From: Synechococcales cyanobacterium C42_A2020_086
GTDB taxonomy: Bacteria; Cyanobacteriota; Cyanobacteriia; Elainellales; Elainellaceae
Reading direction: 5' to 3'
Length of the DNA stretch: 64,000 nt
NCBI GenBank assembly: GCA_015272325.1
Contig: JACYLU010000008.1
Location: forward strand, 124,001 to 188,000
Under the pieces are notes generated by a model. That model had not been told where the DNA came from, made no database searches, and worked only from the letters and a program-made list of their open reading frames with translations. Shown here in pieces: positions 1 to 64,000 of this stretch. The translations under genes and the position numbers were made by a program. The stretch's first letter is position 1. Each line of letters opens with the position of its first letter.

Positions 1-1105
1 TGCCGAGCAAGGGGATGACTCGATTCAGCACTCGATTCGGTATCAGTTGAGTTGCCTGTAGAGCGATGAGGTAAGGATTTCACAGCAGTTGGCGGGTTGA
101 GGAGTAGACGGCAGCAGAGGAATTGACATCACGCTCACAAGTCGTTGACATTAGGTTGACATTAGGTTGTACTAGCTCGATGAGCGTGTTGATTAGGTTT
201 CTGGATAGGTTCAATGATTGCTTGATCGGTTGATTCGGTTACAGCGAGATATACCCTCGACGTGAATCCTTGTTCTACGCGAGTGGCTACTCATTCTGCT
301 TTGCCAAGAAATTGAAGGTAAACGTGAATTCTTCACGCCCGTTGCTCAGAACAAGTCTCTGCTGGGTGGAGTCATCAGCCGAGCTGAGCCAAACGACATG
401 AGATGGATAGCCAATCGGCAACTCTTGGCAGAGGACTTGGCAGATAAAAGGAATTATAGGGTAACTCCCTGAGAACATCTACAAATGAATTACTCATTAA
501 GCCTAAAGTTTTGTAAAAGAAATAGGAATTGGTTTTACAGACATATTAGGCAAAACGCAATTGATTTTAATAGATACATCTGCGCTCACTGCATCGCCGC
601 TGATGTTTCCGTTTGGGTGCAAACTAATGGCTGCAACCCCGCTTCTATCCAAGGAAACAGCGGTTTCAACTGCTGCAAAACCCTCCCTAAACCCAGATAG
701 CAGTTTGCTGAATCGGTTGCGCATCTGCAGCAATTCATCAAGATCACTCAATCCTAGGAGCACTGTGAATTGATATTTAACTGTGTTAACAAAGTCTTAA
801 ACCACTTCACCTCTTCCACAAGTGCTGATATGATTGGAGGACATTCGTAGGCGTAAAGATGTAGATAAAATTCTCCGATTTGTCTATTTCTTGCACTTGC
901 GCCCCTTTATCCCTGCTATTCTGAATTGCGTTTCTCCTGCATGGGGCAGGCAATAAGTTGTTCTTCGTTATGAAGTTGATGATGCTGATTAGGCACCTTC
1001 GGCAAGGTGCCCAATGAGCTGTCAGACTCCGTATTGCTCGCTGCTGCGGAAGGGGTTGCGCGATCTCTGATTAGCACCACACCATTTTCTGGAGGCTAAT
1101 AACCC
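1..1105. other. Left-edge region with no gene I can support
   Basis: About 1.1 kb before the first convincing gene. Two minus-strand frames, 287-478 and 503-763 (GTG start, 86 codons), sit in the same frame but are separated by several stops. Neither has a clear ribosome binding site or a recognisable family, so I do not call them genes. They could be eroded coding sequence. A direct 11-bp tandem repeat TTGACATTAGG lies at 145-155 and 156-166. The last 200 bp are the leader of the DUF5132 gene and contain a strong hairpin, listed separately. Confidence 0.5.
992..1011 (+). other. Perfect hairpin in the leader of the DUF5132 gene
   Basis: GGCACCTT at 992-999 pairs perfectly with AAGGTGCC at 1004-1011 around the tetraloop CGGC. 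No T-run follows, so it is not a classical intrinsic terminator for the plus strand. It lies about 95 bp before the DUF5132 start codon and may be an mRNA leader structure or the end of an upstream transcript. Confidence 0.45.
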
Positions 1106-1417
1106 ATGTTTGAACTTGAAGCGTTGTTGTTAGGGCTAGAACCGATGACGGCAGCGGCTGTCGGCGTTGGTGCGTTGCTCCTAGCTCCGGTGATTGGGGC
1201 AGTTGATTCTGCTACTAACAATTCTTTGTCGGAAGGAGCAAAATCTGTTGCCAAAACTGGGTTAATCTGGGGCTTTCAAGCCTTTGAGAAAGCTCAGTCT
1301 GCGGTGGCCGAAGCCAGCGAATCCTTCCAGGATTTGGTTGCCGAAGCAAAAGCAGATATGGCGTCGTCTAAGAACGGCACCCATGAAGCTCCACCCCGCG
1401 AAGTAACGATTGGCTAG
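1106..1417 (+). CDS. DUF5132 family small membrane-associated protein
   Basis: A protein of 103 residues. The N-terminal half holds a glycine/alanine-rich hydrophobic stretch at about residues 14-33 (VGVGALLLAPVIG), followed by a helical segment (about 50-90) rich in Ala, Glu and Lys ending in DLVAEAKADMA. This pattern is typical of the cyanobacterial DUF5132 family, whose function is unknown. The start is supported by GGAGG nine bases upstream. A perfect 13-bp hairpin with a T-run (1475-1518) ends the transcript soon after the stop. Members of this family often lie beside HMA-domain proteins and heavy-metal P-type ATPases, and here the neighbour on the minus strand is a P-type ATPase-like protein. 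A role in metal handling at the membrane is inference from context only. Confidence 0.85.
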   Translation: MFELEALLLGLEPMTAAAVGVGALLLAPVIGAVDSATNNSLSEGAKSVAKTGLIWGFQAFEKAQSAVAEASESFQDLVAEAKADMASSKNGTHEAPPREVTIG

Positions 1418-1474
1418 AATTCGCTTTAGCGTCAGTTTCGCCATTTCAGGTACAGAGGACATCTAAGGTTGAGC

Positions 1475-1518
1475 ATGTTTTTGTGTGTGGATTTAGGCTG
1501 CACACAAAAACATTTTTT
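1475..1518 (+). terminator. Intrinsic terminator after the DUF5132 gene
   Basis: ATGTTTTTGTGTG at 1475-1487 is the exact reverse complement of CACACAAAAACAT at 1501-1513, with a 13-base loop and a run of T to 1518. It lies about 60 bp after the DUF5132 stop codon. The stem is AT-rich but long and perfect. Confidence 0.75.
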
Positions 1519-1607
1519 CAATTCATTTCTCAATTTAGATGTAATTTGCAGCATTCTTTCTAAATGAATTTCCTAGATGAATTTCGATCATTCACTGCCC
1601 TAGTTCT

Positions 1608-1802
1608 ATGCTGAATCACCCCCATTTTCTCAATGTCCACAAGCTGGTGCTCTTGATGGCTATCGGCCCCTTAGCGCTGCTATCGCTGTTTGCGGTGCTA
1701 GATCTTTCGTTGTTTAACGCTGACAGCCAGGCGACAGAAGTTACTTCCTGTCAACAAGCCTCTACAGTTGCCGACATATCAACTCAGTCCTGTCCTCCTT
1801 AA
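1608..1802 (+). CDS. Hypothetical single-pass membrane peptide
   Basis: A 64-residue frame beginning ATG CTG AAT. It has one hydrophobic segment at about residues 12-33 (LVLLMAIGPLALLSLFAVL), followed by a short polar tail with two cysteines (TSCQQ and QSCPP). No ribosome binding site is obvious and no family is recognised. The composition of a short amphipathic N-terminus, membrane segment and Ser/Thr/Cys-rich tail is compatible with a real exported or membrane peptide, but the gene call rests on the open frame alone. It lies between the DUF5132 terminator and the convergent P-type ATPase-like gene. Confidence 0.4.
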   Translation: MLNHPHFLNVHKLVLLMAIGPLALLSLFAVLDLSLFNADSQATEVTSCQQASTVADISTQSCPP

Positions 1803-1938
1803 AGCTTAAAGGCACTACCCAGATTGGTGACTCGATCTCTAAAAACTGCAAACTCTTGCGTACAGGTGGCTCATCAATGGGATCCGCCTGTTTACTTTGG
1901 GATGTTTAAGACCTTAGAAGGAAAGTAGAGAGAAAGCT

Positions 1939-4101
1939 TTAAACGGCGAAGAACACTTTTGCAGTGGGGTCGTAGCACCAGCTTTTACCTTCGGGATCTC
2001 GGGCTTTAATCCAGTCGCTAAAGTTTGGTTTAGAACGCTGGCGAGTGAGCGCCTGCGAGGTTAACCCAACCCGTTTGGCGAGGTCGAGCTGCTTTAGGTA
2101 GAGGCGGTAACCCGGCTGGGAATGGTGCCTCTCGTCCTGTTTTTCAGGGTGCAGGTCATTCGTAGCTGCGTGTCCATTTACCTCGCTCATTACCTTGCTA
2201 GCAGGCTCTGCCGTTTGGCTGCGAGCCGCTATTGATAGGGAGTTGGGGGAAACGGCTGCCGAGCCACTGAGTAGTGCTGTCCTCTTCGGTGCTGCTGGGA
2301 TGGGTGTAATAGAATCAAAGTGAGGATGAGTGCCCACCAAAAACTCTGCCAGCAATGCGGAGCCGTTGTTGACGATGACATTATAGACCGGATGAACACC
2401 GACGATCATGCCACCGCCAATTTGCATGATCAGATTGGGGACCACAATCAGTGCCGTATTTTGATACAGCACAGACATAGCTCGTTTGGCGATTGCTATA
2501 GCGTAGGGCAACCCCCGTAGGTCGGTTTCAAATAGCACTACATCTCCGTGAGATAAATCGCTTGCCGCTGCTGTAACTGTTACATCGGCGACCAGATGCT
2601 GATCGGAGGCTGTGGTTGCTGGTTCAACGACAACCACCGTTTTGCCTTGACTGCGCAGCCCCTCAATTAAATGCTGTTGTTGACTGAGAGGCGCTTCCGA
2701 GAGAATCTGCTCGGCAGGAATACCGAACTGCTCGGCAACCGCCGTCGGTACAGCAGTGTGGCTGAGCAGATAAACGGTGATGCCCTGATCCTGGAGCGTC
2801 GTAATTACCTCGGTCCACTCTGGACTATCTGGGGTGAGCGTCTGCTGGTCAAAGACAACCACATCGGTTTCGGCTAAAGCCTCTAGAGCGCGACCGCCGC
2901 GGATATAGACGCCATTGCGCACAGCGTGCGTTAAAGCGGCGAGCAGCGTTGTGGAAATGGTAATCGGAATACCGCTGCCAAAGTCCAACTGATAGGGAGA
3001 GATGGCCGCACCTAGATTGCCGGTCGCCACAAAGACAGCTCCACCCAATAGCAACGTTGGCACGATGGCTTGTTTAACCAGCTCGGCTTGGTGGGCACCA
3101 ATGCGAGTATCGTGCACGGGAGTCGATTGCATCAGCTGAGCTGCTAACCCGATGCGAGTCTGCTCCCCAACGCGCTGCACCTGAATCCAGATCTCACCAT
3201 CGACCAGTCGTGAGAGGGCATACACCGAGTGACCGACCGTGCAGTTTAGCGGCTCAGCTACGCCGGTCAGGTGCTGGCAGTCAATCCAGCCTGTACCCGC
3301 CAGAATTTGCCCATCCACTGGAATTGTTTCCCCAGCTTGAACAACGATGCAATCGCCCGCTTGCAGTGCCGTAGCAGGCATGACCACCCATTGCCCCTCC
3401 TGCAGCAGACGCACCGGCTGTCGCAGTGCCGTTAGCAGCGCCCGTGCGGTCTGTGTTGTTGTTTCAGTCGTATTGCCGCGCAGGGTTCGGCGCAACTCGA
3501 CCAGTACAGTTTTGAGGGCTGGAGCTATGTATTGCCCGCGCAGGGTTTGCACAGTCATCCAAGCAGAATCGAGCAGATCAATATTCGGATGATGATGGGT
3601 AGTGAGGCTATCGATGGCTCGCGTGAACCACGGCATAGCGGCTCCGGCAACGGCAACTCCAACCAGCAGCGGTGGCAACTCTAGCGGTGCCGCCAAGAGG
3701 GCCATGCTCAGACTCAGGACCGGCATGCCCAGATCCTGCCAGCGGTTCTCTAGAGGAATTAAATCTCCTTCATCTTCATCTTGATCGTTATCTTGGCGCT
3801 TCTCTGCCCCAGAACCCGTTTGTGAATGAGTGGTGGATATCGCCAGCGAGTCGAGGCGAACGGTAGTAGCAACCTGCTGAATGCAAGTGCCCACGTGATC
3901 GAGCAAGGTATCTTGATGGAGTTGCTCAGAGTCGTAGCACACCACCAAGGAACTGGCAGCAGGATTGATTCGCGCCTCAATGACAAACTCTAGAGTCGTA
4001 ATTTGGTGATGCAGTGTGGTTGCAAATTCGGGATCGGTAGCGAGCCGAGGCACTCGCATACGACAGCGCCCAACAACGCTGTGAACAAGCTGATATAGCA
4101 T
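1939..4101 (-). CDS. P-type ATPase-like protein lacking catalytic motifs, with HMA N-terminus and HTH-like C-terminus
   Basis: 720 residues. Residues 1-60 (HSVVGRCRMRVPRL, ARINPAASSLVVCYD) match the degenerate HMA domain seen at the N-terminus of cyanobacterial and mycobacterial P1B-like ATPases. Membrane segments and an actuator domain follow (VVQAGETIPVDGQILAG). The catalytic signatures are missing. The usual TGE reads TGVAEP, the CPC-type membrane motif is replaced by GSGIPITIST, the DKTGTLT phosphorylation loop reads FDQQTLTP, and no GDGxND hinge is present. Most of the nucleotide-binding loop is also absent. The last 45 residues (LAKRVGLTSQALTRQRS, ending WCYDPTAKVFFAV) resemble a helix-turn-helix module that recurs in cyanobacterial proteins. 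I infer a non-pumping regulator or scaffold for a metal system rather than a transporter. The gene converges on the DUF5132 side. Confidence 0.8.
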   Translation of the reverse strand: MLYQLVHSVVGRCRMRVPRLATDPEFATTLHHQITTLEFVIEARINPAASSLVVCYDSEQLHQDTLLDHVGTCIQQVATTVRLDSLAISTTHSQTGSGAEKRQDNDQDEDEGDLIPLENRWQDLGMPVLSLSMALLAAPLELPPLLVGVAVAGAAMPWFTRAIDSLTTHHHPNIDLLDSAWMTVQTLRGQYIAPALKTVLVELRRTLRGNTTETTTQTARALLTALRQPVRLLQEGQWVVMPATALQAGDCIVVQAGETIPVDGQILAGTGWIDCQHLTGVAEPLNCTVGHSVYALSRLVDGEIWIQVQRVGEQTRIGLAAQLMQSTPVHDTRIGAHQAELVKQAIVPTLLLGGAVFVATGNLGAAISPYQLDFGSGIPITISTTLLAALTHAVRNGVYIRGGRALEALAETDVVVFDQQTLTPDSPEWTEVITTLQDQGITVYLLSHTAVPTAVAEQFGIPAEQILSEAPLSQQQHLIEGLRSQGKTVVVVEPATTASDQHLVADVTVTAAASDLSHGDVVLFETDLRGLPYAIAIAKRAMSVLYQNTALIVVPNLIMQIGGGMIVGVHPVYNVIVNNGSALLAEFLVGTHPHFDSITPIPAAPKRTALLSGSAAVSPNSLSIAARSQTAEPASKVMSEVNGHAATNDLHPEKQDERHHSQPGYRLYLKQLDLAKRVGLTSQALTRQRSKPNFSDWIKARDPEGKSWCYDPTAKVFFAV

Positions 4102-4715
4102 AGGCTCAATGATGGCAGCCCGAGGATTTTACACTCGTAGCTTCTATTAGCTTCTATAGTAAAACACAGTTGCTGTTAGGGCTTGGTTCTGTTGCAAATC
4201 TATTTGCTCAAATCTATTTACTCAAATCTATTTGCTCATGGTTCCCCTACCTACTGGCTCATTGTCATCGGGGTCTACAGGTCAATGTCGATGTGCTGAA
4301 GCTGGCTCAAGCGACGACTCGCTCTACAAATTTTTACAATTATTTTTCAATTATGGGTATACGTCAAGAATAAGTCTTGAGATAATGCAAGGGCACGTGA
4401 ATTTGTCTGAGCAGCCAGCTTGAGTTTAGTAGGCAGAGCGGCAACTGCCGATGCCGAGCCTGGACACCATTGATTCTCCCGATATCCTGTTTGTTACCAC
4501 CCATTTAGCATTCTGTTTCGTCTAGCATTCTGTAATTGTTCGGTGTTTTCATCAGTCGTTCCTAGTTCGACTGCTGTGTTGCTTTCTCGACGCAACCTCT
4601 ATTTTGTTTGCTCTATATTTCTGTCTGCTCTTTATTTTTGAATTCTGATTCTTCTTCCCCGTAGAAGATTGAGTCGTCCTTTGTCACTTTCTTCTCTATA
4701 TCTAGGCAGATCGCT
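4102..4715. other. Intergenic region between divergent P-type ATPase-like and cax genes
   Basis: 614 bp with no supported gene; the short plus frames at 4170-4423 look spurious. It holds a three-copy 14-bp repeat (listed separately) and a second direct repeat TAGCATTCTGT at 4506-4516 and 4523-4533. The part next to cax is pyrimidine-rich. It must carry the promoters of both flanking genes, but I see no clear -10/-35 pair. Confidence 0.5.
4196..4237 (+). repeat. Three tandem 14-bp units
   Basis: AAATCTATTTGCTC at 4196-4209, AAATCTATTTACTC at 4210-4223 and AAATCTATTTGCTC at 4224-4237. The middle copy differs by one base. It lies about 95 bp upstream of the minus-strand P-type ATPase-like start and could be a multi-site operator or simple slippage. 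Confidence 0.8.
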
Positions 4716-5816
4716 ATGACAATCGCCTTCAGACAGCTATCTACCAAAAACAAAGTGCTGCTCGGCATGTTGGTGTTTGTGCCGCTGACGTTTATTGCCG
4801 CATGGTATGACGTTTATCCGCTGCTGACGTTTGGTTTGGCAGGGCTGGCGATTGTGCCCTTAGCTGCACTGATTGCGGAATCGACAGAAGCAATTGCAGC
4901 TGTTGCTGGTCCCTCGATTGGCGGGTTGCTCAATGCCACCTTTGGCAACGCTACTGAAATGATCATTGCCATTGTGGCGCTGCAGGCAGGGCTAGTGGAG
5001 GTCGTCAAAGCCAGCATTACTGGCACGATTGTGGCAAATCTGCTGCTGGCATTAGGGGTTGCCATTTTCCTAGGCGGACTGCGAACAAAAGAGCAGCGAT
5101 TTCAGCCCACGGTGGCCCGCTTAAATGCCTCGTCGCTCAATCTAGCACTCGTGGTGCTGCTGACGCCTACCGCCATCGACGCCACCTCTAGCGGCTTAGA
5201 AGTCTCGACCATCAATCAGTTTTCGGCGGTTGCTGCCCTCCTCCTGCTAGCGTTCTATCTGCTGACACTGCTGTTTTCCATGAAAACCCATCGCGATCTT
5301 TACGAGTTACAGGCAACCGAACTTGATGAGACACTGGTACCCGAGACACATGCCCATGGTCCAATCTGGCAGCAGGTAGCCATTTTACTGGGCTGTACCA
5401 TCGTACTGGTGTTTGTGTCAGAAGTTCTGGTGTCTAGCTTGGAACAAGTGATTGCGACAGTTGGATTGACGAGTCTATTCACAGGTGTGATTTTAATTCC
5501 CATTTTTGGGGGTGTAGTGGAATACATTACAACGGCCACCTTTGCCCTGAAAAACAAAATGGATCTGGCCGTGGCAGTGGCGATGGGTTCTAGCCTGCAA
5601 ATTGCCATGTTTGTTGCGCCAATTCTAGTACTTGTTGGGCAACTCATGGGGCAGCCAATGAACCTGGAGTTTAATCCCTTTGAGGTGTTGGCCATTGCGA
5701 TTGCCGTGCTGATTACAAACTCGATCAGCAGTGACGGCCGCTCGAACTGGTTAGAGGGGGCACTGCTGCTGACAACTTATGCCGTTTTAGGAGCCGCTTT
5801 CTTTTTCCACCCGTAG
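4716..5816 (+). CDS. cax: CAX-type Ca2+/H+ antiporter
   Basis: 366 residues, the usual length for bacterial CAX exchangers. It has about eleven hydrophobic segments and two inverted alpha-repeats. The first repeat carries the family signature GGLLNATFGNATEMI at about residues 68-82. The second contains GGVVEYITTATFALKNKMDLAVAVAMGSS in pieces, where most CAX proteins have GNAAEH. The change of the conserved GN to GG in repeat two is worth noting. A polar loop rich in Glu and His (ETHAHGP) lies mid-protein, where acidic regulatory stretches usually sit. The protein should export cytosolic Ca2+ in exchange for protons. The ribosome site is weak (AGGCAG). The next gene downstream encodes a very acidic small protein. 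Confidence 0.9.
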   Translation: MTIAFRQLSTKNKVLLGMLVFVPLTFIAAWYDVYPLLTFGLAGLAIVPLAALIAESTEAIAAVAGPSIGGLLNATFGNATEMIIAIVALQAGLVEVVKASITGTIVANLLLALGVAIFLGGLRTKEQRFQPTVARLNASSLNLALVVLLTPTAIDATSSGLEVSTINQFSAVAALLLLAFYLLTLLFSMKTHRDLYELQATELDETLVPETHAHGPIWQQVAILLGCTIVLVFVSEVLVSSLEQVIATVGLTSLFTGVILIPIFGGVVEYITTATFALKNKMDLAVAVAMGSSLQIAMFVAPILVLVGQLMGQPMNLEFNPFEVLAIAIAVLITNSISSDGRSNWLEGALLLTTYAVLGAAFFFHP

Positions 5817-5907
5817 TCTGTTTGTCCAAAGTTTACGATCCCTACATGTCTGCTTCTACATCGAATGCTATTCGCTCATCATCCTATTTATTCTAAAGGA
5901 GTCAATC

Positions 5908-6213
5908 ATGGGTAAGAAAGACCACAACAGCAGAGAGCGCCACGACGAGTCAGAATCATCGCTCTCGGATATAGCGAGTACGATTCTGAACACCATCAAG
6001 GAAAAAGCCGACGAGCTGGGAGAAACCTGGAGACAGAGTAGTGAATCAGCACTAGAGCAGGTGGGTAAAACCTGGAGCAGCTTCAAAGATCAGGCGGAAG
6101 CGTTAACAGAGCAGAAGTTGGAGAAAAAGAACAAGCAGAGGGAAGAAGACAGAAATAAAGACGATAGCGATGATGATAAAGATGAGGATGAGGATGAAGA
6201 CGAAGATGACTAG
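5908..6213 (+). CDS. Small highly charged protein with poly-Asp/Glu tail
   Basis: 101 residues, started by ATG with AAGGAG seven bases upstream. The body (about residues 18-70) is predicted as a long amphipathic helix or coiled coil (SDIASTILNTIKEKADELGE). The last 30 residues are almost only Asp, Glu and Lys, ending EDEDEDEDD. No family is recognised with certainty. The helix resembles the LEA/YtxH type of helical stress proteins, but that is only a resemblance. Lying 91 bp after cax, it could be cotranscribed, and the acidic tail could bind Ca2+; both are inference. A bidirectional hairpin follows at 6315-6346. Confidence 0.7.
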   Translation: MGKKDHNSRERHDESESSLSDIASTILNTIKEKADELGETWRQSSESALEQVGKTWSSFKDQAEALTEQKLEKKNKQREEDRNKDDSDDDKDEDEDEDEDD

Positions 6214-6314
6214 TAGCCTCTGCAGTCTGGTAGCCTAGAACATGCGCGAGTATGTACCGGACGCAACTCCGGCCTAGGCTCAAGCTACAGCTACAGTAAT
6301 AAAAAAAGAAATAA

Positions 6315-6346
6315 AAAGAGGTATTTGTCAGGGCAAATGCCTCTTT
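6315..6346 (-). terminator. Intrinsic terminator between convergent genes
   Basis: AAAGAGGTATTTG at 6315-6327 pairs with CAAATGCCTCTTT at 6334-6346, with one G-T pair and a six-base loop. Read on the minus strand the stem is followed by a long T-rich run, so it ends the Get3-like transcript. On the plus strand it may also stop the acidic-protein transcript. Confidence 0.8.
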
Positions 6347-6365
6347 AGCACACTGGCTACAGTGG

Positions 6366-7460
6366 CTACAGTGAAATCGTCAAATAGGGAGCTTCAAACT
6401 TACCTGCTGTTACGGTTTGTCCCTGCAGTTCAGCAGGCAACACAATGTTGCGGCGCTGATCGCCTGCTTCTACGGTTAACTCTGAGCCGGTTTGGGTCAA
6501 CCGGACCTGATGCTTGGCAAAACCAGGCAGAAATACCTGCACCTGTCGCTGAGCTATGTCGATTGCTACAGGTGGGGGTAGCGAAGGCTGGGCATTGAAG
6601 TTCGGTAGGGCGTTCAGAAGCGGGTCCCACCGAGAAGCCCCTAGGGTGGGCAGCCAGTTCACCGTTAGTGGATCAAACGGTTGCTGTATTTTTGACCGGT
6701 CAGCGTTGCTGTTGCCGCCATAGACCAAGACACCGTTGACGCTGATTCCGACCTGTTGAGCGCTGCCCCAGAGCCACTGAGCGTTGCCTATCGACCCAGG
6801 GTCATCCGTGGTGATTAGGTAGGCAGACAAGCAGGACTGTCCCGTCATGGCCTGGGTTTGGTTGAGCCAGGCTCGCACCTGATCCATCCCCTCCTGAAGT
6901 TTGCGATTGTCAAGATTGGCAGAAACGAGCGCACCTGCCAACGGTCCTCCCACCGATTCAGCAATTCGGCTGAGATCAAGCGAGGCAGCTCCTTGTGCTC
7001 GGCGGAAATACCACTCCAGGATGTTGGGCAGCCCCAATAGCCTCAGGGTGTTTAGATCGCCGCAGCCATGATAGACCAGAACGTCGTAGCGTCCGCTTTC
7101 ATGATAGTGGCGTAGGGCATTGAAGGTGAGGGCGCTGTCGAACCCAGGCAGGATCATCATTTCATGGGGATAAACCTCCACGGCAATCGCGTCTGGGAGG
7201 TACATAGTAAGCCACTGCTTCAGTTCGTCCCACGCCTGATCGAGCAGAGTGGTGGTCTGAAGCTGGACTGCCTGGAAATTCGGGGCAACATCCTGGGGTG
7301 TAGTAGTCAGGGGAGTTTCGAGCAGTATTTCTGCATCGGCACTCGGATGGTGAGTCATGAGCAGAACCCGACTGCCGCGTTGAGCAAACCAGTGAGCAGT
7401 GGCTACAGACAGCGTAATCTGATCGCTGCCTCGTCCGAGAAACGTAATGATCCTACTCAT
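6366..7460 (-). CDS. Get3/ArsA-like protein with degenerate P-loop and C-terminal crystallin domain
   Basis: 364 residues with the ArsA/Get3 deviant-Walker fold. The N-terminus MSRIITFLGRG replaces the GKGGVGKT loop by GRGSDQIT, so the signature and catalytic lysines are gone. Later elements are kept: VEVYPHEMMILPGFDSALTF and VLVYHGCGDLNTLRLL align with the switch regions of Get3 relatives, and SANLDN lies near the expected dimer region. The last 75 residues (VFLPGFAKHQVRLTQTGSEL) form an Hsp20/alpha-crystallin-like beta domain, as in the Get3d branch of cyanobacteria and plastids. It probably cannot hydrolyse ATP. I infer a chaperone or partner of an active Get3d. A 48-codon DUF454-like membrane gene lies just upstream on the same strand, 38 bp away. 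Confidence 0.8.
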   Translation of the reverse strand: MSRIITFLGRGSDQITLSVATAHWFAQRGSRVLLMTHHPSADAEILLETPLTTTPQDVAPNFQAVQLQTTTLLDQAWDELKQWLTMYLPDAIAVEVYPHEMMILPGFDSALTFNALRHYHESGRYDVLVYHGCGDLNTLRLLGLPNILEWYFRRAQGAASLDLSRIAESVGGPLAGALVSANLDNRKLQEGMDQVRAWLNQTQAMTGQSCLSAYLITTDDPGSIGNAQWLWGSAQQVGISVNGVLVYGGNSNADRSKIQQPFDPLTVNWLPTLGASRWDPLLNALPNFNAQPSLPPPVAIDIAQRQVQVFLPGFAKHQVRLTQTGSELTVEAGDQRRNIVLPAELQGQTVTAGKFEAPYLTISL

Positions 7461-7498
7461 GGATGTCTGCCCCTTTGCTCGAGATGTTCAACGCGGTG

Positions 7499-7645
7499 CT
7501 ATGGTTCGAGGGTACAGAAGCAGGCTGCTGCAGCCAGCAAAAAGGGAGTTCCTGGAATCAGAGGTAGCAGAATGCCGATCATACCCACTGCCGCGCACAG
7601 CGACCCCACGACGACTCGCGTTGCGTTCCTGAGTTGCTTAAACAT
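7499..7645 (-). CDS. Very short DUF454 (YbaN)-like membrane protein, possibly truncated
   Basis: A 48-codon gene. The ATG at 7645 has AGGAG seven bases upstream. The product begins MFKQLRNATRVVVGSLC and contains the DUF454 core GMIGILLPLIPGTPFLLAA, a glycine/proline-bent membrane hairpin, before stopping at CTLEP. Normal DUF454 proteins run on for another 60 or so residues after this point, so this is either a minimal form or a truncation. It precedes the Get3-like gene by 38 bp on the same strand and probably shares its message. A membrane hairpin protein beside a tail-anchor-ATPase relative is a suggestive pairing, but no interaction is shown. Confidence 0.65.
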   Translation of the reverse strand: MFKQLRNATRVVVGSLCAAVGMIGILLPLIPGTPFLLAAAACFCTLEP

Positions 7646-8112
7646 AGCAATCTCCTAGATTGTTAAAAGCTCCAATGTCTTTCAGCGTATCAGGTATTCA
7701 CTTGGATGTGAGCAAAATTGAATTCTCAGCATATGAAATTTTATGTACTGTTCTATGCGGTTCACTGATTGCCATAATCAGTTTGCTCTATCTATGGACC
7801 TTACTCTATTCATTTATTAAAGTTTGCTGGTGTTGGGTTTATTTGCAGCATTCCCTTCAGGTGACTCTGACCACAGACTGGAGTGCTGCTCCTCGGAGTG
7901 ACTGTGCGATTTTCGGAATGGCTTATGGCTTTATATTCCGGCTAGCTGCTGCATCGAGGGTCGGCGTCCTATCCCAGCTTTTGCAGCCACCGCACAAGCT
8001 CAGCCCATTCAATCTATGATCTATCCCCCAACTCCTCTCTGGGTAGAAGAATTGGGGGACAGCCTTACGTCATTAGCTAGCAAAGATGGCTAAACGTGCC
8101 TACGAGCGTCGG
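7646..8112. other. Intergenic region with a doubtful plus-strand frame
   Basis: A plus frame at 7675-8019 (ATG start) has one strong membrane segment (ILCTVLCGSLIAIISLLYLW) but no ribosome binding site and an unusual Cys/Trp-rich middle. I leave it uncalled. A stem-loop with TCCCCCAA at 8024-8031 pairing with TTGGGGGA at 8052-8059 lies just past the stop of the MFS gene on the minus strand. It has no T-run but may still end that transcript. Confidence 0.4.
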
Positions 8113-9378
8113 TCAGTCTGCACCTAGCCCTGATGAAATCGCCGAGGACGGACTGCGCTTGAGCGAGAAGACGGCAATCACAATCCCAACGACCGCTAGG
8201 GCAGCCGTTACATAGAAGAAATTGGTGTAAGAACCAAACAAATCGCGAATGCGACCGGCAGCCAGAGTTCCTACCAGTGCCCCCATGCCAAAGGCTGTGA
8301 ACACAACACCGTAGTTTTTGGCATAGTCGTCTGAGCGGAACAGGATCAGCGTCGAGGTAGGGGCAATCGCTAACCAGCCGCCGAAGCAAAGGGTGATGAG
8401 GCAAAAAGCAAAGCGGTAGCTAGTAACAGCGCCTTCGCCCGTTCCCAACATGATCAACGAGGCGATAATCAAGAGCACATAACAGGCGATTGCCGCCATT
8501 CGAGGCGTAAATCGATCGGCAACCCAACCAAATAGCGGGCGACCCAGCCCATTAAAAACGGCAAATAAAGACACGTTCCAGGCAATTCCTGCGGAGTCAA
8601 GTTTGACAATTTCCTCGGCTACCTGACGCGCAATGCCAATCGCTGCCAAACCTGCCGAGGTGCCGATAACGAAGCAGATCCACAGCCCCCAGAAGGCGTA
8701 GGTTTCCAGCATAGGCAACCCCCGAGTTGGCGGCAATGCACTGGTGTTTACTACCGGATTCCAGGAGCTAGGCCGCCAGCCCTGCGGTGGATATTGCATC
8801 GTCAGCGCGATCACCAGCATGATAATCGTGAAAGCAATTCCCAGCGTCATCAACGTTGCTCGCCACCCCTCCGGCGAATTTGCCTGGATCATGGCATTAG
8901 CGAGTGGTGCGGTAATCAGCGGCGACAAACCGAAACCAATAACGGTTGTACCCACGGCAATGCCTTTTTGGTCGGGAAACCAGCGGGCAACTACTGCTAG
9001 CGGTACCCCATAGACGATGCCTACCCCTGCACCCGCAATCACTCCATAGGTAAAAATAATTCCAGGAATGCTGCTTGTTAATCCCGAAAGAACGTAGCCG
9101 ATACCCATGATCACTGCGCCTACCGCAATCGTGCGCCGAGGACCAAATCGCTCAATATAAAACCCTGTGAGCGGCATCAAAATCGAAAAAACTATCAATA
9201 GAACCATGAATGGCAACAAACTATCGGTTGCATTCGATTGAAACGTCTCCTGAATCGATGTTCTGAAAATTGTCCAGGAATAAGCGGTTCCTAGGCAGAG
9301 CAAAATAATGATTCCCAATGGAACCAATAACCACCTTCCTTTTTCAGCCGGTAGCCCCAACACTTTAACGTCTTCCAT
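8113..9378 (-). CDS. OFA-family MFS transporter (oxalate/formate antiporter-like)
   Basis: 421 residues from the ATG at 9378, which has AGGGTG just upstream; an in-frame upstream TTG is less likely. Twelve hydrophobic segments are visible. Family markers are the first helix CLGTAYSWTIFRTSIQETF, the loop YIERFGPRRTIAVGAVIMG after helix 2, GAGVGIVYGVPLAVVARWFPDQKG in helices 4-5, and GLGRPLFGWVADRF in the second half. These match the oxalate:formate antiporter (OFA) branch of MFS carriers for small monocarboxylates. The actual substrate cannot be read from sequence; many cyanobacterial members are unstudied. No catabolic gene lies nearby to help. Confidence 0.85.
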   Translation of the reverse strand: MEDVKVLGLPAEKGRWLLVPLGIIILLCLGTAYSWTIFRTSIQETFQSNATDSLLPFMVLLIVFSILMPLTGFYIERFGPRRTIAVGAVIMGIGYVLSGLTSSIPGIIFTYGVIAGAGVGIVYGVPLAVVARWFPDQKGIAVGTTVIGFGLSPLITAPLANAMIQANSPEGWRATLMTLGIAFTIIMLVIALTMQYPPQGWRPSSWNPVVNTSALPPTRGLPMLETYAFWGLWICFVIGTSAGLAAIGIARQVAEEIVKLDSAGIAWNVSLFAVFNGLGRPLFGWVADRFTPRMAAIACYVLLIIASLIMLGTGEGAVTSYRFAFCLITLCFGGWLAIAPTSTLILFRSDDYAKNYGVVFTAFGMGALVGTLAAGRIRDLFGSYTNFFYVTAALAVVGIVIAVFSLKRSPSSAISSGLGAD

Positions 9379-10241
9379 AATCACCCTCAGAAGCAAAATT
9401 TAATGATACGGTGCATTGTTTGGTAAATGAAATGCTGAATTGTACCCGTATCAGAAGAAATGCGAGTCGGAATACCTAAGCCTGACCCCTCAGCCCGTCC
9501 AATCCTACGCCTAGGCATCCTTGCGGTTCAGCTAGGTACCTCTGCAAGCGATTGCTTGGGCAGTTTCAGGAATTGAATGGAGAAAGCCATCCCTAGGATA
9601 ATTCTATGGTTTTCTATCTTTCTATTAGAATTTCTCTATATTCTTTTACATTTAGCAATTTTTCTTTACGTTTCTAGATTGAACGGATCTCTCTTAGCGA
9701 AGTGTCACGTTTCATGATATATGACCGCGATCCGCTGCTATTTCCGCCGCTATTGGATGTACCTCGGCTTTAATGCGCTCAGGCAGCGGACTGCAGTCCT
9801 GCGCGAGCTAGTGCGCAGATGGGCAATCAAATCCGGTTGGAGCGATAGAAGCCGAACGCATTGCTCAACTGCCGCTGCTACGAGAACGCAAGCTCGACAA
9901 CTTGCACGTGCAGATTGACAATTGCTTCTTAGTGTGCCGTGCCTGAATCAACTGCTCAACATCTTGCGGTTAAGAAAGTCCAGCAAAGACTTAGACGTTA
10001 ATCCAATCAGCAGTTTAAAACTCTGTAATTTTAATCGGTAAATCTTGAACGAAGTCAATTGCCTTCAACGCTACACACAACATAATTACATCGGTAAGTT
10101 TGTCTCAAACAATACATCGCTTAAAAACTAAGTATTGATAGATTCATAGTATTTGCTATGGTTAACACTTAGTATTTGCTGTGGTTAGCACTTATCTGAT
10201 AGATTTCCAATACAAGCTGCGTTTACGCTCACGTATTAATT
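9379..10241. other. Long intergenic region with possible decayed coding sequence
   Basis: 863 bp. The 9600-9700 stretch is AT-rich. Between about 9710 and 9940 the sequence turns GC-rich, with short open pieces in three frames (for example DRDPLLFPPLLDVPRL, then AEAERIAQLPLLRERKLDNL after a frame change), which suggests a small broken gene that I cannot name. The last 100 bp are AT-rich again and carry a tandem 23-bp repeat just before the ParA-like gene. Confidence 0.45.
10148..10193 (+). repeat. Tandem 23-bp repeat in the ParA-operon promoter region
   Basis: Two adjacent 23-bp units at 10148-10170 and 10171-10193, both AGTATTTGCT(A/G)TGGTTA(A/G)CACTT, with two A/G differences. They end 48 bp before the ATG of the ParA-like gene. 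The position fits a duplicated operator or a duplicated promoter element for the three-gene operon. Confidence 0.75.
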
Positions 10242-11000
10242 ATGCCGAAAGTTGTTTCAGTACACTCCTATCGTGGTGGAACGGGCAAATCTAACTTCAC
10301 TGCTAATTTAGCCACCACTGTTGCGGCATTGGGTCATCGCGTTGGTGTCGTTGATACCGATGTGCCCTCGCCAGGAATTCATAATTTGTTTTGTCTGGAA
10401 CCAGAGCAGATGGGCAAAACCCTGAATAATTACCTATGGGGGGAAAGTCCGATCGAGGATACCGCCTACGATGTCAGTAGCAATGTCGGATTAAATAGTG
10501 GTGGGACGCTCTACCTAGTTCCTTCCAGTGTTAAAGCAGATGACATTGCTCGCATCTTAAACAATGGCTATGATGTCAAGCTAATGAATGACGGCTTTCG
10601 CAGTTTAGTCAAAGCCCTGAAATTGGATTATTTGTTTATTGATACGCATCCAGGATTATCGAAAGAGACGTTCTTATCGATCGCAATCTCCCATGTGCTG
10701 ATTTTGATTCTGCGTCCCGACAAGCAGGACTACCAAGGCACTGCGGTCACGATCGATGTAGCACGGCAACTCAATGTTCGCAAAATGCTGTTGGCCATCA
10801 ATAAAGCGCACAGCAAACTGAATCTAGAGGCGTTGAAACAGAAAGTGGAGGAAACCTACAGCGAAACGGTGGCGGGTGTGTTTCCCCTATCGGAAGATAT
10901 TGTTCAGCTTGCTAGCGAAGGCGTGTTTTGTGTGAAATATCCAGAACATCCGGTGAGCCAGGAATTTCGCCGTGTGGCTTTACAAATTACGGAGGGATAA
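10242..11000 (+). CDS. MinD/ParA-like P-loop ATPase
   Basis: 252 residues. The deviant Walker A motif [10 protein letters not shown] lies at residues 9-18 with the conserved lysine, [10 protein letters not shown] (about 38-47) is the Walker A' region, and [15 protein letters not shown] (about 130) is Walker B. It has no DNA-binding extension and no obvious C-terminal membrane helix of the MinD type. It belongs to a cyanobacterial branch with RGGTGKSN instead of KGGVGKT. The stop codon is followed after five bases by the glutaminase start, and the glutaminase ribosome site GGAGG sits inside this gene's last codons, so the two are translationally coupled. A positioning or signalling role rather than plasmid partition is likely, because no ParB or centromere-like array is present. 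Confidence 0.85.
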
Positions 11001-11005
11001 CAGCC

Positions 11006-12037
11006 ATGTCTGATCTCGGAAATTTGCAATCCCTGACTAGTTCGATCGCGGCTGTTACGTCTCCGTTTCGTAACTACCTCAATGACTTGCATGAGAAATA
11101 TCGCTCCCTTAACGAGGGCAAGGTGGCCGATTACATTCCGGAATTAGCCTTAGCAAAACCTGAGTGGTTTGGCATTTGCGTGGTAACGCAGGATGGACAT
11201 GTTTTTGAGGTGGGAGACTGCGATCAATTATTTACTATTCAGTCCATTTCCAAAGCCTTTGTGTTTGGCCTAGCCCTAGAGGATCATGGTCGGGAGTATG
11301 TTAACAGCAAGGTGAGTGTGGAGCCAACAGGAGAAGCGTTTAACTCGATTGTCTTAGACGAGGTGACGAATCGCCCCTATAACCCAATGGTGAATGCAGG
11401 CGCGATTGCTACTACCGATCTGATTAAAGGCAAAAATGGCACTGAACGCCTGAAACGCCTGCTGGAAATGTTTGAGCGCTACACTGGGCGAGTCCATGAC
11501 ATCAATGTGCCTGTATTTCTCTCGGAGAAAGCAACGGGCTATCGGAACCGAGCAATGGCATACCTGATGCTCAATTTTGGTATGGTGAGTCACAACATTG
11601 ATGAGACACTGGATCTCTATTTTCAGCAGTGTTCAATTGTGGTGAACGCCAAAGATCTGGCTATGATGGCTGCCACTCTAGCAAATGGGGGTGTAAATCC
11701 GGTCACGAAGAAACGAGCAATCGACGAGCGCTATGTCCAAGATGTGATTAGTGTAATGCTGACCTGTGGTATGTATGATGCATCCGGTGAGTGGGCTTAC
11801 CGAGTGGGGTTGCCAGCCAAGAGTGGTGTGGGCGGTGGCATCACGGCGATCGCACCAGGGAAATTGGGGATTGGTACTTTCTCTCCCCTTTTGGATGCGA
11901 AGGGGAACAGTGTGCGTGGCATTAAAGTCTGCGAAGATCTTTCCAGGGAGTTCGGGTTGCATCTATTCAATGTCACTACACCTGAGCGCAAGTTGCACGA
12001 CTGGATTGCGGGTGGGGATGGCATCAATGATTGGTAA
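11006..12037 (+). CDS. glsA: Glutaminase A
   Basis: 343 residues from the ATG at 11006, which has GGAGG ten bases upstream; an earlier in-frame start would overlap the ParA gene heavily. This is a serine-dependent beta-lactamase-fold glutaminase that hydrolyses L-glutamine to glutamate and ammonia. The catalytic Ser-x-x-Lys is in [10 protein letters not shown] (Ser80, Lys83). Other family blocks are [27 protein letters not shown], and the C-terminal lid AKSGVGGGI. Length and motifs are those of a full enzyme. The 3' end overlaps the start of the sensor gene. Its place between a MinD-like ATPase and a Cache/PAS protein suggests it serves signalling or nitrogen control rather than plain catabolism; that is inference. 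Confidence 0.93.
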
Positions 12038-14195
12038 AGCCGTCAACGTATTTCCAGGTAAACTGCGCCTGCGAACAACCCTAGTTGTTCCCTTTGTGCT
12101 GCAAATTATGGCTGCCGTTGGGCTAATAGGATGGATTGCCTATCGTAGCGGACAACAGTCTGTTAATCAGGTCGCAAACCAGCTTCGAACTGAACTGACC
12201 AATCGCATTATAGAACGATTGGAAACTGATGTGAATATTCCCAAGGCAGTCAACCGCTTGAATGCCACTGCCTTTGCCCGCGGAGATATTGATGTCAGTA
12301 ACCCTAGGGGAGACCATCACTTCTGGCAACAACTGCAGATCTATACAACCCTGAGCTTTGCGTATTGTGGAGATGAGCAGGGTGGTTTTTTGGGGGTGAG
12401 GCGGCTGTCAGAGCAAGATGCCACACAAATTGTCCTGCAATTTAGCAATGCAGAGACCAATTTCATGCGCCAGGGGTTTGCCTTGGATGAGCGGGGTCAA
12501 CGCACTGTCTCAGTAGGTAGTTTTGATAGGACCTTTGATCCACGGGTGCGCCCTTGGTATCAGTCGGCTAAGGCAACGGGAGGAGCAATTTGGAGTGATA
12601 TTTACCTTGCTTTCTCTACCCAATTTCCGACTGTAACCGCTAGTCTTCCGGTCTATGATCCTGCAAATAATGCGCTGATTGGAGTTTGTGGCGCAGACTT
12701 CTTCTTGCCTCAGGAATTGAGTTCCTTCTTGCGGAACCTCAAGATTGGTAAGACGGGCACTGCCTTTATCGTAGAGCGATCGGGGCGATTAGTCGCGACT
12801 TCCTCTCCAGAGCCGATGGTGACGGGGGAAGGCGAAGCCAGCGAACGGTTGTTGGCAACAGACAGTACTAATTCCATCATTCGGGCAACTGCCGAGCATC
12901 TCAATCGTCGTTTTAGCTCCCTCGATGACATTCAGTCGGTACAGAAACTGGATTTTCATCTAAATCGAGAACGGCAATATGTTCAAGTAGTTCCCTTTCA
13001 AGATGGCAATTTAGACTGGTTAGTGGTGCTGACTCTTCCAGAATCCGATTTTATGGCTCAGATTCATGCTAGTCGCCGCAATGCGCTGTGGTTAAGTTTG
13101 GGCGCTTTGGCAGCAGCAATCGCGATGGGTCTGTTTACTTCGCGTTGGGTGACAAAACCGATCAAGCAAATCTCTCAGGCATCAGACAAACTGGCTCAGG
13201 GCAATCTTAACCAACATGTCGAAGCTAGTCCTATCACCGAAATTGATACTCTAGCCGGTTCCTTCAACGCCATGGCTCAGCAGCTAGGGGAATCCTTTGC
13301 TGCCCTGCGCCAGAGCGAAGCTACGAACCGGGCTATTGTCACCGCTATCCCAGACTTAATGATTCGTGCTAAAGGCGATGGCACGTATTTAGATATTGTC
13401 GGCGGCGATCGCCTCCGCGGGGTACACGGGGTCAAACGCTTTAATCCTGGAAATACCGTACAGGAATCTCTCCCGCCTGATTTGGCAGAACTGCGAATGC
13501 ACTACATCCAGAAAGCGCTGGCAACGGGTGAATTGCAAGTCTATGAACAACGCCTCACCATTCATGATCAAGCTCAGGATGAAGAAGTACGAATTTTGGT
13601 GCTAGGTGACGATGAAGCCTTGATTATGGTGCGCGATATTACCGATCGCAAGCAAGCCGAAGAAGCGCTACGCATTGCTGAAGAAAACTATCGCAGTATT
13701 TTCGAAAATGCCCTGGAAGGGATCTTTCAGTCCACGCCTGACGGTCGCTTCATCAATGTGAATCCAGCTTTGGCAAGAATTTATGGCTACGATTCTCCCG
13801 AAGAAATGCTGGAAAGCATTACCGATATTGGCACACAGCTTTATGTTGATCCAGAAAAACGGGATGAGTTCAGAGCCTTGCTCGCAGCGCAGGACAAAGC
13901 GATTGATTTTGAATATCGTTGCTATTGCAAGGACGGTCGTATCATTTGGACACAGATTGATGCTCGTGTTGTTAGAGACAACCGAGGGCACGTTCTCTAC
14001 TATGAAGGAATTGTTCAAGATATCACAGAGCGCAAGAAACGTGAAGATGAACTCCGACGCCAGTTAGAAGAATTAAGGATTGAAATTGACCAAAATAAAC
14101 GAGAAAAAGAAGTTGCCACTTTAACCAAGAGCGCTTATTTTCAGGAGGTGCAGCAAGAGATGGCAAAGATGAACCTGGATGAATTTTGGAGTTAA
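12018..14195 (+). CDS. dCache-HAMP-PAS-PAS membrane sensor without output domain
   Basis: 725 residues from ATG 12018 (ATG 12027 is equally possible); it overlaps glsA by up to 20 bp. Order: membrane helix at about 20-42; periplasmic double-Cache domain at about 50-345, with the typical [16 protein letters not shown]; second helix at about 353-375; HAMP at about 376-430 ([14 protein letters not shown]); a divergent PAS at about 438-540; a canonical PAS/PAC at about 550-670 ([30 protein letters not shown]); then a coiled coil and a short tail ending [19 protein letters not shown]. No histidine kinase, GGDEF, cyclase, phosphatase or methyl-accepting domain follows. dCache domains often bind amino acids, so glutamine or glutamate is a reasonable ligand guess given glsA next door. 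The tail may dock a partner such as the MinD-like ATPase. Confidence 0.85.
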
Positions 14196-14299
14196 AGAGT
14201 TATCTCGTCGTGCTTCATGCCGTTTCTCGATAATTTCCACTGATTTCCCCTAGGACACAAAACAGACTCTTCTCAGACATCGCTTGGACCTGACTGACG

Positions 14300-15646
14300 T
14301 TATTGAAACTGCTTCAGTTTGTTCTTTGCCGACACCAAGAGTCGCTGGGCTTCTGGATACGCCGTGGTGCTGCTAGCGATGGTTTCCAGTTGGTGGATAA
14401 TTTGCTGCAACTCCCCTACCGTTGCATTACGATTCATCCGCTGCGAATCGTCAGGAGTGCGAGCAATTAATCGATTAATTTGCGCTTTGACCTGCTCAAG
14501 TGTCGCCACGGCCTGCTGCTCCTGCTGGAGCCGAACTCGAATTCGCCCCTGATCGACCTTATAAATCGCTAAAAGCTTCTGTGCCTCTGCATAGCCAGTC
14601 AAGTCCGTTTGAGGTACCTGCTGGAGCTGATCGATCGCCGCCTGCCACAGCCGAATTACCTCGGCCCACTCGGTAGCAGTGTGCGGTGCATTCTGTCCGG
14701 CTTGGGCCGCTTGCCAGCCAAACTGTTTAGCTGCTGCAATCAATGTGGCAGCCCGCTGGTTACTGACTGCCAGCCCACCAATGGCCTCCAGATCGCGACG
14801 TCCCGCATCGTAGCTTTGGCGAGCCAGTTGATGAGCCAGAGTGGATTCGGGCACCTGCTGGAGCCGATCGAGGGCCGTCTGCCATGCAGCTAGAGCGGTT
14901 TGTTGCTCTATTGATGTTTTTGCCTGTCGATACTGCTGTTGTGCCGCTTGCAGGGACTGCTGTGCCTGCTCCAAGGCGGTCAGCGCGTTTTTCTCTTGAA
15001 ACACTTTGCCCTGTAGCCGTCCGGCTTCGGTTCGGGCAGAGGTGAAGCTAGAATACCGCAGACGCCAGCCATACCACCACCAAGCTTGGGTATCGGGCAG
15101 TTCACTCCATAGCCAGGTAGGTAGCCGGTCAAGGCTCTCCTGCGCTTGCTGCAGCTTCTGTTCACCTAGCTCCAGATCGGCAGGAGCGGTGGCTTGGTCG
15201 ATGAGTTGCTTGGCTGCTTCCAACGACTCTATCGCTCGCCGAAAATGCTGATCCATGCTGATGTAGCTGGGCAGAAGCAAAATGGGTGCCTTTTCAGCAA
15301 CCGGCTTGCGAATCGGCGCATAGGGCAAATTGATCACCGCAATGATCCCCACTGGAATACCCAACAGCAGCGAAACTCCTAGGATCTGGCGTGTGAACCG
15401 CTTCGCTCGCAGAGTGGCTTGCTGCAAGGGAGTTGGCTGCAAAGCCGCGGCGGCCCGCTGAGCCTCTAGAGCCATTTGCTTTTCTAGCTCTGCCAGCGAA
15501 CGAATTGGGGATGAGGAAACAGGCTGAAGCGCGGATTGGGAAGGGGATGAAGATGACTGAGACGGCGAGGAGGCAGAAGCGGATGGCGTAACGTTCGCTC
15601 GACGTCGCCTAGTAACTTTGGCGGCAAGCTGATGAAATAGACTCAT
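14300..15646 (-). CDS. Cyanobacterial single-pass protein with long helical repeats, function unknown
   Basis: 448 residues from the ATG at 15646. The N-terminus is basic and then Ser/Pro/Gln-rich (residues 10-60, low complexity). A membrane helix follows at about 95-115 (ILGVSLLLGIPVGIIAVI). The rest is Gln/Ala/Leu-rich helix with repeated units of the form W-x2-A-x2-L-x2-VP (WQTALDRLQQVP, WQAAIDQLQQVP) spaced about 100 residues apart. That looks like a set of helical hairpins or TPR-like repeats exposed outside the membrane. No enzyme motif is seen. It diverges from the MFS gene at 15822. I recognise the architecture from other cyanobacteria but know no function. Confidence 0.75.
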   Translation of the reverse strand: MSLFHQLAAKVTRRRRANVTPSASASSPSQSSSSPSQSALQPVSSSPIRSLAELEKQMALEAQRAAAALQPTPLQQATLRAKRFTRQILGVSLLLGIPVGIIAVINLPYAPIRKPVAEKAPILLLPSYISMDQHFRRAIESLEAAKQLIDQATAPADLELGEQKLQQAQESLDRLPTWLWSELPDTQAWWWYGWRLRYSSFTSARTEAGRLQGKVFQEKNALTALEQAQQSLQAAQQQYRQAKTSIEQQTALAAWQTALDRLQQVPESTLAHQLARQSYDAGRRDLEAIGGLAVSNQRAATLIAAAKQFGWQAAQAGQNAPHTATEWAEVIRLWQAAIDQLQQVPQTDLTGYAEAQKLLAIYKVDQGRIRVRLQQEQQAVATLEQVKAQINRLIARTPDDSQRMNRNATVGELQQIIHQLETIASSTTAYPEAQRLLVSAKNKLKQFQ

Positions 15647-15821
15647 GACTCTAACACGACTCAAGATAAATCTCCCTTTCCCGTTATATTCCCTCCTGTC
15701 AGGATTTCGCCTGCGTGGATTTTCGCTTTAGCATAACTTCACCCTGCGACAGACAGTTCGGCTGAGTTTGTCGAGTGTGCCATCCCTTCAGCCACGGCTG
15801 CAAAATTTCTTAATATTCGTC

Positions 15822-17147
15822 ATGATAGTAAAGAGATTGGTTACGGTGGCTACGTTATTCTTGGCCTCGTCTGCATCCTTTTTGCATTCTTCGAGCAGGG
15901 TTGTTTTGAGCGTTCTACAGAAGTTAAGCCCAGAGTTACAGCGCAACTTGCTAGTCCTATTCACAGCGGGTCTATTGTTTTGGTCGGGTTTGGCCGCCCA
16001 TTTGCCGACGCTGCCGCTGTACATTCAGTCGGTGGGGGCTAACGAGCAAATGGTAGGGACTGTGATGGGAGCCTTTGCCGTTGGGCTGTTACTCTCGCGG
16101 CAATGGTTAGCTCAGCTAGCTGATGCTCGTGGGCGCAAATTGGTGCTGCTGATCGGCATGGCGTCTGTGGCGGTGGCTCCCCTGGGGTATTTCATGACGC
16201 AAGCCATTCCGCTGCTGATCGCCATCCGGGCAATCCACGGCATTAGCATTGCCGCCTTTGCGTTAGCCTACAGCGCCCTTGTGGTGGATTTATCGCCCCC
16301 GCAGCATCGAGGCGAGTTAATTGGCTATATGAGTTTGGTGAACCCCATCGGTCTGGCGCTGGGTCCGGCTATGGGCGGCTATATTCACGAGTGGTTTGGC
16401 TTTGGTCCCATGTTTCTCTCGGCGGCGGGGCTAGGTATCGTGGGATTAATCTGCACAGCCCAAGTGCAGGAGAAGCCCGTAGCGCGTGCGATTGATCGCA
16501 CAACGGATGCCCTACCCTTTTGGCGACTGCTGGGCGACCCGCGCATTCGGATTCCTGCTCTGATTCTGCTGCTTGTTGGGCTGACCTTTGGCACCCTTAG
16601 TACCTTTGTGCCGCTATTCATCAAAGAAGTGGGCGTGCCGTTGAACGTGGGACTCTTCTACACGGCAGTCGCCATTGCCAGCTTCGTGATTCGGCTGATT
16701 GCTGGACCAGCATCGGACCGCTATGGTCGGGGTCCCTTCATCAGTATCAGTCTGGTGTGTTATGTCCTGTCGATGGGACTGCTCTGGCAGGCAAAGGACT
16801 CTATCACCTTTCTCCTAGCCGGCGCTGTTGAAGGAGCGGGGTCCGGGATCTTGATTCCCATGATTGCAGCATTGATGGCCGATCGCTCCTTACCCCATGA
16901 GCGGGGGCGCACCTTCGGCGTTTGCATGGTTGGCTTTGATGTCGGCATTGCCCTTGCTGGACCCGTGCTAGGAGCCTTTGCCGTACACCTTGGCTATCGA
17001 GGGCTATTCGGGCTGTGTGTGATTCTGGCGTTGTTGGGACTGCTGATTTTCCTCACCTGCTCGAGCGATGAACTGCGGCTATCGCTGCGCTTTGCCCTTG
17101 GTCAGGGGCGCGACATCTACGCGGTGGAGCTACGAGAAGATGGATAG
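15822..17147 (+). CDS. MFS transporter, drug-efflux/sugar-exporter type
   Basis: Twelve hydrophobic segments in about 440 residues. Markers of the major facilitator fold are LAQLADARGRKLVLLIG in the loop between helices 2 and 3, PIGLALGPAMGGYIHEWFG in helix 5 (antiporter motif C-like), and RLIAGPASDRYGRGPFISI in the second half. The start is uncertain. ATG 15822 gives an N-terminal extension with a separate hydrophobic stretch before the core that begins near LQRNLLVLFTAGLLFWSGL; a TTG at 15768 is also open. The substrate is unknown. It stands alone, diverging from the coiled-coil gene and followed by a tRNA on the opposite strand. Confidence 0.85.
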   Translation: MIVKRLVTVATLFLASSASFLHSSSRVVLSVLQKLSPELQRNLLVLFTAGLLFWSGLAAHLPTLPLYIQSVGANEQMVGTVMGAFAVGLLLSRQWLAQLADARGRKLVLLIGMASVAVAPLGYFMTQAIPLLIAIRAIHGISIAAFALAYSALVVDLSPPQHRGELIGYMSLVNPIGLALGPAMGGYIHEWFGFGPMFLSAAGLGIVGLICTAQVQEKPVARAIDRTTDALPFWRLLGDPRIRIPALILLLVGLTFGTLSTFVPLFIKEVGVPLNVGLFYTAVAIASFVIRLIAGPASDRYGRGPFISISLVCYVLSMGLLWQAKDSITFLLAGAVEGAGSGILIPMIAALMADRSLPHERGRTFGVCMVGFDVGIALAGPVLGAFAVHLGYRGLFGLCVILALLGLLIFLTCSSDELRLSLRFALGQGRDIYAVELREDG

Positions 17148-17239
17148 AACCGCCTCTACCCTCTGGTCCTAAAAAACAAGAGCTAGTTTCAAAACAAAGC
17201 AGGATGTGCAATCACACACCCTGACTAAGCTAGACTAAA

Positions 17240-17313
17240 CGGGCTAGGAGGGATTCGAACCCCCGACACCGTGGTCCGTAGCCACGTGCTCTAGTCCACT
17301 GAGCTACAAGCCC
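17240..17313 (-). tRNA. tRNA-Arg(ACG)
   Basis: Read on the minus strand the 74 bases fold as a cloverleaf: acceptor GGGCTTG/CTAGCCC, D-arm GCTC...GAGC, anticodon arm CGTGG-CTACGGA-CCACG with anticodon ACG, and T-arm GGGGG-TTCGAAT-CCCTC with one G-T pair. The discriminator base is G and CCA is not encoded. The acceptor stem has a U-U mismatch at the sixth pair. ACG should be edited to ICG by TadA to read CGU/CGC/CGA. Confidence 0.92.
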
Positions 17314-17350
17314 TCAACGCGATTTATATCCTAGCATACGAATTCCAATC

Positions 17351-17884
17351 ATGCCAAACCCATCTGTCAATTCCGATGATTTTGATCAATCGGTTGATCA
17401 ATCGGCCAACGGTCTTTCTCATCTAGATGCCCAGGGGCAAGCTCAGATGGTGGATGTGTCGGCTAAGACCACTACCGTCCGCACCGCCTTGGCGGCCGCT
17501 CAGGTCCGGATGCAACCCGCTACGTTTCGCGCAATTCAGGCAGGCAATGCCCCTAAGGGAGATGTCCTGGGTACTGCTCGTTTAGCGGGCATCATGGCTG
17601 CTAAGCAAACTGCCCAGTTAATTCCGCTGTGTCATCCACTGCCAATTCAGAAAGTCGAGGTGCAGATCATTCCCCAGCCGCAGCTGCCCGGCTACCGCAT
17701 TGAAGCAGAGGTGAAAACCAAGGCAGAAACCGGAGTGGAGATGGAGGCTCTGACGGCGGTATCAGTGGCGGCCCTAACGCTTTACGACATGGCGAAAGCC
17801 CTGGAAAAGTCGATCCAGATCGAAAGCATTCATTTGGTGCGCAAAACTGGCGGCAAGTCGGGGGACTATGGCATCGCTCGCTAG
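17351..17884 (+). CDS. moaC: Cyclic pyranopterin monophosphate synthase MoaC
   Basis: 177 residues. MoaC converts the cyclic GTP derivative made by MoaA into cyclic pyranopterin monophosphate in molybdenum-cofactor synthesis. Signatures are [13 protein letters not shown], with the active-site histidine, [20 protein letters not shown], which forms much of the pocket, and [12 protein letters not shown] near the end. The first 24 residues are polar and disordered and poorly conserved, so the true start could be the later ATG of MVDVSAKTT. The stop overlaps the stop of the convergent AAA gene within one CTAG tetranucleotide. No other moa gene is in the window. Confidence 0.93.
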
Positions 17885-19386
17885 TGGCGCTGGGGATACC
17901 GGGTGGAGGGCAACCGCAGGCGTCGCTGTTGTAGGCTTTGGAGAATGTGGGTCATCCCCACCTGCGGGTCACCGGCTGCGGCCGCATAGAGAATGGCATC
18001 CTGCACAATCGCCTGAATGGTGCCACCACTGAGCCGCAGCTGGGCTAGGGTTGCCCAGTCTAAATCGGCCGCCTGTGGCACTTGCGGTGGAAAGGCGACC
18101 TGCCACAACTTCTGCCGCTGCCTTATCTCGGGTAGCGGGAAGAAGAGAATCGCATCGCACTGGGCTTGCCACGGCATGGCCACCGCCGCCTGCTGGATAA
18201 CGCTGAGGAGGGTAATGCTGGGCTGGTGCCGCCGCTGATGAAAGAACTGCTGCAACCGCGACCGCTCCAGAGCCGCCGAGCGCCGTAGCCAAGCTTGCGC
18301 CGACTTGACCAGCAACAACGGCGGAGCCTGTACTTCAATGGTCTCCAAGACATCGGGATAGGCGTCTGGCTCAATTGCAGCTAAATCCACCTGTAGCAAA
18401 GGCACCTGCAGCGCATTAGCCAGGGCAGTTGCCGCCATTGTTTTACCCGTTCCCGGACTGCCCACCAGCAGCGCCACACTACCGACCGCATCCGCTGTCC
18501 ACTCCCAGCGCTTTTGGACTTGAGTCAGCCCTTGATAGCGTAGCGCCAGCGCCTTGAGGGACTCTAGCAACGACGACGGCAATATCAGATCTTGCCAGTC
18601 TACCGCTGCAACACCACGCTCCTGGATCTGAAAGGAGCTAGTAGGGGTATGGCCGTTGGTTGCCAGGATGGTCTCATCCGTCGGGGTGGCTTGCCGGTGG
18701 GTGCCGTCGCGGGGCAGCAGCTCGTCTAGGTCCCGATCTGTGGGTTGCTCGGACAGCAGATAATTCACGAGTGGTTCTGCCAGCTGCAATGGTCGCATCA
18801 GCAGCGTTGCCTCCGAGGTAGGCAGCAGCCGCAGCAATTGGCAGTCGAGCAAGGGCGACTCGGACATCAAGCGGTGACGCGCACTACGCCATTCCCCGTC
18901 ATTTTTGCAGAGCAGCCGCAGCGCCAAATCCAAAGTAGGCAGATCGGTGAGAGTACTGTCCTCGCCTTGCAAGTAGCGGTAGAGCCGGGCATAACGCCGA
19001 TTGACCTCGGGCGCAAGACTCATCAGTACCAGGTTTTTCTCAAACGCTGTCAGGTTTAAGCGATCGCGTAGGGCCGGCAACGCCAGAATTACGCCGCGGG
19101 ACTGGCTCGCCTGAATTTGTCGCTCTAGCTGCTGACTAGGTCGGCTAGGTAGAGCAGCACTGGGCTGGCGATATTCGTCATAGGCGACTTTGCCTTCAGG
19201 GGCAATAATCCCTTTCCACCAGTGGCTGGTGGCGCGATCGGCTTTGGACTGGGCAATGCGGTCAATGTCTTTAGCTTCTTTTCGTTGCCGTGCAATGGCC
19301 ATCATCAGCAGCCGTTCTAATCCATTCAGTTCTGCTCGCAAGTAGGACCAATTATCCGCAAACCCTTCCCCCGGTTCCGTCACCAT
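17881..19386 (-). CDS. AAA-type ATPase with intact Walker A but lost Walker B
   Basis: 501 residues. The N-terminal half ([29 protein letters not shown]) is a cyanobacterial conserved helical domain. A low-complexity linker lies at about 230-260, and an AAA module follows. Walker A GSPGTGKT is intact near residue 310. The Walker B position reads [13 protein letters not shown], so the Asp-Glu pair is replaced by Lys-Ser. The arginine-finger region reads [12 protein letters not shown], where RFD is usual. The sensor-2 helix [13 protein letters not shown] is kept. ATP binding without hydrolysis is the likely state. Relatives of this type accompany contractile injection systems in some bacteria, but no such genes are seen here. 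It converges on moaC, sharing CTAG. Confidence 0.8.
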
Positions 19387-19534
19387 AGCTGTTTGTCACT
19401 GTCCACTGTATGTATTGTGACCCCTGTTGTGGTGGAGTGGGGAGGTCGGAAAAGGGCAAGCACGGGTGCTACTGTTCCAGAGGTCTCGACAGGGAGTGCT
19501 TGAGATTTAACTTGAGGTTTAACTTAGGGTTTAG

Positions 19535-19957
19535 TCAGAGAGTCAGCCCAAAGTGGTAGCTGTTGATGGCCATACGCTGCCGAAAATAGAAGCGGTGAGC
19601 GGCAGAGCGCTGGACACCAGAATCAAGCTGCACCGACTGACAGCCTTGCGAGCGAGCATAGGCAATCAGCCAATCCCATAGGGCCGTTCCGTACCCTTGG
19701 GAGCGGGCAGACACATCGGTGATCAGGTCGTCTATATAGAGAAATTTGCCCCAAGCGAGCGACTCTCCTAGCCGAAACCCGGCTACAGCTTGGACACGGC
19801 CCGCTTCTTCGGCATAGAGCATCTGATAGCCCTGCTGCATCTGCCTGCGAATGCGCTCAAGGAATTCAGACTCGATGAGGTGGGGGCGCAACTGGGATAG
19901 AACTGCAAAGCAGCGGCAAATCTCGGTATCGGTTGTGGCAAGGGCAAGCTGGGGCAT
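19535..19957 (-). CDS. GNAT-family N-acetyltransferase
   Basis: 140 residues from the ATG at 19957 (MPQLALATTDTEICRCF); the longer open frame upstream has no homologous look. The acetyl-CoA binding loop is VSARSQGYGTALWDWLIAYA, matching the GNAT motif R/Q-x-x-G-x-G/A. Beta strands LYIDDLITD and VQLDSGV flank it, and AHRFYFRQ is the typical last helix (AxxFY). Transfer of an acetyl group to a small amine or protein N-terminus is expected, but the acceptor is not predictable. The gene is divergent from the superoxide dismutase gene. Confidence 0.85.
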   Translation of the reverse strand: MPQLALATTDTEICRCFAVLSQLRPHLIESEFLERIRRQMQQGYQMLYAEEAGRVQAVAGFRLGESLAWGKFLYIDDLITDVSARSQGYGTALWDWLIAYARSQGCQSVQLDSGVQRSAAHRFYFRQRMAINSYHFGLTL

Positions 19958-20193
19958 GGCACAGGTGAATCGAAAATCGAGGATGGGGCAGTCAAGCAAT
20001 GGGTATTGAGCAATAAAGAACAATGAAGTCAATCTGCTGCAAGTGGCTTGTTCTAGACTCCGAGCCAAGCTATGGTGTGGTAGGAGTCTGCAAATGGGCT
20101 GATTCTAAACCAAATGGTGTCACTGGATTCAACCCTGTTCCAAGCTGTTTAAGCTGTTCAATCTATTTATCTACTTCAGGGTCAATCAGGACT

Positions 20194-20961
20194 ATGGCTC
20201 TCAATCGTCGTCATTTTCTGTCTCTGCTGGGGGCTAGTGCGGGTGCAGGGGCCGTGGGGTCCCTCGGTCTACCCAAGCTGCCGTTGCTCGATGTTGAGCC
20301 TGCCCAGGCGCTGGGTCTGCCGATGCGGGTTTCTCAAGCCGGCGAAACCTTCACGCTGCCTCCCCTCCCCTATGACTATGCAGCACTAGAGCCTTACATT
20401 GATGCCGAGACCATGCAATTTCACCACGATAAGCATCATGCGGCTTATGTGAAGAATCTCAATGCCGCCGTAGACAAACACCCCCAGCTCAAGACAATGA
20501 CGGCGGAAGAACTAGTCAGCGACATCAATGCTCTTCCTGAGGATGTTCGCACTACAATCCGCAACAATGGCGGCGGGCATCTCAATCACAGCCTGTTCTG
20601 GGAAATTATGGGTCCCAACGGCGGCGGAGAACCGACCGGGGCGATTGCCACCGCGATTCAAGAAGCCTTCGGCGGCTTCAGTGCTTTTCAGCAAGCCTTC
20701 AATGAGGCAGGAGCAAACCGCTTTGGCAGCGGCTGGGCCTGGCTGGTCTTGCGGCCGAACGGTCGCTTAGAGGTCACCAGTACGGCCAATCAAGATAGCC
20801 CACTTATGGATGGTAATCAGCCCATTATGGGTAACGATGTCTGGGAACATGCCTACTACCTGAAATACCGCAACCGACGGGATGAATACCTGAATGCCTG
20901 GTGGAACGTGGTCAACTGGGACGCTGTGAACCAGCGCTATGAGCAAGCCATGACGACTTGA
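20194..20961 (+). CDS. sodA: Manganese-type superoxide dismutase with Tat signal
   Basis: 255 residues from the ATG at 20194. Residues 1-45 form a twin-arginine signal ([14 protein letters not shown], then a hydrophobic core), so the enzyme is exported folded to the periplasm or thylakoid lumen. The Fe/Mn-SOD fold follows, with ligands His77 (MQFHHDKHH), His132 ([11 protein letters not shown]), Asp215 and His219 (NDVWEHAYY). The outer-sphere glutamine of Mn enzymes is Gln200 in [10 protein letters not shown], which favours Mn over Fe. It removes superoxide by dismutation to oxygen and peroxide. An alternative in-frame start further upstream would bury the signal peptide and is rejected. Confidence 0.92.
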
Positions 20962-21026
20962 GCTAGAGTAGAAGGCTAGGGATGATCTCCCTGGTTTTTC
21001 TGTCTCTTCTTCTTGAAATTACCGCT

Positions 21027-22152
21027 ATGATTGAAGCCCTGGACATTAAACGCGAAGTCGAGTTGCTCTCTGACCGCCTGGGTAAAACCCAGGACTATCT
21101 TTGACCTGCCTGCCCTAACCGCCAAAATTCACGACCTGGAACAAGTCGCTGCTCAGCCAGAATTCTGGGACAACCAAACGGCTGCTCAGCGGACCCTACA
21201 AGAGCTAAATGACCTCAAGTTTCATGTAGAGCAACTGCAACGCTGGCAGTCGAGCTTGGATGATGCCCGTGCAGTGCTAGAACTGCTGGAACTCGAAGCC
21301 GATGAGGCGCTGCTGCAGGAGGCTCGGTCGAACCTGTCCCATCTCAGCCGCGAACTCGATCAATGGGAATTGCAGCGGTTGCTCTCGGGTCCTTATGATG
21401 CCCACGGTGCCGTGCTGACGATTAATGCCGGAGCAGGTGGGACCGATGCTCAAGACTGGGCGGAGATGCTGCTGCGCATGTATACCCGCTGGGCAGAGCA
21501 GCATGGCTACAAGCCGCGTTTGGCAGAACTCTCTGAGGGAGACGAGGCAGGCATTAAGTCCGCCACGCTAGAAATTGATGGCCGCTACGCCTATGGCTAT
21601 TTGAAAGTGGAGAAAGGTACCCATCGGCTAGTGCGGATCTCGCCTTTCAATGCCAACGGTAAACGGCAGACGAGCTTTGCTGGCGTGGAGGTGATGCCGA
21701 TGCTCGACGAGTCGATTGAGCTAGACATTCCTGATAAAGATCTGGAAATTACCACCACCCGGTCTGGCGGTAAAGGCGGGCAAAACGTGAATAAAGTAGA
21801 AACTGCCGTGCAGATCCGCCACTTGCCCACCGGCATCATGGTGCGCTGTACCGAAGAACGCTCGCAGCTGCAAAACAAGGAAAAGGCATTAGCCCGCTTG
21901 AAAGCCAAGCTGCTGGTGATTGCCCAAGAACAGCGCGCTAAAGAAATTGCTGACATTCGCGGCGATATGGTGGAAGCAGCCTGGGGCAACCAGATCCGCA
22001 ACTATGTGTTCCATCCCTATCAGCTTGTTAAGGATTTACGCACCAACGTTGAAACCACAGCGATTAACGACGTGATGAATGGTGACCTCGACTTGTTCAT
22101 TGAATCTTGCCTGCGCCAAGAAAATCAGCTACTCGAAAGCAGCAGTGTTTGA
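21027..22152 (+). CDS. prfB: Peptide chain release factor 2, made by programmed +1 frameshift
   Basis: 374 residues after frameshifting. Translation starts at ATG 21027 ([19 protein letters not shown]), reaches CTT TGA at 21099-21104 in frame 0, and resumes in +1 as GAC CTG ([14 protein letters not shown]). RF2 recognises UGA and UAA. The anticodon-like tripeptide region SPF is in [15 protein letters not shown], and the catalytic GGQ is in [14 protein letters not shown]. The domain order and length match RF2 of other bacteria. The frame 0 part is 25 codons, as usual. The gene follows sodA by about 65 bp. Confidence 0.95.
21091..21105 (+). promoter_or_regulatory. prfB: prfB autoregulatory frameshift site
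   Basis: AGGACTATCTTTGAC: a Shine-Dalgarno-like AGGA, then the slippery CTT, the in-frame UGA stop (21102-21104) and the following C. Poor UGA termination when RF2 is scarce allows the +1 slip and restores RF2. The layout is the classical bacterial one. Confidence 0.93.
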
Positions 22153-22215
22153 GCCGACTAAGCTGCGGCTGCCCTAAACCTGCTATAAAGAGGGGGATAT
22201 TCACCGGCGCTCGAT

Positions 22216-22443
22216 ATGGAAACCCTAGGCAAGCTCATTTTTAGCATTGGAGGTGTGCTGGTGCTCGCTGGACTCTGCCTCTGGCTGTTTGCCGATCAGT
22301 TGAGCTGGTTGGGCAAGCTGCCGGGTGATATTCGCATTGAGCGTCCTAACTTTCGCTTCTACCTGCCGCTGACCTCGATGCTGTTGGCCAGTGCGCTGGT
22401 GAGTGCCGTCCTCTGGGTGCTGAACGGGTTGAATGGGAGTTAG
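22216..22443 (+). CDS. DUF2905 family small membrane protein
   Basis: 75 residues with two membrane helices (about 5-26 and 50-70). Between them is the family signature LGKLPGDIRIERPNFRFYLPL, a conserved loop of DUF2905 proteins found in many bacteria. Function unknown. It lies 64 bp after prfB on the same strand and may be cotranscribed. The short length is normal for the family. Confidence 0.88.
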   Translation: METLGKLIFSIGGVLVLAGLCLWLFADQLSWLGKLPGDIRIERPNFRFYLPLTSMLLASALVSAVLWVLNGLNGS

Positions 22444-22613
22444 CCTGCGGCTGTCGATGTACCAGCGATATACCCATTCGATGCTGCGATGAAGCGGTAA
22501 GAAGCTGGCAGAAATAACCTCTGGCGTGGTGATATCAGTGAAGGAAAGTAACGAATTCTGGGATCAATTTCGTCTACACTCACCTTAGAGCTTTGGAGAT
22601 TAGGAGTGTGATG

Positions 22614-23114
22614 ATGAATCGATCGATAGGACATATAGCTTCATCCCTTTTCTTGGGGACACTACTGCTGATATCTGCCTGCAATCAGGCCCCCTCACGC
22701 TATGACCAAGTGCAGCAAGAAACCAGTGACCGCAAAGCACCGCCCGCCGTTGCTCAGGATGCAACCCAAGGTGGAGCCTTTAACCGCTTCTTTCCTCGCT
22801 CGGTCTCGGGCTATGAAATCATTCCCTCCCAGGAAAAGCGCGGCTTTGCAGAGTATAAAGTCAACCAAGGCGGCAAAACCGTGGCCATGCTAGCCATTAA
22901 CGACACCAGCGGCACCGACGCTGCCAGCAAGTTTCAAGGCAGTACCCAAACCATTGCGGGCTATCCAGCCGTGCAGCAAGGGCAAAATGCCACCGCCATC
23001 CTGGTGAATAATCGCTATCAGGTAAAAGTTCTGTCTCGCGACCCCTCCTTCACCGCTGCCGATCGCGCCGCCTGGATCGAGAAGTTCGATTTGCGCGGCC
23101 TGTCTAATCTTTAG
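22614..23114 (+). CDS. Putative lipoprotein, cyanobacterial
   Basis: 166 residues from the ATG at 22614 with AGGAG seven bases upstream. The signal peptide (residues 1-24) ends in the lipobox LISAC, so the protein should be lipid-modified on Cys and anchored to a membrane. The mature part starts with a Gln/Ser/Asp-rich stretch and then a small alpha/beta domain (about 70-165) of YEIIPSQEKRGFAEYKVNQ type. No catalytic motif is seen and no family name is certain. A gene for an Lnt-like lipoprotein acyltransferase is elsewhere in the window, but is not linked to this one. Confidence 0.75.
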   Translation: MNRSIGHIASSLFLGTLLLISACNQAPSRYDQVQQETSDRKAPPAVAQDATQGGAFNRFFPRSVSGYEIIPSQEKRGFAEYKVNQGGKTVAMLAINDTSGTDAASKFQGSTQTIAGYPAVQQGQNATAILVNNRYQVKVLSRDPSFTAADRAAWIEKFDLRGLSNL

Positions 23115-23700
23115 TCAAGTGGGCTTCCTGGGTGAGGATTCTATTTCTTAATTGGGCTTGCCGGGACTAGCTGTCGCGGTAGGCTATTTTCTCAGCACTG
23201 ACCGACCGAGCATTGACTATTCCATCATCAACTCGATAGACAGACTAATTCAATCATTCAGAGGAAGGAGTTGGATGATGATTAGGATCATGAGAATTCA
23301 TGTGGCATGCCCTATGAACCTCTAGAAAAAATACATAGTTGCAACAGAAATTGCAGAACGTTAGGCGCACAAGTGTGAGTTATAGGTAGCTAATCCTGAA
23401 AACGACGTAGGAGGAAACGCTTAGTAGATCAGTAGATCGAGATGAACCGAATCGATTTCGCACCTGTTTTGAATCTATGCTGAGTTGAACTGGACCGTCA
23501 AAACAATCGGTTCAGAGAATGTGCCGAAGGCATATCAGGAGATCCATATCAGGAGATCAGAGAACAACACACTCCAGCGATTAGCGTCATTTCTGTCCCA
23601 TGGTCAACGGCCGTGAACTGCCCATCAGCTCGGCCGCGATGAATCCCAATGAAACCAAGATCCATCACGTGGCTCTAAAGCGCAAATGTATAGCACTAGG
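23115..23700. other. Intergenic region, nothing recognised
   Basis: 586 bp between a plus-strand lipoprotein gene and the 3' end of a minus-strand membrane gene. I see no supported frame, no strong hairpin with a T-run and no RNA family that I recognise. A plus frame at 23600-24109 is antisense to the next gene and is a shadow. Confidence 0.5.
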
Positions 23701-24180
23701 TCACTCCTCAGTTGCAGAACTCACTACCCCCTCTGATGCCGGTGTATCTGATGCCGGTGCAGCCGTCGCTGGTTTGACCACGGCGATCGAAGAAGCGGTC
23801 GAAGGAGTTGTGACAACGGGTGGGTTGGCTGGAGGTTGCGCGGGCAGATTGAGCTGGGTTCGGGCTTGGGCGACTAAACGTTGCAGACTGGTTTGGCTAG
23901 CTGCCAGTATGCCTTGCCCCATCCGAGATGCCATTTGGTTTGTGTCCTGGGTGCTCAGGCTGTCAACCCAGGCTCGGGTGCGTTGCCCGGCTGCAATGGA
24001 GCGATGCCAGAACCAGTCGAACGCTACCAGCACCAGACAGAGTACGAGCCACAGCAGTAGGGTCGTTTCCTTGAGAATCGTCCAGGTGACGTTCAGGGCT
24101 TGCCCGTAGGCGCTAGCGGTACTCGGTGCAGACAAAAGCTGCCAGAGCTTGTGGGCTTGGGTGGAGATGGGGTTACTCAT
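23701..24180 (-). CDS. Single-pass membrane protein with disordered C-terminus
   Basis: 159 residues from the ATG at 24180 (MSNPISTQAHKLWQLL); the frame is open a little further upstream, but that part is the 11-bp repeat array. One membrane helix at about 42-62 (TTLLLWLVLCLVLVAFDWFW) is followed by a helical part and then a Pro/Ala/Thr/Ser-rich tail of about 45 residues that is probably disordered. No enzyme motif. Similar short proteins occur in other cyanobacteria, but I know no function. Three direct 11-bp repeats sit exactly in front of the start codon and replace any normal ribosome site, which could affect translation. Confidence 0.65.
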   Translation of the reverse strand: MSNPISTQAHKLWQLLSAPSTASAYGQALNVTWTILKETTLLLWLVLCLVLVAFDWFWHRSIAAGQRTRAWVDSLSTQDTNQMASRMGQGILAASQTSLQRLVAQARTQLNLPAQPPANPPVVTTPSTASSIAVVKPATAAPASDTPASEGVVSSATEE

Positions 24181-24213
24181 ACAGCACTTACACAGCACTT
24201 ACACGGCACTTAC
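24181..24213 (-). repeat. Three tandem 11-bp repeats abutting a start codon
   Basis: ACAGCACTTAC at 24181-24191 and 24192-24202, then ACGGCACTTAC at 24203-24213, with a partial fourth copy (ACAGC). On the minus strand they read GTAAGTGCTGT and end directly at the ATG of the membrane gene. Copy-number change would move the promoter or leader relative to the start. Confidence 0.85.
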
Positions 24214-24592
24214 ACAGCGACACATGCAAATCGAGCCAGATTCAGGGCAACACTGACGCTCAGAGCATCGCCGCAGCGACCAATAGCACCAGCCATCCCC
24301 AGTTTGTGTCTCAATCGGCGTCCAGACCCAGTCTACACGGCAACGCAACCCTGACCTATGTGCTCTGGGGCACGATGTCTACAACGCTACTGCATTTTTC
24401 TGGGAAATGTCCAAGAATTAAGAAAAACCAAGACTTAATACTGCGAATGATTCCGGCCAATCAGTCGCCTATCCTGCGTGAACTGGGCAGTTGCGGTTTG
24501 CACTTCGGGTTGATTGTCTGCGATTACGGGTCCGCTAAACTGTTCACTGATTACCGAATGAGTTAAGTCAACCATTTTTTAGGTCAACCATT
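24214..24592. other. Intergenic region upstream of pgi
   Basis: 379 bp between the divergent membrane gene and pgi. Plus frames that cover it show no protein-like composition. No terminator or RNA is apparent. It should hold the pgi promoter, but I cannot place it. Confidence 0.4.
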
Positions 24593-26185
24593 ATGAGTAT
24601 GGATGCCACCGCACTTTGGCAACGCTACCAAGATTGGCTTTACTATCACGAGGGGTTAGGCTTCTACCTCGACATTAGCCGCATGCGCTTTAGCGACGAT
24701 TGGGTCAACACGTTGCAACCCAAATTTGACAAGGCATTTCAAGATCTGGCGGCTCTGGAAGCGGGTGCTATCGCCAACCCTGACGAAAACCGGATGGTCG
24801 GTCACTACTGGCTGCGGGATCCGGATCTCGCTCCTTCGGCTGAGCTGAAGCAGGACATCGTTAACACCATTGACCAAGTCCAACGATTTGCCAAGCAGGT
24901 GCATAGCGGTGAGATTCATCCGCCCAATGCTGCCCAATTTACCGATATCCTGTCGGTTGGTATTGGTGGCTCAGCGCTGGGACCTCAGTTTGTCGCAGAA
25001 GCCCTTGGCTCCGTTCACGCGCCCCTGCAGATTCATTTTCTCGACAATACTGACCCTGCCGGTATCGACAAAGTGCTGGCTAAACTCCAAGATCGCCTGG
25101 CTTCAACGCTGGTGATTGTGATGACGAAGTCGGGCGGTACCCCGGAAACCCGCAACGGGATGCTGGAGGTGAAGCACGCCTACGAGCAGCAGGGGTTGAA
25201 TCTGGCGCAACATGCGGTCGCTGTGACTGGCATTGGCAGCAGCTTCGAGAAGCTGGCCAAATCGGAAGGGTGGCTAGATGTTTTCCCGATGCACGATTGG
25301 GTGGGCGGTCGCACCTCGGAACTGTCGGCAGTGGGGCTGCTGCCAGCGGCACTACAGGGCATTGATATTGAGGCGATGCTGGCCGGGGCTAAAGAGATGG
25401 ATGCCGCGACGCGCGTTCCCCAGATCAAAGGCAATCCGGCGGCGATGCTGGCTCTGAGCTGGTACTATGCGGGCAACGGCAAAGGCGAAAAAGACATGGT
25501 GGTGCTGCCCTATAAAGACAGTCTGCTGCTGTTTTCTCGCTATTTGCAGCAGTTGATTATGGAGTCGCTGGGCAAAGAAACCGACCTCGATGGCAATGTT
25601 GTACACCAGGGGATTGCGGTCTACGGCAACAAAGGCTCCACCGACCAGCACGCCTACGTACAGCAGCTCCGAGAAGGCGTTCCCAACTTTTTTGCTACTT
25701 TCATTGAGGTGCTAGAAGACCGCGACGGCAGCTCGATTGAAGTCGAACCGGGAGCTACCTCCGGCGACTATCTCTCTGGCTTCCTGCAGGGAACTCGTCA
25801 GGCGTTGTTTGAAAACCATCGCGATTCAATTACCGTCACCGTGCCGCGGGTTGATGCTCGCACTGTCGGGGCGCTGATTGCCCTCTACGAACGCGCCGTC
25901 ACCCTCTATGCGTCGCTGATTAACATTAACGCCTACCATCAGCCGGGCGTGGAAGCGGGCAAAAAAGCTGCCGCCGCTATTTTGGATTTGCAAAAGCGGG
26001 TCGTCAAGGTGTTGCAAGAGTCTGGAACTCCTCTGTCGCTGCCTGATTTGGCCGCCAAAGTGGGAGCACCCGATCAGATCGAAGCAATCTACAAAATCGT
26101 TCGCCACCTCGACGCCAACCACCGCAGCCTCACCCTCAGCGGCGACCGCAGCCAGCCGAGTGGTCTAAAAGTAGCCGCAAGCTAG
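24593..26185 (+). CDS. pgi: Glucose-6-phosphate isomerase
   Basis: 530 residues. It interconverts glucose-6-phosphate and fructose-6-phosphate in glycolysis, gluconeogenesis and the oxidative pentose phosphate pathway. Phosphate-binding and active-site blocks are [51 protein letters not shown] (catalytic Glu) and [16 protein letters not shown] (catalytic His). The N-terminus [20 protein letters not shown] and the overall length fit the cyanobacterial branch. It would directly take the product of the glucose PTS found at 51.7-56.3 kb, though the two loci are 25 kb apart. Confidence 0.96.
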
Positions 26186-26334
26186 ACGTGGGTTTCGGCT
26201 CCGCTCAACCTCTACGCCGGTCGCGTGCTGAGCCGCAGCGCACCCCCTAGGAACCCAGGGCTAGGCACAGCAGGAACCAACCCAGACGCCGGGTGCTTGC
26301 TATATGATCGAAACGTTGCTTTTCGATCGGCGCT

Positions 26335-26874
26335 ATGCAGTCCGGCTGGTTAGAAGTGGGAACTATCGTCGCAGCTCAAGGCTTAAAGGGCGAACTGCGG
26401 CTCTATCCCAATTCCGACTTTCCAGAACGCTTCCAGCAGCCGGGACCGCGTTGGCTGTTGCGTCCCCATGCGCTAGAACCGGAACCCGTTGAACTGATCT
26501 CGGGGCGTTATTTGTCGGGTAAAAACCTGTATGTGGTGCGCCTAGCAGGGATTGAGACTCGCGATCAAGCTGAGGCTCTGCGCAACTGCCGCCTACTCGT
26601 TCCTGAGGATGACCGCCCGCCACTGGAAGAGGGTGAATTTCACGTTGCGGACTTAATCGGGCTAGAGGTCTTCGAGCAAGCGACCCAAACCCACATCGGC
26701 ACCGTCACAGACGTAATTCCTGCCGGCAATGATCTGCTAGAGGTGAAGTTGCTCCACGGCCCAACCAGCCTGATTCCCTTCGTGGAAGCAATCGTGCCGG
26801 TGGTCGATTTGCCACAGCGTCGCATCGAGATTACGCCTCCCCAGGGGCTGCTGGAACTGCATCAGCCTTCCTAG
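26335..26874 (+). CDS. rimM: Ribosome maturation factor RimM
   Basis: 179 residues. RimM helps 30S subunit maturation by binding uS19 during 16S rRNA processing. The N-terminal beta barrel carries [21 protein letters not shown]. The PRC-barrel half carries [24 protein letters not shown] and [13 protein letters not shown]. Both are diagnostic. Start ATG 26335 gives the expected N-terminus close to VG-x-I. The gene converges on the WecG gene, with only 77 bp between stops. Confidence 0.94.
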
Positions 26875-26951
26875 AAATCAACCAATAAAGCTGAGAGAGC
26901 CACAGGTGAATGAATCGCTGAACTCGGTTCCTGGCTTCTCCTCACCTCTCC

Positions 26952-27737
26952 TTACTTGGGCTGCGGCTGACTGTTGATTGGTGAACGCTCTGCAGGTTCG
27001 GTGAGAATCTGCTTCACCGCTAGGCACACAAACGGCGGAATCGTGGTGGCATAGCGACTCCATAGCCGCTTCGGTTCCTGAATCAAACGATACAGCCACT
27101 CCAGACCCACCTGCCGCACCCAGTACGGCGCTCGACGCTGAATCCCAGCATATACAGGAAACGCGCCCCCTAACCCAATCATCACTGCCTGAATCTTCTG
27201 CCGGTGCTGCGCCATCCAGTACTCCTGCTTCGGGCAACCCAACGCCACAAACGCTACCCCTGCCCCACTCGCGTTCACTCGCTGAATCAACTCCTCATCC
27301 TCCTTCGAGGTCAAGGGACGGAATGGCAGGGGATCCATGCCCGCAATCTGCAGACTAGGAAACTCCTGCTTCAGGCGAGTTCGCATCCGCTCTAGCACTG
27401 CCGCCTGCGACCCAAGGAAATAAACGCTCACGCCGGTCGCCTGCGCCAACTCACAAACGCCGGTGAGAATATCCAGCCCCGCCACTCGGTCTTGCGGCTT
27501 GCCGGTGATTAACCGTATCATCCAGACCAATGGCATACCATCGGGTGTCACAATATCTGCCGTGTGCAAAATCGAATGCAGCGGTAGCTGCCAGCGGGCC
27601 TCCATCAGCATATGCACATTCGCTACACACACCACCCGACTCGACCGCTCCAGTGCCCAGTTCACCATCGTCTCAATCTGTGTGGCAAAGGGTAACGCCG
27701 TAACAGGACAACCAACGATCCTGACAGTAGGTAGCAT
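26952..27737 (-). CDS. WecG/TagA/CpsF-family glycosyltransferase
   Basis: 261 residues from the ATG at 27737 (an in-frame GTG lies just before). The family transfers ManNAc, ManNAcA or a related sugar to a lipid-linked GlcNAc. Conserved blocks are VVCVANVHMLMEARW, ADIVTPDGMPLVWMIR, the invariant region VYFLGSQAAVLERM, and VALGCPKQEYWM followed by IGLGGAFPVYAG. The C-terminus ends with the helix RAPYWVRQVGLEWLYRLIQEPKRL, typical of membrane-associated members. It is the last gene of the minus-strand polysaccharide block but has the GC-richer style of the flanking core genes. Confidence 0.92.
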   Translation of the reverse strand: MLPTVRIVGCPVTALPFATQIETMVNWALERSSRVVCVANVHMLMEARWQLPLHSILHTADIVTPDGMPLVWMIRLITGKPQDRVAGLDILTGVCELAQATGVSVYFLGSQAAVLERMRTRLKQEFPSLQIAGMDPLPFRPLTSKEDEELIQRVNASGAGVAFVALGCPKQEYWMAQHRQKIQAVMIGLGGAFPVYAGIQRRAPYWVRQVGLEWLYRLIQEPKRLWSRYATTIPPFVCLAVKQILTEPAERSPINSQPQPK

Positions 27738-27952
27738 CACATCCCGAACTCCCCAAATCCGAATGGGTCTAAGCAGGCTCTAGAACAGCTCCAGTAAGAG
27801 GGGCATAAGCTAAATCTAGAGAATGTAAAAACAATAACCAAACGGCGTCTAAAATCGCGTATAGCGATCGCAGTAGCTTTGTATAGGTTGTGTGATTTAG
27901 TTTCGCTTCTTGCTGTTATCGCAGTTAGATTGATGAAATTTCGCAACGGTTG

Positions 27953-29380
27953 TCAATGATGGGATATAGGCGATGAAGTATAGGCGCCTGCAGAATACTT
28001 TCTACAGGAACAACTTCCGTTGCGATTAGTTAAATTTATTCGGTGCTCATGCCAACGCAACCCAATGAGCATAGCCATGGTGAGCATAAAGCCTGGTTCT
28101 TCCATTTGCGTGAGGAAGAAACCGTAAACAAATATGGTCAAAGCCAGCCACTTGCAGAAATCATCAATACAGAAATAATTCCACACAATGAATCCAAGAA
28201 AGAGATAGGCAGCTACTCCTAACCAGCCTTGATCTCCCCATATTCCAGCCCAACTAAATAGCGGAACGTACAGCGTAGTTGAGAGAGCAATCCAGTTACT
28301 GTTGATAAAACTCCACATTTCTTCATACAAAGGATGTTTTGTGGCTCCGAGTTGAGACAGGATGCTCCACATATCATTAATTGTCCATCCTCCCAATCGA
28401 CCCAACGTATGACCGGGACCAAGACCTAAAAACCAGTTAAGGGGAGAGCGGTAGTAGTTCAGAACTCTGCGGATACCCTCTAGTTTGACGTCAAGTCCAC
28501 CACCTGTTCTACTATTATTGATATCGTCTCTACTCAACCAGTGAGCGTAGGACTCAAACGTCTCTAGATTATGAACCGCCCATAGGAAAACTGCAACTAC
28601 CAGGGCGATGCAAATTCCATAGATCAAAAGTTTCTTCAAGTTCTGAAACTTACTTAATACAAGTATGAGCCAGGCTAATCCACTAACCAGGACGACCTGC
28701 TTCGTATCAGAAATTTGAATTTGATAAATTGTAGCTACCAGCCCGAGAATTCGTATCCAAAGCGGAATAATTTTGAAGTAGAGAATACAATAGATAGAGA
28801 AACTGACTGAAACCGCCGTAGAAATATAGCCACCAGCTCCAGATATAAAGAAAACTCCCTGCACTCCATCTGTTTCATCGTAGGGTGCAGCGCTGATGTG
28901 TCCAGCAACGAGAAGAAATCTCTGAAGGATTGCCAAAACAAGATTGATGACTGCCGAGATAAGCAACCATCGTCTCAGTTTGTTCAGTTTTTCAACTGTG
29001 AATCCAATACAGGAAATAGCTAGGAGGAACATAAAAGGTTCCCCAAGAATCATGAAATTGATGACAACGTTAGCAATCCCAGCATCATTTAAGAACGCGC
29101 TAGCAAACATGACGCAAAGCAAAATCCAGATCCCGGCAAAGAGTGCCCAAGCGACCGCAATTTGATGACGATCTTTGACGCGACCACTGCAGATCGCAAT
29201 AATCATCACAAATAGGACAACTGGAAAATGTAGAAAATTGAGGATTGAAGGGGCGCCAGTAATAGCACAGAAGATGCGAGAATAGAATGTCGAGCAAAAA
29301 GCAACAAAGATCAGTGTGGTACTACTAATAAGTAACCCTGCTTGCTTCTTCCTCAAGGCAGTGATTGGTTGGCTGAACAT
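27953..29380 (-). CDS. Wzy/O-antigen ligase-like membrane protein
   Basis: 475 residues from the ATG at 29380. About ten to eleven membrane helices are visible, with a large outside loop at about 290-390 (WLSRDDINNSRTGGGLDVKL, FLGLGPGHTLGRLGG). The G-x-G-x-G-H pattern and the position of the loop match the Wzy_C/O-antigen polymerase fold. It probably polymerises or ligates lipid-linked repeat units at the outer face of the inner membrane. The start lies inside the 3' end of the upstream glycosyltransferase, a 56-bp overlap, which suggests coupled translation. No strong ribosome site is present. Confidence 0.8.
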   Translation of the reverse strand: MFSQPITALRKKQAGLLISSTTLIFVAFCSTFYSRIFCAITGAPSILNFLHFPVVLFVMIIAICSGRVKDRHQIAVAWALFAGIWILLCVMFASAFLNDAGIANVVINFMILGEPFMFLLAISCIGFTVEKLNKLRRWLLISAVINLVLAILQRFLLVAGHISAAPYDETDGVQGVFFISGAGGYISTAVSVSFSIYCILYFKIIPLWIRILGLVATIYQIQISDTKQVVLVSGLAWLILVLSKFQNLKKLLIYGICIALVVAVFLWAVHNLETFESYAHWLSRDDINNSRTGGGLDVKLEGIRRVLNYYRSPLNWFLGLGPGHTLGRLGGWTINDMWSILSQLGATKHPLYEEMWSFINSNWIALSTTLYVPLFSWAGIWGDQGWLGVAAYLFLGFIVWNYFCIDDFCKWLALTIFVYGFFLTQMEEPGFMLTMAMLIGLRWHEHRINLTNRNGSCSCRKYSAGAYTSSPISHH

Positions 29381-30527
29381 AATCGACGGTTTGGTCGGCA
29401 AACTGGCTTACCCTGCAATATAGCTCTAGATGCTGCCGAGCGACTACTGCTTTTGAAAAACGGTAATCTCTCAACTGCTGATCAGGTCGAGAACTATTAA
29501 TTGCTTGACTGATTGCCTGGCAGAGGTTTTCGATTGGATCTCCTTGTAAATCAAAATAGGTGCAAGTCTCAGAACCTATTTCTTTGAAAACCGGAATAGC
29601 TGAACAAACCACTTTACAAGAAAGATAAAGTGCCTCTGCTAGGGGTATGCAAAACCCTTCTGTAGAAGAAGATACAATGAACGATTGACAGTTTTGATAC
29701 AACCAGCACAACTCACCATCGTCAATGGATGATAGGATTAGTACCTGATCTCCCAGAGAAAGGTAATCAATCAACTGGGTGATATAGTCAGTTTGGGGAC
29801 CTGGACTACCAACTATGATCAGTTTGGTAGAAGTGTCAAGCCTATTTTGCCTTAGTAGTAAAGAAAACGCCCGAATTAATAAATCTAGATTTTTATTCTT
29901 CCGATGCTGACCAACCGTCAATAGGAATGAGGCTACTCGATCCTTTTTGACGCTTACAGGAGGGAAAGGAGTAATATCACTAAAATCAACAATGTTGTAG
30001 ATGACGCTAATCGGCTTTTTAAAGATAAGGTTAGGACAATAATACTTCAAGCTCTCTAGAGTTGCTTGCGATACACAAGTTAGCCGATCACTCTGCTGAA
30101 TACATTGTTGTAGAAAAACACGATTGAAGAAAGCTTGCCGAGGTCCGAAATTCTCAGGGCATTCATAGGGATACAGATCGTGAATAGTTGCAACAACAGG
30201 GCAGGGAAAAAGCGCTCGCCAAAAAGGAAGTGGAAAGGACAAGTGAACAATATCTGGTTTCACCTTTTGTGCCAACTTTGGCAAGCCAAATAGGAACCAG
30301 ATATTTCTAGAAAGAGAGTTATTTTTAATATCAATATACTCTAAGAAAATCTTAGATGATTCTAAAGAAAAAGCCTTTAAAAAATACTGCTTCTGCCACG
30401 TGCCAACTACTAGAGTAACTCGTTTCACTTCCTCCGTTTCTGCTAGGCAACGAGCCAAATTCGCGGCATAGCGACATACACCTGTAGGCTTCAAGGGTCT
30501 GTGCAGAGCAACAATTAAAACATGCAT
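29325..30527 (-). CDS. GT4-family glycosyltransferase
   Basis: 400 residues, GT-B fold. The N-terminal domain starts MHVLIVALHRPLKPTGVCRY, with the glycine-rich acceptor loop. A hinge TVGQHRKNKNLDLLIRAF leads to the nucleotide-sugar half, where SSSTEGFCIPLAEALYL gives the E-x7-E motif that binds the donor ribose and phosphates. It is a retaining enzyme using a nucleotide sugar such as GDP-mannose or UDP-sugar; the sugar cannot be told. It overlaps the polymerase gene downstream and lies 37 bp after the preceding glycosyltransferase. Confidence 0.88.
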   Translation of the reverse strand: MHVLIVALHRPLKPTGVCRYAANLARCLAETEEVKRVTLVVGTWQKQYFLKAFSLESSKIFLEYIDIKNNSLSRNIWFLFGLPKLAQKVKPDIVHLSFPLPFWRALFPCPVVATIHDLYPYECPENFGPRQAFFNRVFLQQCIQQSDRLTCVSQATLESLKYYCPNLIFKKPISVIYNIVDFSDITPFPPVSVKKDRVASFLLTVGQHRKNKNLDLLIRAFSLLLRQNRLDTSTKLIIVGSPGPQTDYITQLIDYLSLGDQVLILSSIDDGELCWLYQNCQSFIVSSSTEGFCIPLAEALYLSCKVVCSAIPVFKEIGSETCTYFDLQGDPIENLCQAISQAINSSRPDQQLRDYRFSKAVVARQHLELYCRVSQFADQTVDYVQPTNHCLEEEASRVTY

Positions 30528-30564
30528 TAAACAGCTCCAGAATATTCAAGGTTTAACTTTGAAT

Positions 30565-31812
30565 CTATGTCTTCATTACTGTAGGATGAAATGAGACTAA
30601 ATCTTGATAGATCTGTGTAAATAGTTTTCCTTTAACATCCCAACTAAACAGTTCTTGAACGCGCTGTTGCCCTCTGCGCCCCATCTCAACGCGCAAGTTG
30701 ACATTTTCAGCTAATTGAATCATTGCTTTTGCAAGATCTGAGACACTTTGTTCTGGAGTGTGAGCTGGAATTCGAAATCCTGTTTCAGAGGTAACCTGCT
30801 CTGCAGGCCCTCCCAAATCTAGACAAATGACGGGGCGACCTGCTGCCATTGCTTCCAGACAAACCCAACCACCAGAATCATGTAAGCTGGGGTGTATTAG
30901 AACAGAAGATTGCTCGATTTTTTCCAATACTTTACAGCGGGGTAAATGGCCTAGAAACTTCACTTTATGAGCAATGCCTAGATCTAGAGATAGTGCCTGA
31001 AGGTGGTTTAACTCTGGTCCTTTCCCTAAAAGCCAATATTCTGAATCAGGCAAGTTGGCTTTTGCGAAAGCACGCAAGCCTAGGTGTAATCCCTTCCAAT
31101 GCAATAAGCGGGCAATACTGATAAATCTCACAGGTGACTGTGTAGGAGGAGAGAGTTGAGCAAGACGATCAATTTCATGTTGAAACAAACCGGATTCAGG
31201 CATGATTTTTACATTTTCACTTCCTAAATATCGCACCCGTTTAGCAGTATCTTCAGTCGTAGCATAGACAATCGCGCTACGCTGTGCCGTTAGCCAAGTA
31301 AATGGATCGAGCTCGCCAATTTCACGCGCCAGCATTCGTAACCATTCGTAGATTTGGTTGCGCCAACTAAAATCTCTCCAGAACGGTGCTGGAGCAGTTT
31401 CTCCGCCACCAACAGGTCCCCAAATGAAAGGGATAGGTAGTAATGAAAGAAAACTGGGGGTAGAGTATTTAACAAAGGTAATATGGTGAGCAACATCAAA
31501 TTCAATTTTTCGATGCAGCTTACGAGCTACAAAATAAGCTTGGATCTGCCAGAGGTAATAGTGCAACTGCATCCCACCCGCTTGTCCCCAACGGCGGCTA
31601 TCGTACCAGAAGGGAAGCGTGAAATAGACAAAGTGCAGATTTGGCACAGGATTGCGGGCTAGCTCTGCTTCAATGATGTCTTTGCTCTCGTCAGGACGAG
31701 TCAGTACCCAAACCTGATGATACTTTGCAATCTCCCGGACTAGGTTCCAACCGACACCCGGCTCTGAGCCTTGACCCGGTTCACATGAGTATGCTGATAG
31801 AAGAATTTTCAT
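30565..31812 (-). CDS. GT4-family glycosyltransferase
   Basis: 415 residues from the ATG at 31812. The N-terminus KILLSAYSCEPGQGSEPGVGWN is a well-marked subfamily signature of exopolysaccharide GT4 enzymes. The donor half contains ISIARLLHWKGLHLGLRAFA and HPSLHDSGGWVCLEAMAAGRPVI in pieces, where the usual E-x7-E appears with Asp-Ser-Gly in place of the first Glu region (DSGGWVCLEA). That is typical of this subfamily. Retaining sugar transfer onto the growing repeat unit is expected. It lies between an FkbM methyltransferase and another glycosyltransferase. Confidence 0.88.
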   Translation of the reverse strand: MKILLSAYSCEPGQGSEPGVGWNLVREIAKYHQVWVLTRPDESKDIIEAELARNPVPNLHFVYFTLPFWYDSRRWGQAGGMQLHYYLWQIQAYFVARKLHRKIEFDVAHHITFVKYSTPSFLSLLPIPFIWGPVGGGETAPAPFWRDFSWRNQIYEWLRMLAREIGELDPFTWLTAQRSAIVYATTEDTAKRVRYLGSENVKIMPESGLFQHEIDRLAQLSPPTQSPVRFISIARLLHWKGLHLGLRAFAKANLPDSEYWLLGKGPELNHLQALSLDLGIAHKVKFLGHLPRCKVLEKIEQSSVLIHPSLHDSGGWVCLEAMAAGRPVICLDLGGPAEQVTSETGFRIPAHTPEQSVSDLAKAMIQLAENVNLRVEMGRRGQQRVQELFSWDVKGKLFTQIYQDLVSFHPTVMKT

Positions 31813-31873
31813 GCTGAGCAATACCAGGGAAGATCATCAAACAAGTGATTTCTCTTGATATTTATCGATAGGT

Positions 31874-32638
31874 TTATCCTTGGATAATTTGAGGTTTGAA
31901 GATGAAGTTACAGATATAAGTCTTGCCTAATGAAGAAAGCCCGGTGTAGTTTCTGATATCCTGGTGCTCTTCTTTGGAAAACTCATTCAAGCTCTTGAGA
32001 GTTTCATCTAATAGAAAAAATCCCTCATATCCTAGTGCTAAAACTTTAGAGAAGATTTCTGCTATATCCTTATCTGTATGATGCTTCTGTTCAATTTCGA
32101 CTATCAAAGTTGGACGTTGCTGCGTGATCAATTCGATTGCTCCATCGATTACTGCTTCCTCGTGACCTTCGACGTCAATTTTAATAAATCCGATATTCGT
32201 ATGTCCTTGATCATCTAACCGTCTCAGTGGCACATCGAACGTCTTCATTTTGGCTGAAGTCGTATCTAGCTTCAGGCTACCAAGCTGATCGTACTCAAAT
32301 GCATCCACAAGTGGAATTGCTAAAGTTGCCGCGCCTGTTTGATTTGATAAAGCAATTGAGTAAACAGTCACGTTTGAGAGAGACGCCTTGCTCAGAAATT
32401 TAGCCAAATCTGGGTTAGGCTCGTAGGCAAACACAGACCGGGAAAGCTGTGAAAGGTAGTAAGTGTAGACACCCTTGTTTGCACCAATATCAATACTATT
32501 CTTATGAGGATCTACAAGGTCTTTGAGCAACTTTAACTCTGGCTCACCCGATTTATAATTTGTAGCTGCGATTAAACGGATAGCGATTGGGGGAGGCAAC
32601 ACCCGTCTAAGCGAATCTTTAACAAACATGGATACCAT
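31874..32638 (-). CDS. FkbM-family methyltransferase
   Basis: 254 residues from the ATG at 32638, which has an AGGGGG site about nine bases upstream; the frame is open further but has no better start. FkbM domain blocks: VDPHKNSIDIGANKGVYTYY (SAM motif I), VFAYEPNPDLAKFL (motif II acidic residue), GFIKIDVEGHEEAVIDGA (the FkbM hallmark IKIDVEG) and PTLIVEIEQKH. It probably O-methylates a sugar or lipid-linked saccharide, capping or decorating the polymer. Confidence 0.9.
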   Translation of the reverse strand: MVSMFVKDSLRRVLPPPIAIRLIAATNYKSGEPELKLLKDLVDPHKNSIDIGANKGVYTYYLSQLSRSVFAYEPNPDLAKFLSKASLSNVTVYSIALSNQTGAATLAIPLVDAFEYDQLGSLKLDTTSAKMKTFDVPLRRLDDQGHTNIGFIKIDVEGHEEAVIDGAIELITQQRPTLIVEIEQKHHTDKDIAEIFSKVLALGYEGFFLLDETLKSLNEFSKEEHQDIRNYTGLSSLGKTYICNFIFKPQIIQG

Positions 32639-32697
32639 TGGATTATCCCCCTTGGCAAGAATGTAACAATAGATTAGGCTCAAATTCAATCCAACTA

Positions 32698-33321
32698 TTA
32701 TTTATCGGCAATTACTAGGTAGCTGCCATAGAGAGCAAGTGGAAAGAAACTTTCGCCCAATATACGTGTCATCTTCCCACTACCACAAATTCTGATGTTA
32801 GTAAACCCAATCTGCTCTAATCGTCGTTTCAATTCAATAGGCTCATGTTGCGATACATGTGCTCCTCCCAGAACACTACCTCTGGTTAGCTTCAAGCGTA
32901 TGTAGCCCGGGTTTGGAGTCGTCAATTGCAGTCTTCCGCCGGCTTTCAGAACTCGATAAAACTCTCGTAGTGATTGTTCAACATCTTTTAAATAAAGGTG
33001 TTCAATAAATTCTCCCGCAACAATTGCATCGACAGAGGAATCATTTAAAGAAATATCAGTTGAATAGGAACAGAGCTTGGACTGATAAATTCCAACTTCG
33101 ATCCGATCAAGGCGACCTTTGACACAATCCAGCCCAATCAGGTGAACAGATGGATCTAGGCTTTTCAGCAATCGTCCACCCCTACCGGTATTACACCCAA
33201 CATCCAAAACTGCCATGCCAGGTTTTGAGAAGTGAGAAAAGAACTGCTTGTACCGTTCTAATGTGAAAGGGTCAGTCTCACTAAATTCTTGTGCTTCATT
33301 AAGCACTTCGTATGACTCCAT
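32698..33321 (-). CDS. Class I SAM-dependent methyltransferase
   Basis: 207 residues from the ATG at 33321. Motif I is MAVLDVGCNTGRGGRLL, the acidic residue after strand 2 is in LIGLDCVKGRLD, and post-I blocks are AIVAGEFIEHL and VLKAGGRLQLTTPNPG (the ubiE/Methyltransf_11 type). The start lies 23 bp inside the end of the upstream GT4 gene, so the two are coupled. The likely substrate is a sugar of the polysaccharide or its lipid carrier, judged only by place. Confidence 0.85.
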   Translation of the reverse strand: MESYEVLNEAQEFSETDPFTLERYKQFFSHFSKPGMAVLDVGCNTGRGGRLLKSLDPSVHLIGLDCVKGRLDRIEVGIYQSKLCSYSTDISLNDSSVDAIVAGEFIEHLYLKDVEQSLREFYRVLKAGGRLQLTTPNPGYIRLKLTRGSVLGGAHVSQHEPIELKRRLEQIGFTNIRICGSGKMTRILGESFFPLALYGSYLVIADK

Positions 33322-34471
33322 TGTCAGCTTTCTCCATAGAAGACGTTGTTCCGCTCGCAATTGTTACTTTAAGTAAACTTTCATAAACTCTAGCGACTTT
33401 CTCCGCTGTGCTTTCCCAAGTAAACGTTTTGGCCCTTGCAATGCCACAGCTAATTAATTCTCGATAATATGTCCGATTGTGGTACAAACGTATAACTGCA
33501 GCAGCAATATCGGTAGGGTTAGAAGGATCAACCAATGCTCCAGCGTCACCAACTACCTCTGGCATGGCAGAAGTATTCGATGTGATAACGGGCGTCCCAC
33601 ATGCCATCGCTTCCAGTAGGGTGATGCCGAAACCCTCGTGCAGCGATGGCGCCATTAAAATATCAGCAGCATTGTATAACTGTATCAGAGTTAGCTTGCT
33701 TGGCTTGCCAACATACTTGACATAGGACTCAAGCTCTTGAGACTGAATAAATTGCTTCTGCGCTGTCGTGAAGTCCGCCCCAGCTTTATAAAATTGAATA
33801 GGTAACCTTTTCTCTCTCAGAATCAGAACTGCTTCCAGAATCCTAGTGATATTCTTACGCGGATGATTTGCTCCTACATTCAGCAAGCAAAAGGTCTCAG
33901 GTGTAATCCCTTGCTGCTGTCGAAAAGCAGCAATTTTTGATTGGGGTAAGGGCTGGAACACAGCTTCTACCGCATTAGGAATCACCGTGATCTTAGCTGA
34001 ATTGATTTTAAGAATCTGAGCAGTATCTTTGGCAGTTGCAGATGACACGGCAATAATGTGATCCGCGTGGCGCATTCCGTAGACGGAATATAACCAGGCC
34101 CATCTGCTGACGATAGGCAACTGGACAGACCCTTGTAGGTTATCTCGATAGTAGAAGTTGACTAGATCGTGGCAGGTGACTACAACAGGTTTGCCCATGT
34201 CTTTCAACCAATAGGCAATGTTGGCATCACAGGGTTCAACCACGTGAACGATATCTGCTACCTGCTGCTGCACGAAGCGGGGATAGCGCCAGAATCGTTC
34301 GTAATATTTTCGCAGTCTTAGCGTCAGGGAAGAGCTTTTTCGATCGAAGGATTGGGGGGTCAATTCCAATATTTCCCACTCTGGGCGTACCTTCCTTAGT
34401 CCTGCAATTAGATTGTCGGTGTACATATCTAGACTGAATTCAGCCATTGTCCGAGCGATCGCTACGCGCAT
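33299..34471 (-). CDS. GT4-family glycosyltransferase
   Basis: 390 residues. The GT-B donor half is very clear: LLNVGANHPRKNITRILEAV, ADILMAPSLHEGFGITLLEA with the E-x7-E pair, and MACGTPVITSNTSAMPEVVG. The acceptor half begins MRVAIARTMAEFSLDMYTDN. This is the mannosyltransferase-like branch of GT4, but the donor sugar is not certain. It overlaps both neighbours (10 bp with the gene before, 23 bp with the methyltransferase after), marking a tight translation unit. Confidence 0.9.
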   Translation of the reverse strand: MRVAIARTMAEFSLDMYTDNLIAGLRKVRPEWEILELTPQSFDRKSSSLTLRLRKYYERFWRYPRFVQQQVADIVHVVEPCDANIAYWLKDMGKPVVVTCHDLVNFYYRDNLQGSVQLPIVSRWAWLYSVYGMRHADHIIAVSSATAKDTAQILKINSAKITVIPNAVEAVFQPLPQSKIAAFRQQQGITPETFCLLNVGANHPRKNITRILEAVLILREKRLPIQFYKAGADFTTAQKQFIQSQELESYVKYVGKPSKLTLIQLYNAADILMAPSLHEGFGITLLEAMACGTPVITSNTSAMPEVVGDAGALVDPSNPTDIAAAVIRLYHNRTYYRELISCGIARAKTFTWESTAEKVARVYESLLKVTIASGTTSSMEKADNGVIRSA

Positions 34472-35688
34472 TCAATCACCTCTTCGCAGTGGTGGTTCAG
34501 AACGGTTTGCCAAAGATCCAGTAATCGTTCTGCAATCCGTTCATGGGAGTAGAGTTGTTGTACGCGGTTGAATCCGTACTGTCCTATTTGATGCCGCCAG
34601 TCTGGGTTGCAAATCATTCGTTCTAGAATTGCAGCCAGTTCAGCAGCATTTCCTTCCTCAAAAATTAGATCAGATCGCCCAATTACATGAGGAATTTCGC
34701 CACAGGTAGACCCAATTACAGGAACTCCCATTGCCATCGCTTCAATTAACACATGACCAAACTGCTCTTTCCAAGTCGGTATTGATCGAGAGGGTAGAAC
34801 TAATACATCAAACTTGCTGATCTCAGTAGGAGCTTGTTCGTGCCGAACTGCTCCCCGCCAAGTCACCAAGTCAGCAACTTGTTGCGCTTCTGCTTCCTGT
34901 TTGAGAAGTGTTTCAGCGCTTCCTGAACCGCACAGTGTAATTCTGAATCTGAGGCCCTGATCGCGTAGCTGTCTTGCTGCTGCAATTAGGGTATCAATGC
35001 CCTTTTCAGGAACTAACCGCCCCAAAAATCCGATATTGAATTGATCACGATTCTGGTCTGGCCCTTGAGGCGAAAAAAATTGGGTATCAACTCCCATCTG
35101 AGGCATGACCTCAATTGGCCCAGTGTAACCCCATTTCTTGAGCAGTTTTGCTCCATCTTCATTGCCAGGAATGAGAGCACGAGCTGTGTTGAGAACGGAT
35201 TGACAGATCAATTGGCGCAAAACGGGAAGCGTTCGATCCAGGTTCTCCCAACCGAAAACTATCAGGGGTTTTCCCTTCAGCCTGCTCCAAATCGAAACTT
35301 CAAAGGTGATGAGCGAGAAAACCTCTTCCTCAACCTGAATAATATCTGGCTGAAAATCGCTTAACACTTGCCAGAGTGTCCAGGGAGCATAAAGATGAGC
35401 GCCTCCACGACCACTAAACAGAACCGGCTTTGCATAAAGTTGGATGCTGGGGTGAGGAGCTTCAACCGGAATAGCCCGATTCCACTCCAGCGCCTTCCAG
35501 TTACTCGGAACGAGTAATCCTACATTGACGTTGCCCATCGCTGCGATTGCAGCCAACTTACCCTGATTCACACCTACCACGTAGGCATGGCTAACAAACA
35601 GCACTTTGAGAGCAGAACTTTTTGTTCCTGTTCTGGTAGAAACGTTGATGGCATCAACTGAGATCATCGGCAGCTTGTTTGGATTCAT
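34462..35688 (-). CDS. GT4-family glycosyltransferase
   Basis: 408 residues from the ATG at 35688; the open frame extends 21 bp upstream to a TTG. The GT-B core appears as LKVLFVSHAYVVGVNQGKLA in the acceptor half and NIGFLGRLVPEKGIDTLIAA, WKEQFGHVLIEAMAMGVPVI in the donor half (E-x7-E region EQFGHVLIE). It is the first gene of a four-gene overlapping set (GT4, GT4, methyltransferase, FkbM nearby). An HIP1 octamer lies at the junction with the next gene (34455-34462). Confidence 0.88.
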   Translation of the reverse strand: MNPNKLPMISVDAINVSTRTGTKSSALKVLFVSHAYVVGVNQGKLAAIAAMGNVNVGLLVPSNWKALEWNRAIPVEAPHPSIQLYAKPVLFSGRGGAHLYAPWTLWQVLSDFQPDIIQVEEEVFSLITFEVSIWSRLKGKPLIVFGWENLDRTLPVLRQLICQSVLNTARALIPGNEDGAKLLKKWGYTGPIEVMPQMGVDTQFFSPQGPDQNRDQFNIGFLGRLVPEKGIDTLIAAARQLRDQGLRFRITLCGSGSAETLLKQEAEAQQVADLVTWRGAVRHEQAPTEISKFDVLVLPSRSIPTWKEQFGHVLIEAMAMGVPVIGSTCGEIPHVIGRSDLIFEEGNAAELAAILERMICNPDWRHQIGQYGFNRVQQLYSHERIAERLLDLWQTVLNHHCEEVIECA

Positions 35689-36155
35689 TTCCACCTGAGT
35701 CTGACTCAACCACTCACGCGTTCAACGTGAGACTGTTTGGGTGGGTAAAGGATCTCTCCATTTCTCAAAACCCATCTCAACCTCAGAATAACCAACCTAT
35801 GTTCGAGATTAGGTATAGGAAGCAGGAGGTTGTGTTCAAGTTGTATAAGTTCCTCCTCTGCTGCTGGCTGCTGCACCTTGATTGCAATCTCGACTGCTTT
35901 GGTTGTGCTGAGAGAGGGCAAGCAGAAGCGGCTCGACTGGCATAGTCAACGAGAACTGAGCTTTCTCCAGTTGGGCTTATGTAAGTTGGAACGGTTATGC
36001 TACCAGAAGTTTGCAATTCCCAGGTTGACTGTTTGCCACCCAGAAGTCCTCAAGTTACCTATGCATCGCACAAGAAGCGAGAACAGATGCAGACACGCAT
36101 TGACTTCTCAACGGCTCCAAATAGTTTTCTGCACCAATAAGCTAATGAGTATCTG
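35689..36155. other. Intergenic region with a possible transposase relic on the plus strand
   Basis: 467 bp. A plus frame at about 35885-36020 reads IALVVLREGKQKRLDW, then HSQRELSFLQLGLCKLER and LCYQ. This has the look of the C-terminal end of a cyanobacterial IS transposase, but I cannot fix the family and there is no start or complete domain. The remaining sequence should contain the promoter of the downstream glycosyltransferase set. No terminator is clear. Confidence 0.3.
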
Positions 36156-36983
36156 CTATTCACGTGTAAGCAAAAAGGTATAATAACCATTTTTCTCTTC
36201 TGGTTCATTCTCACTGAGAGTCAATAACTTTAGTCCAGCATCTCGAATGAACTGCTCAATTCTCTTCAATGGACGACCTACTACTCGTAAGGTGTATTTA
36301 CTCTTGACCTTGCCTAATATAGAGTTTGCCTTTTCTACAAGTTCTTCAGCAGAAGCATCAGCAACAAGAAATTCGCAGACTACCTTGCCCTGAGGTTTGA
36401 GTAATCGGGAAAACTCTTCTAAGATAGTTCGACAAACCTCGTCCTTCACATGCAACATGACAGCAAACGAATAGATTAGATCAATACTGCTAGATTCCAG
36501 CTTTGAAAGGGTATTTCCAGTTTCTGTCATGTAGATGATATTGGGTTTAGCGTTAATAGCTTTAGCGCAAGCAATCACACCGTCAGAAATATCTATGGCA
36601 ATCACCTGCCGACAATAACTGGAAACCGCGTTGGCCAAATATCCAGGACCGCAACCATGATCTATTACAGTTGACTCAGATGTAAGATGAGGCTTGACTT
36701 TTGTATCAATCAGTTGCTGACGGCTCAAGCTCATGCGCTGATGTTCAGCCTCTAGAAAAGCTGAACGCGACGAAGTTTGCTCAGCTGCACGAAATTGACC
36801 GAAATAGTGGGGACTAATAGACAATAAATTAAGCGCTAGAGACTTGCGAAAACGTTCAGGTGTAATCTCAACTAGAAAGGGTATGTAAAATGCTCCAAGA
36901 AATTTTTGATCGGGAAATCCTGTAGTAAGAACAATCAGAAGTTTGCGAAGTAAGCTAGTACTACTAGAGCTTTGAGTTTTCAT
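36156..36983 (-). CDS. Class I SAM-dependent methyltransferase
   Basis: 275 residues from the ATG at 36983, chosen because AAAGGAAG stands directly before it; an upstream ATG at 37013 is weaker. The SAM core lies at about 105-215: STVIDHGCGPGYLANAV (motif I), VIAIDISDGVIACAK (motif II), IDLIYSFAVMLHV and LLKPQGKVVCEFLVA (motif III). The N-terminal 100 residues are a basic helical extension of unknown role (RKLLIVLTTGFPDQKF). It is probably a decorating enzyme of the polysaccharide. Confidence 0.82.
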   Translation of the reverse strand: MKTQSSSSTSLLRKLLIVLTTGFPDQKFLGAFYIPFLVEITPERFRKSLALNLLSISPHYFGQFRAAEQTSSRSAFLEAEHQRMSLSRQQLIDTKVKPHLTSESTVIDHGCGPGYLANAVSSYCRQVIAIDISDGVIACAKAINAKPNIIYMTETGNTLSKLESSSIDLIYSFAVMLHVKDEVCRTILEEFSRLLKPQGKVVCEFLVADASAEELVEKANSILGKVKSKYTLRVVGRPLKRIEQFIRDAGLKLLTLSENEPEEKNGYYTFLLTRE

Positions 36984-37083
36984 GCTTCCTTTCTCAAGTT
37001 TGACTGAATTCATAATGCAGGGCGTTGATTCATTTCGCTACTGATAGAACTTCTAGAAATATTAGGGTTTCTTTCTGCATTGC

Positions 37084-38139
37084 TCACCCCGTAAAGGTAC
37101 GAACTTTTCTAACAGCCCAATCAATTCCCTTAGGACGCAAATGGGGTGCATAGAGCCAGGCAATTGCTGGCTTCGCTAGAGCTAAAGGGACTAAACCTAC
37201 CCAGATAAACCATAAACTGTAGAAGCACCGTTTTTGCCAATTGAACGACGAATACTTCCACAGTGAGCGAATTCCCTGGTAAATCAAAAGCAGGGGACGA
37301 TCCGTAGGAATAGGATGTTTTTGCCAATTAAGGCGCAGCGAGATGAGGCGTGACCACAATCGACCGATCGAGCGCTGTTCCAGATCAGCAGGAACATGGA
37401 AACCAATCTCCTTGGCCTTTTGCATCAATAAATCATAGTTTTGCAGATCGTGTTGAACAAAGCGGTGGAAGCGATCGCCTGTAATAGCTGTTAACGCCCA
37501 CTGATTACTAGCGTGAATTCGATAAGCACCCAAGGGTTCTTCAATGGCAGCAACATCTCCATAGAATGGGATCGACATGGATAAGTAATCATCCGCTGTC
37601 AGTTTATATTCGTTCGGAATAGGAAAAAGCGGCAGCATGGCGTTGCGATTTAGTGCATTGCCGCTAGTGGGAGTACTGACGTACCCTCCTGTCTCTAATA
37701 AGTTCCGCCAAACCTGTCCTTGAGATAGAGGTTGGCTACCTTGAGGACTAGAGTAGCCTAGTGATTTGCCTTCAGCATCAACTACGTTCAGCCGATAGTG
37801 CACTTTAGCTAAACTAGGCTGCCAGATAGACACAATCCGCTCGACTGCATAGGGAAAAAGATAATCGTCAGAATCTAGAAAGATGATGATGTCACCCCGA
37901 CTACGGCTAAAGCCACTGTTGAATGCGGCTGCTTGCTTCCCATTCGGTTGCAAGATGGGAAGAATGCGATTGCCATACCCTGCAATGACCTCGCGAGAGT
38001 TGTCGGTTGAGCCATCATCAACAACAATAACTTCGATATGCGGGTAAGTTTGATTCAAAGCACTATCAATAGACTGAGAGAGGAATTGGGCATAGTTGTA
38101 GTTATTGATAATTATGCTTACACTAGGTTGAGGTTTCAT
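37084..38139 (-). CDS. GT2-family glycosyltransferase
   Basis: 351 residues, GT-A fold. SVSIIINNYNYAQFLSQSID opens the nucleotide-binding half, VEVIVVDDGSTDNSREV-like residues (IEVIVVDDGSTDNSREVIAG) follow, and IIIFLDSDDYLFP gives the DxD metal site. The C-terminal 100 residues are basic and end in hydrophobic segments (YSLWFIWVGLVPLALAKPAI), suggesting membrane association. An inverting transfer from a nucleotide sugar is expected. Its ATG overlaps the stop of the upstream GT2 gene as ATGA. Confidence 0.9.
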   Translation of the reverse strand: MKPQPSVSIIINNYNYAQFLSQSIDSALNQTYPHIEVIVVDDGSTDNSREVIAGYGNRILPILQPNGKQAAAFNSGFSRSRGDIIIFLDSDDYLFPYAVERIVSIWQPSLAKVHYRLNVVDAEGKSLGYSSPQGSQPLSQGQVWRNLLETGGYVSTPTSGNALNRNAMLPLFPIPNEYKLTADDYLSMSIPFYGDVAAIEEPLGAYRIHASNQWALTAITGDRFHRFVQHDLQNYDLLMQKAKEIGFHVPADLEQRSIGRLWSRLISLRLNWQKHPIPTDRPLLLIYQGIRSLWKYSSFNWQKRCFYSLWFIWVGLVPLALAKPAIAWLYAPHLRPKGIDWAVRKVRTFTG

Positions 38140-39086
38140 GATCGGTGATGCAAAAAATGGAAAAATTTAGTTCTCGTTTCTTGATTTAGTAAGGTCAACA
38201 GTAAGGCTACTGCTGCCTTGAGGTAGGAAGCAGAGCATCCTGACAAGACTAATTTTCGTCCTTCCTCAAGTTGCTCTAATTCAATTAAGCAAATTCCTAG
38301 TAAAAGTTTAGTTTTAGCAAGACGATGTTGTCTTACAGATTCCAGTTGAGTTGATTCAAACTGATAAGATTCCAGGTAGGCTATCTGGTCTCTCAAGAAT
38401 GAAATACCTCGATTGAGACCTCGCTGCCCCGAATGAAATCGATACTCCATTAGCCTTTCAGGAAGGTAATATCCATTCTTCCCAGCTAATGCTAGCCGCA
38501 CAAATAAATCGCTATCCTCGCAGTTTTGCATGTTGGGCCTCATATATTCAACATCCTGTAGGGATTTGCGACGAAATAGAGTTGCACCAATGTAAAAACT
38601 TTGCTCAACAAACACAACCTCTAGCAAATTAGAGACAATCCCCTCTTTCAATTTGTCCCTGCCCCATCTTTTAGAACAAAGATAGGACGCTTCATTATCT
38701 CTAGTATTGTCGTCATCAATAATCCAGTGATCTGTGCCAACAAAATCGATACCAGGAAAGCGATCAAGAATTTCAACGGTTCGAGCTAAAAAGTTAGGAT
38801 CAAGGCGGTCATCATCATCAAACTTAATGAAATAGTTGCCATTTGCCACCTCAAAGCCAGATCGCATATTATTACTTTTGCCAATATTTTGGGGATGACG
38901 TATGTAACGTATTCGACAATCTTCTATACTAGGCACGTAAATTTTAGTATCATCAGTTGAACCGTCATCACAAATGATCAGCTCCCAACAACTATATGTC
39001 TGATCGATTACACTTTGAATGGCACACTTAAGCAGCTTAAGTCGATTGTAAGTAGATATACAGACGCTAACATTAGGTTTATTCAT
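38136..39086 (-). CDS. GT2-family glycosyltransferase
   Basis: 316 residues, GT-A fold: NVSVCISTYNRLKLLKCAIQ, WELIICDDGSTDDTKIYV and NYFIKFDDDDRLDPNFLA (DxD-type metal site). The middle part (RRKSLQDVEYMRPNMQNCED, SDLFVRLALAG) is the usual acceptor side with the ED pair that precedes the catalytic base in many GT2 enzymes. It shares a 4-bp ATGA overlap with the next GT2 gene, so both act in one translation unit and probably add consecutive sugars. Confidence 0.9.
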   Translation of the reverse strand: MNKPNVSVCISTYNRLKLLKCAIQSVIDQTYSCWELIICDDGSTDDTKIYVPSIEDCRIRYIRHPQNIGKSNNMRSGFEVANGNYFIKFDDDDRLDPNFLARTVEILDRFPGIDFVGTDHWIIDDDNTRDNEASYLCSKRWGRDKLKEGIVSNLLEVVFVEQSFYIGATLFRRKSLQDVEYMRPNMQNCEDSDLFVRLALAGKNGYYLPERLMEYRFHSGQRGLNRGISFLRDQIAYLESYQFESTQLESVRQHRLAKTKLLLGICLIELEQLEEGRKLVLSGCSASYLKAAVALLLTLLNQETRTKFFHFLHHRS

Positions 39087-39179
39087 TGTTAAAGCCTGCT
39101 GGATTGAAGCTTTTTAGGTGAGATCAGTAAGTGATCATTCAGTAGCTAAACAATATCTGTGAGGCTGTCCACTAAAATT

Positions 39180-40334
39180 CTATATTAGAAGAGTTAAAAG
39201 GTCCTTCACCTTTTGGCCAGCTACTCGCCAATTCAACCGTGTTTCATATTCATAAAATGCAGAAAGAGCCAAGTCCTTATATTGAGTAAAATCCGAGAAA
39301 AGCTCAATAATATATTTACAGTATTCTGTGGCATCACTCTCCCTAGCAAAAAGCTTACCATTACGACCGTCTTTAATTACAGTTGGAATTCCACCAACCC
39401 TTCTGGATATGCAGGGTACTGCTAATGAATTTGCCTCGCAAAAAACAATGGGAGTACAGTCTGCTAGCGAAGGTAAAATTAAAAAGTGAGAATCAGCAAG
39501 AAGTTGAGATATTTTCTCTTGCCCTTCATCGGACTTTCTAATGAACCCCAAGCTTTTTACAAATTTAGGTAATGGTTCATCTGTGATGGGTTCACCACCA
39601 ATTATAGTTAGTTCTGTTTTTAGTCCTGCACAATTCAATTTCTTAGCTACTTCTAGCGCAAGATCTCCTCCCTTACGAAACCAGTCGACACCAAGAAAAA
39701 GTAGCTTACACGTATGTTTAGGTCGGGAGTCAATCAATTCCTTAATCTCTTCAAATGATCGATCGGTTGTAATGTTTGCTCCAAAAGATACAATTTTTAC
39801 CTTAGACGGTTCAGCTTTATAATACTCAATTGCCGTTCTGGCTGCCCATTCAGATGAATAAATTGCTAGTTTGCACCTCTGCAGGGCTAATCTTTCCATC
39901 AAGTGCCCGTTCTGAATAGTCTCCTCACACAATCCTGTGAATTGAGGGTAGAAATTTAGCAGATTCTGGAAGGTAGCGTCTGCCCAAAACACAATTGGCT
40001 TGTGGTATCTAAGATAGGCAATTGGAGTAATAGTTGCGCTTAATACAACATCTGTTTCTAATTTAGATAACTCTTGAGAAACTTGTTGTGCATAACTTTT
40101 TAAAATCAGAGGATCCAGTGTTTTCAAATAAGTTTTTTTTGAAAAAAAATCATGATAATGACGCTTAACCTTACAAATACCTTGTAGTACGATTCGCTCG
40201 TTCAGTGGACCAACATACTGTACAGATATTGATTGCTTCTTAAGTGATTCAGGAATATAGTAACCTGTTCCTGCCCAATTGCTACTAGTATCTAGACTTC
40301 TTGCATCAAAGGTAGTAACGTAGGCTAGCTTCAT
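39180..40334 (-). CDS. GT4-family glycosyltransferase
   Basis: 384 residues, more AT-rich than most neighbours. Acceptor half: MKLAYVTTFDARSLDTSSNW and the loop GTGYYIPESL. Donor half: KLLFLGVDWFRKGGDLALEV and SHFLILPSLADCTPIVFCEA, which ends with an E-type residue where the GT4 E-x7-E would sit (the first acid is Asp in ADCTPIVFCEA). The fold and order are those of GT4, yet the motif is divergent. The donor is unknown. It stands in its own unit, about 90 bp before the GT2 pair. Confidence 0.85.
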   Translation of the reverse strand: MKLAYVTTFDARSLDTSSNWAGTGYYIPESLKKQSISVQYVGPLNERIVLQGICKVKRHYHDFFSKKTYLKTLDPLILKSYAQQVSQELSKLETDVVLSATITPIAYLRYHKPIVFWADATFQNLLNFYPQFTGLCEETIQNGHLMERLALQRCKLAIYSSEWAARTAIEYYKAEPSKVKIVSFGANITTDRSFEEIKELIDSRPKHTCKLLFLGVDWFRKGGDLALEVAKKLNCAGLKTELTIIGGEPITDEPLPKFVKSLGFIRKSDEGQEKISQLLADSHFLILPSLADCTPIVFCEANSLAVPCISRRVGGIPTVIKDGRNGKLFARESDATEYCKYIIELFSDFTQYKDLALSAFYEYETRLNWRVAGQKVKDLLTLLI

Positions 40335-40529
40335 AATTCAGTCTTCTTTATTCTCTGGCTTAAAACTATAAATCAGTTCTGATACTTGCAGAAATGGTAG
40401 TCCTACTTAGTAAAGGATGGAGAAAATATTGTCGTCTCTCCGCATCATCCGCCACCCTCACCCACTGCTGATGACCTTAGTCATCGACTTTTCTACATCC
40501 TTGACTTAAAAACACTACCGCAGAAACTT

Positions 40530-42317
40530 CTACTGGTTTAAAACAACTTCTTGATAATTCCCTGACTTAAGAATTCGACCTTGTTCCAACTGGTAGATGC
40601 GATCGCAATGTTCAATTGTAGAAAGACGATGGGCAATGATGATAATAGTCTTTCTACCACTTAAAGTTTTTGTTGCTTCTGTTACGAGCTGCTCTGTTTC
40701 ATTATCTAAAGCAGCAGTTGCCTCATCAAAAACTAAAATTTCTCTTTCATGATACAGAACACGTGCAATTCCTACTCGTTGACGTTGGCCGCCTGATAGT
40801 AAAACTCCTCGTTCACCTACGACCGTCTTGATACCATCTGGGAGCTGAGCAACTACCTCGATTAGCTGAGCCATTTCGATCGCTTTCCATAACCGATTTT
40901 GGTCAATCAGTTGATCTGGAACACCAAACGCGATGTTCCGTTCCAGGGTATCATCGATTAGAAATATAGTCTGGGGAACGTAACCAAGCATGTTTTGCCA
41001 GGCACGTAAATTACTGTAGACGGAAACCCCATCAACTTTGATATCACCAGATTGAGGAATGAGAAGACCTAGCAAGACATCAACTAAAGTGGTTTTACCA
41101 GCTCCTGATTTCCCAATCAATCCGATAGCTTGCCCTTTGCGTACTGTCAAAGATATTTTATCTAATGACTTTTTTGAAGTATTTGGATAGTGAAAAGTAA
41201 CATTATCTAAAATGATGTGATCTCTAAACGAAAGAAAAGATGCACTGGAATTTGCTGGCAGGCTCTCAGAATAACTGAAACCAGCAGGTAAAATCTTCCC
41301 TTCTTCTATCTCCTTTAGATCAAAAAACAATTTATCGATGGCAAATGTATTAGATCTAAAAACATTGATATTACTAACCAAGTTGCTTATTGCCGGAAGA
41401 AGGCGGATTGAAGCAAGGGCAAAGATTCCTAGAACAGCAGTAAGATTTTGTCCTGAATCTTGATTGAAGTTGAGGAACAACAATGTGAAGCCAACCAAGA
41501 AAGTGATCATAAATGCTTCAATCACAAAGCGAGGAAGATTACCGTAACCTTGGGCTAACGTTAGATTTTGAGCATACCTCTTTGTTTGCTCCTTCATCTG
41601 ATTCTCAAAATAGGATTCACAACCGATTACACGAGTTTCTTTTAACCCTCCTAATCCATGATTCAAGATGCGAATCATTTTGGCTGAAGCGTCCCATCCC
41701 TCCTTGTTCCATAAAGATAAGCGACTTCGCAGTAGTTTCATCAATCCAATGACAACAGGTAAAAGTAGGATAATCAGAGCCAAAGCTGTAACATTAGCCC
41801 TAACTAGCAGTAAAAATAATGCTAATGTGATGACAGAATTAGATATGGCTGTTAAAAGAGGCATGACTACACCAATACAGACACTATCGGTTGTACCAAT
41901 AACGTCTTGAATTAGTGCAGCTGAATTAATACGTAGGTGAAAGCTGTATGGAGCTTTAAGGTAGGCTTTCAAGAGCTTATAGGATAGCTCCGCCTTTAAG
42001 GTATACCCAAATTTGAATACCGCTTTTTGACCTTCAAAACTTAGAAATGCCTTGATGTAAAATGCAATTAAAACTAATGCGCCTAGAACAATCAGAAATT
42101 GTTGTTCAGAACTAAAATTCATCTGTTGATAAATCAAGTTCAACCAATAGTTGCCCTTAACTAAATCTGGATTAGTGGCAACGGCAATGAATGGACCAAC
42201 CATACCGGTGCCAAAAACTTCTAAGCCAGAAATGAAGAGAAACAAAAAAGCCATCATAACGAGTGATTTATGATAACCCTTTGTTAGGTATAAAAACTTA
42301 GGCAAGAATTGAGTCAT
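40530..42317 (-). CDS. ABC exporter/flippase (PglK/MsbA-like half-transporter)
   Basis: 595 residues from the ATG at 42317. The N-terminal membrane domain has about six helices (LVMMAFLFLFISGLEVFGTG, FLIVLGALVLIAFYIKAFLS and others). The ATPase domain shows Walker A GLIGKSGAGKTTLVDVL, the Q-loop LGYVPQTIFLIDDTL, the signature LLSGGQRQRVGIARVL, Walker B REILVFDEATAALD and the H-loop IIIAHRLSTIEHCD. It is catalytically intact. Half-transporters of this kind flip lipid-linked oligosaccharides (PglK) or lipids (MsbA). Since no Wzx-type flippase is visible in the window, this gene is the best candidate for moving the repeat unit across the membrane. Confidence 0.9.
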   Translation of the reverse strand: MTQFLPKFLYLTKGYHKSLVMMAFLFLFISGLEVFGTGMVGPFIAVATNPDLVKGNYWLNLIYQQMNFSSEQQFLIVLGALVLIAFYIKAFLSFEGQKAVFKFGYTLKAELSYKLLKAYLKAPYSFHLRINSAALIQDVIGTTDSVCIGVVMPLLTAISNSVITLALFLLLVRANVTALALIILLLPVVIGLMKLLRSRLSLWNKEGWDASAKMIRILNHGLGGLKETRVIGCESYFENQMKEQTKRYAQNLTLAQGYGNLPRFVIEAFMITFLVGFTLLFLNFNQDSGQNLTAVLGIFALASIRLLPAISNLVSNINVFRSNTFAIDKLFFDLKEIEEGKILPAGFSYSESLPANSSASFLSFRDHIILDNVTFHYPNTSKKSLDKISLTVRKGQAIGLIGKSGAGKTTLVDVLLGLLIPQSGDIKVDGVSVYSNLRAWQNMLGYVPQTIFLIDDTLERNIAFGVPDQLIDQNRLWKAIEMAQLIEVVAQLPDGIKTVVGERGVLLSGGQRQRVGIARVLYHEREILVFDEATAALDNETEQLVTEATKTLSGRKTIIIIAHRLSTIEHCDRIYQLEQGRILKSGNYQEVVLNQ

Positions 42318-42500
42318 TGGAAATAATTCTGCAGATATTGAGAGTCCGTAAACTAAAATGAGAGTTTTGCGGTGACGAGTATAGTACTCTCTTGGAACTA
42401 CTATGGGCTGCCTATGGGCTGCAAGGCAGAGTTTAACCAAGGGCTAAATCTTCGCGATGTCACGATATAAGCCTGCATTACCAGTACAGTATCGCGGAAA

Positions 42501-43562
42501 TCATATGGTATCAAAACTTCTTCTTAATGTGGATAACTGAGCCTTTAAGTGGTAGTAAGCCGGACGAAATCCAATAAAGGACTGACGTGCTCTGAAGAAA
42601 AGTTGCTGTTCCCAGTGAGTCATTGAGCACCAATTCTTGTAGGATGGAGCTGCAATATTGGTCAAAAAATCTTGCCACTTAGCAACCATAGTGGCTGGCT
42701 GTGTCTCTCTGGCGCGGAACCAACCATTTTCGACTACTGCACGACGTAGTTCCTTGTTATCTCGCAGTTGTTTTAAGGCTGAGATGACCTCTTCCAGAGA
42801 AGTTGCCTCCAGGTAATCTAAATTACTTTTCCGCTCAGCCTGAAATGCAGACTCATGACCAAGAATCGCAGGAACTCCAGCATGCCATGCGCTGTAGAGC
42901 TTTGATGCTGGTTTGCTCCGCCAATCATTCTGGCGACCAAATTCTCGGATAGCCAACACAACATCAGTGTTGCTGTAGTTGTGCCATTCATCATGATTTA
43001 ATTTCTGGTGGAATTTCAAGCCCAAGTCTTCGAGCTGGTCATACCAGGCTTGCTCCCGGAACTCAGGCACTAAATTGACTTCATTCCCCAGAAAAGTTAC
43101 ATTTTCAAAGAGATCGCCGCGTTCAGGACTACGAGGAATAATGGAGGGTTGCGGCCAGTGAGGGATAAAGTGACTTTCCCAAAGCGTCATAAAACGTTTT
43201 GGTATTACTTGGCGAGGATTCTGAACTACGTGAAGTTGGGCATAAGGATGTCTATCTACATCTGCTCGAAGACAAACTAAGAGCATCTTTGAACTGGGTC
43301 GCAGAGAGTTATCGAGAAAATCACGATGAGATACAACAATACCTTCATCAGGAATTGCTTCCACTAGGATGCAAGGAAAACCATAATCTCTAAGGTAAAG
43401 ATAAGTCTGCGCTGTCCAAAAGCAACCACCACTTTGCATTGGAGAAACTGAATGCTGGTCACACTGCCATTGCCAATAGGAGCTGACGCTTGCTGGCAGA
43501 TTGCTAACGTTTAGTGTAGAGCGAGGGAAATAGAAGTAAATTGGAGGTAAATCTTTAAACAT
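42501..43562 (-). CDS. Putative glycosyltransferase of the polysaccharide island
   Basis: 353 residues. No N-terminal signal. The C-terminal half has GT-B style features: KPASKLYSAWHAGVPAILGH, followed by a conserved acid region (ESAFQAERKSNLDYLEATSL) and the closing helix EVISALKQLRDNKELRRAVV. The N-terminal half (CILVEAIPDEGIVVSHRDFL) resembles proteins annotated as glycosyltransferases in cyanobacterial capsule clusters. I do not recognise a defined GT family and the call rests on these features plus context. It lies 183 bp upstream of the ABC gene and is the first minus-strand gene of the main island. Confidence 0.6.
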   Translation of the reverse strand: MFKDLPPIYFYFPRSTLNVSNLPASVSSYWQWQCDQHSVSPMQSGGCFWTAQTYLYLRDYGFPCILVEAIPDEGIVVSHRDFLDNSLRPSSKMLLVCLRADVDRHPYAQLHVVQNPRQVIPKRFMTLWESHFIPHWPQPSIIPRSPERGDLFENVTFLGNEVNLVPEFREQAWYDQLEDLGLKFHQKLNHDEWHNYSNTDVVLAIREFGRQNDWRSKPASKLYSAWHAGVPAILGHESAFQAERKSNLDYLEATSLEEVISALKQLRDNKELRRAVVENGWFRARETQPATMVAKWQDFLTNIAAPSYKNWCSMTHWEQQLFFRARQSFIGFRPAYYHLKAQLSTLRRSFDTI

Positions 43563-44348
43563 AACTTTGAACTAATTCACTATGAAACTATCACATCCAC
43601 ATTATTCAGAGGGTTGAAGCCCCTAGCCTGCAACGGATCTAGTAGTAGCTTGCGCCTCATAGCCTTGTCTGCAATTGAGTTCATTCACTAGGGGGGTACT
43701 AGCCACGATAGAGGAGAGCGAGGAGCAACAGTATATTGCCAGTTCAAGCACAGAGGTAGCGAAATGGGCTGCAATTCATTAATTCAGAGCTTGAATCTAG
43801 CGATTGCATCCCTAGTATCGAAGCAAACAGTGAAGCCGCTCAACCTACCTCCTAAGATGGGTATAAAGGTAAAATTTTTGTAAAGCTACTCAAACGAAGA
43901 CAGCCTTGTAATCCCGTTTGCAGTAAGTTGTGAGAAGACCGGAATACAGCATTAATGCTTCGCTATTATCCCTTAGCCTCTCAACTCTAGAGAGGAGCAG
44001 GTCAGACATTCTTTAGAACTGAGAGCTAGTTCCGAACCGACAGGTATCTTTCTGAGTTGACATTTCCAGCTCACACTAGCTGAAAGCTATCAGATTGGTG
44101 ACCAATACGGTGATATGACATGTTGCTTCCACTGATTTTTCACACTTCCTTCACCTAGATGAAGTTTATGTAGAAACGCGGGGAGGTACTGTCGCGGTCA
44201 TGTGCTGGAATGGTATATATAATTGACTAACTTCCTTTTAAATCTCTGTCAAAGTCAAGGTGCTGAGGCTTACGTGGACGAGCATTTACCTACGCCAGGG
44301 ATGAACCTACCGTGATGATGGGGGTTGTCAACTTACGTCCAATGCGGT
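43563..44348. other. Intergenic region between divergent island segments
   Basis: 786 bp without a supported gene. It is AT-rich and carries scattered short frames on both strands with stops every 20-30 codons. Being next to two clear gene relics (44349-44659), it is probably eroded coding DNA plus the promoter of the minus-strand genes. No strong hairpin with a T-run is seen. Confidence 0.45.
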
Positions 44349-44480
44349 TTACTCTAGCGCTTCCATAATATGCCGAAGAATCGGACAGCCACCTATCTTC
44401 ACCAATAGCTTCGGCTTAGTTTCCGCTTCCTCCGCAATGCGAGTGCTCAGTTCTTCAGTAAGAAGCAAGAATTGTAACTC
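44349..44480 (-). pseudogene. Relic of glucose-1-phosphate cytidylyltransferase (RfbF), N-terminal fragment
   Basis: Read on the minus strand, 43 codons spell the N-terminus of RfbF-type enzymes. QFLLLTEELSTRIAEE lines up with the VILAGGLGTRLSEE nucleotide loop, then TKPKLLVKIGGCPILRHIM lines up with KPKPMVEIGGKPILWHIM. The reading frame stops (TAA) four codons after HIM, where intact enzymes continue for another 210 residues. The glycines of the catalytic loop are already lost and no start codon remains. RfbF makes CDP-glucose, the entry to CDP-3,6-dideoxyhexoses. The fragment shows that such a pathway once stood here or was carried in on a larger block. Confidence 0.75.
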
Positions 44481-44497
44481 TTATTGGTAAGGAAACT

Positions 44498-44659
44498 ATG
44501 TTTCCGGAGTTTTTAAAGGAATATAAGCCGGACGGAGTAATTGTGGTGAATCCAACCCACTGCAGTGAGATCCAGCAGATGCTTAGCGAAATGGAAGTAG
44601 ATACGGAGTTAATCTCTCTTCAAAGGAGAATTGAGTTTTTGAATTCAGAAGTACTTTGA
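44498..44659 (+). pseudogene. Relic of a sugar C-methyltransferase, C-terminal fragment
   Basis: An open stretch of 53 codons from ATG 44498, and about 11 codons more upstream without a start. It reads MFPEFLKEYKPDGVIVVNP, then THCSEIQQMLSEMEVDTELI. That is the C-terminal lobe of class I NDP-sugar C-methyltransferases (usual form YKPDxVIVMNPIYxxEIxxML). The SAM-binding part is missing entirely. It points away from the RfbF relic, while in intact clusters these genes run in the same direction, so the locus was rearranged as well as deleted. Confidence 0.7.
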
Positions 44660-44703
44660 GTTAGGAATAGAGCCAAACTCTACTTAAAAAAGATTAAGAA
44701 ATT

Positions 44704-45654
44704 ATGAGTAGGATTGAACCTCGCATTAGTATCGGTGTACCTGTGTACAACGGTGAAAATTTTATCCGTGTCGCTCTCGATTCTATTTTAGATCAGACTT
44801 TTAAGGATTTTGAGGTTATTATCGCAGATAATGCTTCAACGGACCGAACAGAAGAAATATGCCGAGAATATGCGGCGAAGGATAGCCGCATCAGGTATTA
44901 CCGAAATCCTACTAACATTGGTGCTGGTCCCAATCACAATCTGATCGTTCAATTAGCTAAAGGTGAGTATTTTGCCTGGGTTGGTCATGATGACGCACGA
45001 GCACCAGAGTATTTTGAGAAATGCGTTGAGGTACTGGACAGAGAGCAATCTGTGGTTCTCTGTCATTCTTTGACTAGAATCATCGATGAGAATGGAGCTA
45101 CAGTTGAAGATTTTAAGGAAGAGCATCTTAGGCCAAGCACTAATTCTTCTGAACCCGAGAAGCGTTTTGCAAATTTGATTCACGATGGTGAATGTTACAA
45201 AATATATGGGTTAATCCGATTGAGTGCTCTGCGAAAGACACGGTTGATTGAAAATTATGCCCACGGGGATGGTGTACTTTTAGTAAGACTGGGATTATTA
45301 GGACGCTATCACGAAATCCCCGAGTATCTGTCGCTAAATCGGCATCATTCTGGTATGTCAACGCAAATAGCAAGCCGCAATTATTATGCTTATACTGCCT
45401 GGTTTGACACTAAGAAGGTCGGGCGAATTGTTTTACCACAATGGCAGATTCTTTGGGGTTATTTTCAGGCTTTGCAAGATACTCCGCTGAGCTTAAAATC
45501 GCGTATTTTGTGCTACATACATTTGCTAAATTATATTAGATGGAGATCTAGATATCTGCTTCGAGATGTTCTAATGGCTGCTCAGGCTTACTGTAAAAAA
45601 CTGTGGTTTTTCTTGACTGGTAGTAAGAAAGAACTAATTGAGTATGGTGGTTAA
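44704..45654 (+). CDS. GT2-family glycosyltransferase
   Basis: 316 residues, the only plus-strand glycosyltransferase in the island. GT-A signatures: RISIGVPVYNGENFIRVALD, FEVIIADNASTDRTEEICRE and YFAWVGHDDARAPEYF, where GHDD forms the metal-binding DxD-like site. RPSTNSSEPEKRF and HGDGVLLVRLGLLG belong to the acceptor side. A basic hydrophobic tail (MAAQAYCKKLWFFLTGSKK) suggests membrane contact. It starts 45 bp after the methyltransferase relic and ends at a large hairpin shared with the convergent beta-helix gene. Confidence 0.9.
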   Translation: MSRIEPRISIGVPVYNGENFIRVALDSILDQTFKDFEVIIADNASTDRTEEICREYAAKDSRIRYYRNPTNIGAGPNHNLIVQLAKGEYFAWVGHDDARAPEYFEKCVEVLDREQSVVLCHSLTRIIDENGATVEDFKEEHLRPSTNSSEPEKRFANLIHDGECYKIYGLIRLSALRKTRLIENYAHGDGVLLVRLGLLGRYHEIPEYLSLNRHHSGMSTQIASRNYYAYTAWFDTKKVGRIVLPQWQILWGYFQALQDTPLSLKSRILCYIHLLNYIRWRSRYLLRDVLMAAQAYCKKLWFFLTGSKKELIEYGG

Positions 45655-45697
45655 TGATCTTGAAGTGCTTGAAATGAATGATTCTCTTTTAACTCGG

Positions 45698-45753
45698 GAG
45701 CATGTCACCTTTAGGACGAGTAGAAATGCTTAAATGGAAAAAGTGACATGCTC
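45698..45753. terminator. Large perfect inverted repeat between convergent genes
   Basis: GAGCATGTCAC at 45698-45708 is the exact reverse complement of GTGACATGCTC at 45743-45753, with a 34-base loop. The right arm reaches into the stop codon of the beta-helix gene. It probably ends both transcripts, though the loop is long and the T-runs are weak. Confidence 0.6.
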
Positions 45754-47695
45754 AACTCTCACTGTTGCGCAAGTTCAAGTTAGATCCAGCCTTCCAAGGC
45801 AGAATACCGTACTCATAAGCGCCGATATCAGGAATGCCTATAGAATTCTCTGTAATGCCTGGAATTGTTACTCCTTGGTTGATCGCTGGAGAATTAGGCT
45901 GCAAAGTGAAGTCCGAGTTTAATCGAAGAATGGTGTCTGAAAATAGGTTATTAGATTGCTGACTAGCAATGATATTTGAAGATGCCGCAAAGATATTGTT
46001 GCGCGCCTCAACTGAGTTGTCAGTTGATACTGGGCCAAGGAAAGTGTTGTTAAAGATTTGATGATAACCTCGAGGACCGCCGACAGCCAAATAGAAGCTA
46101 TCTTTGCCACCGTTAATATTCCATACTATGTTGTGATGAATTTTACTATTGTAAGTTTCAATATCTAGGTAAATGCCTCGCGTACCCCAGAATGGGCTAA
46201 ATGCATCCGCACTATGAATCCAATTATGGTGAATCGCTCCCCCCTGAAGATTGATATAGCAACATGCGTAAATTGCGCCTAGGTCAGTACTCAATAATCC
46301 AAACTGAGAGATATCGTTGTAGCCAATATCAATAGAAGAAACGTCAAATCCCGCTGTGTGCCAGTCGATATTTATAGCATCGCGGCCAGTATTACTAATA
46401 GTATTTGATGTTATTTTGTGCTCTGTACCATTAATACGAACAGGAGCTGCGTAGGACACTAAATAGTTACTGCTCGTGATGATATTGTTTTCTACTGTAT
46501 GCTTCCTGCCCTCAAGCAGTACGCCATTACCAGAACTCCACTCGATTATCGAGTTTCTTAATGTGTGCCCAACTCCTCTCAACTGGATCCCAGTATCGTG
46601 AGCATGAGATGCCAGAATAAGAGCATCATCAGAATTAGGTGCCTGCTCAGAGGTGGGTAACGGGGGTAATGTCATATGGTGTGATATGTATTTCGCTCGT
46701 ATTCCATCGATCACCACCCCTTCACTTGCATCACTCGTTGTAATTGTGCTTGCAAAGATCTTGAGATTACGAAGAATAATATAGGAGCGATCGGTTAGGT
46801 CGAATGCAAAATTTCGCTCTTTGACTTCTACTGAGCTAAGCGCTTTTCCCCTCGGCGGCCAGAAGTAGAGAGTTTGGCTTGCTCCATCGTAGAACCACTC
46901 ACCTTCGCTATCCAGTAGACCAAGTTTACCTACTAGGTAGAACCAGTATCCACCTCGATCCCAAGGCGCGGTCATTTGTGCTGTAAGTCTGCCATTAGAG
47001 CCGCCTGTAATTGTTCCAGTACGAGTAACATACCACTCGTTCGTCCATACTGTAGCACCGGACCACCCTTCTGACAGATTCGGAATGGCATCATTTTCTA
47101 CAGTAGCTGCACTACCACCTTGACTAAATACACAGCATCCAGCGAGTGTGGGGCGCAAAGGGTTAATTCCTGAGTTGGGCCAACGCGCTTCCGGCATCAT
47201 TAAGCCCTCTATAAACAGTTGGTTGGCGAAAAAGCCTGAGTCCTGATAGATGCTGACAGGTAAAGCGACTTTTGCCTGAAAAATAGAACCGCGAAACTTT
47301 ACCCATCCCTTAACCGGATCAGCCCCTGATACTGTAACTGCTTCATTATTATAGGCAGCAAACGTGATCGGTGCGGCTGCACTTCCTGACAAGGCAGGAC
47401 GAACCGTCTCTCGATAGACTCCAGCCCTTATAAAACAGGTTCCGCCGGGTTTGACCACATCTGCACACCGATTGATTGTACGGAAAGGTTGCCCAAGCGT
47501 TCCTGGATTACTATCAGAGCCAGTAGGGGCTACAAAATAAGAACTGGATGTCGCGTTAGAAACCTGTGTGAACTCACTCACGATAGGTATACCTACAGCA
47601 ACTATGAGACTGCTGAGTAGCATTAGAGTCGCTAAAAATATATGGATATATCGATGTACGGAATCAATTAAATGTTTAATGATTGCGCCGAGCAA
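45752..47695 (-). CDS. Secreted right-handed parallel beta-helix protein, lyase-like
   Basis: 647 residues. The start is a TTG at 47695 with TTGAGGTAAAAGC in front. The N-terminus has a basic patch and a hydrophobic core (IFLATLMLLSSLIVAVGIPI), consistent with a signal peptide. The mature part opens with the DUF1565-type motif YFVAPTGSDSNPGTLGQPFR and ICFIRAGVYRET-like residues (TCFIRAGVYRETVRP). A long run of beta-helix coils follows (HTLRNSIIEWSSGNGVLLEG, NTISNTGRDAIN, GAIHHNWIHSAD, KIHHNIVWNINGG). This fold occurs in polysaccharide lyases and epimerases (PL9, PL6, alginate epimerase). Catalytic residues cannot be fixed. It may trim or modify the polymer made by the island. It lies next to a DUF4347 protein on the same strand. 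Confidence 0.8.
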   Translation of the reverse strand: MLGAIIKHLIDSVHRYIHIFLATLMLLSSLIVAVGIPIVSEFTQVSNATSSSYFVAPTGSDSNPGTLGQPFRTINRCADVVKPGGTCFIRAGVYRETVRPALSGSAAAPITFAAYNNEAVTVSGADPVKGWVKFRGSIFQAKVALPVSIYQDSGFFANQLFIEGLMMPEARWPNSGINPLRPTLAGCCVFSQGGSAATVENDAIPNLSEGWSGATVWTNEWYVTRTGTITGGSNGRLTAQMTAPWDRGGYWFYLVGKLGLLDSEGEWFYDGASQTLYFWPPRGKALSSVEVKERNFAFDLTDRSYIILRNLKIFASTITTSDASEGVVIDGIRAKYISHHMTLPPLPTSEQAPNSDDALILASHAHDTGIQLRGVGHTLRNSIIEWSSGNGVLLEGRKHTVENNIITSSNYLVSYAAPVRINGTEHKITSNTISNTGRDAINIDWHTAGFDVSSIDIGYNDISQFGLLSTDLGAIYACCYINLQGGAIHHNWIHSADAFSPFWGTRGIYLDIETYNSKIHHNIVWNINGGKDSFYLAVGGPRGYHQIFNNTFLGPVSTDNSVEARNNIFAASSNIIASQQSNNLFSDTILRLNSDFTLQPNSPAINQGVTIPGITENSIGIPDIGAYEYGILPWKAGSNLNLRNSES

Positions 47696-47743
47696 AGCTT
47701 TTACCTCAATTATTGCTCTATAGGTTCATTTCCCATTGTAAAG

Positions 47744-50700
47744 TTAACCATCTTCAGGGGAGATAGGGGAAGCGGTGTTGAAGAAGTAATCCACCTTTGA
47801 GGTAAAAGCAGGCGGTGAACCCGAGGTGGCATGATTGGCTGCAAAAGTGCCTACAGCAGTTGCATTCAGAGTGTGGGTGAAACTTCCTGCAGTGGTCCAG
47901 TTGCTGCCATTGCTAGAATATTGCAGTGTCCACTGATTTCCCTGTCGATTCACTCGCAGGTATGGGGCAGACCCAGGAGCAATCGCTGTGTTGAGTCGAA
48001 CGGTTGACGCACCGTTGACTGTGGTGGCAGCAAAGATATAAAGACTCGCACCATCATGGTAGGTATCAAAGCGTATCCAGTTGTTGACATCTTGCTCAAC
48101 TAGGATCCCCTGCATCTGGAATCGTTGAGTCGGTTGGGAGGCAAACTTTGCTTCTAAACCGAAATCGGTGTTGCTAGTTGCCTGCATGACCCGCACCGAG
48201 CGGTTGCTGTTATTCCACAGGTCATGCGAACTGCCCGCCGGAGCGACCAACTCCAGATACGCATCTCCACTCCCTGCACCCACCAAGCGATAGGAACCAT
48301 CGTTGAGGGGATTGACAAAACTCCAACGCGAGTTCAGGCTGTTGCTGTTGAAGTCATCTGAACTGAAAGCAGAACCCGGTGTGGGGGTGGGAGTAGGAGT
48401 GCTACTACTGATGCTCAACCTCACAGTAGCAGCATTGGAGGTTGCCCCATCATCATCTTGCACAGTATAGGTGAAGCTATCACTGGTCGTAGCAGAGCCG
48501 TTGTGCGTGTAGGTCACAACACCATTGTTGATGCTCACCGTACCATGGGTCGGCGGAGTCCCGATAGCAACAGAACTTGGTACAAGAGTACCGTCGCTGT
48601 CACTGTCGTTGCTGAGCACATTGATACTGACTGTACCCCCTTGTGTCATGCTGGCATTATCATCGCTCGCACTCGGAGGTTGATTAGGAGGTGGATTGCC
48701 TCCTGCATTTCCATCTTCAGGGGAGATAGGGGAAGCGGTGTTGAAGAAGTAATCCACCTTTGAGGTAAAAGCAGGCGGTGAACCCGAGGTGGCATGATTG
48801 GCTGCAAAAGTGCCTACAGCAGTTGCATTCAGAGTGTGGGTGAAACTTCCTGCAGTGGTCCAGTTGCTGCCATTGCTAGAATATTGCAGTGTCCACTGAT
48901 TTCCCTGTCGATTCACTCGCAGGTATGGGGCAGACCCAGGAGCAATCGCTGTGTTGAGTCGAACGGTTGACGCACCGTTGACTGTGGTGGCAGCAAAGAT
49001 ATAAAGACTCGCACCATCATGGTAGGTATCAAAGCGTATCCAGTTGTTGACATCTTGCTCAACTAGGATCCCCTGCATCTGGAATCGTTGAGTCGGTTGG
49101 GAGGCAAACTTTGCTTCTAAACCGAAATCGGTGTTGCTAGTTGCCTGCATGACCCGCACCGAGCGGTTGCTGTTATTCCACAGGTCATGCGAACTGCCCG
49201 CCGGAGCGACCAACTCCAGATACGCATCTCCACTCCCTGCACCCACCAAGCGATAGGAACCATCGTTGAGGGGATTGACAAAACTCCAACGCGAGTTCAG
49301 GCTGTTGCTGTTGAAGTCATCTGAACTGAAAGCAGAACCCGGTGTGGGGGTGGGAGTAGGAGTGCTACTACTGATGCTCAACCTCACAGTAGCAGCATTG
49401 GAGGTTGCCCCATCATCATCTTGCACAGTATAGGTGAAGCTATCACTGGTCGTAGCAGAGCCGTTGTGCGTGTAGGTCACAACACCATTGTTGATGCTCA
49501 CCGTACCATGGGTCGGCGGAGTCCCGATAGCAACAGAACTTGGTACAAGAGTACCGTCGCTGTCACTGTCGTTGCTGAGCACATTGATACTGACTGTACC
49601 CCCTTGTGTCATGCTGGCATTATCATCGCTCGCACTCGGAGGTTGATTCGTACTTCCTGGCTCCAAGGAAATAATATTTACATTTCCGAAAGTAACATCA
49701 TCAAAATGAGCTAGCAGTAACAGAGAACCTTGCTGCAAATGCCAGGGATGCAACTGAGCTTGTAAATCCCAAGCAATAGGCTCAGCTAACCCTTGTTGCC
49801 ATACTTTTAGCTTGTACTGGCTATGCCCAGAAGAGGTCTCCACACGCATCTTGTAGTTGTAAGTAACTCCTTCGAGCAAGGAACGAGGCGAAGAGGCTAA
49901 AATCGACGGATTCTCTGCCCAGATTTCTAGAGCATTATTGTGCGTATACCAACCAATCGTTCCAAAAGGAAAGAAGCCTGCTTTAGGTTGGAAACCCGCA
50001 ACTGGATTATCGGTGTGTCCTGTCCATCGCATCAAGATTCCAGCACCTACTCCATCTCGTCCGTTATTTACACCAAACTTGTGAACAGTGACAGGAACGG
50101 TGACCTCATAGTCTCTCCAGGAAATATCACCGATTGCAATTGCGCGATCGTAGCCTGTCCTTGTGCTACGAATTCCATTGGAGGTAAGTGTCCAAAACCC
50201 ATCAACGACCTGTACAACATCCTGAATGTTATTGACCTGCTCCCAATTAATGGAGTAATTTGGGCTCCAGGTACTTCCTGACTCATAATCAATAGTAACG
50301 GTGGTAATGGAAGTGTTGCCAAAAGTATCTTTAGCTGTGATAACCACTGTGTCATCAACAGGAGTAGGATTTAAGGCAGAATAGGCAATGTCAATATTGA
50401 AATCGCCTGGTGCAGTGAGACGACGAGTCTGGAGTGCATTGATACCGATTGTTAGCGGAACTTGAGGCCCACCATTTAACGAATAGCTTAAAGATTGCAC
50501 TCCATCGGGATCAAAGACATTACCAAGAACATTAATCCAGGTCTGCGGTTTTCCAAGGTGCCCAAAACGTTGATTAGTCCCATACCAAACATCGATAGTT
50601 GGACCTTGTGCATCCAATAATCCTTGGTAGTTAGACATCAGAGAGGAGGTGAATGGCGCAAGAGTTTCAATACTGCCCGTACTGTATTCTAGTGTCCAAT

Positions 50701-51232
50701 CACCACCCTTAAAAGAATTGCCCGTAGCATTAATAGATGCGGCAACATCGGCACCTGTCAAATCGCTTAGTTTTCTAATAAAGGTTTGTCCAATTTCTCC
50801 ATCAGCAACATTGCAACCGTAAAAAAGAATATCTGCCCCGTCTACGAGAGATGCTCTCCATTGCCGAATTTGATTCTCATACTGTATAAGAGATTGTGTA
50901 TTTAAAGCGCCATTCCCCAGTCTGACTTCAGCTGTACTTCCATGAGAAATAATACTGACACCTTTGATATTCCTATAAGAATTCAATACTTCAGTAATCT
51001 GAGTGACACCATCTTTTGTTTGATCAAACAGGATTTTGACATCTGCTTGGGTACCTACTACGAAAGCTAGGGCATTATCAATAGATAAATCAATAAATGT
51101 AATAGTTTGGGGAGTTAATGACTGGTTGAAACACCTTCTTGAAGGGTCAGGAATTTTCCCAACCTGACACGATTCCAAATTATAAGCTAATTCAAACGCC
51201 TTATCGACAAGCAACTGGTTATCTGTCCACAT
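47744..51232 (-). CDS. DUF4347 surface protein with duplicated cadherin-like/LamG-like modules
   Basis: 1162 residues. The N-terminal DUF4347 domain is at about 40-210 (ISHGSTAEVRLGNGALNT, DILFYGCNVADGEIGQTFIR), a caspase-like fold found on large secreted cyanobacterial adhesins that usually leave by type I secretion. There is no signal peptide. A cadherin-like strand set and a LamG/concanavalin-like domain follow (about 220-520). Then come two copies of one module (about residues 528-840 and 849-1161). Each has a cadherin-type VCBS-like domain (SASDDNASMTQGGTVSINVL, NGVVTYTHNGS), a Thr-Pro linker and a DUF1349-like lectin fold (GILVEQDVNNWIRFDTYHDG). The copies look identical at DNA level. 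No C-terminal Ca2+-binding RTX repeats are seen, which is unusual; the protein may be shortened. Confidence 0.85.
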   Translation of the reverse strand: MWTDNQLLVDKAFELAYNLESCQVGKIPDPSRRCFNQSLTPQTITFIDLSIDNALAFVVGTQADVKILFDQTKDGVTQITEVLNSYRNIKGVSIISHGSTAEVRLGNGALNTQSLIQYENQIRQWRASLVDGADILFYGCNVADGEIGQTFIRKLSDLTGADVAASINATGNSFKGGDWTLEYSTGSIETLAPFTSSLMSNYQGLLDAQGPTIDVWYGTNQRFGHLGKPQTWINVLGNVFDPDGVQSLSYSLNGGPQVPLTIGINALQTRRLTAPGDFNIDIAYSALNPTPVDDTVVITAKDTFGNTSITTVTIDYESGSTWSPNYSINWEQVNNIQDVVQVVDGFWTLTSNGIRSTRTGYDRAIAIGDISWRDYEVTVPVTVHKFGVNNGRDGVGAGILMRWTGHTDNPVAGFQPKAGFFPFGTIGWYTHNNALEIWAENPSILASSPRSLLEGVTYNYKMRVETSSGHSQYKLKVWQQGLAEPIAWDLQAQLHPWHLQQGSLLLLAHFDDVTFGNVNIISLEPGSTNQPPSASDDNASMTQGGTVSINVLSNDSDSDGTLVPSSVAIGTPPTHGTVSINNGVVTYTHNGSATTSDSFTYTVQDDDGATSNAATVRLSISSSTPTPTPTPGSAFSSDDFNSNSLNSRWSFVNPLNDGSYRLVGAGSGDAYLELVAPAGSSHDLWNNSNRSVRVMQATSNTDFGLEAKFASQPTQRFQMQGILVEQDVNNWIRFDTYHDGASLYIFAATTVNGASTVRLNTAIAPGSAPYLRVNRQGNQWTLQYSSNGSNWTTAGSFTHTLNATAVGTFAANHATSGSPPAFTSKVDYFFNTASPISPEDGNAGGNPPPNQPPSASDDNASMTQGGTVSINVLSNDSDSDGTLVPSSVAIGTPPTHGTVSINNGVVTYTHNGSATTSDSFTYTVQDDDGATSNAATVRLSISSSTPTPTPTPGSAFSSDDFNSNSLNSRWSFVNPLNDGSYRLVGAGSGDAYLELVAPAGSSHDLWNNSNRSVRVMQATSNTDFGLEAKFASQPTQRFQMQGILVEQDVNNWIRFDTYHDGASLYIFAATTVNGASTVRLNTAIAPGSAPYLRVNRQGNQWTLQYSSNGSNWTTAGSFTHTLNATAVGTFAANHATSGSPPAFTSKVDYFFNTASPISPEDG
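47748..48685 (-). repeat. 938-bp direct repeat, copy A (C-terminal module)
   Basis: Apparently identical, by eye, to 48711-49648. The period is 963 bp (321 codons), so the duplication stays in frame, and a 25-bp spacer between the copies encodes a Gly/Pro/Asn linker. The unit encodes one cadherin-like plus one lectin-like domain and ends at the protein's C-terminus. Confidence 0.92.
48711..49648 (-). repeat. 938-bp direct repeat, copy B (penultimate module)
   Basis: Partner of 47748-48685. Sequence identity includes synonymous sites, so the duplication is recent or is kept alike by recombination. Identity begins at CCATCTTCAGGGG and ends at GGTTGATT on the plus strand. Confidence 0.92.
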
Positions 51233-51519
51233 GCAGGCTTTTCCCTCATATCAAAATGCTGCTCAAAACAATCACCTATACTTATTCAGATGACGTAATT
51301 ATTAGTGCACCCTGACATGGGTTCGGCCAATTCTTTTCAATCTTTGCCGAGATGTTCGATCTTGAGTTTACGTGATGACTTGCAATATTTTATACGCAAT
51401 TTATGGTTATCAGCTACAATCAAACTATCTTTACACATTCTTTAATATAGTATTGGGTAGTGCGTCAAATTGATGTGGGTTTGGTAAAGTTGAGGCATCT
51501 TTGTGGGTGGAGTGAAACC

Positions 51520-51636
51520 ATGGAATGTTGGCTCTGTGGTCATGCCAAGACCCACAAACATAGCAAAATCCCCCAGGACTCACTGACTATTCTTGGGGTT
51601 GGCAAGATCTCCTCACCTTCCCATCAAGGGGGTTAG
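51520..51636 (+). pseudogene. Possible relic of an IS1-family InsA start
   Basis: A 38-codon frame starts MECWLCGHAKTHKHSKIP, like the zinc-ribbon N-terminus of cyanobacterial IS1-type InsA proteins (MECPxCGHxxTHKHGKxPNG). It then loses similarity and stops. The upstream sequence GGTAGTGCGTCAAATTGATG resembles an IS1-type outer end, but no matching inverted end is seen within the window. The call is weak and rests on the short cysteine motif. Confidence 0.35.
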
Positions 51637-51694
51637 ATTCTCATGATGAGACTAGCTGAGTTTTCGGCACTCCTAGCCTCCATACCTAGAACAA

Positions 51695-51738
51695 AATAAA
51701 AATGTTGTGAGATGGGCGGAACCATCGCCATGCCCATC
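51695..51738 (-). terminator. Intrinsic terminator after ptsG
   Basis: GATGGGC at 51711-51717 pairs with GCCCATC at 51732-51738, with inner partial pairing. Read on the minus strand, the stem is followed by TCACAACATTTTTATTTTG, a T-rich tract. It lies about 20 bp after the ptsG stop codon. Confidence 0.7.
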
Positions 51739-51755
51739 CCACGGGGAATGGTCCG

Positions 51756-53669
51756 CTAAACCCTAGCAAGCTGATTGTGCATTTCAGTGGCGTACTGATC
51801 GGCTCCCAACCCTACAATCAGGTGCAGTTTGCCGCCCGGTAGCCGCAAAATACCCTGCACACCAGCGTCTCGGAGGGCATTGTCATCGACGAGAGTGCTG
51901 TCGGCTACTTCCACGCGCAAACGGGTCAGCGCCACGTCTTCCACGCGACGAATATTGCCCATGCCTCCCAAGGCGGCAATCATAGAGCGAGCTTTCATCG
52001 GAGCATCGGGATCGAGTTCGATCTTGCTGATGATGGCGCTTTCCGCCGTAGCGGCTGCCTCTTCTGGCGTTGGGACGTAAGCTTCGTCCGCTTCGGGACC
52101 GGCCGTTTTCAGATATTCAATCATGTCAGTCTTCAGGTTTTCGGAACGAGGACCAAAAATCGCCTGAGCACTGTTGCCCACCTCTAGCACCCCTGACGCA
52201 CCTAACGCCTTCAGACGCGCTTTGTTGACCTTCTTCATGTCGTTTACTGTAATTCGCAGCCGGGTAATGCAGGCGTCGAGTGTAGCAATATTGCTACGAC
52301 CGCCAAAGGCCCGCACTAGCTCACGAGCCATACCAGCAGCATCACCAGAAAGCGGCGACCCCATTTCATCATCTACTTCATCTTCCCGTCCCGGCGTCTT
52401 CAGATTGAGCTGCTTAATGCCAAAGTAGAAAATGACAAAATACAATGCGAAGAATAATGGACCAAATGCAGGGACTAACCAGGACTTAGTACCTAAGCTA
52501 TTGAACAGCAGAAAATCGATGCCGCCTTGAGAGAACGTAAAGCCCATTTTGCCGCCCATCGTTTGGAATAGCCATTGGCAAAAGCCTGCAATCAGGGCGT
52601 GAATGGCATAAAGCTGCGGCGCGACAAACATGAACGAAAACTCGATTGGCTCTGTAATTCCAGTTAAGAACGATGTGAAGGCTGCTGAAAACATCAAACC
52701 GCTGACCCGACCGCGATTTTTGGGATAGGCGACTCGCCACATCGCAATTGCCGCACCGGGCAGCCCAAACATCTTGAACCAGTAAGCGCCACCCAGAATG
52801 CCGGCAGTGGGGTCACCGGCAAAGAAGCGGCGAATGTCTCCGGTTACGACTTGATTCGTTGACGGATCCACAAAGCGCCCGATCTCAAAGAAGAACGGCA
52901 CGTTCCAAATATGGTGCAACCCGAATGGCAGCAGCAAGCGTTCGACAACCCCATAGATGGCAGCAGTAATAGCAACATTGGCTCCACTCGCCGTTGCATT
53001 TGCGGCCGTATTAATGGCATTGCCAATGGGCGGCCAGAGCACACTCATCAGCATCCCTAGCAGGATGGCGCTCAGCCCAGTGATGATTGGCACAAAGCGC
53101 TTACCCGCGAAGAAACCCAGATACTGAGGCAACTGAATGCGGAAATATTTGTTGAACAGGTAAGCCGCCAAACAGCCCACCAACAGTCCGCCGAACACCC
53201 CTGTATCCAGGGTATTAATCCCCATGACCGGCTTCAGTAGGTTCAACGGATCGGGTAGCCCGTTGGCCGCCAATTCCTCGGGGCTAAAGCGAGCGGCCGC
53301 ACTTGGGTCCAGCCCTCTAGCAATAATGTCCTGGGGTGCCAGATAGCCAAAGAAAGCTTGAGCCGCCGCACCCAGTGCTGCTAGAAATACGGCAAATCCC
53401 ACAATAGCGGCTAAAGCAGATGCACCGTCGTTGCCGGTAAAGGCAATGGCCACAGCAATCGCGAAAATCACCGGCAGGTTCGCAAAAATTGCATCTCCCG
53501 AGCTTCTCATAATGGTGGCTAGCCATTCGGGGAGCCAGCCAAAGGCTTCGGGCTTACTGAACTTGGCGGAACCAATGCCCAGCAGCAATCCCGCAACCGG
53601 CAGCACCGAGACCGGCAGCATCAGCGCCTTTCCCAACTGCTGCAGCAAGGCAAATAGTTTTTTGAACAT
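51756..53669 (-). CDS. ptsG: PTS glucose-type permease EIICB with a second, inactive IIB domain
   Basis: 637 residues from the ATG at 53669, whose N-terminus [20 protein letters not shown] is nearly that of enteric PtsG. The IIC domain (about 1-400) shows [34 protein letters not shown] and [18 protein letters not shown]. The IIB domain carries the phosphorylated cysteine in [13 protein letters not shown] (about Cys467). A second IIB-like domain follows, with [15 protein letters not shown], in which that cysteine is alanine (about Ala580), so it cannot accept phosphate. Enteric PtsG ends near 477 residues, so the extra domain is an extension. It imports glucose with phosphorylation to glucose-6-phosphate. 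It is cotranscribed with the EIIA-HPr-EI gene upstream, 106 bp away. Confidence 0.93.
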
Positions 53670-53775
53670 AGCTGCGTTGATGGAAGAATGAAGTAATGAA
53701 TCTAGAAGCGGAATCAGCTCAGGAGCGCTAGAAATCGTTGGACGACGCAAAGCGACTCACCCACCGGACCCCACA

Positions 53776-56337
53776 CTAATCTTCGAGCGGGTACAGCTCG
53801 CGCACCTCAGCACCGGACTGCAGTGACAGTGCCTGATCCGCTAAACGGCGGCAGTCGGCCAGGTTGAGGGTGCGAATTTGGGCTTTGATGCTAGGAATCG
53901 TTGGAATACTGACGCTCAGCTCCTTGACGCCCAAGCCAATCAAGATTGGTACGGCTTGCGGGTCACTGCCAATGCCGCCGCAAATACCGCAAAATTTGCC
54001 GTGGGCGTTGGCGGCCTTCGCGGCCATGCCAATGAGCGCCAGCACCGATGGGTTGAGTCCATCCACATAGGGGGCTAGCTTCGGGTGGCCGCGGTCCATC
54101 GCTAGAGTGTATTGGGTTAAGTCGTTCGTACCCACTGAAAAGAAATCCGCCTCCTGGGCAAACTGATCCGCCAAAACTGCTGCTGAGGGCACCTCCACCA
54201 TGATGCCAGCCGAGATCGGCGGAACGCCTAGCGCCTGCCGTTCTTCTTCCAGCATGGCTTTGGCCATATACCAGTCTTCCAGGGTGGCAATCATCGGAAA
54301 CATGATTTTGACGTTGCCCTGGGTGGAGGCACGCAAAATAGCACGGAGTTGGGTGCGCAGAATATCAGGGCGATCAAAACCAATGCGAATGCCACGCACA
54401 CCCAAGAAGGGGTTTTCTTCCGGCGGAATCGGCAGATAGGACAGGGGTTTATCGCCGCCCACATCCAGCGTGCGGATAATCAGCGGGCGGTTGCCTAAAA
54501 TGCGAGCAATGGAAGCGTAAATCTCGGTTTGCTCGTCTTCGCTAGGGGCACTATCGCGCTCCATAAACACAAACTCTGACCGCAGCAGACCGACGCCTTC
54601 GCCGCCTAGAGCCACGGCCTTCTCGGCTTCTTTAGCATTACCGATATTGGCTACCACCTCGATGCGATGTCCATCTTGGGTCTGGGCCGGCAGATCGGCG
54701 GTTGCCAGATCCGCCTCGCGTTTGGCTTTCAGTCGAGCTTGCTTGCGTCGAACTTGCTCCATTTCCTCGGCAGACGGGTTGAGCCGCAGCTTGCCTTTGC
54801 TACCGTCGAGAATAACGGGTGTTCCGTCCAGCAATTCCATGATCCGCGGCTCTGCTCCAGCAATTGCAGGAATATCCATTGAACGTGCCAGGATGGAGAC
54901 GTGGGAAGTGGCCCCACCGCCGATGGTACAGAAGCCCAATACCTTACCTCTTTCTAGAGTTGCCGTATCAGAAGGGGTCAGGTCTTCGGCTAGCAGAATG
55001 CTTTGATCCGGATAGGATATGGTTTCAGTCGAGGTGCCGGTCAGAATCCGCAGCACCCGTTCGCCCACGTCGCGCAGATCATTAGCGCGGGCAGCCAGCA
55101 ACTCGTTCTTTAGCTGGGATAATACCTCGGCCTGCGCGGTATAGGCTTGCTGCCAAGCAAAGGCGGCACTCTTGCCCTTGTCGATCAAGCTGGTTGCGGT
55201 GTCTTCCAATTCTGGGTCTTCGAGTAGCTCTAAGTGAGCCGCAAAAATAGCAGCCTTGCCGGCATCTGCTTGTCCATGCACCTTCGCCCGTAGGGCTTCA
55301 ATTTCCGATTTGGCTTGATCGATGGCCCGCTCTAGCTTGCGCCGTTCCGCATTAGGGGTGGTGCCCGTTTCGCTCACCTGAATCTCTTGGCGACGAATGC
55401 GGTGGGTATAGCCGACGGCAATGCCCGGAGAAGCTGGAACACCCAAGATGACATTTGGATCGCTGGAGCGCGGTCGCGGGGGTGGCGGTGCTGCTTCTAG
55501 CGTGGCAATGCTAGCCGGAACGCCAATTGGCTTGGCTCCCTCTTCCCCCAGACCCGTCCGCAACGCTTCGCTGAGTTCAGCAATGGCAGCGTCGGCATCC
55601 GTTCCCGTGGCGATCAAATGCACCGTATCGCCATGACCGATTTCCAACCCCATCAACCCAACCACGCTGCGCACACTCACCTGCCGGTCGCCCCGTTTGA
55701 GCCGAATGTCCGATTGATATTTCTTAGCGAGATTCACCAGTACAGCAGCAGGGCGAGCATGCAGCCCAGTGGGATTAGGGACAATAATCGGGTCAGAGGT
55801 GAGGGTCTTGCCAGTCTGTGCGGCTTTCCCGTCGGTTTGTACTCCTGCCAGCGCCAAATCTAGAATCACATCTTGCCCTGCCGTGACGTTCCCGGAATAG
55901 GGTGTGAATGTGGTGACCTCATCGCTATTGCTAATAACAATTTGCGTCAGGAGACTTTTGGCATTGAGGGCAACAAAGTCAGCGTCAAAGTCGATCAGCA
56001 CATCCCCTGCTTTAACCCTATCGCCCACCTTCACATGGGGGTCAAATCCCTTCCCTCGCAGGGCCACTGTATCTAGGCCGATGTGCATCAAAACTTCCAA
56101 GCCTTCAGCCGTCTTCACGGTAACGGCATGGCAGGAAGGATGCAGCTGCACAACTTCTCCATCACAGGGAGACAAGAGAGATTGGCTGACCGGATCAATA
56201 GAGATGCCATCTCCCACCATCTTCTCGGCAAACACTGGATCCGGAACTTTTTCAATAGGGACTAACCTCCCAGATAAAGGGGCGATTAAGGAAACATCGG
56301 CTGCTGTAGATTGAGCCGACGTAGCAGTATAAGTCAT
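53776..56337 (-). CDS. PTS EIIA(Glc)-HPr-EI fusion phosphoryl carrier
   Basis: 853 residues carrying three PTS parts. EIIA(Glc)-like (about 1-165) has the phosphate-accepting His85 in EVLMHIGLDTV and the second His70. HPr (about 181-270) has His193 in NPTGLHARPAAVL and a serine (Ser224) at the HPr Ser46 place. Enzyme I (about 297-850) has His479 in IGGGATSHVSILARS and the PEP-site blocks SVGTNDLTQYTLAMDRGH and KFCGICGGIGSDPQAVPIL. All phosphorylation residues are present, so one protein could carry phosphate from PEP to the EIICB encoded just downstream. Fusions in this order occur in NagF/FPr-type proteins of proteobacteria. Transfer from such a donor is plausible but not proven. Confidence 0.94.
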   Translation of the reverse strand: MTYTATSAQSTAADVSLIAPLSGRLVPIEKVPDPVFAEKMVGDGISIDPVSQSLLSPCDGEVVQLHPSCHAVTVKTAEGLEVLMHIGLDTVALRGKGFDPHVKVGDRVKAGDVLIDFDADFVALNAKSLLTQIVISNSDEVTTFTPYSGNVTAGQDVILDLALAGVQTDGKAAQTGKTLTSDPIIVPNPTGLHARPAAVLVNLAKKYQSDIRLKRGDRQVSVRSVVGLMGLEIGHGDTVHLIATGTDADAAIAELSEALRTGLGEEGAKPIGVPASIATLEAAPPPPRPRSSDPNVILGVPASPGIAVGYTHRIRRQEIQVSETGTTPNAERRKLERAIDQAKSEIEALRAKVHGQADAGKAAIFAAHLELLEDPELEDTATSLIDKGKSAAFAWQQAYTAQAEVLSQLKNELLAARANDLRDVGERVLRILTGTSTETISYPDQSILLAEDLTPSDTATLERGKVLGFCTIGGGATSHVSILARSMDIPAIAGAEPRIMELLDGTPVILDGSKGKLRLNPSAEEMEQVRRKQARLKAKREADLATADLPAQTQDGHRIEVVANIGNAKEAEKAVALGGEGVGLLRSEFVFMERDSAPSEDEQTEIYASIARILGNRPLIIRTLDVGGDKPLSYLPIPPEENPFLGVRGIRIGFDRPDILRTQLRAILRASTQGNVKIMFPMIATLEDWYMAKAMLEEERQALGVPPISAGIMVEVPSAAVLADQFAQEADFFSVGTNDLTQYTLAMDRGHPKLAPYVDGLNPSVLALIGMAAKAANAHGKFCGICGGIGSDPQAVPILIGLGVKELSVSIPTIPSIKAQIRTLNLADCRRLADQALSLQSGAEVRELYPLED

Positions 56338-56830
56338 CTTGGTTTCCTCAGGGTTTCACAAGGTATGGTGTGAGCCACTTTGGGTCAATTACAGAAGTAA
56401 TCGCTATTTTTTCACCTTCATCGTTAATTGGAAGGTATCTTCGCTCTCAAGCAGAAGAATTTAAGCTTCTGTTCATAAACTGCTTTACATCCTGTTAAGC
56501 GGTTTGCCGCAACCCCCGACGGACTGAGATTGCAAAGACAGCTGTTTCCGAGCGCAACCTTACTTCAGGATGTAAATTCACGACTCATGGTGTTAAACGA
56601 CTTCCTGCCCAATTCAGCTGTTGATTAATAAATCGGTTCATGAAGAATCGGTAGCAGCTGGGTGAAGAAGCGGCTCCGTCCTGTTGGAACCCATCGGAGG
56701 CACAGGCAAGCATGCGACTTCTTAAATCCTTCATCATTCAGTAATTTTTCAGTTCGCCTTGCAGCTCAGTCTAAAGAACTACTTTAAACCATTCTATAAT
56801 TCCGTGATATTACTTAATAGCTGTAGGATT
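56338..56830. other. Divergent promoter region of the PTS operon
   Basis: 493 bp between the minus-strand PTS operon and a plus-strand small membrane gene. It holds a perfect 11-bp inverted repeat with arms 81 bp apart (listed separately) and a short hairpin CAGAAG-AATTTAAG-CTTCTG at about 56450-56470. A plus frame starting at 56759 is open but not needed for the gene at 56831. Confidence 0.45.
56484..56586. promoter_or_regulatory. Widely spaced perfect inverted repeat, candidate operator pair
   Basis: TTTACATCCTG at 56484-56494 and its exact reverse complement CAGGATGTAAA at 56576-56586. Similarity continues a little beyond the arms (TTAAG versus AAGTAAG). The arms are 81 bp apart, close to eight helical turns, so two bound repressors could loop the DNA. 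It lies about 150-250 bp upstream of the PTS start codon. Confidence 0.5.
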
Positions 56831-57085
56831 ATGGACTTGCTGGTCGGTATGAAAGCTGTCTACAGTCATCGTGTGTCCATTGCTCTGTTGGTATCAGGGG
56901 TCATCAGTATGGGGGTCGCTCTCGCATGGTTTTACATCGGGCAGCCTTTGCTAAACCACTTGCAGCAGTCCACGATTTACCCTGCCGGGATTCCCTGGCT
57001 GCAGAATGAGCAGGAGTGCAGTGCCAGCGGCAGAACCTGGGAAGACGATACTTGCTGGGATGCAGAGCATGACCCTAATTTCTAG
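56831..57085 (+). CDS. Small membrane protein with Cys-Trp motif tail
   Basis: 84 residues from the ATG at 56831 with TAGGA in front. One membrane helix at about 18-40 (VSIALLVSGVISMGVALAWF) is followed by an outside tail that ends CSASGRTWEDDTCWDAEHDPNF in pieces. The pattern of two cysteines with GRTW and W-D between them, and H-x-P-x-F at the end, looks conserved in cyanobacteria and suggests a disulfide-bonded small domain. Function unknown. It diverges from the PTS operon. Confidence 0.65.
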   Translation: MDLLVGMKAVYSHRVSIALLVSGVISMGVALAWFYIGQPLLNHLQQSTIYPAGIPWLQNEQECSASGRTWEDDTCWDAEHDPNF

Positions 57086-57295
57086 GTAGCTAGTTAGGCA
57101 TCTAGTTAAGCATCTAGTCCGGCAGGCAGCATCAATGCTGAACCGGCCGCAAAAAAGCCACAAAAAAGCAGCGCCCTCAGGAACACTGCTTGCAGTCATT
57201 TGCTGCTGTTGACAATCAAACCACCAGCTCAACCGAGCCAACGGGTTCGTCAAGATGATCCTCAACCCCTTGCCCAAGGGCTAAGTCACCATCTT

Positions 57296-58783
57296 TCAAC
57301 TAGCTGAAGCGGCAGTTTGCGGCACCAGACGGCTAATGCCCTGCTTCACCAACTGCTGCAGAAAAGCCGAGCGTTGATTTTCTTGGAACACCGCCTTGAG
57401 CTTCTGGATCAGCCGTTCGATTTGGAAGCTAGGCTTAGCGGTGGTGTCTAATACTTGACTTTGTTCCTCAAAGTATTCCACTAGGCTCAAGCCGGCCAAA
57501 CGGGTCAGGTAGGCAGCGCTGATTCCCTGCAGCATCCCCCCTGCCACATAGGTGAGGGCATGGCTCTTCAGCAGTGGCGCAATCGCCTGACTTGCCATTT
57601 CCACCAGTCCCAGCTTCACCATTTGACTTGCCATTTGCCCTGCCACCGTTTTGGCTTGCTCGAGCGAGAAGGACTGCTGATATACCGTACCCAGATCCAT
57701 TACCATCTGGGCATTGATCGCTGCCGTTGCCAGGAGGTCGAGGCTGGGCACCGGGTTAGCAAAGGCCGCTGCGGCCGCCACCCATTGATATTGCTCAATC
57801 GCAGGCAGAGCCTGAGTCCGGCGTACTTGATTCAGCTCGACTTGAACCCGGACATGCAAAGCTTCTGCCTGCCGCAGTGTAGTTGCCCGAATCAACGCCG
57901 GAGCCTCGCTGCTTAGAATTTGCTTGAGCCGCACTTGCAAGGCAGCCAAGTCGGGCGGTGGCTGATCGAGGCGCTCTTGCACAGAACCGTCAGGCTGGTG
58001 CTGCCGCACTTTGATGGGAGCCGGCTGAGCACTAACAGCAACCACGTCTTCAGGGGCAATCAGTCCTTGCACCCGCTGGCGCAACTGCTGCAGGATCACA
58101 GGGCGATCGCTCGGGAGGTATTGATCTTGCTTATTGAACACTACCACGACGCGATGATGCCGCTGACGCAAATGGCACACCGATTGAAATTCAGACTCAG
58201 TCAAATCGCCAGCCGTCACAAACAGGATGAGATCGGCATTCTCCAAATCCGCTTCCTCCTCCTGGGGTACTGCGGCCACCAAGACAGATGGTGCTGCTGC
58301 CGAGGAGGTTTCCACCTGCCCACCGGCTGGCTGGGAATCTTGCTGATTGGAGTAGATGGACCGCAGCACCGTAGTTTTCCCGACAAATCGGCTGCCCATA
58401 ACCGCTAGCTGCACCTCTTGGCGATTGAGCTGCGCCTTGACTGCGGCTAGCTGTTGCTCCAACTGCACGACTACAGGGGCATCTGCTGCTTTCAGCTCGC
58501 TGGCGAGCTGTTCGATTCGGGCTGCCACCGTCGCAAACGCCCGATCCACCATCGACTGATCAACCGCTGTCGGCAGTTTCAGGACAGGAACTGCTCGATT
58601 GGGGCGTTGCTTCAGCCACCAAATCCCTGAACCGAGCGCAATGGTCGCCCAAACCACCAGCCCACCAAAATCTAACAGTACAGGGTGCAAACTTTCTAAG
58701 AGCCAGACACTCAGGGTTAGTCCAAGTCCGCCGACTAGGATCGGTCGCCGCAGTAAAGGAGTCATTGCCGTTTCATCCACCAT
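57296..58783 (-). CDS. GTPase with C-terminal DUF697 membrane domain
   Basis: 495 residues from the ATG at 58783 (an in-frame GTG precedes it). Two N-terminal hydrophobic segments (VGGLGLTLSVWLLESLHPVL and after) are followed by a coiled coil (about 75-120) and the G domain: P-loop MGSRFVGKTTVLRS, a switch and strand ADLILFVTAGDLTE, and NKQD as the G4 base-recognition motif. The C-terminal third is the alanine-rich DUF697 region (WVAAAAAFANPVPSLDLLAT, ATAAINAQMVMDLG). Relatives are YcjF/DUF697 proteins of cyanobacteria and plastids. It may act in membrane remodelling or stress, but no function is established here. DxxG (G3) is not clear. Confidence 0.8.
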   Translation of the reverse strand: MVDETAMTPLLRRPILVGGLGLTLSVWLLESLHPVLLDFGGLVVWATIALGSGIWWLKQRPNRAVPVLKLPTAVDQSMVDRAFATVAARIEQLASELKAADAPVVVQLEQQLAAVKAQLNRQEVQLAVMGSRFVGKTTVLRSIYSNQQDSQPAGGQVETSSAAAPSVLVAAVPQEEEADLENADLILFVTAGDLTESEFQSVCHLRQRHHRVVVVFNKQDQYLPSDRPVILQQLRQRVQGLIAPEDVVAVSAQPAPIKVRQHQPDGSVQERLDQPPPDLAALQVRLKQILSSEAPALIRATTLRQAEALHVRVQVELNQVRRTQALPAIEQYQWVAAAAAFANPVPSLDLLATAAINAQMVMDLGTVYQQSFSLEQAKTVAGQMASQMVKLGLVEMASQAIAPLLKSHALTYVAGGMLQGISAAYLTRLAGLSLVEYFEEQSQVLDTTAKPSFQIERLIQKLKAVFQENQRSAFLQQLVKQGISRLVPQTAASAS

Positions 58784-59275
58784 CACAACCAGTGCGCATC
58801 GCTATTCTAGCTTTATTCAGGCAGTAATGACTCAGCAGAACTCCCATCTAGAATCTTGAGCGACATCTGACGAAAATCGTCATTGGTCAGCGCAACAAGC
58901 AAGGCTTGATGAGAATTACCCAATTGATACTGATGGGGTAGGTCGAGCAGCATAGAAACTGGTAACTTGCTGCAAACGATATACGATGGTGACAACAAAC
59001 CTGGCGCAAACACACCCGAGGAGATGATGTCTAGGTGAGGTGGCTCTTGACGGAAGCTAATTGACAATGAAGTGTTTACAATACAATACAAGAACTACTA
59101 AGGCTATGAAAAGGCTATTCAAAAACAGAGAATGCTTGATAAAGAATGCTTGACAGATTATGAAAATAGAAAAGAACAGGCGAGATCACCCGTTTGGCGA
59201 GATGTATCTGGGACAATTGTCCCAATTCGGTGTTGAATTGGTGATGAATGGTGTCTTAGTGAAAGTAATTACAAT
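58784..59275. other. Intergenic region between lnt-like and DUF697 genes
   Basis: 492 bp. A minus frame at 58813-59091 (92 codons, TTG start) is open and somewhat protein-like (HLDIISSGVFAPGLLSPSYI), but it has no ribosome site or known family, so it is only a possible small gene or relic. A perfect 16-bp palindrome and a small hairpin lie at 59209-59241 (listed separately). Confidence 0.4.
59209..59241. other. Perfect 16-bp palindrome followed by a 7-bp hairpin
   Basis: TGGGACAATTGTCCCA at 59209-59224 is fully palindromic. Overlapping it, CCAATTC at 59222-59228 pairs with GAATTGG at 59235-59241 around six bases. It lies 35-67 bp past the stop of the lnt-like gene. It may be a protein-binding site or part of the 3' end of that transcript. 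Confidence 0.6.
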
Positions 59276-60811
59276 CTAATCTTGAAAGGATTGATTTGAT
59301 TCCACAGGCTTCGCTCCTCGTCTTGATTGCATCAGCAATACAACGAATCCAGCACAACACAAATAGACAAACCAATCGCCGGCAATTCCATAGAGTGTCC
59401 TCACTCCCTGAATCGGTATTTCAGCCCGCAAGGTTGCTGTCGGATTGGCATAGTGATCAACCTGTCCTAACCCCTGACCATAGGCGTTAAAGGCAGCTAG
59501 AAGCCCGTTGCTCGTCGGACGAATCATTGAAGCTCCATTTTCAATTGCCCGAAACACCGCGTTGAAGTGATGCGTATACCGCATTGCTAATCCATCGTTA
59601 GATGGGACAAACAGAATATCTGCTTGCTGGCGACCTACTTGCTGCACCAATGAAGGAAAATCGGCATCATAACAAATGACCGTAGCCAATCGACCGTAGG
59701 GAGTGTCTACAACTGGAATGATCCCTGTCCCATGTTTTTGGTTGAAATACTCACTTGGAAAGACTGGACGCGCTTTGTCATAGCTCCATAGAATTTGCCC
59801 CATAGGATCGAGCAGAATAGCCTTATTTTCATAAAATGGCGCCTGCTCAGCTTGCCAAATACTGGCAAAACCGAGCTGCAAATAAATGCCTGTTTGCTTA
59901 GTCAAGGCTTGTGCTCTTGCAATGAACAATGGCTCATCTTCTTGCAAGATCGACGTAGCCGCTTCAGACCAGACAATGAGTTTGGCTCCGCGTCTTGCCT
60001 CTTGTTCAGTTCGAACAAACAAATCGTCTGAAACAGGCTGAAAGCGATTGCGGAGAGCCAAACGTGATTCCACTTGTAAATACTGTTTGCCAAACAAAGG
60101 TCCCGCTTGCCAAGCAGCCGCTTTCAAAGCACGATTGGGCACTATTCCTGCAATTTGCACTGTCGGAATTGTCCTAGTCGCAAAAGCAAGACGAGCGCCG
60201 CCATAAAAGGCAATCAGCAGCACTATGCTGAGAAACAAAATAAGCAATCGCTTATTTGCCCTCAAATCAAATTCAGATTCCCACAGTTGGTTGACTATCG
60301 TCGCAAACCAGGCAATTAAAAACGACAGCCCCCCGATCCCGGTCAGAGAGACAATCTGCATCAGAGTCAGATTGATATACTGCGTGTTGCCTAGCGGCAG
60401 CCACCCTCCAAGCGGGGTCAAAGACTGGACCCATTCAGCAATCACAAGGGCGGTTGGAAAAATCAGGGTGCGGGGTAACCCTGTCCAACGGTCAACAAGC
60501 AAGCGATCACTAGCATAAGCAACGAGGGGAACCACTGCCAGCAAAATCGCATAAAGCAACAGAATGATCGGTGGTACAGGAATCCAGTTTTGTCGCATTC
60601 CCACAAAGCCTGCGATGCCATGAACGCCTAGAATCAGTAGTAGCGCAATTGGCGTATTCGGATAGACACGGGTAAACCGCAACAGCAGAACGGTTCCTAA
60701 CCAACCTGCAATGGGAATAACAGTTTGAAAATGCGTAAAAGATAGCAGCAGGAGACTTAGAATGAGCCAAAGCCACCAATAGTGATCAGCAGGTTTAAGT
60801 CTCAAAGGCAC
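59276..60811 (-). CDS. lnt: Apolipoprotein N-acyltransferase-like (Lnt) carbon-nitrogen hydrolase
   Basis: 511 residues from a GTG at 60811 with AAGGG upstream. The N-terminal half has about six to seven membrane helices, and the C-terminal half is a nitrilase-fold domain. The Glu-Lys-Cys triad is visible: Glu in LIVWSEAATSIL, Lys in LWSYDKARPVFPSEYF, Cys in ATVICYDADFPSLVQQ. Length and order match Lnt, which adds the third acyl chain to lipoproteins. The family also includes close relatives with other acyl acceptors, so the exact reaction is not certain. A last membrane helix (FVYLCCAGFVVLLM) closes the protein. An IS4-type element sits only 60 bp before its start and may have taken or changed its promoter. 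Confidence 0.85.
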   Translation of the reverse strand: MPLRLKPADHYWWLWLILSLLLLSFTHFQTVIPIAGWLGTVLLLRFTRVYPNTPIALLLILGVHGIAGFVGMRQNWIPVPPIILLLYAILLAVVPLVAYASDRLLVDRWTGLPRTLIFPTALVIAEWVQSLTPLGGWLPLGNTQYINLTLMQIVSLTGIGGLSFLIAWFATIVNQLWESEFDLRANKRLLILFLSIVLLIAFYGGARLAFATRTIPTVQIAGIVPNRALKAAAWQAGPLFGKQYLQVESRLALRNRFQPVSDDLFVRTEQEARRGAKLIVWSEAATSILQEDEPLFIARAQALTKQTGIYLQLGFASIWQAEQAPFYENKAILLDPMGQILWSYDKARPVFPSEYFNQKHGTGIIPVVDTPYGRLATVICYDADFPSLVQQVGRQQADILFVPSNDGLAMRYTHHFNAVFRAIENGASMIRPTSNGLLAAFNAYGQGLGQVDHYANPTATLRAEIPIQGVRTLYGIAGDWFVYLCCAGFVVLLMQSRRGAKPVESNQSFQD

Positions 60812-60870
60812 TTTAAACGACCCTTTTGGTAATCTTAACCCTCATTCTGTCATTTTATGGGCAAAAAGCT

Positions 60871-62150
60871 GGTTGGCTGACAAAACTAGGAGGCTGGAAA
60901 ACGAGAGAGGACAATAAATTCACGCTTCAAGGCATGCTTCAATTGACGCTGAGAGGCAAGAGCCGGTTCTGGGTCAGGCGCACCAGAGAGCAACCAGTAC
61001 AGTTGAATAGTCCACTGCTCAGTCACGGCAAGCCGAATCCAGTTCCAGCCTAACTTCAAGTAGCTCATACCACGATACCAGTGCGGGTCAACCCGTCGCC
61101 TTTGGTTTGTCGCGACGACCTGAACCCCTTGCAGTACCAGCATCGTCAGTGCAATGACTCCGCAAAGCTGCGATAACGAGAACCTGTCACGAATCCGAGA
61201 GGCTTCCAGTTGAAAGCCATTCGACTTGAGATCCAAAAACGATTCCTCCACTTGAAAGCGGAGACGATATTGAGCAAAGGTTTGTAAGCTTGTCGGCTCA
61301 TCACTGACAATCGTCGAGGGTTCACCGCTTTGCTGGTCATGAGCAAACGCCAGATAAACCTTGGGGTAGGGCTTGGTTTTACCGACCCAGACCGCAGGGG
61401 TGCAATAAACTTGTCCCGGTTGCAACTGGACTGACGATACTTTGCGCCACTGCCCCTGGTGCTGAAAGTGAAAGGAGCGTTTGATGCCAATGCGGAAATG
61501 CCAGTTCAGATTCTCTTTGAGGTATTGCATCAGTTTGCCATCGGCAAAGCCCCGGTCAGCCAGCAGGACAACGGCTACTCCATTGGGCATGAGTCGTTGT
61601 ACTTGTCGCAGTCGCCTCTCAATTGTCCACAACTTCACCGTACTACTAGAGTGCGCCACGCCTTACCAGGCAATGGGGACTGTTCTGCCTCGATACACCA
61701 CTCCTAGCCAGACGATGCAAAAGCAATTCCACACCACTGTCGGGTCCAGGCTGAGATACAGTCGTTCCTGCTTCCATCCCGACACAGCCTGCCCAACCAG
61801 AGCATGATGGGCAGAAATGACATCAATGCGGCGATTCGACAACCATCGGCAAAACCGTCGCTGGTGCGATTGGGCAATTTTTGCTCGGCTGACCACGTAT
61901 ACCCCAAATCCATTGAGATGAACGTTTTGGCTCTGAATCATCCCCACCCTCATCCAGCACAGGGGTTGCAGATGACGCGCATCTCGCCATTGAATTTCGC
62001 ATTGACTCAGAAATTCAGACAGCGCATCATAAAGACGGGAAGTAGGAGACATATGATTTGACTGGTGTGTGTGGTTACTTCTCAGCCTAAATCACGCTCC
62101 GCTTCCCTCCTAGCTTTTGCTTCAGCCTCATCTCGTTTTGTCAGTCAATC
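60871..62150 (-). mobile_element. IS4-type insertion sequence, about 1.28 kb
   Basis: Outer ends GGTTGGCTGACAAAAC (60871-60886) and, as reverse complement, GATTGACTGACAAAAC (62135-62150) match at 14 of 16 bases. Inside them both ends also share a GAGGCTG block. The element holds one transposase frame with a single in-frame stop. I see no clear target-site duplication at these ends; the true ends may differ by a few bases. Confidence 0.75.
60886..62052 (-). pseudogene. IS4-family DDE transposase interrupted by one in-frame stop codon
   Basis: 388 codons read in a single frame apart from TAA at 61663-61665. Before the stop: a helical N-terminus, then SLDPTVVWNCFCIVWLGVVY with the first catalytic Asp, ending RTVPIAW. 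After it: VAHSSSTVKLWTIERRLRQV, then VVLLADRGFADGKLM with the second Asp, and YRLRFQVEESFLDLKS with the Y-x2-R-x3-E-x6-K signature and the Glu. All three acids are kept. Intact relatives have a lysine-like codon after the Trp, so a single change may have caused the stop. The element is probably non-autonomous unless the stop is read through. The 3' end overlaps the left inverted repeat. Confidence 0.85.
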
Positions 62151-62246
62151 AGGTCTCGTAGCTCAACTCGCCCTCTAGACATTTTCTTGACCGCTGTCAG
62201 CCTCAGGGCTTATGTTGGGCTTGCCGAGTATAGTTCAACTTCAAAC

Positions 62247-63452
62247 CTACACTGCTTTCCCAGGCATTCGCTTTAAAGCCTCTGTCTCATAGCATTTGAG
62301 AATTAACTCATTGAGAACATCCAAGTCATTAATTGATGAAATGATCACTCTTGCTGTTGCATCTCCAAACGAAGCTGACATCTCCTGAACTTCAAAACCC
62401 AATGATAATCTCTTGACCTCATCAATGGGCAACCGAGTCACGAAACTCTTCTTCTTAGGGGATAGATACAACCTTAGGAACCACCATGTTACTTTGCCAA
62501 CATTCAATCCAAAATATGAGACGACATCCTTATACTTGACTTCTAATTTACAATTTGTTGACTGCGCTACGATAGCCTTGATCTTCTCAAATGCTTCGAG
62601 TTCTTCCGCAGTCGTCTCTACTTTAGTATCTTCCAAGCTTTGGTCTAACTCATCTTGAATTTCCTCAATCTCCTCCATTAGTTGTGCTGGAGAAGAAATT
62701 TCATTGGACTGACCCATTTCTTTGCTAATGGATTGGGTCATTAACTCAACTAGGCTTCCTTGGATAGATTTTTTCACAATTGGCCGAAATTTTTCAACAA
62801 TCTTGCTGGTAATCTTGCTCTCTATTGCGTATCTCGAACCAATGTTACCAAGCTGAGAAATTAAAAAGCGAATAAATTCATCAGAAGGAGAACGCAGCAG
62901 GCCATCCATGAGTTGAGTCATTCCAGTCAAGTAGACCATCTCTTCAGCATGTCGCTTTATCACAAGAGCGTCAAAGTTATCTCTATGGAAAAACTTTAAG
63001 TTTTCAACTTGCTTTTGGTCGTAGCTAAGAATGTTGAAAACAAAGAAAGGATCATCATCCATCATGTTTTCATGGCGTAAATCTGTGAAGAAAAGATACT
63101 CAATGCCATTTGTTACAATAGCGACCTTTGCCGAGCGCAACCCATTGAAATACCTTTTTAACTGACCGTCATGTGCTTCTGGCTTTTTGTCACGGGCTTT
63201 TGCTTCGACAAGCATAACAATCTCATTGCTGATGGATATGGCATAGTCTACTTTCTCCATCTGCCCTGATTTTTTAACCGCAAAATCTGCGATGTATTCA
63301 GGAATAACTTCTGTTGGATCAAAGACATCGTAGCCAAGGGTACTAAAAAATGGCACAATCAATCCCATTTTCGTTGCCTCTTCACCTGAGACTGCTTCAG
63401 CCCTTTTTCGGACTTGTTCTGCAACCTTGGCGATGTCATCTGTAAATGCCAT
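62247..63452 (-). CDS. Solitary HsdR-N-type (COG4748) nuclease-like protein
   Basis: 401 residues from the ATG at 63452 with GGAG eight bases upstream. The N-terminal 170 residues match the type I restriction R-subunit N-terminal domain (COG4748): EEATKMGLIVPFFSTLGYDV, then a PD-(D/E)xK core with Asp in MEKVDYAIS and Glu-x-Lys in IVMLVEAKARDKK, and the closing GQLKRYFNGLRSAKVAIVTNG. No helicase, methylase or specificity gene is nearby. The central part is helical with an acidic coiled coil (MEEIEEIQDELDQSLED), and the last 90 residues form a separate unknown domain. Such stand-alone proteins are often annotated as type I restriction, but a defence role is not shown. It sits between an IS element and an integrase fragment. 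Confidence 0.85.
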   Translation of the reverse strand: MAFTDDIAKVAEQVRKRAEAVSGEEATKMGLIVPFFSTLGYDVFDPTEVIPEYIADFAVKKSGQMEKVDYAISISNEIVMLVEAKARDKKPEAHDGQLKRYFNGLRSAKVAIVTNGIEYLFFTDLRHENMMDDDPFFVFNILSYDQKQVENLKFFHRDNFDALVIKRHAEEMVYLTGMTQLMDGLLRSPSDEFIRFLISQLGNIGSRYAIESKITSKIVEKFRPIVKKSIQGSLVELMTQSISKEMGQSNEISSPAQLMEEIEEIQDELDQSLEDTKVETTAEELEAFEKIKAIVAQSTNCKLEVKYKDVVSYFGLNVGKVTWWFLRLYLSPKKKSFVTRLPIDEVKRLSLGFEVQEMSASFGDATARVIISSINDLDVLNELILKCYETEALKRMPGKAV

Positions 63453-63822
63453 GTTAATTGCTCCAACAGCTAAAACCTAAATACGCTACACAGATTTTTC
63501 AGAAAACCACACATTCACCACTACTTTCTGGTCTGATTACTTGAAATCTTCGGCGCTGACGAGCAGCCTTTAAGTACAGTCCACACCGAGGTATGAAGCA
63601 GCCCAACAACTTATTGCACTGAAACTTTCCGTATATCTGCCCTATACAGAAATTACCCGGAAGTTTGCTGAAGTAATTCCCACAGTCGGGGAGTTACCCG
63701 GAAACTTTCTAGAATATTATCCATTTCCTAGAGATTTACTCCGAAAAGTTCCGTATATTTTCAGATTTTTACACGGAGAATGCTAATGTACTATTTGCTA
63801 CACTAAGTATCTCCGTAGACCC
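63453..63822. other. Region before the integrase with imperfect repeats
   Basis: 370 bp. The motif TTACCCGGAA recurs at 63653-63662 and 63694-63703 and in altered form (TTACTCCGAAAAG) at 63736-63748. CTTTCCGTATAT at about 63625 and GTTCCGTATATT at about 63748 also echo each other. Some copies lie in inverted order, so one or more hairpins can form (CGGAAACTTTC with CGAAAAGTTCCG). They may be recombination or regulatory sites of the integrase, such as an attI-like region. Confidence 0.45.
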
Positions 63823-64000
63823 ATGGACTCTCAACCCAAGCTTTTCGACCAAGTTCGTAGCGTCTTGCGCCGCAGGCACTATTCCTATCAAACAGAGAAA
63901 AGTTATATTCAGTGGATCGACCCCGTTCACCCGCCGCAGACAACCTCTCGGACTCAGCGAGGAGACCTCATACAGTCGGTGAGCAACGGGATGGTTCAAT
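63823..64000 (+). pseudogene. Integron-type tyrosine recombinase, N-terminal part, probably frameshifted, cut by window end
   Basis: The frame opens MDSQPKLFDQVRSVLRRRHY and continues SYQTEKSYIQWI, which is the SAM-like N-terminal domain of integron integrases and related XerC-like phage integrases (KLLDQVRxxxRxKHYSxRTExxYxxWIRRFI). After WI the expected RRF-I-x-F-H is replaced by DPVHPPQTTS. A different frame reads RRRQPLGLSEETS there, closer to the usual family text, which points to an indel near 63918. The frame stays open to the window end, so the rest is unseen. The nuclease gene at 62247-63452 lies next to it on the other strand. Confidence 0.6.

Follow-up and report, generated by a model that had tools for sequence, protein, structure and literature searches.

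Escherichia coli makes the PTS components EI, HPr and EIIA as separate proteins. A two-protein arrangement is described for Ralstonia eutropha, whose GlcNAc PTS, NagF/NagE, is presented in an excerpt of PMC3222305 as EI-HPr-EIIA plus EIIBC. Fusions of the DhaM type occur in cyanobacteria, and these are expected, according to the available portion of PMC2405797, to serve dihydroxyacetone kinase rather than sugar uptake. A 2008 survey described the PTS as absent from cyanobacteria, and the partial texts of PMC10515406 and PMC9958718 describe cyanobacterial sugar uptake via GlcP, GlcH and frtABC. Among the titles and abstract openings listed for open-licence papers on cyanobacterial PTS or sugar uptake, none describes a sugar PTS in a cyanobacterium.

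We examined a 64,000-nucleotide stretch of the genome of Synechococcales cyanobacterium C42_A2020_086 (hereafter the window) in which two genes on the same strand (Table 1) probably form a complete, self-sufficient, PEP-dependent PTS of the glucose class that was gained once by cyanobacteria and then mostly inherited. The upstream member encodes an EIIA(Glc)-HPr-EI fusion and the downstream member a PtsG-type EIICB permease, and both reading frames are open and of full length. The fusion matches the Pfam models for EIIA_1, HPr and three EI domains, each above the curated cut-off, and scores 567.3 bits against TIGR01417 (cut-off 341.7). With EIIA_1, HPr and EI in one chain and a complete set of phospho-histidines, it has the makeup of an MTP with IIA-Glc. 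The permease carries an EIIC domain and two EIIB stretches, again each above the curated cut-off, with a phospho-Cys in IIB as in glucose-class permeases. Its start is most likely the ATG at residue 28 of the listed TTG reading frame, because Met1 of E. coli PtsG aligns exactly there. A promoter scan returned one site, on the other strand, which is fewer than the mean of 4.6 for shuffled sequence.

Table 1. Coordinates of the gene pair and its domains within the window
Feature	Coordinates	Strand	Details
EIIA(Glc)-HPr-EI fusion (multiphosphoryl transfer protein, MTP)	53776..56337	(-)	853 aa; Pfam and TIGR01417
EIIA(Glc) domain	55858..56304	(-)	PF00358, 153.1 bits; His70, active-site His85; aligned with IIAGlc 1f3g
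HPr domain	55558..55791	(-)	PF00381, 89.4 bits; phospho-His193 by motif position
Enzyme I domain	53794..55449	(-)	PF05524, PF00391, PF02896; aligned with EI 2kx9/2hwg
PtsG-type EIICB permease	51756..53669	(-)	637 aa from ATG (53669); ORF list extends to TTG at 53750
EIIC membrane domain	52380..53654	(-)	PF02378, 255.2 bits
First IIB domain (IIB1)	52107..52331	(-)	PF00367; phospho-Cys494, codon 52269-52271
Second IIB domain (IIB2)	51768..52004	(-)	PF00367, 35.2 bits on its own (cut-off 27); Ala607 replaces Cys, TRLR kept, His643

Every phosphate-carrying histidine and the PEP-site residues are present in the fusion. Specifically, His70 and His85 of EIIA and His479 of EI coincide with active sites in alignments to the solved-structure sequences of IIAGlc and EI, and Cys494 of the permease falls on the known active site when aligned with the solved glucose EIICB sequence. 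His193 lies within NPTGLHARP, the phospho-His motif of HPr, and the EI domain also includes Arg622, Arg651, Asn738/Asp739, Arg749 and Cys786. The active-site residues are conserved across five aligned cyanobacterial fusion/PtsG pairs, and Cys494 is matched by Cys in each of the 80 homologs, out of 84 rows, that have a residue at this position. Reading frames, Pfam matches and alignments to solved-structure sequences thus bear out the initial annotation, which had placed all phosphate-carrying histidines and a IIB cysteine in two adjacent genes. We predict that phosphate would pass from PEP to His479 of EI, to His193 of HPr and to His85 of EIIA, all within one polypeptide, and then from EIIA to Cys494 of IIB1. 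PtsG would move the sugar through IIC and phosphorylate it, most likely yielding glucose 6-phosphate.

Another possibility is that the pair is retained for regulation, or is heading for loss, and does not serve bulk sugar uptake. Two strong MFS Sugar_tr matches in the same genome would fit this explanation, as would the uptake routes already described for cyanobacteria, the interruption of the fusion in one relative (G403) and a second IIB domain without Cys. However, the catalytic residues are all intact, Cys494 is retained in every homolog noted above, and the fusion and permease are direct neighbors in 22 of the 23 cyanobacterial genomes compared, which makes such a role very improbable. 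The genome also encodes a second sugar PTS, of the fructose type (FruB-FruK-FruA), on contig C34. A search for HPr kinase gave no match, with a weak control in that 3 of 14 control genomes were positive and Bacillus subtilis, which has this enzyme, was negative.

The initial annotation spoke of a IIB cysteine. This residue is present, but the permease has two IIB domains, the second of which carries Ala in place of Cys in 77 of the 78 homologs with letters at that position and Gly in the other one. The predicted structure of IIB2 (pLDDT 93.0) has EIIB 3bp3 as its best PDB match. In all 74 homologs compared, IIB2 carries His at the place of a Gln that is invariant in IIB1, and the position of His643 is Asp in the more distant permeases of Azospirillum and Caballeronia. 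Loss of the Cys makes the classic phosphocarrier role impossible. The IIB fold and the TR.R arginines are retained, and the domain may dock EIIA or have a regulatory job. More tentatively, we speculate that PtsG proteins partnered with an EIIA-HPr-EI fusion carry a built-in pseudo-IIB, recognizable by its fold and an invariant TR.R, which would regulate by docking or by sensing phosphate and so tie the phosphorylation state of the fusion to transport, and that some cyanobacteria use this self-contained unit as a sugar PTS of the type their phylum was said to lack. The conserved Cys-less IIB is a separate question that spans phyla.

The likeliest substrate of the pair, judged by models and pocket motifs, is glucose. 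The permease scores 649.1 against the glucose model TIGR02002 (cut-off 591.8) and 460.6 against the GlcNAc model TIGR01998 (cut-off 553.2), and the E. coli controls scored as expected on the two models (PtsG 781.1 and 454.2; NagE 461.6 and 712.5). Against PRK11089 (NF008301), the narrow equivalog model for E. coli PtsG, the score falls just short of the cut-off (627.9 versus 647), so that the permease is not classed with the E. coli-type equivalogs. Its identity is 50% to E. coli PtsG over 522 positions and 37% to NagE, and at the 27 positions that discriminate these two proteins it is PtsG-like at 16 and NagE-like at 4.

Alternatively, the permease might carry GlcNAc and/or glucosamine, as suggested by the Ralstonia NagF/NagE system with its same two-protein layout, and feed NagA/NagB, in which case it might serve peptidoglycan recycling or the use of chitin instead of glucose mixotrophy. 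The nagB-nagA pair sits between the fusion and the permease in G414, directly 3′ of the permease in G419 (locus L036), and after the permease with one other ORF intervening in L032, and nagA immediately follows the permease in two Anaerolineae loci (L052 and L059). In the window's genome, contig C33 carries a nagB-nagA pair, and within the family nagB exceeds its cut-off in 12 of the 14 genomes that carry the PTS, compared with 4 of the 9 that lack it (Fisher p 0.066). Because permeases adjoining nagBA also score as glucose permeases where scanned, the model score is indecisive for substrate, and the neighboring nagB-nagA genes keep GlcNAc or glucosamine under consideration. Nevertheless, we consider this alternative rather unlikely. 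All 16 MTP-partnered permeases scanned, including those beside nagBA, lie above the glucose cut-off and below the GlcNAc cut-off, and pocket motifs are closer to PtsG than to NagE in 85/85 rows, none being as near or nearer to NagE at the 27 positions, although these rows were chosen by likeness to the window's pair and are not independent. Moreover, nag genes adjoin the pair in just 3 of the 39 cyanobacterial loci (of which several are truncated by contig ends), nagB is above cut-off in 0 of 10 searched PTS-bearing genomes outside the family, and the window's locus has no nag neighbors. The glucose assignment made initially is favored by models and motifs, but tempered by the nagB-nagA genes that lie close to the pair at three further cyanobacterial loci.

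The DNA of the pair is cyanobacterial. The initial annotation had suggested using flanking genes to check for assembly contamination, a concern to which the listed contamination of this genome (2.16%) lends something, but a contaminant origin was not borne out and is exceedingly improbable. The same pair occurs in two single-contig genomes of the same family (G011 and G414), Elainella is nearest both for the pair and by RpoB (97% identical), and the GC3 of both genes falls inside the range of ten measured window genes. The flanking DUF697 gene is matched in 36 of 36 family genomes, where paralogs exist, so that not all matches are necessarily the same gene. As initially claimed, a genuine cyanobacterial genome harbors a complete, residue-intact PTS, whose two-protein type occurs in Proteobacteria as well.

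The fusion is carried by 19 of the 36 family genomes (5 broken or cut), and the best 80 of 458 GTDB relatives include 31 named records from cyanobacteria. Across the phylum the system is rare (5/386 genomes), and thus many losses or transfers among cyanobacteria are needed. In quick trees, the cyanobacterial rows form one clade with an SH-aLRT of 100 for the fusion (36 of 36, two identical, in a tree of 85 rows), for EI (18 rows) and for PtsG (17 rows). This single clade and the family-wide occurrence rule out recent transfer into this genome. Among 23 genomes, the fusion and RpoB trees have 12 of 20 splits in common (shuffled mean 0.14, maximum 2 in 1000), and the PtsG and fusion trees 9 of 20. 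The AU test rejects the exact RpoB topology for both proteins and so speaks against strict vertical descent; either inheritance departed from a purely vertical course, or the RpoB tree itself has local errors.

The PtsG tree favors a proteobacterial-type donor, as initially proposed, whereas the fusion and EI trees resolve no donor of the fusion, the fusion tree being too weak outside cyanobacteria. The EI tree groups the glucose fusions from every phylum (99), with the two cyanobacterial fructose fusions lying outside; because the cyanobacterial glucose fusions join their counterparts from other phyla, an origin from cyanobacterial DhaM or fructose fusions is unsupported. This tree includes three MTP types only and is DhaM-rooted, such that a grouping of the window's EI with FruB-type MTPs and away from DhaM types (the division of PMC2405797) arises partly by construction. 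An earlier PtsG tree grouped E. saxicola (G396) with G414 and G402, suggesting local replacement of ptsG, but a wider tree (with G402 as L029 and without G414) places it next to the window's group. Neighbor genes are common only to near relatives, apart from nagB-nagA and large families, and the widest shared ORFs among the 25 families listed correspond to antisense frames within the fusion and permease genes.

Taken together, one old entry into cyanobacteria followed mostly by descent is likely, rather than transfer into this genome. The two-gene unit would have been gained once from a PTS-bearing bacterium, of proteobacterial type if PtsG is a guide, and later shaped by inheritance for the most part, with many putative losses, some exchange within the phylum and moves between chromosomal places. 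Thus, the transfer initially proposed is not supported as an oddity of this genome, and is likely only as an ancient acquisition by a cyanobacterial ancestor; descent of the same operon in many cyanobacteria, named at the outset as grounds for refuting the proposal, largely applies here.

Complete PTS are also present in the named culture-collection strains Planktothrix PCC 11201, Planktothrix PCC 9631 and Leptolyngbya PCC 7375, and PEP-driven sugar uptake in phototrophs thereby becomes testable. If active, the PTS would pull PEP from a metabolism centered on the Calvin cycle and yield sugar phosphate directly, and we infer a possible role for the pair in mixotrophy.

Several known systems resemble the pair in part. 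The permease shares with E. coli PtsG the IIC-IIB layout, the phospho-Cys, the pocket motifs and the identity given above, but the E. coli protein (477 aa) does not extend beyond its first IIB domain. Ralstonia NagF/NagE, compared by its description in the excerpt cited above, has the two-protein layout; its substrate is GlcNAc, and the window's permease is below the GlcNAc model cut-off. FruB of the fructose PTS in the same genome is likewise an EIIA-HPr-EI fusion, 52% identical in its HPr-EI part, yet it carries EIIA_2 (fructose class) and works with a different permease. In other cyanobacteria (mostly family f6), fusions of the DhaM type have the same domain order and similar length, but contain an EIIA-man domain (3/3 scanned) and form a separate EI clade. 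In other phyla, the MTP-EIICB pairs of Azospirillum, Caballeronia, Competibacteraceae, Chromatiaceae, Roseobacteraceae and Anaerolineae have the same fusion, verified by Pfam as EIIA_1-HPr-EI in Azospirillum and Caballeronia, next to a PtsG that has a Cys-less second IIB. These pairs fall outside the cyanobacterial clade, and the Azospirillum genes are arranged divergently, unlike those of the window.

The initial annotation described two adjacent genes that together encode all phosphate-carrying histidines and a IIB cysteine of a glucose phosphotransferase system (PTS), and this description was borne out. In the EIIA(Glc)-HPr-EI fusion, the EIIA_1, HPr, and three EI domains exceed curated Pfam cut-offs, as do EIIC and two EIIB stretches in the PtsG-type permease; TIGR01417 (EI) and TIGR02002 (glucose EIIBC) exceed theirs in NCBIfam. 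Alignment to PDB sequences of IIAGlc, EI, and glucose EIICB places His70/His85, His479, and Cys494 on known active sites; His193 of HPr and the residues of the PEP site in EI are likewise present at expected positions. Because Met1 of E. coli PtsG aligns with the ATG at 53669, this codon is most likely the permease start, which would leave an intergenic gap of 106 bases.

Table. Coordinates of the PTS genes and of other features
Feature	Position	Strand	Remark
Fusion gene	window 53776-56337	-	853 aa; adjoins ptsG
PtsG-type gene	window 51756-53750	-	ORF as listed
Fructose PTS operon, same genome	contig C34:35107-40429 (L018 5108-10430)		EIIA-HPr-EI fusion, sugar kinase, EIIBC
nagB-nagA at the PTS pair	L177 10563-12686; L181 11525-13862; L032 10934-12516		three cyanobacterial lineages; inside the pair or immediately behind it
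Stand-alone EIIA(Glc)	L022 8356-8919; L024 7899-8387		188 aa; 163 aa; two cyanobacteria
Glycosyltransferases, MsbA-like ABC exporter	window 36000-45700		GC 38-48% (low)
DUF4347/cadherin-like protein	window 47744-51232		duplicated module; exact 300-nt direct repeat in DNA, spacing 963 nt
DDE transposase region	window 60886-62052		Pfam match for ORF 60886-61659 only
ORF in other frame	window 61663-62052		beside the transposase
HSDR_N protein (type I restriction R subunit N-terminal domain)	window 62247-63452		401 aa

Contamination had been raised as a concern to be checked through flanking genes. The assembly (5.93 Mb, 38 contigs) is 99.99% complete with 2.16% contamination, and in RpoB it shares 97% identity with Elainella saxicola. 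Contamination as the source of the pair is ruled out in practice by its presence in two single-contig genomes (G011 and G414), by the flanking DUF697 gene, with matches (paralogs included) in 36 of 36 Elainellaceae genomes, and by GC3, which at 0.585 and 0.586 for the two genes falls inside the span of ten window genes (0.33-0.66). Elsewhere in the window, the low-GC glycosyltransferase stretch is perhaps a surface polysaccharide cluster, and the ORF beside the DDE transposase may be its broken start.

The PTS extends beyond this genome to other cyanobacteria. Among 386 genomes of the phylum, EIIA_1 exceeds the cut-off in six (five with the fusion, G376 with a stand-alone EIIA only), leaving out six more with matches below it. 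EI exceeds its cut-off in 30 of the 386. Typed by their N-termini, the EI-bearing proteins are mostly DhaM-type fusions (23 by motif and L106 by eye), with the EIIA-man domain confirmed in all three scanned. These proteins (L105-L126, L128, L130) occur in about 24 of the 386 genomes, nearly all from one family, so EI is commoner in the phylum than the sugar PTS. Fructose-type fusions with EIIA_2 number two, L003 in the window genome and L127 in G008, which has a second match outside these type counts.

Of the 36 Elainellaceae genomes, 19 have the glucose-type fusion; it is unbroken in 14, while in five (G386, G394, G399, G403, and G415) it is in pieces, either interrupted or truncated where a contig ends. 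A GTDB scan gave 458 relatives, and the best 80 of them include 31 cyanobacteria, with Planktothrix, Leptolyngbya, Phormidium, Adonisia, and Elainella among the named carriers; PtsG matches lie at the fusion locus in 27 of the cyanobacteria and in 48 of the 49 others. Fusion and ptsG are direct neighbors in 22 of 23 cyanobacterial genomes compared, the exception being G414, where nagB and nagA intervene. The two stand-alone EIIA(Glc) proteins, with no fusion or PtsG match within the stretches fetched around them, perhaps have a regulatory role.

A quick tree of 85 fusions unites all 36 cyanobacterial rows (35 so labelled plus LEGE 07170; L023 and L037 are identical) with SH-aLRT 100, the window sequence falling within the Elainella group. 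Single cyanobacterial clades, each with support 100, also appear in an EI-only tree rooted on DhaM (18 rows) and in the PtsG tree (17 rows). Across 23 cyanobacterial genomes, 12 of 20 splits are common to the fusion and RpoB trees and 9 of 20 to the PtsG and RpoB trees; with shuffled labels the means were 0.14 and 0.16, and the highest values in 1000 rounds 2 and 3. This comparison is short of full reconciliation, as RpoB is only one, slowly evolving marker and every compared genome carries the PTS. Path distances correlate with those of RpoB (r 0.58 for the fusion and 0.45 for PtsG; 0 of 2000 permutations as high), and AU tests reject the exact RpoB topology for both. Genes neighboring the pair are common to near relatives only, save large families and nagB-nagA. 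Judging from the trees, the cyanobacterial copies trace to one old origin. Because they form one clade, agree partly with RpoB while its exact topology is rejected, and share neighbors among near relatives, the pair would have entered the cyanobacteria once, followed mostly by descent, with many losses and some exchange within the phylum. The proteobacterial transfer proposed initially gains support from PtsG, whose cyanobacterial clade is sister to Chitinilyticum-Azospirillum-Caballeronia (support 99), but the fusion trees resolve no sister.

Glucose is the likeliest substrate by sequence comparison, as first annotated, although N-acetylglucosamine (GlcNAc) or glucosamine is a live rival. The window permease scores above the cut-off of the glucose model and below that of the GlcNAc model, with E. 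coli PtsG and NagE controls working; it is 50% identical to PtsG versus 37% to NagE, and at 27 positions none of 85 rows is as near NagE as PtsG. Against this, nagB-nagA lies near the pair in G414, G419, and L032 (one ORF from the permease in the last), or 3 of the 39 different loci from cyanobacteria, of which some are truncated; in two Anaerolineae, nagA lies beside it. Permeases adjoining nag genes (G414, G419, L032, and L052) score as glucose type too. Of the 24 PTS-bearing genomes searched, 12 have nagB above the cut-off, every one of them in Elainellaceae, where this holds for 12 of 14 genomes with the PTS versus 4 of 9 without (Fisher p 0.066). In the window genome, nagB-nagA is elsewhere, on contig C33.

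Overlooked initially, when only the IIB domain bearing the phosphorylated cysteine was noted, was a second one at the C-terminal end of PtsG. Alone it scores 35.2 against a cut-off of 27 (PF00367), and its AlphaFold model (pLDDT 93.0, alignment of 62 rows) finds EIIB 3bp3 as its closest PDB match (E 1.6e-7, TM 0.73 by query). Among 84 PtsG rows, of which L023 and L037 are one genome and those incomplete at contig ends lack letters, the first domain has its cysteine in 80 of 80, while the second has alanine in 77 of 78 and glycine in one. Its TR.R residues and His643 are invariant in 74 rows, the counterpart of His643 in the first domain being an invariant glutamine. More distant Azospirillum and Caballeronia proteins keep the alanine but have aspartate at the His643 position. 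Among the 25 plasmid matches listed of 518, 12 extend to at least residue 654 and 13, all Enterobacterales, end at 549-550. The second domain is therefore common to several phyla and not a cyanobacterial invention.

MFS Sugar_tr matches, two of them strong and four weak, also occur in the window genome. In its fructose operon, the fusion was confirmed by Pfam, the permease was named from sequence and PF02378, and the kinase looks like 1-phosphofructokinase. No HPr kinase match was found in this genome, in a search that may miss members because just 3 of 14 control genomes matched, B. subtilis not among them. In the accessible text of PMC9958718, GlcH and GlcP are given as sugar transporters of cyanobacteria; that of PMC3222305 describes NagF/NagE. 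“Phosphotransferase” is absent from the accessible text of PMC10515406, which cites a 1978 paper, known from its title alone, on alpha-methylglucoside transport in Plectonema. Among the papers listed by literature searches that covered few subscription journals, none reports a sugar PTS from cyanobacteria, although such a report may exist elsewhere. The most novel element of the pair is the conserved IIB domain lacking cysteine; the system itself is a known kind of PTS, now in a phylum reported as without one.
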